From a virus: DNA of 29,994 nt. Numbering within the stretch: the stretch's first letter is position 1; each line of letters opens with the position of its first letter. Below, in pieces: positions 1 to 29,994 of the stretch. The notes beneath the pieces are model-generated. The model was not told where the DNA came from. It ran no database searches and saw nothing but the letters and a program-made list of their open reading frames with translations. Location of the stretch: IMG/VR virus record IMGVR_UViG_3300034112_001838, positions 1 through 29,994 of that record; one strand, given 5' to 3'. Made by a program: the position numbers and the translations under genes.

Positions 1-112
1 CACGACCATCAAGGCCGGCGAGCCGCAGTTGTTCCGATTGACTACAGGCGTCGACTATCAGGCCGTCGGCGTCGCCGGCACCCGGCTCCGCGTCGACATC
101 CTGGAGGGCTAG
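1..112 (+). CDS. C-terminal end of an unidentified upstream protein (partial)
   Basis: An open frame runs in from the left edge (codons begin at base 2) and stops at TAG 110-112, giving the last 36 residues of a protein. The tail ends in TRLRVDILEG and is rich in beta-prone residues. It is followed after 3 bases by the next gene, and the ribosome binding site of that gene (GGAGGG, 103-108) lies inside this tail, so the two are probably cotranscribed. Its place ahead of a run of structural genes suggests a virion protein, but the fragment is too short to identify. Confidence 0.6.
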   Translation, partial: TTIKAGEPQLFRLTTGVDYQAVGVAGTRLRVDILEG

Positions 113-115
113 TCG

Positions 116-1228
116 ATGCCGAAGTTAGTCAAGGAAATAACGTCCGGCCAGGAGAACAGCCGCTCCGTCGATGGCGGTCAGTTGGCCGACATTTCGGTGC
201 GGTCATGGCGCGTGATCCTAAACTTGCCCTCGGAGGCGTATGACGTCCAGCAGTCGGTTGGCGTCTATATAGGAGACGCGCACCCAGTCAATACGAAACT
301 CCCGTGCGTATCTATCTCGGAGAAGGCCGAGGGTGACTCTCGCGTCGCCCGCATCGTGACGGCGACGTACCGCACAACGCCGGGCGCCGACCCAGGCAAC
401 GACCCCAACAAGCAGCCCCCGGACATCAGGCCAGCGCAATACAGCATCACATCGTCGCTGATGGAGGTGCCGGCGACGTCGTGGCGAAAAGTCGGGCAAA
501 TCTGGGCGCCTGACCCTCGCGGTGGGCCGTTTGGAAACGGCCAATGGCAGGATGGCCTTGAAGCGCCAAAGCCGCCCGTGAATCCAACCGGCACAAGGTA
601 TGACGGCGTATCAATGCTGGTGCCGATCATTTCAGTCACCATCGACCAGTTCGACAACTATCCGACGCGCCGCCTTGACGATTCTGGCAAGGTAAACAGC
701 GACGAGTTCACATTCCTTGGGCTACAGATCAAGAAATACACCTGTATGCTCCGAAACATTTCGGTGCGCCCTGTTGTCGAAACGCACGGGACAGCGACCT
801 ATCGAGGCTTTCAGCGCACTTACGAGTTTGCCATCAAGACTAACGGCGGTTGGCTGATCGAGCAGTTGGTTGAAGGCTTTGACATTATCAACAACGGTCT
901 TGGTCAGGCAGGGGTCGATCAGGGGGCGTTGAATCTTGAGCATGACGATGATCAGATAAAAGGTTGGCCGAATAATCTTCAGTTGGCGGCCGGCACGCAA
1001 GGCAAGAAGATGCGGGCTAGAGTCTTGATAAGCGCCCCAGGTGGAAAGGCGATGCAGCGCCCATCCGCCCAGCCGGTCGCGCTCAACCTTGACGGCACGC
1101 CGCGGAACGTCCAGAACCCGCCAAACGGAGAGGCGCCAGTGCTGACCGAGCGATACCTGACCCAAGGCACCGTCGCCTTCGGCCCAAACTTCGTCAACAT
1201 GGGCGTCCGCATCTTCGACATCGTCTGA
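116..1228 (+). CDS. Unidentified probable virion structural protein (370 aa)
   Basis: ATG at 116 is preceded by GGAGGG with 7 bases of spacing. The 370-residue product has no signal peptide, no membrane segment and no motif I recognise. It is mixed alpha/beta with many Pro/Gly/Asn turns, including a stretch around residues 80-105 rich in P, D and N. The middle and end contain beta-rich segments (for example ISVTIDQF and TVAFGPNFVNMGVRIFDIV). Its stop overlaps the next ATG by one base, and it heads a run with two other likely structural genes. I infer a head, neck or tail component from context and composition only. No enzymatic residues stand out. Confidence 0.55.
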   Translation: MPKLVKEITSGQENSRSVDGGQLADISVRSWRVILNLPSEAYDVQQSVGVYIGDAHPVNTKLPCVSISEKAEGDSRVARIVTATYRTTPGADPGNDPNKQPPDIRPAQYSITSSLMEVPATSWRKVGQIWAPDPRGGPFGNGQWQDGLEAPKPPVNPTGTRYDGVSMLVPIISVTIDQFDNYPTRRLDDSGKVNSDEFTFLGLQIKKYTCMLRNISVRPVVETHGTATYRGFQRTYEFAIKTNGGWLIEQLVEGFDIINNGLGQAGVDQGALNLEHDDDQIKGWPNNLQLAAGTQGKKMRARVLISAPGGKAMQRPSAQPVALNLDGTPRNVQNPPNGEAPVLTERYLTQGTVAFGPNFVNMGVRIFDIV

Positions 1229-1923
1229 TGGCTGAAAACAAGTCCTACCAATTCGGCCCCGTTCTGACCGACCGCATCATCAGCGTGGTGAAGCGCGTCG
1301 ACTCGATGCCTTACCAGGCTGGGCTGTCGCGGATACAGACTCGGTTTGAGGATGAGCCGTCCCCCGGCCAAAAGCTCAAGCGCGGCACCTACACCGGCTC
1401 GTGGGCCATCGGCACAACGGCCGTCGTAACGCTCGTCGGCTCGACGCAGACCTACGCAGTCACTAACTACTGCATCGACGCCGAGGGCAGCACGGCGTCG
1501 TCGGCCTCGTTCAACGTCGTCTTCGGATCCGTCATGGGGACGCAGACGGCGGTCGAGGTTGAGTCGCCACCCAAAGACATAATTCGGGCCTGCACGTTTA
1601 GCGGATCATGGGCAATTAACGAAACGAAGACGCTGACATTTCAAGGCAGCACAAACACCGCAGCGGCCTGGAATCAACTATTCACGATAGGAGACGCCTG
1701 CACAGAGCAGATAGCGTACATCGCGAAAGTCCCAACCGTCGAGCAACAGAATAACCCCGCCTGGCATTTGCTGAACGTGCAACACCACGAGACGGCCGTA
1801 ATTACTTCAGTTTCATTAACCACAGCCGCCATCGAGTTCACTCGCATCCGAGCCTGGATTCCCTACCCCGGCGAGACGGCGACGCTCTCGCTCCCCATCT
1901 CAGCAGAAACCGCATGCTCGTAA
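1228..1923 (+). CDS. Probable structural protein with an internal beta-motif duplication (231 aa)
   Basis: The gene starts at ATG 1228, sharing one base with the upstream TGA. The product is Thr/Ser/Val rich and carries two copies of a motif: TYTGSWAIGTTAVVTLVGST near residue 54 and TFSGSWAINETKTLTFQGST near residue 122, about 68 residues apart. Spaced beta hairpins like these are common in phage decoration and tail proteins. The end runs 10 bases into the next gene. I do not recognise the family. The link to the virion is inferred from neighbours and beta-rich composition. Confidence 0.55.
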   Translation: MAENKSYQFGPVLTDRIISVVKRVDSMPYQAGLSRIQTRFEDEPSPGQKLKRGTYTGSWAIGTTAVVTLVGSTQTYAVTNYCIDAEGSTASSASFNVVFGSVMGTQTAVEVESPPKDIIRACTFSGSWAINETKTLTFQGSTNTAAAWNQLFTIGDACTEQIAYIAKVPTVEQQNNPAWHLLNVQHHETAVITSVSLTTAAIEFTRIRAWIPYPGETATLSLPISAETACS

Positions 1924-4619
1924 TCAACGGCGCGTTGGCCGTGTTCAACGGCCTGATCGTCAGTACCTGTCGGTTTTGGTGCGAGTGCGTTCGCGGCGGC
2001 ACTTTCTGCAACGGCGAATGCCACTGCGAAGAGGGGCAGGGGCAGGGGCAGTGCTGCAACGACGAGTGGAAAACGGAGCCTGGGTACTGCTGCGGCGACG
2101 AAATCTGGAGTCCTGAAAACGACCCAGACGCGCCATGCGAGGAGGGGTGGACGTTCCTGCGGTGGGGCGACGAGGTAGATCAGTGCTGCGGGTGCGTGCC
2201 TCCGAACGCCATGAATCCAGAACTGAACGGCGGCATCGAAGGAGCCGAAAACGTCGCGGCTGGCCTGTGCTGCCCTGCGTGCGACGGCGCGATCGTGTTT
2301 CGTGACCAGTGGGGGGAGTGTCCTGGCCGGTGCTGCGAAAATGGCAATTGCCAAAGCAAGAAGCCCTCCGAATGCGCCGGGCAGTTTCTTGGCGGATGCT
2401 GCGATCTCGGGTGTCCGGTGCCGTGCTGCGACCCAGACGACGGGCATTGCGTGGTTGTCGATCAAGCGACTTGCCCAGCGCCGTCCATTCGCGCCACCTC
2501 AAACAGTTGCGATGAAGCGGCCTGCGTAGGCGCATGCTGCGTCTACAACGAAGACGGAGACTACGTCCTGCACGAGTCGTCGCCGACAACGAAGGCGAAC
2601 TGCGACGGCGTCGGCGGCGAGTTTCAGGGCGTCGGGACGACGCAGTGCCTTATAAGCACGGAGCCTGGATGTCCGCAGAACGCTCGCTGCCGCCCGCCGT
2701 TCGACGCCTGCTGCTGCGAAGAAAAAACCAGCAAGGCTGCTGGCCTGACCTTCTACCAGCCACGCACTAAGCGGCTGCCGCCGATCAGCGACACGGTGTG
2801 GGTGCGGGTGGAACTTGAATCTATGTCGGCCGTCCGCGTTCACGGCGAACTGTATATCCCGACGCCATACGACCGGTGCGTCCGCGAGACGATTGTGTTT
2901 CCGCTGTGCTGGGACGCATTCAACGTCGAGCCGGTGCCGTGCGGTTCCAACTTCCAAGACCTCAAGATCAAGGTGTGCTGGGATTCACCGGCGACCGACG
3001 CTGAGACGCTGAAGTTCTCTGGCTGCAACGGCATCACAATTTGGCTGGGCAACTGCCTGTACGAGTGCAAGACGGTGATGACCTACGACGGCCCAGGCCA
3101 CACGAGCAACGCCAACATCGTAATGCGAGGCGACGGCGAGATTTGCGCAGACGGCACGGGGCCGCTCGTCCTGACGAGTGCCGTCACGCACGCTGGTAAC
3201 TGCGACCGGACGCTGACGCTGTCGGGTTCTAGCGATCACGCCAACGAGATTCGCAGGATCAATGACCCAGCCGGCTCTGCGCAGTGTCATGCGATCAAGG
3301 ATGGGACTGGCCGGTGGAGATTGAATGCGCCAAGCAATGTTTTGGAGGGCGTCCTGACGGTAAGGCGCGGCACGCTCCAAATCGGAAACGCTGGGTCACT
3401 TGGAAACATGATGCAAATAGGTGGCGATAGCGGCCCTGCCACGGTGCTGATAGAAAAGGATTTGTATGTGGCGTTCGACCCATATGTTTTGCCCGGCTCA
3501 CAGCCCGTGATAATCGGGGCCATGGCCGACTCCGGCCGGGTGTATATGATCGGCCAAATTAGGATAGGCCGTCCGCTGACGCTGGTAGCCAAGGCGGGAG
3601 GAGTCTTTGAGTTCAGGGGGTCATGGGCTGACGGGAACGGGAACCTCCCCGCTGACAATGACATAATTTTCGGCGCAGCAGGCTACGAGGGTGAGTTCTA
3701 TTTGAACACGGTCGGCAGTGCTGGGACTACTACCGGTCAAGTCACCGTCGCCTATGGCAGTGTGAGGATCGGGGCTGATGATCTGCTCGTCGCGGGCGGC
3801 GGGCTGACGCTGGCCTCCGGTGCATCGCTGCGAGTGCAAGGGACCACCTACGGCGGCATCGACCCAACAACCGCCGTGACAGCAGGCACGGCGACCCTGA
3901 TACTGCAAGAAGAGCCCGGTGATCCAGCGGTGTCGCAGTCCCTGGATGACCTGATAGTGACCGGGACGCTGACAATCACAGGCGGCGGCGACCTGACGGT
4001 CAGTGACCTATCCGGTGCTGGCGGCATCGTCAACGAGGCCGGAACGCTGACGCTGAACCAGAACAGCATGACCGGCAGTCTGTCGATCACTGGCGGAACG
4101 GTGATCGCCAACGAGCCGATCACCAACCCAGGCGGCCTCGTGACCTCGGCGACGTTTACGAGCAGTACGCTAACGGTGGAGTTTTCAGATGACCCCGAGC
4201 CTGAATCAAGATACGTTCTCTTTGCTGGGCCGACAGTTCAGTTGTACGCGCCAAGCCTGACAGGGACTCAAGTCAAGGCGAAGTACGAGTCGGACACATC
4301 CACGCTTGTGATCGCTGCCGCCCCAACGGACATCCTGCTGTCATCGCTCGCCGTTCGCGAAAACGAACCGATCGGAACAACCGTCGGGACGCTGTCCACC
4401 GTTGACGCTGACATTGAAGACCCATACATAGACGACTCGTTCACATACACAATCGTTTCAGGGAGCGGTTTTTCTATTCAAGGAACATCTCTGAAAACTT
4501 CGCAGGCATTTGACTTTGAGTCGCAGCAATCTGCGACGATCAGAATCCGATCGACCGATTCCAGCGGGTTTTATGTTGAGAAGGACTTTGAGATCACTAT
4601 CGTAAACGTAATGGAATAA
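1914..4619 (+). CDS. Large surface/structural protein: Cys-rich CC repeats, beta-strand repeats, cadherin-like C-terminus (901 aa)
   Basis: ATG 1914 lies inside the end of the previous gene. Three regions can be seen. Residues about 20-270 are extremely Cys-rich, with irregular repeats containing CC pairs (QCCNDEW, GYCCGDEIW, GRCCENGNCQ, GGCCDLGCPVPCC, GACCVYNEDGD), which suggests disulfide-linked or metal-binding knots. Residues about 400-800 are Gly/Thr-rich with recurring L-T-(L/I) strands (GGLTLASGASLRV, GTLTITGGGDLTV, GTLTLNQNSM), resembling passenger-type beta-helix repeats. Residues about 805-901 look like one cadherin-type domain, with an LAVRENEPIGTTVGTL opening and DADIEDP. Such mixtures are typical of surface proteins; here the context suggests a virion appendage or host-contact protein. 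No signal peptide is seen, consistent with virion assembly rather than secretion. Confidence 0.65.
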   Translation: MLVINGALAVFNGLIVSTCRFWCECVRGGTFCNGECHCEEGQGQGQCCNDEWKTEPGYCCGDEIWSPENDPDAPCEEGWTFLRWGDEVDQCCGCVPPNAMNPELNGGIEGAENVAAGLCCPACDGAIVFRDQWGECPGRCCENGNCQSKKPSECAGQFLGGCCDLGCPVPCCDPDDGHCVVVDQATCPAPSIRATSNSCDEAACVGACCVYNEDGDYVLHESSPTTKANCDGVGGEFQGVGTTQCLISTEPGCPQNARCRPPFDACCCEEKTSKAAGLTFYQPRTKRLPPISDTVWVRVELESMSAVRVHGELYIPTPYDRCVRETIVFPLCWDAFNVEPVPCGSNFQDLKIKVCWDSPATDAETLKFSGCNGITIWLGNCLYECKTVMTYDGPGHTSNANIVMRGDGEICADGTGPLVLTSAVTHAGNCDRTLTLSGSSDHANEIRRINDPAGSAQCHAIKDGTGRWRLNAPSNVLEGVLTVRRGTLQIGNAGSLGNMMQIGGDSGPATVLIEKDLYVAFDPYVLPGSQPVIIGAMADSGRVYMIGQIRIGRPLTLVAKAGGVFEFRGSWADGNGNLPADNDIIFGAAGYEGEFYLNTVGSAGTTTGQVTVAYGSVRIGADDLLVAGGGLTLASGASLRVQGTTYGGIDPTTAVTAGTATLILQEEPGDPAVSQSLDDLIVTGTLTITGGGDLTVSDLSGAGGIVNEAGTLTLNQNSMTGSLSITGGTVIANEPITNPGGLVTSATFTSSTLTVEFSDDPEPESRYVLFAGPTVQLYAPSLTGTQVKAKYESDTSTLVIAAAPTDILLSSLAVRENEPIGTTVGTLSTVDADIEDPYIDDSFTYTIVSGSGFSIQGTSLKTSQAFDFESQQSATIRIRSTDSSGFYVEKDFEITIVNVME

Positions 4620-4621
4620 CC

Positions 4622-4993
4622 ATGAGTTGCGTCGAAAAAACCTACGAGAACGGTGAAGCCGTCTACCGCGACTGCCATACCGGCGCGCCGGCAGCGGCCC
4701 ACATGCCGGAAACCGGGCCTGGGACGGAACTCAAAACGCTGCTGAAGGACTGGTTCGGGATCGTTTCCAACCTCGGCTGCTCGTGCAACGCGATGGCTAA
4801 GAAGATGGACGCCAACGGGCCAGAGTGGTGCCAAGGGCCGGGGATGCCGGAAATCCTCCAGGCCATGCGAACGGAGCATTCCCAGCGCAGGGCCAAGCGC
4901 GAGACGATCCTGCCGTGGAGCGAGACTGGGGCGAAGTGGCTGATTAGGAAAGCCTGCCAGCGGGCCGCCCAAAAGGCCGTGGACAACCCCTAG
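4622..4993 (+). CDS. Small conserved-type Cys/Trp motif protein (123 aa)
   Basis: ATG 4622 follows the previous stop by 2 bases. The central part reads GTELKTLLKDWFGIV, then GCSCNAMAKKMDANGPEWC, then a helical IL..M segment. This pattern (C-x-C, K-x-M-D, G-x-x-W-C) is one I have met in small uncharacterised proteins of planctomycetes and their phages; that recollection is not proof. The paired Cys could bind a metal. The C-terminal part is basic and helical (KAKRETILPW, RKACQRAAQK). The stop codon TAG forms the start of a TAGCCTAC element that precedes the next gene. Function is unknown. Confidence 0.6.
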   Translation: MSCVEKTYENGEAVYRDCHTGAPAAAHMPETGPGTELKTLLKDWFGIVSNLGCSCNAMAKKMDANGPEWCQGPGMPEILQAMRTEHSQRRAKRETILPWSETGAKWLIRKACQRAAQKAVDNP

Positions 4994-5011
4994 CCTACTT
5001 GTCACGATATT
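4980..5011 (+). promoter_or_regulatory. Copy 1 of the recurring TASSCTRC element, possible promoter for 5016
   Basis: TAGCCTAC lies at 4991-4998; its TAG is the stop codon of the upstream gene. TGGAC sits at 4980-4984 and GATATT at 5006-5011. The interval TAGCCTAC-N7-GATATT is identical in spacing to the copy at 24848. If GATATT is a -10 box, transcription would begin almost on the ATG at 5016, giving a leaderless mRNA, which fits the absence of a Shine-Dalgarno sequence there. Which hexamers the polymerase uses is unresolved. Confidence 0.4.
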
Positions 5012-5015
5012 ACCT

Positions 5016-5300
5016 ATGCCCGGCGACCACCACTTCACCATCCACGGCGTCAAATGGCTCCTCCGCTTCACGCGGCTGCGGGGGCGGGCGGCCGGGTGGG
5101 CGTACTTGCCTGATGCCAAGAACCCGAAGATGCCGCGGAAGATTCTGATCGACGAGCGGCTCACGGGCCGCGCCCGCCTGGAGACGATCCTGCATGAGTG
5201 CATCCATGTCTCGTTCCCCACGGCCAGCGAAGAGCACGTTACCGAGGCCGCCAGAGACATCTCCCGCGTCCTCTGGAGCCTCCGCGACGAGTCTCCTTGA
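5016..5300 (+). CDS. HExxH metalloprotease-like protein (SprT / ImmA-like, 94 aa)
   Basis: The protein carries LIDERLTGRARLETILHECIHVSF near residues 46-68. HECIH is the zinc-binding HExxH motif, and the preceding I-D-x-x-L with R-x-E-T-I-L is typical of short IrrE/ImmA or SprT-type metalloprotease domains found in phages. A third ligand may be one of the later Glu residues (EEH or TEAARD). The N-terminus (HHFTIHGVKWLLRF) forms strands. There is no Shine-Dalgarno sequence before ATG 5016, so the mRNA may be leaderless. The substrate is unknown; related proteins cleave repressors or DNA-protein crosslinks. Zinc-protease-like assignment is fairly safe, the exact family is not. Confidence 0.65.
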   Translation: MPGDHHFTIHGVKWLLRFTRLRGRAAGWAYLPDAKNPKMPRKILIDERLTGRARLETILHECIHVSFPTASEEHVTEAARDISRVLWSLRDESP

Positions 5301-5529
5301 CGCCGTCGTCGCGACGCTCCCCGACACCTACCACGGCATCGGCTACTGGATCGACAACGTCGCCCCCGACGCCAGGGCGGAATTGGACGAGATCAAGCGG
5401 CAGTTTCGGGCCGGCGCCATCAAGACCCCGCGCCGCACGCTCGCCAAGGCGATCGCCAAGCAACTCAACGAGCGCGGCATCTGCCGGATCGGATTCCCAG
5501 GAGTCGAAGCATGGCTGCAAAGGGGCTGA
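5194..5529 (+). CDS. Small helical, possibly DNA-binding ORF with uncertain start
   Basis: The credible part of this ORF begins right after the upstream stop (LLDAVVATLPDTYHGIGYW, from about 5293) and runs through a basic helix-turn-helix-like segment, RRTLAKAIAKQLNERGI, to VEAWLQRG. In frame, the only ATGs are 5194 and 5206, deep within the upstream gene, and the sequence they would add (SPRPAKSTLPRPPET) looks like a shadow of that gene. No ATG, GTG or TTG lies between 5206 and the start of the convincing region. The true start may be a rare codon, or the protein may be made by frameshift or reinitiation from the metalloprotease gene. The 3-prime end overlaps the phosphoesterase gene by 19 bases. 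DNA binding is inferred from the C-terminal helices only. Confidence 0.45.
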   Translation: MSASMSRSPRPAKSTLPRPPETSPASSGASATSLLDAVVATLPDTYHGIGYWIDNVAPDARAELDEIKRQFRAGAIKTPRRTLAKAIAKQLNERGICRIGFPGVEAWLQRG

Positions 5530-6677
5530 AGGCGGCGATCATCTCGGCGCTGCCTGCGGAGACGCCGGCCGCGGACTCCGAACAGGTCACGCAGCGCCAG
5601 GATGGCGACACGCTCGAGGCGAAGAGCACCTCGCGGCGGATCAAGACCGTGGAAGACCTCCTGCGGCATATCGAAGCCGACATGGCCCGCTACGAGGTGG
5701 CGGCCAGCGAGGCCACAAAGTGGGAGTGTGGGGACGGCGAAGGCGGCAGTATCGAACTCCACCGCGTCTTCGTTCGCCTCAAGCCCAAGGCCGGGCCTGG
5801 AGTGCTTGAGTGCGTCGAGGGGATGATCAAGGCTGCCGGGAAGAAGCTGCGCCAGCACAAGCCTGCCGCCCGAAGCAGAAAGCCCCGCAAGGACGGCCTC
5901 TGGCAAGTTCTCATCGTCTCTGACACGCACTTCGGAGCGTATGCGTGGGGCAAGACTACCGGCGGCGCCGACTATGACCTGGGCATCGCGGAATCGCGGG
6001 TCACGGCGGCAACAAGCCGACTGTTTGACGCCGGGGACGAGTACCAGCCGGCCCTCCGCACGATCGCCTTCCTTGGCGACCTGTTCCACTTCGACACACC
6101 CGCAGGCACGACAACCAGCGGGACGCCGCTCGAGCGGGACGGACGCATCCAGAAGGTCATCAACGTCGCATCCGACGTTCTACTTGGCATCGTCGAGCGG
6201 TCGGCGGCGACCGTCCCGACGGACGTCTTCACCGTCAACGGCAACCACGACGAAGTCCTGACATGGGCGTTTCAGCGAATACTCCTAGAGCGCTACCGCG
6301 GAGTTTCGTCCGTCAACGTGAGAACGCAGTTCACCGGCCGCCAGTACGCCCCATACGGGCGGAACTTGCTGGGCTTCTGCCACGGCCACAAAGCCAAGCG
6401 GAAGCTGCCCCAGATCATGGCGCTCGAGCAGTCTGCGGCCTGGAGCGAAAGCGTCTATCGGGAGTGGCACACAGGCCACCTCCACCACCAGGCCGCCGAG
6501 AACAACAAACCGCTGGACACGCTTGATGGAGTGATCGTCAGAACGGCCCCCACGGTCGTCCCGCCGGACGATTGGCACTCGGCCGGTGGCTTCATTGGCG
6601 CGAGGCAGTGCATGGAGACGTTTCTGTACCGCCCCGAGGGTGGGCTAGTTTCCATGCACGTTGCGGGGGTGGAATAA
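5511..6677 (+). CDS. Calcineurin-like metallophosphoesterase (388 aa)
   Basis: ATG 5511 has CAGGAG 6 bases upstream. The catalytic domain starts near residue 130 and carries the metal-binding set in order: SDTHFGAY (D-x-H, about 137), FLGDLFHFD (G-D, about 188), NGNHDE (about 243), CHGHKAK (about 290) and HTGHLHH (GH-x-H, about 320). These are the hallmark of binuclear-metal phosphoesterases such as Mre11/SbcD-type nucleases and phage phosphoesterases. The first 120 residues are a helical region absent from minimal family members and may bind DNA or a partner. It is followed with a one-base overlap by nucleotide-metabolism genes, suggesting a role in DNA processing. Nuclease versus phosphatase activity cannot be decided from sequence. 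Confidence 0.8.
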   Translation: MAAKGLKAAIISALPAETPAADSEQVTQRQDGDTLEAKSTSRRIKTVEDLLRHIEADMARYEVAASEATKWECGDGEGGSIELHRVFVRLKPKAGPGVLECVEGMIKAAGKKLRQHKPAARSRKPRKDGLWQVLIVSDTHFGAYAWGKTTGGADYDLGIAESRVTAATSRLFDAGDEYQPALRTIAFLGDLFHFDTPAGTTTSGTPLERDGRIQKVINVASDVLLGIVERSAATVPTDVFTVNGNHDEVLTWAFQRILLERYRGVSSVNVRTQFTGRQYAPYGRNLLGFCHGHKAKRKLPQIMALEQSAAWSESVYREWHTGHLHHQAAENNKPLDTLDGVIVRTAPTVVPPDDWHSAGGFIGARQCMETFLYRPEGGLVSMHVAGVE

Positions 6678-7180
6678 TGGCTACCCTGCACCACAACACC
6701 CCGATCGACTGGCTCCGCATCGCCGCCCAGGAGGCCGCTGCGGGGAGCCACGATATGCACACCCAGAACGGCGCGATCCTGGTGCCGCGGGGCGCGGCCT
6801 ACGTCTGCGTCGGCGTCAACAAGGTGCCGGCGGGCGTGTGGGCGGCGCCGGATCGGCTCGCGCGGCCGGCGAAATACGAATACATCGAACACGCGGAGCG
6901 GATGGCGATCTACCAAGCCGCGCGGGTCGGCACGCCGACGCTGGGGGCGACGCTTTACTGCCCCTGGTTCGCCTGCATGGACTGTGCCAGGGCGATCATC
7001 GCGGCCGGGATCGCCGAGGTCGTCGGCCATGTCAAACCGCGGGCCGCGACGCCGGAGCGGTGGACGTCGAGCATCGTCAAGGCCGAGGCCATGCTCCGCG
7101 AGGCGAACGTCAGTATGCGGTGGCTCGCGGAGCCGCTGGGGGTGACGATTAAGTTCGACGGCCAGGAGATGACGCTGTGA
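6677..7180 (+). CDS. dCMP deaminase-like zinc deaminase (167 aa)
   Basis: The ATG at 6677 overlaps the previous TAA by one base. A longer in-frame extension back to 6572 lies wholly inside that gene and is rejected. Zinc-binding deaminase motifs are present: HAE at residues 72-74 (ligand and catalytic Glu) and CPWFACMDC at 95-103 (Cys100 and Cys103). The first position of the usual PCxxC is Ala instead of Pro. Family members convert dCMP to dUMP, feeding dTTP or modified-base synthesis. The adjacent, overlapping dNMP kinase gene supports a nucleotide-pool role. It could also act on another deoxycytidine derivative. Confidence 0.75.
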   Translation: MATLHHNTPIDWLRIAAQEAAAGSHDMHTQNGAILVPRGAAYVCVGVNKVPAGVWAAPDRLARPAKYEYIEHAERMAIYQAARVGTPTLGATLYCPWFACMDCARAIIAAGIAEVVGHVKPRAATPERWTSSIVKAEAMLREANVSMRWLAEPLGVTIKFDGQEMTL

Positions 7181-7731
7181 TCATTGGACTCTGCGGGGCG
7201 GCCGGGGCGGGGAAAAACACGGTCGCGGCGCGGCTGTGCCTGGAGCATCAGTTCGTGCCGCTGGCGTTCGCCGACCCGATCTATGACGCCGTGTCGGCGA
7301 TCACCGGGCTGACTGTTGAGCAGTTGCAGGACAGGAGCCGCAAAGAGAACGCACTCGGGTGGATCAGTTGCTCGCCCCGGAGACTCCTTCAGACCCTCGG
7401 CACCGACTGGGGCCGAAACATGATCCATCCCGAAATCTGGGTCATGGCGACGATGCAGCGGGCAGAGGCCGCCGGAGGCGACCTCTGCATCACCGACGTC
7501 CGCTTCCCCAACGAGGCGGCGGCCATCAAGGCCCGCGGCGGCGTCGTGTGGCGGGTGGTGCGTCCCGGCTTTGGCGTCCTGGACGGCGAGACGGCGAGCC
7601 ACGAGAGCGAGCGCGGCATTCCCGACGAATACGTCGATGACGAGATCGTAAACGGCGGCGGCATTCTGGCCCTCCAGGCCGCCGTCGATGCCGCAATGAG
7701 CCGGCTACAGGCCGCTACAATGGTGGTATAG
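7177..7731 (+). CDS. Deoxynucleoside monophosphate kinase (184 aa)
   Basis: GTG start at 7177 overlapping the upstream TGA by 4 bases. The P-loop is GAAGAGKNT at residues 7-15, of the GxAGxGK(D/N)T form seen in T4 gp1-type dNMP kinases. Further on are LAFADPIYD, RRLLQTLGTDWGR (about 68-80) and a Walker-B-like ITDVRFPNEAAAI (about 107-119), which together are diagnostic for this family. It would phosphorylate dNMPs, possibly including unusual bases, to dNDPs. Length matches the family. Coupling with the deaminase suggests they supply precursors for phage DNA. Confidence 0.85.
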   Translation: MIIGLCGAAGAGKNTVAARLCLEHQFVPLAFADPIYDAVSAITGLTVEQLQDRSRKENALGWISCSPRRLLQTLGTDWGRNMIHPEIWVMATMQRAEAAGGDLCITDVRFPNEAAAIKARGGVVWRVVRPGFGVLDGETASHESERGIPDEYVDDEIVNGGGILALQAAVDAAMSRLQAATMVV

Positions 7732-7792
7732 CCCCGTGTAGCACGCCCCGTGAGGCCCATAGAGGCCCGCAACGCACAAGGAGGTGCCTGCG

Positions 7793-8146
7793 ATGGAACC
7801 GAAGATTCGGCGGAAGTTCAAGGCTCTCAACGTCACGCTGTCCACGGCGACCGCGGCGGCCACCACGATTCGCTGGGACGATGTGGCAGGCGGCGGCGTC
7901 CTGCTGGGGACGAGCAGCACCTCGTTCACCTCGATCCAGCTCTGGTGCAGCGGCACGACGGACGGCACGTTCGGCCGGCTCCATGACGCCAGCGGCAGTG
8001 CGGCCGACATCACCTTGGCCCAATCGGCCACCGAGGCCCGCGTCTACGCCCTCCCCGACGCCGCCTATGGCGTGGGGGCGCTGAAACTCGTCGCCGGCCA
8101 AGCCGCCGGCACGGCGGTGTCGTGCGTCGTCCTCCTCAAGACCTGA
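7793..8146 (+). CDS. Unidentified small beta-rich protein, probable structural (117 aa)
   Basis: ATG 7793 lies 9 bases after AAGGAG (7778-7783). An in-frame GTG at 7784 overlaps that ribosome binding site and is unlikely to be used. The product is rich in Ser, Thr, Ala and Gly, with alternating strands such as VTLSTATAAATTIRW and TSIQLWCSGTTDG, and lacks charge-rich helices, membrane segments or catalytic motifs. It resembles small head-decoration or minor structural proteins in composition only. A possible TACAAT -10 hexamer lies at 7716-7721 inside the end of the kinase gene, but no convincing -35 partner was found. Confidence 0.5.
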   Translation: MEPKIRRKFKALNVTLSTATAAATTIRWDDVAGGGVLLGTSSTSFTSIQLWCSGTTDGTFGRLHDASGSAADITLAQSATEARVYALPDAAYGVGALKLVAGQAAGTAVSCVVLLKT

Positions 8147-8159
8147 CGAGGGGGCGACC

Positions 8160-8471
8160 GTGACGGCCGAGGAGATCAAGCAGAGCGTCCTGGACACGTT
8201 TCTCCGCATCGCCGACAGGTTCGGCGTGCCGTGCGTGATTCTGGCGGTCGTGATGTTCTTTGGACGCGAGGCCGCGATCGCCCTGCACGGGACGGTCGTC
8301 GAGCCGATGGTGAAGTCCCATGTCGAGTTCCTGGACACGACATCGGAGACGCTCAAAGAAATCGGACAGGTGCAGCGCCAGCAGGCCGTGACCCTGCAAG
8401 AGTTGGCGCACGGGCAGCGCGAACTGCATCAAGTCGTGCGGTCGGTGGTCGAAGAACAGACGAGGAACTGA
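8160..8471 (+). CDS. Small single-span membrane protein with helical tail (103 aa), holin-like by position
   Basis: GTG start at 8160. Residues 22-43 (GVPCVILAVVMFF plus flanks) form one hydrophobic segment. The remaining 60 residues are a polar amphipathic helix with Gln/Glu/Leu spacing (EIGQVQRQQAVTLQELAHGQRELHQ), likely coiled coil. Such N-anchored coiled-coil proteins occur next to tail genes and in lysis cassettes. No endolysin is seen beside it, so holin function is only a guess. It follows the small structural gene by 13 bases and precedes the LamG protein by 6. Confidence 0.55.
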   Translation: MTAEEIKQSVLDTFLRIADRFGVPCVILAVVMFFGREAAIALHGTVVEPMVKSHVEFLDTTSETLKEIGQVQRQQAVTLQELAHGQRELHQVVRSVVEEQTRN

Positions 8472-8477
8472 CGCCGC

Positions 8478-10727
8478 ATGCCGATGAACCCCCGCACCCT
8501 GCGTCCTGGCAGCACCTTCACGCCGCGCTCCATCTCTGGCCTCGCCCTCTGGCTGGACGCGGCTGACGGCTCGTCGCTCTACACCACCGACGCTGGGCCG
8601 GTGACGGCGGTGTCGGCACCTACGGAGGTCAGTGGGTGCGTGGGGTGGTGGGATGCGAGCGATGCGTCCAGCATCACGCAGTCGGGCGGGCTGGTGAGCC
8701 AGTGGAATGACAAGAGCGGGCAGGGGAACCATGCGACGGCGAGCGGCACGGCGCGACCCACCCTTGTGAGCAACGCCCTGAACGGCAGGAGCGTTGTGTC
8801 GTTTGACGGCGCAGACGATGTGATGGAAGCCGCCATATCCAGCGGCTACACGGCGGCGACTGTATTTGTGGTGTTGCGGGCCGATGCCGCTGGCGGCGGT
8901 TCGCTTGGGAGAGCAATGACACGCGGGGCTTCAGCGCTATTTTTCGATGGCGCGAATGCCGCACTTCGGTACAACCCTCCGTTCGCTGGCGCCACCGGCA
9001 ACGCCGGGCAACGCACCGCGAACTCGTCGGTGGCTCTTGGGGCATGGAGCCTATCGTCGTTCACTTGGAGCGGCGGGCTTGATGTGTCCACAGCGATCAC
9101 GCCAAGACTTTCCGGCGCGTCGTCTAGTGCTGGCCTTACTGGAACCGGCGATTCTGTATCGTCCACAGGCATAAGCACACTAGCAATTGGAAACCGATCC
9201 GTTGCCGATGGTAACGACAGGGGGTGGAACGGGCGCATCGCAGAACTGATCTTCTTCAACGCTTCTCTTTCCACAGCAAACATCGCCCGCGTCGAAGCCT
9301 ACCTCGCAGCGAAGTGGGGGATCAGCGGAGTCCACGCACAGGCAACGGCGACCAACGATCCGGTGGGGTATTGGGGGGATAAGTCTGGAAACGGCAGGCA
9401 CGCGGTGCAGGCGACGGCGGCGAGCAGGCCGACACGCAACGCCACAACGCAAAACGGACGCAACACGCTGCGGCTCACGCAATCAAGTTCGCAATACTTC
9501 ACGCTCGGCAACCTGTCCGCTGCCTTTCCGTCGTCCTATGGAGAAGTGTTTGTTGCGTTCAACCCGCTTGGCGACCAAGCCTATGCGCTCTACGGAACGC
9601 GAGCAAATACGCATTACTACCAGTATGTCACGGACGGCTTCGGCTATCCCGGCACGTTCATGCAGTCGCGGCTCAATAATGTGCAACTGTATTCAGCCAT
9701 CTCTGGCGTGCAGATCACTTCAGAAAGAGTGCAGTCGGGGGTGTATACACACAGGCGGCGCGGCGCGCAGATGTATTCGACAAGCGGTGTGACATTCAAT
9801 GGCGGTGACTCGCACACAATCGGCGGCTATGCTGGCGGCGATGGGCTTGTGTTCTATAACGGAGATATGTACGAGGTGCTGGCTTTCGCGTCACCTCTGA
9901 CAGCGACACAGCGAGCGAATGTGGAGCGGTATTTGGCAAACAAGTGGGCAGTGCCGCTCGCCCCGCAGGTCTCCAACGCCGATGCCCAAGACTGGATAAA
10001 CCGCGTCTACGCCGCAGGGTCTACGGTTTCGCAACCAGTTGCCACTGCCGTAAGCAACTTCGTTGACGGTTGCGTGGCTGATGGCATCTGGCCGGCGATG
10101 AAGTCTGTGGTGCTGCTTGCTGGCGCCGACACGCTCGCTGGCGCATTGGTGCCTCTCAAGGGTGCTGCACCAACAAACTTCAACTTCGTCAGCGGCGACT
10201 ACAATCGGAAGACCGGCCTAGTCGGCAACGGGACGACCAAGTACCTGGATAGCAACAGGAACAACAACGCCGACGGCCAGAACGACAAGCATATCAGCGT
10301 ATGGGTGGATTCTGTAACGACGCAAACGTCAGATTCGTACATCGGCAGCAGCGTCAACAATGCTGGCGGAACCAACATCTTTAGGGGAAGCGTCAACGCA
10401 AACTGGCGAATTCACAATTCAACGGGCGACAGTTCCGTCAGTGTCGCAAATGCGTCGATGACTAATTTCGTCGGATTGTCGCGGTCTGCAAGCAACTTAT
10501 TCACTTACCGGGCCGCAGGCTCAACGGCATCTGCCGGGTTCAATTCGACAACGCCAGAGAACGCGAACATTCTTGTCTTCGCCACAAACGCCAACACGCT
10601 GGCGTCTGTCACTAATCACGCTGACTGCCGTCTCCGCTGGTATTCCATCGGCTCGTCGATGACGCTTGCCACGCTAGATAGCAGGCTTTCGACGTTGTTC
10701 ACTGCCATCACGGCCGCCATCCCATGA
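8478..10727 (+). CDS. LamG/concanavalin-like domain protein, probable tail fibre or receptor-binding protein (749 aa)
   Basis: The protein begins with a linker and ISGLALWLDAADGSSL. A first LamG-like domain spans about residues 50-275 (GWWDASDASSIT, WNDKSGQGNHATASGTARP, GRSVVSFDGADDVM, ending ARVEAYLAAKWGIS). A second spans about 285-495 (GYWGDKSGNGRHAVQATAASRPT, ending RANVERYLANKWAV). This D-K-S-G-x-G-x-H-A signature and the terminal E-x-Y-L-A-x-K-W helix recur in LamG-type sugar-binding domains. The last 240 residues are a third beta-rich region without the signature. Placement just before the end of the structural block and the Asn/Ser/Thr-rich composition fit a host-recognition fibre. 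Carbohydrate binding is inferred from family knowledge. Confidence 0.7.
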   Translation: MPMNPRTLRPGSTFTPRSISGLALWLDAADGSSLYTTDAGPVTAVSAPTEVSGCVGWWDASDASSITQSGGLVSQWNDKSGQGNHATASGTARPTLVSNALNGRSVVSFDGADDVMEAAISSGYTAATVFVVLRADAAGGGSLGRAMTRGASALFFDGANAALRYNPPFAGATGNAGQRTANSSVALGAWSLSSFTWSGGLDVSTAITPRLSGASSSAGLTGTGDSVSSTGISTLAIGNRSVADGNDRGWNGRIAELIFFNASLSTANIARVEAYLAAKWGISGVHAQATATNDPVGYWGDKSGNGRHAVQATAASRPTRNATTQNGRNTLRLTQSSSQYFTLGNLSAAFPSSYGEVFVAFNPLGDQAYALYGTRANTHYYQYVTDGFGYPGTFMQSRLNNVQLYSAISGVQITSERVQSGVYTHRRRGAQMYSTSGVTFNGGDSHTIGGYAGGDGLVFYNGDMYEVLAFASPLTATQRANVERYLANKWAVPLAPQVSNADAQDWINRVYAAGSTVSQPVATAVSNFVDGCVADGIWPAMKSVVLLAGADTLAGALVPLKGAAPTNFNFVSGDYNRKTGLVGNGTTKYLDSNRNNNADGQNDKHISVWVDSVTTQTSDSYIGSSVNNAGGTNIFRGSVNANWRIHNSTGDSSVSVANASMTNFVGLSRSASNLFTYRAAGSTASAGFNSTTPENANILVFATNANTLASVTNHADCRLRWYSIGSSMTLATLDSRLSTLFTAITAAIP

Positions 10728-11035
10728 CACTCGCAGAACTCACGCTGCCGATCTCCTACGATGACGCCAGGCAATACGCGCTGGTGTTCTCGCCGCAACT
10801 GGCGGGCCGTCTCGCGGAACTGCACGCCGATCATGGCAGCCCCAACTGCGTGCCGATGCCTCGCGTCTTGACGGACGGCAGGCTCATGCTCTGCGCGGAT
10901 GTGCTGACCGAAGTGGGGCCGGGTGGCTGGCTACATGGGATGTGGGAAGCGGCCGACCAGAGCGTCCTCCTGCCTGCGGTGGAGGTGATCCCTTGGAGCG
11001 AGGCGGTGGCGCTGCTGCCGGTGGAGGCTAACTGA
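10724..11035 (+). CDS. Unidentified small protein after the fibre gene (103 aa)
   Basis: ATGA overlap with the fibre gene at 10724-10727. The product is soluble with an acidic bias (LAELHADHGS, MPRVLTDGRLMLCADVLTEVG, PAVEVIPWSEAVALLPVEAN) and shows no motif I recognise. Position after a fibre gene is typical for a chaperone, attachment or accessory protein, but that is only inference. Its end overlaps the end of the convergent integrase gene by 8 bases, so the last codons are read on both strands. Confidence 0.5.
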   Translation: MTLAELTLPISYDDARQYALVFSPQLAGRLAELHADHGSPNCVPMPRVLTDGRLMLCADVLTEVGPGGWLHGMWEAADQSVLLPAVEVIPWSEAVALLPVEAN

Positions 11036-11882
11036 CTTTCGGCAGGACGTCTGGCGCGTTCGTGTCGGGCCGCACGATCCTCGGGTCCAGGTACTTCCTC
11101 GTGACGGCCGGACTGGAGTGGCCCATCAGCGTCTGCGGGTCGCCGCCGGCTGCGGCGTAGTAGGAAGCCGACGTCTTCCTGACCCGGTGGAACTTGCTCA
11201 TCCGGTCATTCGGCAGGCCCGCCCGCTCGCAGATGCGGCCGAGGCGGTGCCAGATCAGGGTGTAGCTGCGATCCCAGTCGTAGACAAGTTTTCGCTTCGT
11301 CCTCGTCGCCATGATGGCTTCGTAGCACTCTGGTGGGATCGGTCGGTAGATGTCGGCTCGCTGTCCCTTTCGGCCCTCGGCGCGAAAGATCACCGCCTGC
11401 GGCTCGACATCCTGCCACTCGAGCGCCAGCAGGCCGCCGATCCGCTCACCCGTCCAGTACGCGGCCTGGAGGATCGAGCGGAACCAGAGGCTCGCCGGCA
11501 CGCCGCAGATTTCACCCTGCTCGCCGTCGCAGGCCACGAGGAGTTTCCTGAACTCGTCGATCAGCCACGCTCGAGGCACCCGCTCCGGCACGCGGATCGT
11601 GCGCATCTGCGGCCAAGGGCATAGGCCACGGCGGGCGGCGAACTCCGCGAGCGCGTGCAACTGCGCCCTGTCTTTCGCTGCCGTCCCGACCGACCGCGTC
11701 TTCAGACGCCAGGCCAGGAACTTGGCGAGTTCCAGTTCGTCAAGGTGTTGCTCTACTGTCGGCTCAACGCCGCCGAGGAATTGACGATACTTCTTGATCG
11801 TCATTTCGTAGATGCTAACCGTGCGGTCGCTAATCCCCTTCAGTGGGGCGTAGATGTCACTAAGAAGCTGGTGCAGCGTCAA
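11028..11882 (-). CDS. Tyrosine recombinase / phage integrase (284 aa)
   Basis: The C-terminal catalytic domain carries the tyrosine-recombinase residues: the first Arg in GERIGG (about residue 147), H-x-x-R in HRVRKT (about 234), the second His in LMGHSS and Tyr in VTRKYLDP (about 264-270). The N-terminal part (TVSIYEMTIKKYRQFLGG) is a SAM-like core-binding domain. No large N-terminal arm domain is present, so it is a compact integrase. The initiator appears to be TTG at 11882-11880, with GGGAG upstream on the minus strand. It converges with the fibre-associated gene and is transcribed away from the replication genes. This marks the element as temperate or integrative. No attachment site could be identified in the flanks. 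Confidence 0.88.
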   Translation of the reverse strand: MTLHQLLSDIYAPLKGISDRTVSIYEMTIKKYRQFLGGVEPTVEQHLDELELAKFLAWRLKTRSVGTAAKDRAQLHALAEFAARRGLCPWPQMRTIRVPERVPRAWLIDEFRKLLVACDGEQGEICGVPASLWFRSILQAAYWTGERIGGLLALEWQDVEPQAVIFRAEGRKGQRADIYRPIPPECYEAIMATRTKRKLVYDWDRSYTLIWHRLGRICERAGLPNDRMSKFHRVRKTSASYYAAAGGDPQTLMGHSSPAVTRKYLDPRIVRPDTNAPDVLPKVS

Positions 11883-11921
11883 GGTGGTGTCTCCCTCGTA
11901 GGAAGTACCACATCCTTGCGA

Positions 11922-12131
11922 TTAGGCAAACGAGCGCATCATGCGTTTCGTGAGAATCAACAATTTTTCCGCCCGGCAAGAGGGAAACTCGGCACCCATG
12001 GTCGCAGTCCACATGGCACGAGCGATGTTTTTTGCCTCGACGGCAGACTTTGCCGCCACCGTGAACTCGTCGGCGTCAAACACATCGCCGTCCTCCCACT
12101 CGACCAGAACCGTAAATGTCCGCTGCCCCAC
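11922..12131 (-). CDS. Small protein cotranscribed with the integrase (69 aa)
   Basis: This minus-strand gene starts at GTG (12131-12129) with a strong AAAGGAGG ribosome binding site, five bases upstream of the start, which supports it as real despite its length. The product starts MGQRTFTVLVEWEDGDVFDADEF, followed by a helix (AAKSAVEAKNIARAMW) and a Cys-containing basic tail. It looks like a small alpha/beta protein of unknown function. It stops 39 bases before the integrase start, so both probably form one leftward operon. A role in integration control is possible from position only. Confidence 0.6.
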   Translation of the reverse strand: MGQRTFTVLVEWEDGDVFDADEFTVAAKSAVEAKNIARAMWTATMGAEFPSCRAEKLLILTKRMMRSFA

Positions 12132-12225
12132 ACCGGCCTCCTTTCCGCGGGTTTGTGCATCCTGCTGGCTGCCCCCATTCGAATCCCCTATCCTCCATTC
12201 GTCAAGTCCACAGGGAGCGGGAAAA
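12132..12225. promoter_or_regulatory. Divergent control region between integrase operon and tandem-HTH gene
   Basis: This 94-base gap lies between diverging genes, so it should hold both promoters and any operator. On the minus strand TTGACG (complement of 12200-12205) could be a -35 box. On the plus strand TATCCT (12189-12194) could be a -10 box. Neither has a fully convincing partner. ATTCGAAT at 12177-12184 is an 8-base palindrome that could be an operator half. The tandem-HTH protein encoded next door is the obvious candidate binder. Confidence 0.35.
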
Positions 12226-12792
12226 ATGGCAAAGGCGGGGAAGGTTGCCTATCTTGCCCAAGCCGTCGGCTCTGCCGAAGCCGCCGGCATCATGGGCATC
12301 CACTGGACACAGCCCGCAAGGATGGTCGAGAAGGGGCAACTGACGTCCCACCTCGTCACCGGATCGCTCTACAGCGACGACCCCAGCCGCACCTACGCGA
12401 TCTATGACGGCGGCGAGTGCGAGGCGAACTACCAGGACTATGACGAGCGGTTTCGGGCTTCCGGCGGCAAAACGGAGCGTCGGCCACGCTCGTGGCTCCA
12501 CACCCGCCCCGACGCCCTGCGGCACCTGAAGTCGGTGAAGGAGCCGATCGCCTTCGCCGACGCCATCGGCATGGCCGAGGCGGCGAAAATCCTCTGTGTC
12601 CACCAAACCCTGATCCCGCGGCTCATCGCCAGCGGGAAGGTCGTCGGCCGCAAGCCGTGGAACCCGAGGGGGAAGACAGGGTCGAAAGTCTTCATCATCT
12701 CGCGGCGTTCGTGCCAGGAGAACGTCAAGGAGATGCGGGCGCTCGAAGCCGCCGGCAAGAAGCCGGGACGGACCAGAAAGAAAGTGTCTTGA
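12226..12792 (+). CDS. DNA-binding protein with two excisionase/MerR-like HTH repeats (188 aa)
   Basis: ATG 12226 follows GGGAG at 12213-12217; an in-frame extension upstream is rejected for lack of a ribosome site. Two helix-turn-helix units with matching sequence are visible: GSAEAAGIMGIHWTQPARMV near residues 15-34 and GMAEAAKILCVHQTLIPRLI near 114-133, each followed by a K/G-rich wing (EKGQL; ASGKVVGRK). This is a duplicated excisionase-type fold with a 60-residue linker. The C-terminus is very basic. Divergent orientation from the integrase suggests a directionality factor or a regulator of lysogeny. The stop lies just before the element at 12797. Confidence 0.65.
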   Translation: MAKAGKVAYLAQAVGSAEAAGIMGIHWTQPARMVEKGQLTSHLVTGSLYSDDPSRTYAIYDGGECEANYQDYDERFRASGGKTERRPRSWLHTRPDALRHLKSVKEPIAFADAIGMAEAAKILCVHQTLIPRLIASGKVVGRKPWNPRGKTGSKVFIISRRSCQENVKEMRALEAAGKKPGRTRKKVS

Positions 12793-12818
12793 CCTGTAGG
12801 CTGCTTGTCCGATACATT
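12789..12818 (+). promoter_or_regulatory. Copy 2 of the TASSCTRC element, promoter candidate for the SNF2 helicase
   Basis: TTGACC at 12789-12794, TAGGCTGC at 12797-12804 and TACATT at 12813-12818 (18 bases from TTGACC; GATACA at 16). TTGAC-N3-TAGSCTRC is shared with the copy at 24840. If TACATT is the -10 box, the start point would fall inside the hairpin region downstream. If TAGGCT is the -10 box, the hairpin would be fully transcribed. Confidence 0.4.
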
Positions 12819-12844
12819 CCTCCACGCTCATGGATGGAGGAATG
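12815..12844 (+). promoter_or_regulatory. Hairpin that pairs away the SNF2 gene Shine-Dalgarno sequence
   Basis: CATTCCTCCA (12815-12824) and TGGAGGAATG (12835-12844) form a perfect 10-base inverted repeat with a 10-base loop. The right arm contains GGAGG, the ribosome binding site for GTG 12847, so folding would block initiation. The loop ends in ATGGA, exposing a GGA trinucleotide, the core of CsrA sites. It could alternatively be a DNA operator. Confidence 0.55.
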
Positions 12845-12846
12845 CC

Positions 12847-14232
12847 GTGCGTTGGCTTTGGCAGCATCAGGAAGACGCGATTCGCTGGGCGCTCGACCGG
12901 CAAGCGGCGATTTGGCATCACGGGATGGGGTCGGGCAAAACGCGGACGGCGCTTGAGTACCTGCGCCGGATCGGCGCGAACCGAACGCTCGTCTGCTGTC
13001 CGAAGGCCGTGATCCCGGCCTGGAGCAAGCAAATTGGGATGTGGTTTCCCGAATTGCGCGTTGTCGCGCTCGAGCAGAACGGCTCGGCCGCGAAGGACAA
13101 GGCCGTCGTCGCGGCACTGGCCGACACCTCGCCGGTGCTCGTGGTCTGCAATTACGAGAGCGTCTGGCGGTTGAAGGCCGTCGAAAAGGCGAAGTGGGAC
13201 TGCTTCGTGTGGGACGAAATCCACCGCCTCAAAAGCGCCACGGGCGTGGCGAGCCGCTGGGCCGCGAAGATGGTGAAGAACAACCCGACGGCCCGCCGAC
13301 TCGGCCTCACCGGCACGCTCATCCCGCACTCGATCCTGGACGCCTGGGCGATCTACCGGGCCGTCGAGGCGCCGGCCTGCGAGACGTTCGGCACTTCCTA
13401 CACGCTCCACAAGGCCAACTACGCCGTCTTCGCCAACGGCCCGCAGAAGTTCGTCGTCGGCTTCAAGAATCTGGCCCAGGCCAACAAGAAGATCGCGGCC
13501 ACGACGCACTACGTTCGGACGACCGACGTCATCGACCTCCCGCCGATCTCGTTCCACGACGTTGCCTGCGACCTGTCGCCGAAGGAGTCAAGCCTCTACC
13601 GCGAGGTGGAGAACGAGTTCTGCGCGGTGTGCGACGCCGGCACCGTGACGCCGACGAACGCCCTGGTTCAGCTTCTCCGTCTCCAACAAATCTGCGGTGG
13701 CTACGTCCGGTTCGACGACGAGAAGACGGCCACGCGAATCGACGAGCATCCAGCCAAGGCGAAGATGCTGTGTGATATGCTGGAGGACTTGCCCGCGTCG
13801 GAGCCAGTAGTGATCTTCTGTCGGTTCAAGAGCGACATCGAGGCGGCGAAGAGCGTCGCCGAGGCTCTGGGGCGGAAGGTCAGCGAACTCTCCGGCGAAC
13901 GCAACGAACTGGCCGATTGGCAGCAGGCCAAGACATCCGTCCTTGTCGCGCAGATTCAGTCGGGCGGGATCGGAATTGACTTGACCAGGGCAGCGTATTG
14001 CTGGTTCTACAGCCTCGGCTACTCGCTCGCTGAATACGAGCAGGCCGTCGCGCGGCTGCACCGCCCCGGCCAGACGGCGAAGACCGTCATCTACCACCTT
14101 GTCGCAACGATCAGCGGCCGATCCACCGTGGACGGCCGGGTCTATGCGGCACTTCGGGACAGAAAGGAAGTCGTGAATGAACTCATCACAGGCTACAAGC
14201 ACCGACAGCACGCTCTCCACAGTGCTCGCTGA
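12847..14232 (+). CDS. SNF2-family DNA helicase/translocase (461 aa)
   Basis: GTG 12847 is chosen because GGAGGA ends 6 bases upstream; an alternative in-frame TTG at 12805 has no ribosome site. Motifs appear in order: Q-x-x-A-I-x-W near residue 8, Walker A GMGSGKT at 26-32, Walker B DEIH at 123-126, LTGT near 154, IFCRF near 320, and motif VI ARLHRPGQ near 401. The H-R-x-G-Q ending is diagnostic of SNF2 helicases. It is short for the family, with no accessory domain. Phage proteins of this type sit with primases and nucleases and act in replication, recombination or remodelling. The next gene starts inside its 3-prime end. Confidence 0.88.
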   Translation: MRWLWQHQEDAIRWALDRQAAIWHHGMGSGKTRTALEYLRRIGANRTLVCCPKAVIPAWSKQIGMWFPELRVVALEQNGSAAKDKAVVAALADTSPVLVVCNYESVWRLKAVEKAKWDCFVWDEIHRLKSATGVASRWAAKMVKNNPTARRLGLTGTLIPHSILDAWAIYRAVEAPACETFGTSYTLHKANYAVFANGPQKFVVGFKNLAQANKKIAATTHYVRTTDVIDLPPISFHDVACDLSPKESSLYREVENEFCAVCDAGTVTPTNALVQLLRLQQICGGYVRFDDEKTATRIDEHPAKAKMLCDMLEDLPASEPVVIFCRFKSDIEAAKSVAEALGRKVSELSGERNELADWQQAKTSVLVAQIQSGGIGIDLTRAAYCWFYSLGYSLAEYEQAVARLHRPGQTAKTVIYHLVATISGRSTVDGRVYAALRDRKEVVNELITGYKHRQHALHSAR

Positions 14233-14626
14233 AATCGCCACCATCGACAAGCAGATGGTCGAGGCCAACGACCGCATCGACCAACTCAAGGCTCGCCGCC
14301 AGCACCTTGAGTCGCTGGCCGTCGAGGAGATGACGACACAGCGCCTGGACGGAGTCAGGGTTGCAGGGAGGTCGTGGAGGGTCGAGTTCGACCACCACAT
14401 GAGTGTTACGGAGGACAAGAAGGAGGCCGTCATCAAGGCGGCGGTGAAGGCTGGATGCTGGGAACAACTCCAGACCGTCAACACCGCCCGCCTGAAGAGC
14501 CTCCTGCGTGAGCAGGCGAAGGAGGCGGGCAAGGACGCCCGCTCCTGCCACTCCGCTGGAACTGCGTTTGAAGGTCTTGTCGGGGAGCACGTTGCCCCCC
14601 GGCTGCGTCATGTCACGGTTGGCTGA
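14177..14626 (+). CDS. Coiled-coil phage protein, function unknown (149 aa)
   Basis: ATG 14177 has AAAGGAAG upstream and overlaps the helicase gene by 56 bases. Residues 10-55 form a long predicted coiled coil (LAEIATIDKQMVEANDRIDQL and onward). Then comes a beta segment with W-R-V-E-F, an acidic-basic helix with DKKEAVIKAAVKAGCWEQL, and a C-terminus ending in APRLRHVTVG. Phages commonly encode proteins of this layout between a helicase and a single-stranded-DNA or annealing protein. I do not recognise a named family; a Gam-like or accessory replication role is possible but not shown. Confidence 0.6.
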   Translation: MNSSQATSTDSTLSTVLAEIATIDKQMVEANDRIDQLKARRQHLESLAVEEMTTQRLDGVRVAGRSWRVEFDHHMSVTEDKKEAVIKAAVKAGCWEQLQTVNTARLKSLLREQAKEAGKDARSCHSAGTAFEGLVGEHVAPRLRHVTVG

Positions 14627-14662
14627 CGCTCTGGTTCGATTGGCTCATGCAAGGAGAAAAGC

Positions 14663-15442
14663 ATGACAACTGCGATTTCGACGAAGACGATCGACTATCC
14701 CGCCCTGCGGGCTGACAGTCGGCAGATGCGGATCATCGAGGCGAACCTCGATGGCGAGCCGATGAACGAGCAAGACCTCGTCCGGGTGAAGACCCCGGCG
14801 GGCGGTGGGACGAAGTGGACGGTGCCGGTGAACGGGAACGACGAGTCGTTCGACGAACTCGTCGGCCTGTGCGTCGGCATCGCCAAGCGCGGTGTGCTCT
14901 GGCCCCAGGACGACCCGACGGACCAGCGGCCGGTGATCGTGAGCAACGATCTCCTCGTCGGCTACCGCGTGTCGGACGATCTGGGGAGCAACATCGACCC
15001 GAAGGTGCTGGAGAAGTTTCGGATCGGCGACCGTCGCTATGACTGGACGGCGCTCGCGAACTCGCCCGAGTTCGGCTACGGCTCGGCCCGTGGCGGTGCG
15101 GGCAAGCGGTGCAAGGAGAGCCGGATCATCGCCATCCTCCGCGAGGGCGACGTTTGGCCGATCCTGGTGACGGTCGGGCCGGGGAGCCTGCGCGGCCTCC
15201 TGCCGTTTCTGAAGCGTCTGCCCTCGTTTCACTTCGAGTGCGTCATCGGGCTGAAGCTCGAGAAGGCGAAAAGCAGCGGCGGCCAGCCGTACAGCGTGAT
15301 CGTCCCTCGCGTCGTCGGCCTCGTCAGCGAGGAGCAGGGCGAGGTGGCGCGACGCATCTACGTCGAGCCGCTGAAGCGGATGTTCTCCGCGCCCCCGGCC
15401 GGCGCCTTCGTCGAGGCCGGCGGCGACCACGACGAGGAGTGA
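14663..15442 (+). CDS. Unidentified protein in the replication block, possible ssDNA-associated (259 aa)
   Basis: ATG 14663 with AAGGAG 8 bases upstream. The sequence has a strand-rich centre (VTVGPGSLRGLLPFLKRLP, FHFECVIGLKLEKAKSSGG, YSVIVPRVVGLV) and an acidic C-terminal tail (GGDHDEE). An OB-like core plus acidic tail is the layout of phage single-stranded-DNA-binding proteins, and the position between helicase and primase fits, but no diagnostic motif is present. It is followed by a strong terminator, which suits a highly expressed product. I give this as inference only. Confidence 0.5.
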   Translation: MTTAISTKTIDYPALRADSRQMRIIEANLDGEPMNEQDLVRVKTPAGGGTKWTVPVNGNDESFDELVGLCVGIAKRGVLWPQDDPTDQRPVIVSNDLLVGYRVSDDLGSNIDPKVLEKFRIGDRRYDWTALANSPEFGYGSARGGAGKRCKESRIIAILREGDVWPILVTVGPGSLRGLLPFLKRLPSFHFECVIGLKLEKAKSSGGQPYSVIVPRVVGLVSEEQGEVARRIYVEPLKRMFSAPPAGAFVEAGGDHDEE

Positions 15443-15585
15443 TCACGGCGGCCTGGCCGGAGGCCCAAACCACGACTCATCACCGTGGACCGGCAGGCCC
15501 AGCCTGCTCGTGGCGTTGTAACGGCAGGAAGTCTGTCTGACCATCTGGCGTTTTCCACTCCCGTCACGGCAGCGGGCGACCAACG

Positions 15586-15630
15586 CCCCTCCCGGCCCCT
15601 GCGACTGCGGGGCCGGGAGGGGGTCTTTAT
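15586..15630 (+). terminator. Strong intrinsic terminator
   Basis: Arms 15586-15599 and 15609-15622 are a perfect 14-base GC-rich inverted repeat (CCCCTCCCGGCCCC and its complement) around a 9-base loop, followed by GTCTTTAT. It ends the transcript of the 14663 gene. The remaining 205-base gap (15443-15647) shows no credible gene and no TASSCTRC element. Confidence 0.85.
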
Positions 15631-15647
15631 CCAAACGGAGTTGGATC

Positions 15648-15965
15648 GTGAAGTTCACCAACAACGAAAAGTCCTACAGTCGAAACAGGAGGCTCTTTAG
15701 GGTCGTCTCCTGGTACTGGGAACTCTTGGAGTCACGCGGTTTCGGCCAGGACCGAGACGGCAAATACGCCGGCCTGGCGCCGCTCCCGCGATGCTCGACG
15801 CCCATCGTCGAAGTCAACGACCACAAGGGGCGTCTCACCGTTTACTGGAATGGCGAGCCTAGCGCCGACGAGAAGCGGTTGATGGAGTTGGCCTGGGTCC
15901 ATGTCGGCGAAGAGGAAGCATCGGACGTTTCCCATGTCATCGAGGAGGTGTGCAGTGGCATTTGA
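15648..15965 (+). CDS. Unidentified small protein upstream of the primase (105 aa)
   Basis: GTG 15648 has GGAG 7 bases upstream, just beyond the terminator. The product is basic at its start (NNEKSYSRNRRLFRVVSWYW) and has a beta segment (STPIVEVNDHKGRLTVYWNG) then an acidic helical end (WVHVGEEEASDVSHVIEEV). It overlaps the primase start by 11 bases, implying translational coupling. No recognised family; a small replication accessory is plausible from its position. Confidence 0.55.
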   Translation: MKFTNNEKSYSRNRRLFRVVSWYWELLESRGFGQDRDGKYAGLAPLPRCSTPIVEVNDHKGRLTVYWNGEPSADEKRLMELAWVHVGEEEASDVSHVIEEVCSGI

Positions 15966-17760
15966 GTTCGACCCAGACGCCATGTTCAAGGCGTGCGCCC
16001 ACTACCTGTCGAAAGGTCTAGTCCTCGTCCGCGTCCACGGCATCTACCCAGACGGAAGATGCACCTGCGGAAATCCAGAACACGCCATCGGCAGGGCCGG
16101 AGAGCGTAGCGTCGGCAAGCACCCAGTCGGCACAGACTGGGGCAACCGATGCGCAACGACAGAGGATCAGATTCTGGAATGGCTCGAGGACGGGATTCCG
16201 TTCAACGTCGGATGCTTGATGGGGCCGCGTGGCGGCGTGATCGACAGTGAAGACGACTCCATCGAGGCGAGGAACTACCGCAAGTCGATCGGCATGGACG
16301 GCCTGGAAACGCCGACATGGACGAGCGGAAAGTCCACGCACCAGTTGACGCGATGGGATGACCGGCTCGCCGACTGCAAGGGGACTGACGAGCCTGGCGG
16401 CCTTGAGGTTCGCATCGGGGCAGGCGCTGCCGCGATACAAAGCGTCCTTCCTCCGTCGTGGCACCGCTCCGGTGTGCAGTACGAGTGGAAGCCCGGTTTC
16501 ACGCTTGAAGACGTCGACATCGCGCCGACGCCAAAGGAACTCCTCGTCGCCCTGTGCAACAACGTGGGCCGTGGAGCCGGCAGGAAGCAGGAGGGGCCGG
16601 TAAGCGCCATCCTGTTTGGAGAGATACCAGACGGAAAGCGGCACCGGGCGATCCTCCGCTGGACATGGTGCAAGATCGTCAACCAGCGCAGCCCGCTGGA
16701 TCGGATGCAGCAGGAGATATTGACCCGCGAGGTCATGCTGCTCGCGGAGCACAACTGTCGACCGGCGGCCGACCCGGACCACGTTCGCAACATCATCTCT
16801 GACTGCTACGAGCACTACCGCAGGAAGTCGGAAGCCGGATGGAAGCCAACGGACGATGATTGCACCGAGAAGGCTACCGAGGCCGAGATCACGACGATCG
16901 AGCGGGCGGCCGACGAGGAGGCGAAGCCGAAGGGGCCGCGTGCCGGCAGTGCCTTCGAGCTTTACGGACTCAAGCCTGTGTCGTCGAAGAACGACGCATA
17001 CGAGCCGGGCGACTGGAGCATCGAGATGATCCACTCCGACCCGCCGGAGATCGTCCTGGTTGTACCCGCGTGGAAATACACCGCCTGCAAGGGCAGAATC
17101 CACATGACGCTGGACACGTTCAGGTCCGCGCCGAAGGTCGCCTCTGCTGTCTTCAACGCCACCAGGACGTACATCCTCGACGGCGACGGCGGCCGGTGGC
17201 ACCGAATCTGGAAGGGACACGACGGAACCAAGGAGAACGGCTACGTCAGCACGCCGGGCCTGATGGAACTCCTCATGCAGAAGAAGCGAGAGGAGGATGA
17301 CATCGAGGTCGGAACCTCCAGCCTCCGGTACGCCCAACTGGCGGCCTACGTCCTCCAGTCATTCAAGAAGGCCACGAAGCCGCGAGACGAGGAGAAGCCG
17401 GAGCCGAACGAGTCTGGACGGCCATGTTGGGTGACGCCCGACGAGTTGTGGTTCCAGTGGGGGAAGATTTGGGAGGAGATCGGGACGGCCCACGACGTCG
17501 CTCCGGGGGAGCGGAACAGGGTCAGGGCGAAACTCCTTGACGCAATGGCCGCCAGGGATTTCCCGCACAAACGGCACCGCTTTCCAATCGGCCGGCTTGA
17601 GTACGTCGTCTTCACCAGGGAGTGGGTGGCGGCGCTCGAGTCGCTGGCTTCGGGGGCTGAAAACGAATTGCCGGTAAAGGGGGATGGCGATAGGGGGGGC
17701 GCCGAAACCGAAAATCACTCACCGTCCACCGTCAGTTCGCTGGAAGTTGTTGTTGCATAG
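15955..17760 (+). CDS. Primase-polymerase (prim-pol) domain replication protein (601 aa)
   Basis: GTG 15955 has GAGGAGG 6 bases upstream and is preferred over an in-frame ATG at 15901. The N-terminus (AHYLSKGLVLVRVHGIYPDGR, then GKHPVGTDWGNR) matches bifunctional DNA primase/polymerase domains. The acidic metal site is GGVIDSEDD near residues 94-102, with the SGKSTHQLTRW segment near 123 providing the His. The middle region (about 200-310) resembles primase C-terminal helical domains. The last part (WVTPDELWFQWGKIWEEIG) is unassigned. No helicase ATPase is fused, which fits separate SNF2 and UvrD-like genes. A run of seven G at 17693-17699 near the 3-prime end could be error-prone. Confidence 0.75.
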   Translation: MAFEFDPDAMFKACAHYLSKGLVLVRVHGIYPDGRCTCGNPEHAIGRAGERSVGKHPVGTDWGNRCATTEDQILEWLEDGIPFNVGCLMGPRGGVIDSEDDSIEARNYRKSIGMDGLETPTWTSGKSTHQLTRWDDRLADCKGTDEPGGLEVRIGAGAAAIQSVLPPSWHRSGVQYEWKPGFTLEDVDIAPTPKELLVALCNNVGRGAGRKQEGPVSAILFGEIPDGKRHRAILRWTWCKIVNQRSPLDRMQQEILTREVMLLAEHNCRPAADPDHVRNIISDCYEHYRRKSEAGWKPTDDDCTEKATEAEITTIERAADEEAKPKGPRAGSAFELYGLKPVSSKNDAYEPGDWSIEMIHSDPPEIVLVVPAWKYTACKGRIHMTLDTFRSAPKVASAVFNATRTYILDGDGGRWHRIWKGHDGTKENGYVSTPGLMELLMQKKREEDDIEVGTSSLRYAQLAAYVLQSFKKATKPRDEEKPEPNESGRPCWVTPDELWFQWGKIWEEIGTAHDVAPGERNRVRAKLLDAMAARDFPHKRHRFPIGRLEYVVFTREWVAALESLASGAENELPVKGDGDRGGAETENHSPSTVSSLEVVVA

Positions 17761-17822
17761 GGATTTAAGGTGGACGCCTTGCCTATCTTGACAGGCCGTC
17801 ACACCGTCACTGGAGGACACGA

Positions 17823-19478
17823 ATGACAATCTGCGCAAGAGCGATAGGCGGGGCAGGCACTGGGAAGACCACGATGATGAAAGGCATCGCCGAGAAGGCT
17901 CTGGCGAGGCCAGAGATGGCCGGCAATCCGCTGGCGCTCGGATTCTCGTCCATGACGCGAGCGGCCCGCACAGAGGCAGCCATGCGTTGTGGGAAGGCTT
18001 GGGGCGTGCCGCCGGAGGAACTGATGCAGCACGGGTGGTTTAAGACCGCCCATGCGGTGTGTTTCAAGATGCTGGGGGTGTCCCGCGGCGAGATCGTCGG
18101 CACGGGGGGCATCGAGGACGCCAAGTGGGTGTCGGAGGCCGTCGGCAGCGACGTCGCCTTCTCGATGGACGACGATGAGGGCGGCGTCCAGGTCTACACC
18201 GGGGACCGGGTCGCGGCGTCGGCCCTGAACTACTGGAGCCTGTCGAGGAACCTCGTCATCCCGCTGCGGGAGGTGGTCGAGGCCGACCAAGACCCCGAGG
18301 CGCCGTCTGCCGACGAGGTCATCAAGCGGATCGTGATGTACGAACAAGCCAAGCGGCTGGATGCCAGGGTCGACTTCACCGACCTCCTGGCCCGCTTCAG
18401 CGGCGTCCGGTTCGACCCGGAGACGGGGCCGGACTTCGTGACGCCCGAGGGCGGCGTCCCCGATGACGTCGTGGGATGGATTTTCGACGAGGCCCAGGAC
18501 GCCAGCAAACTGCTCGACATGGCCTGCCGGCGGCTTGTGACCGGAGACGCCTGCAAGTGGGCCTGGCTCGTCGGCGACCCCTATCAGGTTTTGTATTCGT
18601 GGTCTGGTGCGAGCGCGGATCACTTCATGGCCTGGGACGTTCAAAAACAGTCGATCATGCCGAAGTCATTTCGCTGCCCGAAACCGATCATGCAACTCGG
18701 CGAACGCTGCCTCCAGCGGCTCCCTGACTACTGGGATCGCGGCATCGCCCCAGCCGATCACGACGGCGAGGTCATGGAGAGCGAGAACTTCGAGGACGAC
18801 CTGTCCGACCTCCGGCCCGACGAGGACACGCTCGTCATCGCCAGGACGAACCGGGACGTCTCCAGGGTCAAGAACATCCTGGAGGACGTCGGCGTGCCGT
18901 ATCGGTACGTCAAAAGCAAGAACGGGGCGCAGAACCGCGACAAGGCAATGGGCGGCCTCTGGAACCTCCAGCACGGCAACGGCATCAGCGGCGAGGAGTG
19001 GGGGCAGATTCTCGAGGCGCTGCCGTCGAAGACGACGGACGGCCGCGAGTGGCTGGTCAGGGGCAGCAAAGCTCACTGGAAGAAGGGACTCGCGGAGCAG
19101 TTCGACCGCGTCTACCCGGAAGACCTCGGGAACCTCGGTGCAACGGAGCACCTCCGCGACGCGATCGCGTCTGGGGCGTGGAGTGGCCTGCCGGACGGCG
19201 GCACGAAGTGGGTGCGGGCCGCGAAGCAGTGGGGCGTCGAAGCCGTCAGCGAGCCGAAGATTCGCATCGGGACGATTCACGCCAGCAAAGGCATGGAGGC
19301 GTCGAAGGTAGTGCTGCTGACGAGCGTGAACTGGAGGACGCGGGCGTCGGAGGAGAACGATCCCGCCCGGTTCGCGGAGGAGCGGCGGATCGAATACGTC
19401 GCCTGCACCCGCGCGAAGCACACGTTGATTGTGGCCCATGACCCGAGGTCGAAGAATCGAATGGAGTTGCCCATATGA
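17823..19478 (+). CDS. UvrD/Rep-like superfamily 1 DNA helicase (551 aa)
   Basis: ATG 17823 with GGAGG at 17811-17815. Motifs: Walker A GGAGTGKTT at residues 9-17, Walker B IFDEAQD near 220, GDPYQVLYSWSGA near 255, KSFRCP near 279, IARTNRD near 339, TIHASKGMEASKVVLLTS near 482 and VACTRAKHTLIV near 522. This order defines UvrD-type helicases, which move 3-prime to 5-prime on single strands. It is shorter than bacterial UvrD. Next to the prim-pol it is the likely replicative helicase. It overlaps the following gene by 4 bases. Confidence 0.88.
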   Translation: MTICARAIGGAGTGKTTMMKGIAEKALARPEMAGNPLALGFSSMTRAARTEAAMRCGKAWGVPPEELMQHGWFKTAHAVCFKMLGVSRGEIVGTGGIEDAKWVSEAVGSDVAFSMDDDEGGVQVYTGDRVAASALNYWSLSRNLVIPLREVVEADQDPEAPSADEVIKRIVMYEQAKRLDARVDFTDLLARFSGVRFDPETGPDFVTPEGGVPDDVVGWIFDEAQDASKLLDMACRRLVTGDACKWAWLVGDPYQVLYSWSGASADHFMAWDVQKQSIMPKSFRCPKPIMQLGERCLQRLPDYWDRGIAPADHDGEVMESENFEDDLSDLRPDEDTLVIARTNRDVSRVKNILEDVGVPYRYVKSKNGAQNRDKAMGGLWNLQHGNGISGEEWGQILEALPSKTTDGREWLVRGSKAHWKKGLAEQFDRVYPEDLGNLGATEHLRDAIASGAWSGLPDGGTKWVRAAKQWGVEAVSEPKIRIGTIHASKGMEASKVVLLTSVNWRTRASEENDPARFAEERRIEYVACTRAKHTLIVAHDPRSKNRMELPI

Positions 19479-19951
19479 ATACCCTACTGTTCGACACATT
19501 CATCCCGCCGGAAGAACAGAAACCGTCGAAGCAAAAGCGCGCGCGCGCGACTGCCGGCCCCCAGCCGGAGGCTGAAGCAGCCCAAAAAAAGCCTCTTATA
19601 TTTAGGGACATTCGCCCCCTCGGCCGTATCGACCACACCTACGCCTGTGCCGACGATGCCTGCGGAGCCGAGTGCCACGACATCCTCGACGAGGATCGCG
19701 GCCGGTGGCTCCTGGAGTGCTGTTTCTGCGGCACGAAGCAGGAGGCGAAGGCGATAGCCGGCGTCATCCAGGAGCCGGCGCCTGACGCATTCCGGTTCCG
19801 CGACGGCCGCTACGCCGGCCAGACGCTCGACGAGGCTGCCGCCACGCCGCGGGGAGCCGACTACCTCGCGTGGGCGGCCGAGAGCCACCCGAGGCCGGCG
19901 GTTCGCGAGGCGGTGAAAACTTGGCTTGCCCAATGCGACCGCCGACTGTAG
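19475..19951 (+). CDS. Zinc-ribbon plus ExoX-C-like domain protein (158 aa)
   Basis: ATG 19475, overlapping the helicase by 4 bases. Residues about 57-90 hold Cys pairs (CADDACGAEC and ECCFCGTK) that look like a zinc ribbon. Residues about 107-150 (FRFRDGRYAGQTLDEAA, GADYLAWAAES) match the short ExoX C-terminal-type motif (F-x-x-G-x-x-x-G-x-T-L, Y-L-x-W). Such modules accompany nucleases and helicases in phages. The N-terminus is low-complexity, with a GC dinucleotide run and an A7 run that creates A-AAA-AAG in frame at 19585-19591. The TAG stop is part of the next element. Confidence 0.65.
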   Translation: MNTLLFDTFIPPEEQKPSKQKRARATAGPQPEAEAAQKKPLIFRDIRPLGRIDHTYACADDACGAECHDILDEDRGRWLLECCFCGTKQEAKAIAGVIQEPAPDAFRFRDGRYAGQTLDEAAATPRGADYLAWAAESHPRPAVREAVKTWLAQCDRRL

Positions 19952-19957
19952 CCTACA
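19913..19957 (+). promoter_or_regulatory. Copy 3: promoter-like cassette A ahead of the deazaguanine genes
   Basis: TTGCCC (19926-19931), a 17-base spacer and TAGCCT (19949-19954), within the palindrome-like TGTAGCCTACA (19947-19957). The 18 bases GTGAAAACTTGGCTTGCC (19913-19930) recur at 21612 and the 16 bases to TGTAG are the same length in both. The upstream stop codon TAG (19949-19951) is part of the element. GAAGGAGC follows, then ATG 19984. Confidence 0.65.
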
Positions 19958-19983
19958 GACCGCCACACACGAAGGAGCGTTAT

Positions 19984-20310
19984 ATGGCCGAAGGACTCAA
20001 GCACGCGCTGACTCTTGACCTGTTTCACAGGTGGAAGTACGAGACAGACGAAATGGAGGGCGTCTGCGAAATCGCCCACGACAAGATGGTCGTGAAGTGC
20101 ATCTTCCAAGACGTCACCAAGTCGTTCTATGACGTCCTGGAAATCGACGCCGTCATCCGTAAGCGACTCGAGCAGCCCGTGTCAGTCGAGCGGCTCGCGG
20201 AGCAGCTTGCCAGCGACATCGAAGGCGTGACGGTGACCGTCATGGGCCGGGCGAAGACGCACGGTTGGATCACATCGACAGCCATGAGCGGAGGCTCGTT
20301 GTCATCGTGA
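19984..20310 (+). CDS. QueD-like (6-carboxytetrahydropterin synthase-type) protein, divergent (108 aa)
   Basis: ATG 19984 is preceded by GAAGGAGC. The sequence tracks the T-fold pattern of QueD: an H-R after a first strand (LDLFHRW), then C-x-x-x-H in VCEIAHDKMVVK, where E. coli QueD has C-x-x-x-H-x-H, then a strand, D-V-L-E-I-D-A-V-I-R and P-V-S-V-E-R-L-A, and a last strand with MGRAKTHG. The catalytic Cys and two zinc His are thus plausibly kept, while the second His of HxH appears as Lys. The motif comparison is by eye. QueD makes the 7-deazaguanine precursor, and this gene opens a four-gene overlapping set ending in a transglycosylase-like protein. It may be degenerate or have another role. 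Confidence 0.45.
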   Translation: MAEGLKHALTLDLFHRWKYETDEMEGVCEIAHDKMVVKCIFQDVTKSFYDVLEIDAVIRKRLEQPVSVERLAEQLASDIEGVTVTVMGRAKTHGWITSTAMSGGSLSS

Positions 20311-20513
20311 GCACGCTGTTCGACGAGCGCGTGGTGGAGATTCGTGCCGCCGGGATTGCACCGAAGTGCATTCGCAAGAAAAAGTCCGAATGCACGCCGG
20401 AGCAGTGGGCCGCGCACCGCGAATACATGCGGATTCGATACTTAGACCCTCTCGTCCAGCATCTCCACAAGGCGAGCCAGTTGAAGTATCTGGCGAAGAA
20501 AGCGTCGAAGTGA
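20307..20513 (+). CDS. Small basic helical protein in the deazaguanine cassette (68 aa)
   Basis: GTG 20307, overlapping the previous gene by 4 bases, and itself overlapping the next by 4. The product is highly basic and helical (CIRKKKSECTPEQWAAHREYM, LHKASQLKYLAKKASK). The start choice rests on the GTGA overlap pattern used throughout this block; an earlier in-frame start at 20265 has no support. Function is unknown. It lies between QueD-like and deoxyribosyltransferase-like genes, so it may be a DNA-contacting partner, but this is speculation. Confidence 0.5.
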   Translation: MSTLFDERVVEIRAAGIAPKCIRKKKSECTPEQWAAHREYMRIRYLDPLVQHLHKASQLKYLAKKASK

Positions 20514-20938
20514 AGAAGGCCGTCATCTACCTGTGTGGACCGATCCACGGCAAGCATGACAGCGATTGTCGCGTGTGGCGCGAGCGCGTGAAAGAGCTGC
20601 TTGCAGAGCACTACCACACATTCAAGTACGAGATTCTTGACCCGATGGATCGTGACTACCGTGGCCTTGAGGAAGGAAACGAGGCCGCAATAGTCAACGC
20701 CGACCTTGGCGATATCGACGCTTCGGACTTCGTCATCGTCAATGCCTCGGAGCCTTCATGGGGGACGGCGATGGAGGTCTTCTACTCCAAGTTGGCCGAG
20801 AAAGTAGTGATCGCGTTTTCGCAGCGCGACATCACATCACCGTGGCTGAAGCACCATGTCTCACACATTTGCCCGACGGTCGAATCAGCGTGCGTCTGCG
20901 TGATGAATCTGAACGCGGATCGGGTGGCGGCCAGATGA
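20510..20938 (+). CDS. Nucleoside 2-deoxyribosyltransferase-like protein (142 aa)
   Basis: GTG 20510, GTGA overlap. YLCGPIHGK near residue 7 is the first nucleotide-binding loop of the family. D-x-x-D-I-D-A-S-D-F-V-I-V-N-A near 70-84 followed by SEPSWGTAMEVFYS (about 85-98) contains the S-x-G-T-x-x-E segment whose Glu is the usual nucleophile. The family swaps or removes bases on deoxyribonucleosides and is also found as DUF4406-like phage proteins. Its place between a QueD-like gene and a transglycosylase-like gene suggests it acts on deazaguanine deoxynucleosides or frees a base, but substrate is unproven. Confidence 0.65.
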   Translation: MKKAVIYLCGPIHGKHDSDCRVWRERVKELLAEHYHTFKYEILDPMDRDYRGLEEGNEAAIVNADLGDIDASDFVIVNASEPSWGTAMEVFYSKLAEKVVIAFSQRDITSPWLKHHVSHICPTVESACVCVMNLNADRVAAR

Positions 20939-21615
20939 TCTACCTTGCAAGCCCAGGCAACCAGCAGCAGGCGGAACACGTCAGTGGGATGCCGGTCCTT
21001 CTTTCCTACGGCCTATACGATCCGTTCCTGGACAAGTACCAGCACACGTTCAGTCGCCTGCTGATCGACAGCGGCGCCTACTCGGTCTTCAACTCGGGCC
21101 AAACTATCGACGTAGCGGCTTACGCTGACTGGTCCCTGCGGTGGGACGGACACGCCGACGCCGTCGCCGGGCTGGACGATATCGCCGGGGATTGGCGGCA
21201 AAGCCTAAAGAACTACGAGGCCATGCCGAACGGGTTTCCTACAATCCACGACACCGACCCGCCGGAGCTTCTCAAGGACTTGGTTCCGATGGCTGTCGCC
21301 CGAGGCGGGTGGCTGGGGCTTGGCCTCAAGCCGCCCAGGCACGGTAAGGAGAGGTTCGTGCGGTGGGTGTGTGACAACGTGCCGGAGGATATCCATATCC
21401 ACGGCTGGGCGCTGCGGGCGTACTCACACGTTCGACGCATCGACAGCATGGACAGCACCAACTGGTGGCGTGACGCCATGAAGGTACGCCGGGACTTGCC
21501 GTGGCTGACATACGGCGAATCGCTGGAGATCATCGTCAAGCGATACCAGCGCGAGAAGCGGATGTTCCGCGAGGACTCCCAGGCGGCTCTGTTTCAGATG
21601 GAGGACGCATCGTGA
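20935..21615 (+). CDS. tRNA-guanine transglycosylase / DpdA-like base-exchange enzyme (226 aa)
   Basis: ATG 20935, ATGA overlap with the previous gene. The sequence shows TGT-fold signatures: LLIDSGAYS at 43-50 (the D-S-G-G/A motif, Asp45), H105-D106 near a strand, WLGLGLKPP around 126-134, HIHGW at 154-158 and RIDSMDSTNWW at 168-178 (second Asp, nucleophile-like Asp170 or 173). A HxH near the end and D-S-x-D-S-x-W are features I associate with DpdA, the enzyme that inserts 7-deazaguanine bases into DNA in phages. At 226 aa it is shorter than bacterial TGT (about 370). A tRNA target is the main alternative. The last bases merge into the next promoter cassette. Confidence 0.6.
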   Translation: MIYLASPGNQQQAEHVSGMPVLLSYGLYDPFLDKYQHTFSRLLIDSGAYSVFNSGQTIDVAAYADWSLRWDGHADAVAGLDDIAGDWRQSLKNYEAMPNGFPTIHDTDPPELLKDLVPMAVARGGWLGLGLKPPRHGKERFVRWVCDNVPEDIHIHGWALRAYSHVRRIDSMDSTNWWRDAMKVRRDLPWLTYGESLEIIVKRYQREKRMFREDSQAALFQMEDAS

Positions 21616-21656
21616 AAACTTGGCTTGCCAAGCGGTCTGGCGGTCTGTAGGCTACA
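21612..21656 (+). promoter_or_regulatory. Copy 4: promoter-like cassette B ahead of csrA, duplicate of cassette A
   Basis: GTGAAAACTTGGCTTGCC (21612-21629) then TTGCCA (21625-21630), a 17-base spacer, TAGGCT (21648-21653) and TGTAGGCTACA (21646-21656). Spacing and the 18-base block match copy 3. The block could also code V-K-T-W-L-A and stop at TAG, exactly as the 3-prime end of the 19475 gene does, so cassette B seems to be a copied fragment of that gene plus promoter. Confidence 0.65.
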
Positions 21657-21685
21657 ACCCACGACAACGGAAGGAGCCGTTTCTC

Positions 21686-21847
21686 ATGCTCGTCATCACG
21701 CGCCGCAAAGGCGAGAAGGTTCAGATCGGGCCTGACATCGAGGTCATGGTCACGCGAGTCGCCGACGGCCAAGTGCGTCTGGCGATCAAGGCACCGGACA
21801 CGACGAAGATCGTGCGGTCGGAGTTGCAGCAACAGGTGCGGACATGA
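21686..21847 (+). CDS. csrA: CsrA/RsmA family carbon-storage regulator, phage-encoded (53 aa)
   Basis: The product, MLVITRRKGEKVQIGPDIEV and onward, follows CsrA throughout: a start similar to M-L-V-L-T-R, G-E-K, IG-x-x-I-E-V, VRLAIKAP, and the key RNA-binding Arg at position 44 (KIVRSEL). ATG 21686 is the natural start, 53 residues, a little shorter than bacterial CsrA (about 61). CsrA dimers bind GGA in RNA hairpin loops and block or change translation. Its leader (ACAACGGAAGGAGC) has GGA over the ribosome site, suggesting possible autocontrol. It precedes a 32-aa membrane peptide gene and the methyltransferase. Confidence 0.88.
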   Translation: MLVITRRKGEKVQIGPDIEVMVTRVADGQVRLAIKAPDTTKIVRSELQQQVRT

Positions 21848-21942
21848 TTCACCTCTGGCTCAACGTCGCCTGTCTGCTCGCCGCTGTCGGCGTGCTGACG
21901 TACTTCTCGCTGCTGCACTGCACAACTTGGTTTGAGGACTAG
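21844..21942 (+). CDS. 32-residue single-span membrane peptide coupled to csrA
   Basis: ATG 21844 overlaps the csrA TGA (ATGA) and TAG is at 21940-21942. The product begins MIHLWLNVACLLAAVGVLTY, a hydrophobic helix, then a Ser-Leu-His-Cys segment and FED. It is too short for ordinary gene finding, but the coupled start and clean hydrophobic profile argue that it is translated. A small membrane or lysis-related peptide is possible; nothing more can be said. Confidence 0.45.
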   Translation: MIHLWLNVACLLAAVGVLTYFSLLHCTTWFED

Positions 21943-21943
21943 T

Positions 21944-21973
21944 GCAGCGGCTCATTCAGGAGTGAGCGGCTGC
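21944..21973 (+). promoter_or_regulatory. Hairpin with CAGGAG loop before the methyltransferase, possible CsrA target
   Basis: GCAGCGGCTCA (21944-21954) and TGAGCGGCTGC (21963-21973) pair with one G-G mismatch around the 8-base loop TTCAGGAG, exposing GGA at 21959-21961. The SD AAGGAGG (21977-21983) for GTG 21991 lies just beyond. There is no U-run, so it is not a terminator. Confidence 0.45.
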
Positions 21974-21990
21974 GTCAAGGAGGCGACAAA

Positions 21991-24219
21991 GTGAAATACA
22001 TCAGCATCTGTTCCGGCATCGAAGCCGCATCGACCGCGTGGCACGGCCTTGGCTGGACGCCTCTGGCGTTCAGCGAGATTGAGCCGTTTCCGTCGGCCGT
22101 CCTGGCCCAGCGGCACCCGAACGTGCCGAACCTCGGGGACATGAGCAAATACCGCGAGTGGCCCGAAGAGCTGCTTGCGGAGTGCGAACTGCTCGTAGGT
22201 GGCACGCCATGCCAGGCGTTTAGTGTGGCGGGCCTACGGAAGAGCCTTGATGACGAGCGCGGCAACCTCTCGCTCATCTACGTCCACCTGTTCCATCACA
22301 TCAACGAGATTCGGAGGAAGCATGGACGCTCGCCAGCAATTGCTCTTTGGGAAAACGTCCCAGGAGTGCTCTCCACCAAGGACAACGCCTTTGGCTGCTT
22401 CATCAGCGGACTGCTCGGGGTCGATGACACCCTTGAAACTCAAGACGGGAAGTGGCCTAAAGCAGGCTTTCTCGGTAGCGAAACCGTCCGAGTGGGTTAT
22501 CGAGTCCTCGATGCCCAATACTTTGCCGTGGCTCAAAGGCGTCGGCGAGTCTTTCTCGTTGCCGTGCCTTGTGAGCTTGTCGCAAGTCTTGGAGAGCGGG
22601 CCTGTCCATCAGAGATACTTTCTCTCCGAGAAAGCGTGCTCGGGAATCCTCCGACGCGCGGAGAAGCGCGGCAAGCAGTTGCCGGAAGCGCTGCGAAATG
22701 CGCTGCAAGCGGTGGTGGATGCGGCGAACCGTACCACCTTGACCGCGCCATGTTCAACCAAGGAGTGAACGCCCAGTACGAACCGCAGGTTACCGAAAGC
22801 GGCGTGGCATCAAGCATGGTGGCGCGGGGGCCAGCTGCGGTGATGTGGAGCGCCAGCGATCAGGCGAACGCAGAGAGGCTCGTCGATCAGGCTGGGACGC
22901 TCAACTGCAATATGGGCCAGCGCGGCGGCTGGATCGCTCCAAGCGGCCACCCAGACCCAGCCTATGCGCTGTCGGCTGGAAATCAGAGCAAAGGCGGCGT
23001 GTTCGGAAGTGGGCGAGATTCGCAGGACACGTTCGTTGTTGATGCCGGAGCCGTTGCCTTCAAGCCATCACATTACACCCGTGGCAAGGACGGCAAGCCA
23101 GACGAGGTGGCGCCACCGCTGTCGGCCGACGCCGACAAAGGCGACCAGGACACGCTCGTGATGCGGCAGTCCATCGGTTTCAACTGGCAGAACGGCGGCG
23201 GCTACGGGAACGCGAACGACGGCCTGGGGATCACGGAGGAGGGAACGGGGCCGCTGTCGCGTTCACAGGTGCCTGCGTGTGTCACCGGAACGAGGACGCA
23301 CGCACTGACCACTCGAGCTGCGGCAGTCGAAGAGGACGGCACTGGACGCGGGACGCCGATCATCCCCGTAGCCTTCTCCGCGAAGGACTCTGGCTGCGAT
23401 GCCACCGAGGAATGCAGTCCGACGATGCGTGCGATGCAGCACGTTGACGGGAACGCAAACGCTGGCGGCCAAATCGCCGTCGCCATCGGCGTCGACACCT
23501 ACAACCAGGCCACCTCCGACGTTTCAATCCCGCTGCGAGTCGGCAACGCCAAGGACTCGCTGCCTGCGGTGATGGTTCCGTTCACCAAGGCCAAGCGCGC
23601 CCAGAGCGTCAACGACGACGAGTCGTGGGTTCCTGGCGAAGTCGCTCCGACGCAGAATCAGTTCGATGTTGGCGACACCAGGGCGACGACGGTGGTGGCG
23701 TTCACGCAGAACAGCAGAGACGAAGTTCGTCAGATCGACGGCGACGGGCAGATCACGGGGGCGCTGTCTGCTGACGCGGGGATGCACCAGACGAACTATC
23801 TGGCGTTCGCTCCGCTCCAAGGCGGCCGGTCGATGCCGGTGACGCCTGAGTCTCCGACTCTTGAGGCCGGCACAGGCAATAAGGCTCCGGCTGTTCTGGC
23901 GTTCGCCAACCGTAGCCGCGACGGCGTCAAGATGCCGGAGGTAATGAAGGACGGAGTCGTCCCGGCGCTGACGAACCCAGGCCGTGGCGGTCGGGCTGAT
24001 GCCGTAAACGTGGCGACGCACATGCAAGTGCGCCGCCTCACCCCGACCGAGTGCTGCCGCTTGCAGGGCTTCCCCGACGATCACTGCGACATCATCTTCC
24101 GCAAGAAGCCCGCCGCCGACGGGCCGAAGTACCGCGCCCTCGGCAACAGCATGGCTGTCCCGTGCATGGCGTGGCTCGGCTACCGTATCCACATGGCTAC
24201 ACACCGCGATACCAAGTGA
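21991..24219 (+). CDS. C5-cytosine DNA methyltransferase with long variable region (742 aa)
   Basis: GTG 21991 has AAGGAGG upstream. Motif I (SICSGIEAASTAW, residues 5-17), motif IV GGTPCQAFS (70-78, catalytic Cys74), motif VI ENVPGVLS (121-128), motif VIII AQRRRRVFLV (about 180-190) and motif IX-X RRLTPTECCRLQGFPD (about 681-696) all appear in the right order. The target recognition area between about 225 and 675 is a low-complexity region of degenerate repeats (VAF, GALSADAG, SRD, QNS). Usual m5C methyltransferases are 330-450 residues. Large phage relatives with such inserts exist. It lies in the csrA unit, with no cognate restriction gene seen, consistent with self-protection or anti-restriction. 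Confidence 0.88.
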   Translation: MKYISICSGIEAASTAWHGLGWTPLAFSEIEPFPSAVLAQRHPNVPNLGDMSKYREWPEELLAECELLVGGTPCQAFSVAGLRKSLDDERGNLSLIYVHLFHHINEIRRKHGRSPAIALWENVPGVLSTKDNAFGCFISGLLGVDDTLETQDGKWPKAGFLGSETVRVGYRVLDAQYFAVAQRRRRVFLVAVPCELVASLGERACPSEILSLRESVLGNPPTRGEARQAVAGSAAKCAASGGGCGEPYHLDRAMFNQGVNAQYEPQVTESGVASSMVARGPAAVMWSASDQANAERLVDQAGTLNCNMGQRGGWIAPSGHPDPAYALSAGNQSKGGVFGSGRDSQDTFVVDAGAVAFKPSHYTRGKDGKPDEVAPPLSADADKGDQDTLVMRQSIGFNWQNGGGYGNANDGLGITEEGTGPLSRSQVPACVTGTRTHALTTRAAAVEEDGTGRGTPIIPVAFSAKDSGCDATEECSPTMRAMQHVDGNANAGGQIAVAIGVDTYNQATSDVSIPLRVGNAKDSLPAVMVPFTKAKRAQSVNDDESWVPGEVAPTQNQFDVGDTRATTVVAFTQNSRDEVRQIDGDGQITGALSADAGMHQTNYLAFAPLQGGRSMPVTPESPTLEAGTGNKAPAVLAFANRSRDGVKMPEVMKDGVVPALTNPGRGGRADAVNVATHMQVRRLTPTECCRLQGFPDDHCDIIFRKKPAADGPKYRALGNSMAVPCMAWLGYRIHMATHRDTK

Positions 24220-24641
24220 ACTGCACCATCCTCCCCATCGCCGACCTCGACGTCATCGACATCAACTGGATCGTAATGCGGCTGACGAAGCCGGACAGCG
24301 ACTTCCAGCGGGCCTTGCTCTCCGGCCGCCGCCCCGGCGAGATCGCCATCGTGCGGGATCAGGGCGAGATCGTGGGCTGGGCCAGGACGGAAGCGTGGGT
24401 CGAAAGCAGAGGCGGTGACGAGTATTCGTGGGACACGCTCGAGGCGTTCGTCGCTAGGGAATACCGTCGCCGCGGAGTCGCCGCCTTCGCGGCGGCTGGT
24501 CTGGCTGCGGCACGGGACAGTCTCGGGCAGCACATTGCCGTCTTCCATCCGCACATGCTCCTCGTGGCACGCCGTGCCGGCTTCCACCCGACGCTGTTCG
24601 CGAAACAGGACGTCGTCGAGACGAAGTGGAGCCGCGTGTGA
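24216..24641 (+). CDS. GNAT-like acetyltransferase (141 aa)
   Basis: GTG 24216 overlaps the methyltransferase stop (GTGA). GEIAIVRDQGEIVGWART (about residues 45-61) and the acetyl-CoA-binding helix following EAFVAREYRRRGVAAFAAAG (about 82-101, R-x-x-G-V/A) match the GNAT fold; the C-terminal HPHMLLVARRAGFHPT is also typical. Target unknown; phage GNATs acetylate proteins, toxins or antibiotics, or may modify DNA bases. It is between the methyltransferase and a small helical gene, all tightly overlapped. Confidence 0.65.
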   Translation: MNCTILPIADLDVIDINWIVMRLTKPDSDFQRALLSGRRPGEIAIVRDQGEIVGWARTEAWVESRGGDEYSWDTLEAFVAREYRRRGVAAFAAAGLAAARDSLGQHIAVFHPHMLLVARRAGFHPTLFAKQDVVETKWSRV

Positions 24642-24850
24642 CCGACGACGACCGAATCGAGATGCTGGCATCGCTAGTACGCTCGCAGCATCTCCTCCGC
24701 GACGTCCAGGAGGTGTGCGAGTCCGTCGCCGCGGCATCGAAAGAGCTTGGCGAAACTGGGCTGGCCTTTGCGCTGCTGATGGTCAAGGAGTCGATCGGCG
24801 CCTACTCCAAGGCGCTCGCGAAGTTCGTCGAAAGTGCTGTTGACTCGTAG
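24638..24850 (+). CDS. Small helical protein (70 aa)
   Basis: GTG 24638, GTGA overlap; an alternative GTG 12 bases earlier is less likely. The product is all helix (MTDDDRIEMLASLVRSQHLL, ALLMVKESIGAYSKALAKF) and lacks a recognised motif. Its end overlaps the next element, since the stop TAG at 24848-24850 is part of TAGCCTAC. Function unknown. Confidence 0.5.
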   Translation: MTDDDRIEMLASLVRSQHLLRDVQEVCESVAAASKELGETGLAFALLMVKESIGAYSKALAKFVESAVDS

Positions 24851-24868
24851 CCTACACTCCGCGATATT
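24840..24868 (+). promoter_or_regulatory. Copy 5 of the TASSCTRC element with TTGACT-N17-GATATT
   Basis: TTGACT (24840-24845), exactly 17 bases, then GATATT (24863-24868), a normal sigma-70-like arrangement for the downstream gene at 24909. TAGCCTAC (24848-24855) sits between the two boxes, where an operator would be expected. The upstream stop TAG is part of the element. Confidence 0.55.
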
Positions 24869-24908
24869 GCCTGCCGTTGGTTCGATCCTTCCTTCGGAGC
24901 ACCTACCC

Positions 24909-25190
24909 ATGAAGAGCATCCTTCTGCTGGCGGCCCTGGCCTTCTGCGGCGTGGCGAACGCCCAGACCGTGATCGTCGTTCCCGCCCAGGTCGAGGCCGA
25001 GGAGATGGCCCGCACCGGCGTCTTCGGCCACCGTGGCCGGCACGGCCGCTGCCGCGAGGGCATCGGTTTCTCGACGGTGTCGGCGAGCGATGCCGTGAAG
25101 CGCTGCTGCTACCACGGCCAGTTGACGCCGCGCGAGATCGGCGTCGCCAAGGGCCGCCGTGGCTTCTACGCGGTCATCCGGTACTGGTGA
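24909..25190 (+). CDS. Small exported protein with signal peptide (93 aa)
   Basis: ATG 24909, CGGAG 9 bases upstream. MKSILLLAALAFCGVANAQ is a classic Sec signal with an A-N-A cleavage site. The mature part is small and Cys-containing (GRCREGIGFSTV, VKRCCYHGQL, IGVAKGRRGFYAVIRYW). Three mature Cys could form disulfides. Related short secreted proteins occur in planctomycete elements as I recall, but no function is known. It begins an export-oriented group following element copy 5. Confidence 0.6.
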   Translation: MKSILLLAALAFCGVANAQTVIVVPAQVEAEEMARTGVFGHRGRHGRCREGIGFSTVSASDAVKRCCYHGQLTPREIGVAKGRRGFYAVIRYW

Positions 25191-25193
25191 GAC

Positions 25194-25622
25194 ATGGATC
25201 GTCGAGGATTTCTTCAGAGGCTCGCTTCTGCCGCTGCCGCGATGGTGGCGGCGACGCAGTCCGGTGAAATCGCCGCATCGCTCGTCGCGGCGCCGAGGGT
25301 CATGGATGGCCCGGCGCCGCGACGGCTCTGCGAGGCGCAGCAGGCCGTCATCGACGTTCTCAAGGAGTGCCGGATCGTGTCCTACGAGAGGATCGACCGC
25401 GTCGCTGGATACCCGGAGCATCGCGTGACGTATCGCAGGGACAAAGGCCACGGCCTGACAGGATACGTCGAGACGCTCGCCGACATCGGCATTCCGAAGG
25501 CGATCACGGTGTCGTGCGTGTCGGAAGTCGATGTTTTCGACGCCTCGACGTTCGGCTCGCCGTTCGCGATTGAGAAATACAACCCGACCTACGAAATCGA
25601 AGTGGTGTGGCTGGTGCCATGA
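25194..25622 (+). CDS. Protein with a Tat-like N-terminal signal (142 aa)
   Basis: ATG 25194. The start MDRRGFLQRLASAAAAMVAA has the twin-Arg R-R-x-F-L motif followed by a weakly hydrophobic Ala-rich stretch, typical of Tat signals. The rest is alpha/beta (QQAVIDVLKECRIVSYERID, TVSCVSEVDVFD, YEIEVVWLVP) with no recognised active site. It ends overlapping the next gene. Phage-encoded Tat proteins are uncommon, hence its interest. Export is inferred from the signal only. Confidence 0.5.
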   Translation: MDRRGFLQRLASAAAAMVAATQSGEIAASLVAAPRVMDGPAPRRLCEAQQAVIDVLKECRIVSYERIDRVAGYPEHRVTYRRDKGHGLTGYVETLADIGIPKAITVSCVSEVDVFDASTFGSPFAIEKYNPTYEIEVVWLVP

Positions 25623-25846
25623 CGGAAAAAGATCAGGAAGACATCGCCGCCTTCGCGTTCTCGGCCTTGGGCCTCGTGCTGTTCGGCACGATCTTCATTG
25701 TCGCCATTGCGCTGGCGACGAGGACGGCCTGGAACATGGTCATCCCTGACGTCTTCGGCCTGCCGCCGCTGACTACAAAAAACGCCTTCGGCCTCGTTGG
25801 CCTGGGTGTCGCGTTTCGGTTCTTCCCTGTCCTCTCGAAGGAGTGA
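25619..25846 (+). CDS. Small two-span membrane protein (75 aa)
   Basis: ATG 25619, ATGA overlap with the Tat-signal gene. A long hydrophobic segment at residues about 10-33 (FAFSALGLVLFGTIFIVAIA) and a second at about 55-68 (AFGLVGLGVAFRFF) suggest two membrane spans, with a short acidic N-terminus (MTEKDQED). The linker has MVIPDVFGLPPLT, a Pro-rich turn I have seen in similar small phage membrane proteins. Possibly holin-like, but unproven. Confidence 0.55.
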   Translation: MTEKDQEDIAAFAFSALGLVLFGTIFIVAIALATRTAWNMVIPDVFGLPPLTTKNAFGLVGLGVAFRFFPVLSKE

Positions 25847-25850
25847 GAAA

Positions 25851-26198
25851 ATGATCAAGGTTAAGGTCAACACGCTGGAACTGTTCCGCCTCTGGCGCTC
25901 GCCGCTCCGCAATGACGAACTCGCTGATGCACTCGGCGTCGCGCGTGGCACGCTCTGGTATCTGCGGCAGCGGTTCAAGCTCCCTGCCCGTGGCAAAGGC
26001 AGCCGCGTCCCCAGCGTGACGGAGCGCGACGCGCCGAGTCCCGAGGAGATCGAGCAGCGCTGTGCCGAGATTCGCGCCTCGTGGCCCGAGGGCGAGGAGG
26101 AGCGTCGTCGCGTCGGCCCCCGTCAGCGGCGGTGGAGCCTGCCGGCCTACGCCTTCGATGGACGCGGCTGCGCGTTCCTGGAAATCGCTGTGGACTAA
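25851..26198 (+). CDS. HTH DNA-binding-like protein (115 aa)
   Basis: ATG 25851 with AAGGAG about 6 bases upstream. Residues 9-40 (ELFRLWRSPLRNDELADALG, GTLWYLRQRF) form a helix-turn-helix of the type that reads L-x-L-W then N/D-E-L-A-x-A-L-G. The C-terminal half is highly charged and helical (SPEEIEQRCAEIRASWPEGEE, RRRVGPRQRRW). It could be a small regulator. The region just after its stop holds element copy 6. Confidence 0.55.
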   Translation: MIKVKVNTLELFRLWRSPLRNDELADALGVARGTLWYLRQRFKLPARGKGSRVPSVTERDAPSPEEIEQRCAEIRASWPEGEEERRRVGPRQRRWSLPAYAFDGRGCAFLEIAVD

Positions 26199-26206
26199 TA
26201 CGCTAC
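26191..26206 (+). promoter_or_regulatory. Copy 6, weaker TASSCTRC element before the VRR-NUC gene
   Basis: TGGAC (26191-26195), three bases, TACGCTAC (26199-26206), then AAGACC. This matches the T(T/G)GAC-N3-TASSCTRC layout of copies 2 and 5. A TTCCTG at 26175-26180 could be a -35 box to TACGCT with 18 bases; it is weak. The downstream start ATG 26226 has no clear ribosome site. Confidence 0.35.
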
Positions 26207-26225
26207 AAGACCAGAAACTACATGG

Positions 26226-26519
26226 ATGGCGCACCGGCCGCTCGAGAAGACGATCGTCGCGAAGGTCATCGCTGCCGCAAGACAGCGGGGCTGGTGGGCG
26301 ATGAAGACGCACGGCAGTGCGTTCGGCGTTGCCGGCCTGCCGGATGTTCTCGTGATCAAGGGCGGTCGTGCGGCGTGGATGGAAGTGAAGCGGCCGGGCG
26401 AGAGTCCGACGAGGATTCAGGAGCACCGGATGCGGGAGTTGGCGGCGGCGGGCTGCCCGGTGGCGGTGGTGACCAGTGCCGGTGACGCCATCGAGTTCCT
26501 TGAGAGGGTCGAGCCGTGA
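26226..26519 (+). CDS. VRR-NUC domain nuclease (97 aa)
   Basis: ATG 26226. The protein matches the small stand-alone VRR-NUC domain: GWWAMKTHGSAFGVAGLPDV (about 21-39, G-x-P-D), LVIKGGRAAWMEVKRPGES (the catalytic E-x-K) and RIQEHRMRELAAAGCPVAVV (Q near 62, then V-V). These are the PD-(D/E)xK-type metal residues. Phage stand-alone VRR-NUC proteins often accompany SNF2 or other helicases and act on branched DNA. It overlaps the aminotransferase gene by 4 bases. Confidence 0.85.
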   Translation: MAHRPLEKTIVAKVIAAARQRGWWAMKTHGSAFGVAGLPDVLVIKGGRAAWMEVKRPGESPTRIQEHRMRELAAAGCPVAVVTSAGDAIEFLERVEP

Positions 26520-27613
26520 TCTACTGCGGACAACCTGACATCGGCGTCGCGGAGGAGTTCGCGGTGCTCGAGGTGCTGCGCGGTGGGCAACTCACCCGCG
26601 GCCCCGTCGTTGCCGACTTTGAGTGGGCGTTTGGTGGCTGGAGCGGCCTCCACATGCACGCCGTGTCGAGCGGCACCGCTGCCTTGCATCTGGCCCTCCT
26701 GGCGGCCGGCGTCGGACCTGGCGACGAGGTCATCGTCCCGGCGACGACGTTCGTGGCGACGGTGAACGCGGTCCTCTACTGCGGCGCGACGCCGGTCGTG
26801 GTGGACGTCGATCCGTTGTCATGGACGATCGACCTGGGCGAGATGGCGGCGGCCGTGACAGAGAAGACGAAGGCGATCATTCCAGTGCATCTGTACGGCG
26901 TCCCAGCGCCGTCGCTGGAGGACTGGAAGGTCGACTACTACCGCTCGACGGGCCGGCGGATCGTCATCATCGAGGACTGCGCCGAAAGCATCGGGTGCCT
27001 CCGCAGCGGCTGGGCGCCGGCTGCGGACATGAACTGCTACTCGTTCTACGGGTCGAAGACGATCACGACCGGCGAGGGCGGCGCCGTCGGCACGCAGGAT
27101 AAGCTCTTCGCGGAGCGGATCGCCCACCTCGCCGGCCAAGCGATGACGCCGACCCGGTACGTCCACGACGCGCTGGGCTGGAACTACCGGATGACCGAGG
27201 TGCAGGCCGCCATCGGCGTGGCGCAGTTGGCGCGGCTCCCAGAGTTCCTGGCGAAGCGGCGGCAGGTGTTTGAGTGGTACAACGCCCGCCTGCCCGACGA
27301 GTTCCGCCGGCAGGCGGTGGCGAAGGACGACACCCACGGCTACTGGGCGTTCGCGGTGGTGGGGGGATACGGCCGCAGCCTCGACCCCCGTCGCGTCGAG
27401 CGGCTGATGCTCGAGGACGGCATCGAGACGCGGCCGATCTTCCCGCCCGTCTGCCACTTCCCGCATGTGCAGGAGAAGTGCAGAGCGGGCCGCACGCTCG
27501 TCGCCGCCGCGCTGTACCGGCACGGCCTCGTCCTGCCGACGCACACCAGCCTGACCGAGAACGATGTGGAGAAAGTATGCGCAAGCCTCGTAAAAGCCGC
27601 GTCCTGTTCGTAG
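26516..27613 (+). CDS. DegT/DnrJ/EryC1-type PLP aminotransferase (365 aa)
   Basis: GTG 26516. The PLP signature is clear: AVSSGTAALHLALLAAGVGPG near residue 48, VIVPATTFVATVNAV near 75, VDVDPLSWTID, IIEDCAESIG (D159-like) and SFYGSKTITTGEGG with the Schiff-base Lys near 181. HLAGQAMTPTRYVHDALGWNYRMT follows, as in sugar aminotransferases. The family adds amino groups to nucleotide sugars. Here it opens an overlapping set with ATP-grasp and methyltransferase genes, which suggests synthesis of an unusual sugar for virion or host surface. Confidence 0.88.
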   Translation: MIYCGQPDIGVAEEFAVLEVLRGGQLTRGPVVADFEWAFGGWSGLHMHAVSSGTAALHLALLAAGVGPGDEVIVPATTFVATVNAVLYCGATPVVVDVDPLSWTIDLGEMAAAVTEKTKAIIPVHLYGVPAPSLEDWKVDYYRSTGRRIVIIEDCAESIGCLRSGWAPAADMNCYSFYGSKTITTGEGGAVGTQDKLFAERIAHLAGQAMTPTRYVHDALGWNYRMTEVQAAIGVAQLARLPEFLAKRRQVFEWYNARLPDEFRRQAVAKDDTHGYWAFAVVGGYGRSLDPRRVERLMLEDGIETRPIFPPVCHFPHVQEKCRAGRTLVAAALYRHGLVLPTHTSLTENDVEKVCASLVKAASCS

Positions 27614-28446
27614 GCGGTGGCCGTCGGGTGTCTCTGGCGAATGAGTTCATCGCCCGAAACGCCGACGTCTACGGCTACGAGTCGAGCATCGACGTCCCCT
27701 TGGCCGACGTTGCCAAGGAGATCGTCGAAGGCATGGACTTCGATGACCCCGAGTGCGGCCCCGACATCCTCGAGTTCGCCGCTCGCCGGAAGATCACGCA
27801 TATCGTTCCGCTCATGGACGAGGCCACGGTGGTGTGCGGTGACATGGAGCAGTGCATCGGCTCGCCGGCCGCCGTGGCGATGCTCTGCCACGACAAACTC
27901 CACTTCGCCAACTGGATGAAGGAGCACCACCCCGACGTCTACCCGGCCCCGCGGTTGACGCGGTATCCGAAGTTCGCCAAGCCCAGGTTCGGCCACGGCT
28001 CCCGCGGGACGAAGGTGCTGCACCGCCCCGAGACAATCGAAATGTCGGCGTCGTGGGTGATCCAGGACTACCTAGACGGCGACGAGGTGTCGGTCGACCT
28101 GTTCCTGGGCGCCGGCCAGTGCCGTGGCGCCGTGGCCCGCAGCCGCGACCGCGTCGAGGGCGGCGAGGTCATCGAGTCGACGGTGCTCGCTCCCGAGGCG
28201 TCGGTGAACTACCTGATCGACGCCGCGGCGGTGTGTGCGGACTTAGGCGTCGTCGGGCCGGCGAACGTGCAGTTCAAGGGCGGGAAGATCATCGAGGTCA
28301 ACCCACGTTTCGGCGGCGGCAGCGTCCTGTCGATCGCCGCCGGCCTGCCGCTGGTGGCCCTGGCCCTCGGCCACAACGTGGACGGCCCGCCCTGGAAGAT
28401 CGCGCCGCTGACAATGCGGCGATACCACGCGGAGAGTTTTCGATGA
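27577..28446 (+). CDS. ATP-grasp carboxylate-amine ligase-like protein (289 aa)
   Basis: ATG 27577 overlaps the aminotransferase by 37 bases. RVLFVGGGRRVSLANEF begins a Rossmann-like half; HIVPLMDEATVV and CHDKLHFANWMKEH follow as in CarB-like ATP-grasp proteins. The later half has the ATP-grasp core: KPRFGHGSRGTKVL (flexible loop), WVIQDYLDGDEVSVDLFL and IIEVNPRFGGGSVLS (E-x-N-P-R metal motif). It would ligate a carboxylate and an amine with ATP. Beside an amino-sugar enzyme, it may attach an amino acid to a sugar, but the substrate is only inferred. Confidence 0.8.
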   Translation: MRKPRKSRVLFVGGGRRVSLANEFIARNADVYGYESSIDVPLADVAKEIVEGMDFDDPECGPDILEFAARRKITHIVPLMDEATVVCGDMEQCIGSPAAVAMLCHDKLHFANWMKEHHPDVYPAPRLTRYPKFAKPRFGHGSRGTKVLHRPETIEMSASWVIQDYLDGDEVSVDLFLGAGQCRGAVARSRDRVEGGEVIESTVLAPEASVNYLIDAAAVCADLGVVGPANVQFKGGKIIEVNPRFGGGSVLSIAAGLPLVALALGHNVDGPPWKIAPLTMRRYHAESFR

Positions 28447-28994
28447 GTGAGTCGCTGATTGACGCCTACAAGCTCGACTGCCTCGTGGCACTCCTCGAGT
28501 CGACGGACAAGCTCGACGGCGACATCGTCGAGGTCGGCGTCTACAAGGGAGGCAGCGCTCGAGCAATCGTCGACAATGCCGGACAGTCGAAGGTCTTCCT
28601 GTTCGACACCTTCACGGGGATGCCGAATCACGACCCGACGCTGGACGGGAAGTGGGGCGTTGGCTCGTTCAGTGACACGAGCGCCGTGGCGGTCATGGAT
28701 ATGTTCTACGGCGACAAGCGGGTGAGCGTCTACCCCGGCGTCTTCCCTACCGAGACGGGCCACGTTCTCGCCGGCCGCCGCCTGCGGTTCGTCCATCTGG
28801 ACGTCGACAACTACGAGTCCTACGCCGCGTGCCTGGACTTCCTCTACGAGCAAGTTGTCCCCGGCGGCCTCCTCGTGTTCGACGATTACGGCGAAGACTG
28901 CTGCCCCGGCGCGAAGGCTGCGGTGGACGAGTTCTTCATCGGCCACGCGCAGGTGGTGATCGAAGGCCCGGTGGTGTATGTGGTGAAGCCATGA
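28443..28994 (+). CDS. TylF-like SAM-dependent O-methyltransferase (183 aa)
   Basis: ATG 28443. DGDIVEVGVYKGGSARAI (about 24-41) is motif I; VFLFDTFTGMP (about 50-60) and FVHLDVDNYESYAACLDFLY (about 118-138) with GGLLVFDDYGE (about 144-154) follow the macrocin/TylF pattern, including metal-binding Asp residues. Such enzymes methylate sugar hydroxyls. Its 4-base overlap and position after aminotransferase and ATP-grasp supports a sugar tailoring pathway. It is shorter than TylF itself. Confidence 0.85.
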   Translation: MSESLIDAYKLDCLVALLESTDKLDGDIVEVGVYKGGSARAIVDNAGQSKVFLFDTFTGMPNHDPTLDGKWGVGSFSDTSAVAVMDMFYGDKRVSVYPGVFPTETGHVLAGRRLRFVHLDVDNYESYAACLDFLYEQVVPGGLLVFDDYGEDCCPGAKAAVDEFFIGHAQVVIEGPVVYVVKP

Positions 28995-29293
28995 AGACGG
29001 CGGTCATTGACCTGGACGGCGTGATCTGTGAGGAGCGGCCGACGTTCGAGCGGTCGCTGGCGAAGGAGTTGCCAGACGCCCGCGAGATGCTCGAGAGCCT
29101 GCGGACGGCCGGCTACAGGATCATCATCCACACCGCCAGATCGTGGTCGGAGTTGGCGATGACGGAGCAGTGGCTGTTTGAACGCAGCATCCCTTATGAC
29201 CAGTTGGTGATGGGCAAGCCGGTCGCGGACATCGTCGTGGATGATCGGGCGGTTGCGAGCCTGGAGGAGGCTGTCGATGCCGTGCAACAGTGA
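28991..29293 (+). CDS. HAD-family phosphatase-like protein (100 aa)
   Basis: ATG 28991, ATGA overlap. HAD motif I is DLDGV near residues 7-11 (Asp7, Asp9), motif II IIIHTAR near 46-52, Lys in GKPVAD near 74, motif IV VVDDRA near 80-85. No cap domain is present, so it is a minimal HAD. It could remove phosphate from a sugar or nucleotide intermediate made by its neighbours. The next gene starts within its last codons. Confidence 0.8.
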   Translation: MKTAVIDLDGVICEERPTFERSLAKELPDAREMLESLRTAGYRIIIHTARSWSELAMTEQWLFERSIPYDQLVMGKPVADIVVDDRAVASLEEAVDAVQQ

Positions 29294-29657
29294 CCATCTG
29301 CGCTCGACGGGCTTGGAAGTCGAGTGCAGCCGCATTCTGCTTCTGCTCGACGAGTTGGACGGCAAGGGGCCGCCGAACCCAAAGTCCGGCGGCTGGGACG
29401 GCTATGACAAGCGCGCCTACAGTCAGCGGCTGGATCGTGTGTTTGCGGACGAACTGACGGCAGAACTGTGCGGGCGAATCAGCAAGGTCAAAGACCTGTC
29501 GAAATACTCCCTGGAACTGCAAGTCTGGGCCAGGGATCACAAGATCGCCGACGCGAAGCGCAAGAAGCGCGAAGCCGAGGAAAAGCAGAAAGCCGCCGAC
29601 AGGAAGAAGGCGCTGGCGAAGTTGACGAAGGCCGAGAGAAAGGTGCTTGGGCTATGA
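29277..29657 (+). CDS. Small conserved phage-type protein (126 aa)
   Basis: ATG 29277 overlaps the HAD gene by 17 bases. The start MPCNSDHLRSTGLEVECSRI resembles a small protein family opened by M-P-C-x-S-D-Y/H that I recognise from phages of planctomycetes and other bacteria. The Cys-x-Ser-Asp could bind metal. The C-terminal third is a lysine-rich coiled coil (ADAKRKKREAEEKQKAADRK). Function unknown. Confidence 0.6.
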   Translation: MPCNSDHLRSTGLEVECSRILLLLDELDGKGPPNPKSGGWDGYDKRAYSQRLDRVFADELTAELCGRISKVKDLSKYSLELQVWARDHKIADAKRKKREAEEKQKAADRKKALAKLTKAERKVLGL

Positions 29658-29994
29658 CAGACCGCAAACGTGTTGCCGACAGCAACACGCCACAAAAATC
29701 TGTCGCCAAAGCGACAGAACAGCGACAGGAGCCGGTGGCGTGGGCGGTGATGTATCCGAACGGAAAGGGCGTTGAAGAGGTTTTTGAGTGCGAGGCTGAT
29801 GCCCGCGATGATGCAAGCCATGACCAAGAGATCGTCCCGCTCTACCGCCAGCCGCAGACTTGCCCCTACGTTGTTGGCCGTACCACGCTGCACTGTTCGC
29901 TGACGCCGTTCACGCTCACCGACGATGAGCGTGCGGCCGTCCAGTGGTTTGCCCACTACGGACTGCCAGAGCGATATGCCGCCGCGCTCCGCCC
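29654..29994 (+). CDS. Unidentified protein running off the right edge (partial)
   Basis: ATG 29654, ATGA overlap. The open frame continues to the window end (113 residues) without a stop. It starts with a Lys/Gln-rich segment (QKSVAKATEQRQEP), then VAWAVMYPNGKGVEEVFE, then EIVPLYRQP and TLHCSLTPFTLTDDERAAVQW. The phrase V-P-L-Y-R-x-P and the L-T-x-x-E-R-x-A-V helix are features I associate with small proteins in related phage genomes. Function unknown. Confidence 0.6.
   Translation, partial: MTDRKRVADSNTPQKSVAKATEQRQEPVAWAVMYPNGKGVEEVFECEADARDDASHDQEIVPLYRQPQTCPYVVGRTTLHCSLTPFTLTDDERAAVQWFAHYGLPERYAAALR

Follow-up and report, generated by a model that had tools for sequence, protein, structure and literature searches.

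A predicted compact DpdA and a DNPH1-like enzyme in a probable 7-deazaguanine DNA-modification cassette of an uncultivated phage

The locus described here raises the question whether four overlapping phage genes, one of which encodes a candidate enzyme of the TGT/DpdA type, could together bring about the modification of DNA with 7-deazaguanine, and what a nucleoside-2-deoxyribosyltransferase-like protein (NDT) would contribute to this. The window, which is the whole stretch of DNA that was analysed, is a phage record of 29,994 bases (IMG/VR IMGVR_UViG_3300034112_001838) and a fragment of the genome of an uncultivated phage. It gave no nucleotide match to known phages, and no RNA families were found in a search.

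Gene layout and borders of the cassette

The original prediction had placed four genes with 4-base overlaps in this part of the window, and both the overlaps and the coordinates proved right, with all four genes on the same strand (Table 1). The A/B, B/NDT and NDT/DpdA junctions comprise exactly 4 bases each (GTGA, GTGA and ATGA, respectively). The four overlapping genes are real genes, and all four frames are under purifying selection relative to homologues elsewhere (dN/dS 0.08-0.27). By gene, A gave dN/dS values of 0.27 and 0.23, B a value of 0.20 (one of two pairs, the other being saturated at dS), NDT 0.26 and the TGT gene 0.08-0.19.

Table 1. Positions of the cassette genes, the repeat copies and other genes discussed.
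Feature	Position	Strand	Product or content	Basis
Gene A	19984..20310	+	108 aa; probable tunnelling-fold (T-fold) protein, not QueD	Moderate model, conserved homologues
Gene B	20307..20513	+	68 aa, small, basic; C..C..H and RxY pattern; perhaps DNA-binding	Conserved in related cassettes
NDT	20510..20938	+	142 aa; predicted DNPH1/DmtZ-like 5'-monophosphate N-glycosidase or transferase	PF05014, residues
Compact DpdA (TGT)	20935..21615	+	226 aa; predicted TGT-fold DNA guanine/7-deazaguanine exchange enzyme	phrog_887, hhalign, fold
csrA-like gene	21686..21847	+	Next transcription unit	PF02599 4.7e-20
Deoxynucleoside monophosphate kinase	7177..7731	+		PF21448 9.1e-16
66-nt repeat, copy 1	19913..19978	+	Promoter-like TTGCC-N18-TAGCCTAC (19926-19956) and ribosome-binding region, ahead of cassette	
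66-nt repeat, copy 2	21612..21677	+	Promoter-like TTGCC-N18-TAGGCTAC (21625-21655), before csrA; 3' cassette border	

The cassette is sited between a gene for a 158-aa protein and csrA, and is flanked by two direct copies of a 66-nt repeat that are 73% identical. The repeat has the form TTGCC-N18-TAGSCTAC, followed by a ribosome-binding region. The pattern TTGCC-N{14,22}-TAGSYTAC was found twice in the window, against an expected 0.01 occurrences. A strict sigma-70 scan did not list the element; from its sequence we infer a promoter role. The same element, with identical spacing, was present at the same two cassette borders in a related record, L011, where the cargo is QueE-A-QueC-TGT. As the border elements are the same and the cargo is different, the cassette appears to be a transcription unit of its own that occupies a fixed site and has exchangeable content. 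The csrA-like border gene is common to the cassettes of L006, L007 and L011.

FolE, QueE and QueC had been reported as missing, and family searches of the 30-kb record detected none of them, nor QueD. As the record is a fragment these genes could lie outside it, and the suggestion that the precursor has to be supplied by the host or by a part of the genome beyond the record is supported. So is the view that the layout is not a standard one.

The 226-aa protein and its relatives

The product of the last gene contains D-S-G-A-Y, HIHGW and D-S-M-D-S motifs and matches two PHROG families that are annotated as queuine tRNA-ribosyltransferase (phrog_887, 8.8e-14; phrog_7068, 5.8e-8). Comparison of its family by hhalign with 11 phage DpdAs, including those of Erebus and of the 9g and Dp-1 systems, which have been studied experimentally, gave 99.3% (E 1.8e-20), whereas the controls (QueD, QueE, NDT and A) gave 0.4% or less. 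In the alignment, Asp72 of 9g corresponds to D45, His196 of 9g to H156, and the Asp of DSSSW to D173 of DSTNW. All three residues are invariant, H156 in 19 members. The His at 9g position 196 is present in DpdA and lacking in DpdA2 (Hutinet et al., PMC6884629). An AlphaFold2 model of the protein (pLDDT 86.9) showed a (beta/alpha)8 fold of the TGT type, with VIA-align Z values of 14-15 to TGTs. The best match was the archaeosine TGT 1iq8 (Z 15.1, 3.0 A over 212 residues), and TGTs made up 49 of the 50 rows listed after re-ranking, the remaining row being Cap10, the deazaguanine enzyme of a CBASS complex. Foldseek alone returned generic TIM barrels only; the TGT match emerged from the VIA-align re-ranking. 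Profile searches, hhalign and predicted fold agree with the TGT/DpdA identity that had been proposed, and by sequence and model the 226-aa protein is a predicted compact DpdA.

A TGT fold would also suit an enzyme that carries out a queuosine-type exchange in host tRNA and so favours phage translation instead of modifying DNA, and a role in tRNA has been proposed for phages that possess que genes and no DpdA (PMC6884629). This is very improbable for the 226-aa protein, as it groups with the phage DpdAs in the hhalign comparison and retains the DpdA His. There is one Cys in the entire protein, so that the zinc site of bacterial tRNA TGT (CxCxxC...H) cannot be formed, and a length of 226 aa leaves little room for tRNA-binding parts.

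The protein is also short for a DpdA. The studied phage DpdAs, among those listed, have 267-358 residues (stop included), and their C-terminal part of about 40-130 aa more is missing from the compact form. In a TGT tree the compact-DpdA family formed a separate clade with 100/100 support; the backbone of this tree is unresolved, so that gains and losses of NDT cannot be counted on it. The enzyme shares with the phage DpdA/preQ0-DNA system (9g, CAjan, Rosebush; PMC6884629) the motifs LDSGA[FY], LDxI.GD, HG[FW] and DS[ST]xW and the His196 equivalent. In addition, QueE, QueD and QueC are neighbours in its relatives, and FolE is missing here as in the dpdA-only group. The window differs from these systems by the shorter enzyme with its own clade and by an operon that adds NDT, A and B.

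Searches of IMG/VR yielded 22 relatives and later 36. In the relatives, QueE, QueD and QueC overlap or adjoin the same TGT gene. The layouts found were QueE-QueC-QueD-TGT (L002), QueE-QueD-NDT-TGT (L003 and L004/5), CsrA-QueD-QueE-NDT-B-TGT (L006), CsrA-QueD-QueE-NDT-TGT (L007), QueE-NDT-TGT (L008-L010), QueE-A-QueC-TGT (L011/L012), QueE-TGT-NDT (L084/86/87), B-A-TGT (L056/L074), TGT-QueE (L014/15/17), QueE-TGT (L016, L101-103 and L105), QueE-QueC-TGT (L104) and TGT-QueD (L095), and in the remaining loci TGT lacked these neighbours. In whole-record family searches of the first 16 relatives, QueD was detected in 3, QueC in 2, radical-SAM in 6 and FolE in 0. The position of QueE, QueD and QueC next to or overlapping the same gene gives good support to a role in 7-deazaguanine DNA modification. 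Layouts such as QueE-QueC-QueD-TGT, QueE-QueD-NDT-TGT and QueE-A-QueC-TGT bear out the original naming of the cassette, and on the sequence evidence it is highly probable that it carries out this modification.

A second, shorter DpdA-like family, phrog_15826, gave 83.5% (E 8e-6) by hhalign to DpdA, and its relatives in mycobacteriophages are annotated as DpdA-like tRNA-guanine transglycosylase. Its cassettes, in which the enzyme is termed TGT15826, have the order B-A-NDT-TGT15826 (G005), B-TGT15826-A-NDT (L071-L073), TGT15826-A (L075) or TGT15826-QueD-NDT (L063-L068). G005 has two different exchange enzymes, with one cassette apiece. The host was looked for via prophages, and a pattern search of 84,980 genomes revealed no bacterial or archaeal relatives of DpdA or A.

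NDT: catalytic residues and association with 7-deazaguanine loci

NDT matches Nuc_deoxyrib_tr (PF05014) at 6.6e-11, above the cut-off, and a profile search of PDB sequences returned nucleoside deoxyribosyltransferase, CMP N-glycosidase and DNPH1/Rcl. The earlier assignment to the deoxyribosyltransferases is hereby upheld and can be sharpened by the residues to an enzyme of the DNPH1/DmtZ 5'-monophosphate type. Human DNPH1 has the triad Y24, D80 and E104, and its Ser98 holds the 5'-phosphate (PMC10603095). In the alignment of 12 NDT members Y7, D65 and E89 are invariant. Y7 matches Y24, and the Asp-Glu distance (24) and the Ser-Glu distance (6) are identical in NDT and DNPH1. The phosphate Ser83 (PSWGTAME) is kept in most members and is Gly in L063-L068. 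The NDT of T. brucei has Asp at this position (PDCGTAFE), which in enzymes of the nucleoside type is typically occupied by Asp or Asn (PMC12884076). With the full DNPH1 set Y7/D65/E89/S83, NDT is predicted to act on 5'-monophosphates and not on nucleosides, which these residues make likely. The triad, the phosphate-binding Ser and the two spacings are shared with the nucleotide N-glycosidases DNPH1/Rcl and MilB of PF05014, whereas the window NDT belongs to a phage-specific subfamily with an SPWL lid-like motif that is sited in deazaguanine operons.

NDT was found in seven layouts with the compact-DpdA family and in three with the second DpdA-like family. This type of NDT is present in only 4 of 50,697 phage records, three of which have it in 7-deazaguanine loci: Aminobacter phage Erebus (QueE-x-QueC-QueD-NDT-FolE..DpdA), Rhizobium phage RHph_X3_2 (QueE-x-NDT-QueC-QueD-FolE..DpdA) and Edwardsiella phage ZHS (QueC-FolE-DpdA..NDT), all three with a phrog_887 DpdA. 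QueC occurs in 263 of the 50,697 records (0.5%), and the probability that three of four NDT phages have the pathway by chance is roughly 6e-7 on the assumption of independent records. A related NDT is present in a fifth virus, Halorubrum virus 29 (HRTV-29), for which a DpdA is reported (PMC8651126). NDT of the same type occurs with no detectable DpdA/TGT in Moorella phage MTATph1 and in the IMG/VR records G017 and G020, as would be expected of a general nucleotide-salvage enzyme that hitch-hikes with the cassette and has no functional link to DpdA. Such hitch-hiking is unlikely, given that NDT shares an operon with DpdA in ten layouts, that both DpdA-like families have it as a partner, and that three cultured phages which are not related to each other carry it too. 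In a literature search, outside which most subscription papers lay, no DNPH1-like NDT was found to be described as part of phage 7-deazaguanine systems; Hutinet et al. (PMC6884629) go no further than leaving room for 2'-deoxyribosyltransferases that escaped detection.

It had also been suggested that salvage by the deoxyribosyltransferase takes the place of biosynthesis. As NDT also accompanies complete FolE-QueD-QueE-QueC-DpdA sets, it is more than a replacement for absent biosynthesis genes, and salvage does not hold as its sole role. NDT as a stand-in for QueC was likewise rejected: the two share no operon within the IMG/VR cassettes, an exclusivity that is not significant, but Erebus and RHph_X3_2 carry both.

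DmtZ of Z-genome phages is an enzyme of the NDT family with two activities, hydrolysis of dAMP and transfer of deoxyribose 5-phosphate to the Z base (PMC12884076). Like DmtZ, the window NDT is an NDT-family enzyme of a putatively base-modified phage and of the 5'-monophosphate type by its binding pocket. The two differ at the position of the catalytic Asp, which is Asn in DmtZ, and DmtZ is part of genomes with adenine replacement (PurZ). Because DmtZ both hydrolyses and transfers, either direction is plausible for NDT. Release of the base is favoured, if tentatively, and DmtZ-like charging of the base, although possible only at a lower level of confidence, is nearly as likely. Clean-up or recycling fits every context in which NDT was found, and charging fits slightly less well, since DpdA would then be partly redundant.

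If NDT charged the base, it would move deoxyribose 5-phosphate from dGMP to the free 7-deazaguanine base, the dNMP kinase would help to make the dNTP and a polymerase would insert it, so that DpdA and NDT would represent two parallel routes. DmtZ provides a precedent for this, the phosphate Ser is kept in NDT, and undetected deoxyribosyltransferases were left open by Hutinet et al. (PMC6884629). Moreover, a dNMP kinase is present in three records with NDT and TGT (the window, G002 and G003) and in 0 of 11 TGT-only records of at least 30 kb, a contrast that is confounded by phylogeny, as the window, G002 and G003 are related. Against this route speak the partial redundancy of DpdA in the same operon and the absence of the kinase from the NDT-positive G005, G021, G023, G024 and Erebus, of which G023 and G024 are short fragments. 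Such a polymerase route is possible but doubtful. An extended form, in which NDT charging, the phage dNMP kinase and polymerase constitute a second way to 7-deazaguanine DNA, with DpdA acting in parallel and A tailoring the inserted base, is more doubtful still. Another record of the G023/G024 type, L071, does hold a dNMP kinase.

Protein A, gene B and the proposed function

Protein A had been read as a shortened QueD that misses one zinc His. This reading fails: A has no profile match to QueD (PF01242), hhalign gave 1.2% and 0.5%, as against 100% for genuine QueDs from relatives, and the entire zinc set is missing. Searches of Pfam, PHROG and NCBIfam gave no match to A, and no relatives were found in phage isolates. 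Among 8 homologues 37 positions are invariant, including C28, D33, E69 and H93, and H93 (in THGW) is the only invariant His. In the loci read, the homologues sit in TGT cassettes, with the exception of L076, a partial match. FolE, QueD and QueF were rejected by profile, a test that is weak for T-folds, as QueD versus FolE and QueD versus QueF fail too; QueF (PF14489) gave no match at E 0.1 in 33 records. A PqqD-like protein was also rejected, the PDB match being weak (E 0.03) and the model having a C-terminal hairpin. Foldseek found nothing significant, with proteasome subunits ranking first at E 0.26 or worse.

In the AlphaFold2 model of A, which is of moderate quality only (pLDDT 71), the best 33 VIA-align rows are mostly T-fold enzymes that stand mostly ahead of unrelated folds: QueF-Like, uricase, GTP cyclohydrolase I, dihydroneopterin aldolase and PTPS. 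The best is QueF-Like 5k0p, with Z 7.8 over 80 aa, a Z below 8 being suggestive only. By this model A is probably a T-fold accessory protein. It would resemble QueF-Like archaeosine synthase and other T-fold enzymes in its predicted T-fold core (Z 6-8), and differs from them in having no sequence relationship, a different loop at the cysteine and no zinc ligands. That A is related to QueF-Like and changes the nitrile of inserted preQ0 to an amide, amidine or amine is suggested by the rank of archaeosine synthase QueF-Like as best structural match (Z 7.8 and 7.4) and by the invariant Cys28 and Asp33. This is nevertheless unlikely, as the Z values, from a model of pLDDT 71, are tied with those of other T-fold enzymes, PF14489 does not match, and the QueF-Like cysteine loop would hardly fit into the tight hairpin that holds Cys28, as read from secondary structure. 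Alternatively A could be a QueD that has diverged strongly and makes a QueE-A-QueC-TGT pathway complete. It lies between QueE and QueC in L011, a 49-kb record in which no true QueD was found; A and QueD never occur together in one cassette, which is not significant in so few cassettes; its PVSVERLAE resembles PTSxENLAE; and PTPS is among its matches (Z 6.6). Given the missing zinc-binding His set, the missing catalytic LDH/ET motifs and the 1% by hhalign, this is a little less probable again. Gene B gave no family match in Pfam, PHROG and NCBIfam searches and is conserved in the L006, L056, L046 and L071-L074 cassettes; as a guess, it encodes a small nucleic-acid-binding helper.

The observed gene order, homology, catalytic residues and co-occurrence with que genes are best explained, with somewhat better than even confidence, by a combination of base exchange, host supply and base release by NDT, in which every reaction is inferred. 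At selected guanines of the phage DNA, the compact DpdA would cut the glycosidic bond in the manner of TGTs, one Asp acting as nucleophile and a second Asp holding the base, and would insert a free 7-deazaguanine base (preQ0, preQ1 or CDG), which may protect the DNA from host restriction. As the fragment is without FolE, QueE, QueC and QueD, the free base would be supplied by the queuosine pathway of the host. NDT would split stray 7-deazaguanine (deoxy)nucleotides and return the free base to DpdA, and this recycling would also keep deaza-dNTP out of replication. Protein A, with its purine/pterin-type tunnelling fold, may be accessory and B may help by binding nucleic acid, both being guesses. 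Further phage 7-deazaguanines were reportedly described by Cui et al. in 2023. Host supply has a precedent in the dpdA-only phage 7-11, which carries dADG, and phage Orion has a DpdA but no modification, so that DpdA alone is no guarantee (PMC8306585).

By sequence and model, the 226-aa protein may represent a minimal guanine-exchange scaffold, which could serve in DNA labelling. NDT is named here as a specific, conserved and uncharacterised component of phage 7-deazaguanine systems. It bears on how phages handle or incorporate 7-deazaguanines without relying on DpdA alone, and its presence in the cultured phages Erebus, RHph_X3_2 and ZHS makes this question testable now.

Cassettes with different DpdA-like enzymes

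The related phage G005 carries two cassettes, each based on a different DpdA-like enzyme. Vibrio phage vB_VpaS_R29Z (L128) also has two such enzymes: one is a phrog_887 DpdA of full length, the other a short enzyme of phrog_15826. The small hypothetical gene of the cultured phages Erebus and RHph_X3_2 overlaps the preceding QueE by 4 bases in both. The weaker second PF05014 matches in the related records G002 and G003 sit within long open frames of 386 and 317 aa, respectively.

Features of the window and of related loci (G, L: other virus records and loci)
Feature	Location	Remark
Cysteine-rich protein, 901 aa	window 1914-4619	weak PATR and cadherin-like matches
dCMP deaminase and dNMP kinase	window 6572-7731	overlapping genes
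Tyrosine integrase	window 11028-11882	minus strand
C5-cytosine DNA methyltransferase, 742 aa	window 21991-24219	immediately downstream of csrA
DegT-type sugar aminotransferase, then ATP-grasp-like, methyltransferase-like and HAD-like frames	window 26516-29293	by eye
Two cassettes	L045 15589-17772; L046 7330-8796	G005
PAPS-reductase-like gene	L065 4048-4800	after TGT15826-QueD-NDT cassette
Small hypothetical gene 3' of QueE	L124 4453-4707; L126 4741-4989	Aminobacter phage Erebus; Rhizobium phage RHph_X3_2
Second, weaker PF05014 matches	G002:27778-27948; G003:44502-44666	

Other genes of the window

The dCMP deaminase/dNMP kinase pair is kept together in G002 and G003. In the C5-cytosine DNA methyltransferase the conserved blocks are separated by a very long insertion. 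The cysteine-rich protein is probably a virion surface protein, and the frames that start with the aminotransferase, as judged by eye, look like a glycan or surface-modification cluster.

Integrase and lifestyle

In a pattern search of 84,980 bacterial and archaeal genomes, no member of the DpdA family turned up in a prophage. Relatives of the tyrosine integrase are present in G002, G003, G005, G017 and G020. Because this enzyme is common to all of these phages and the window, they may be temperate.
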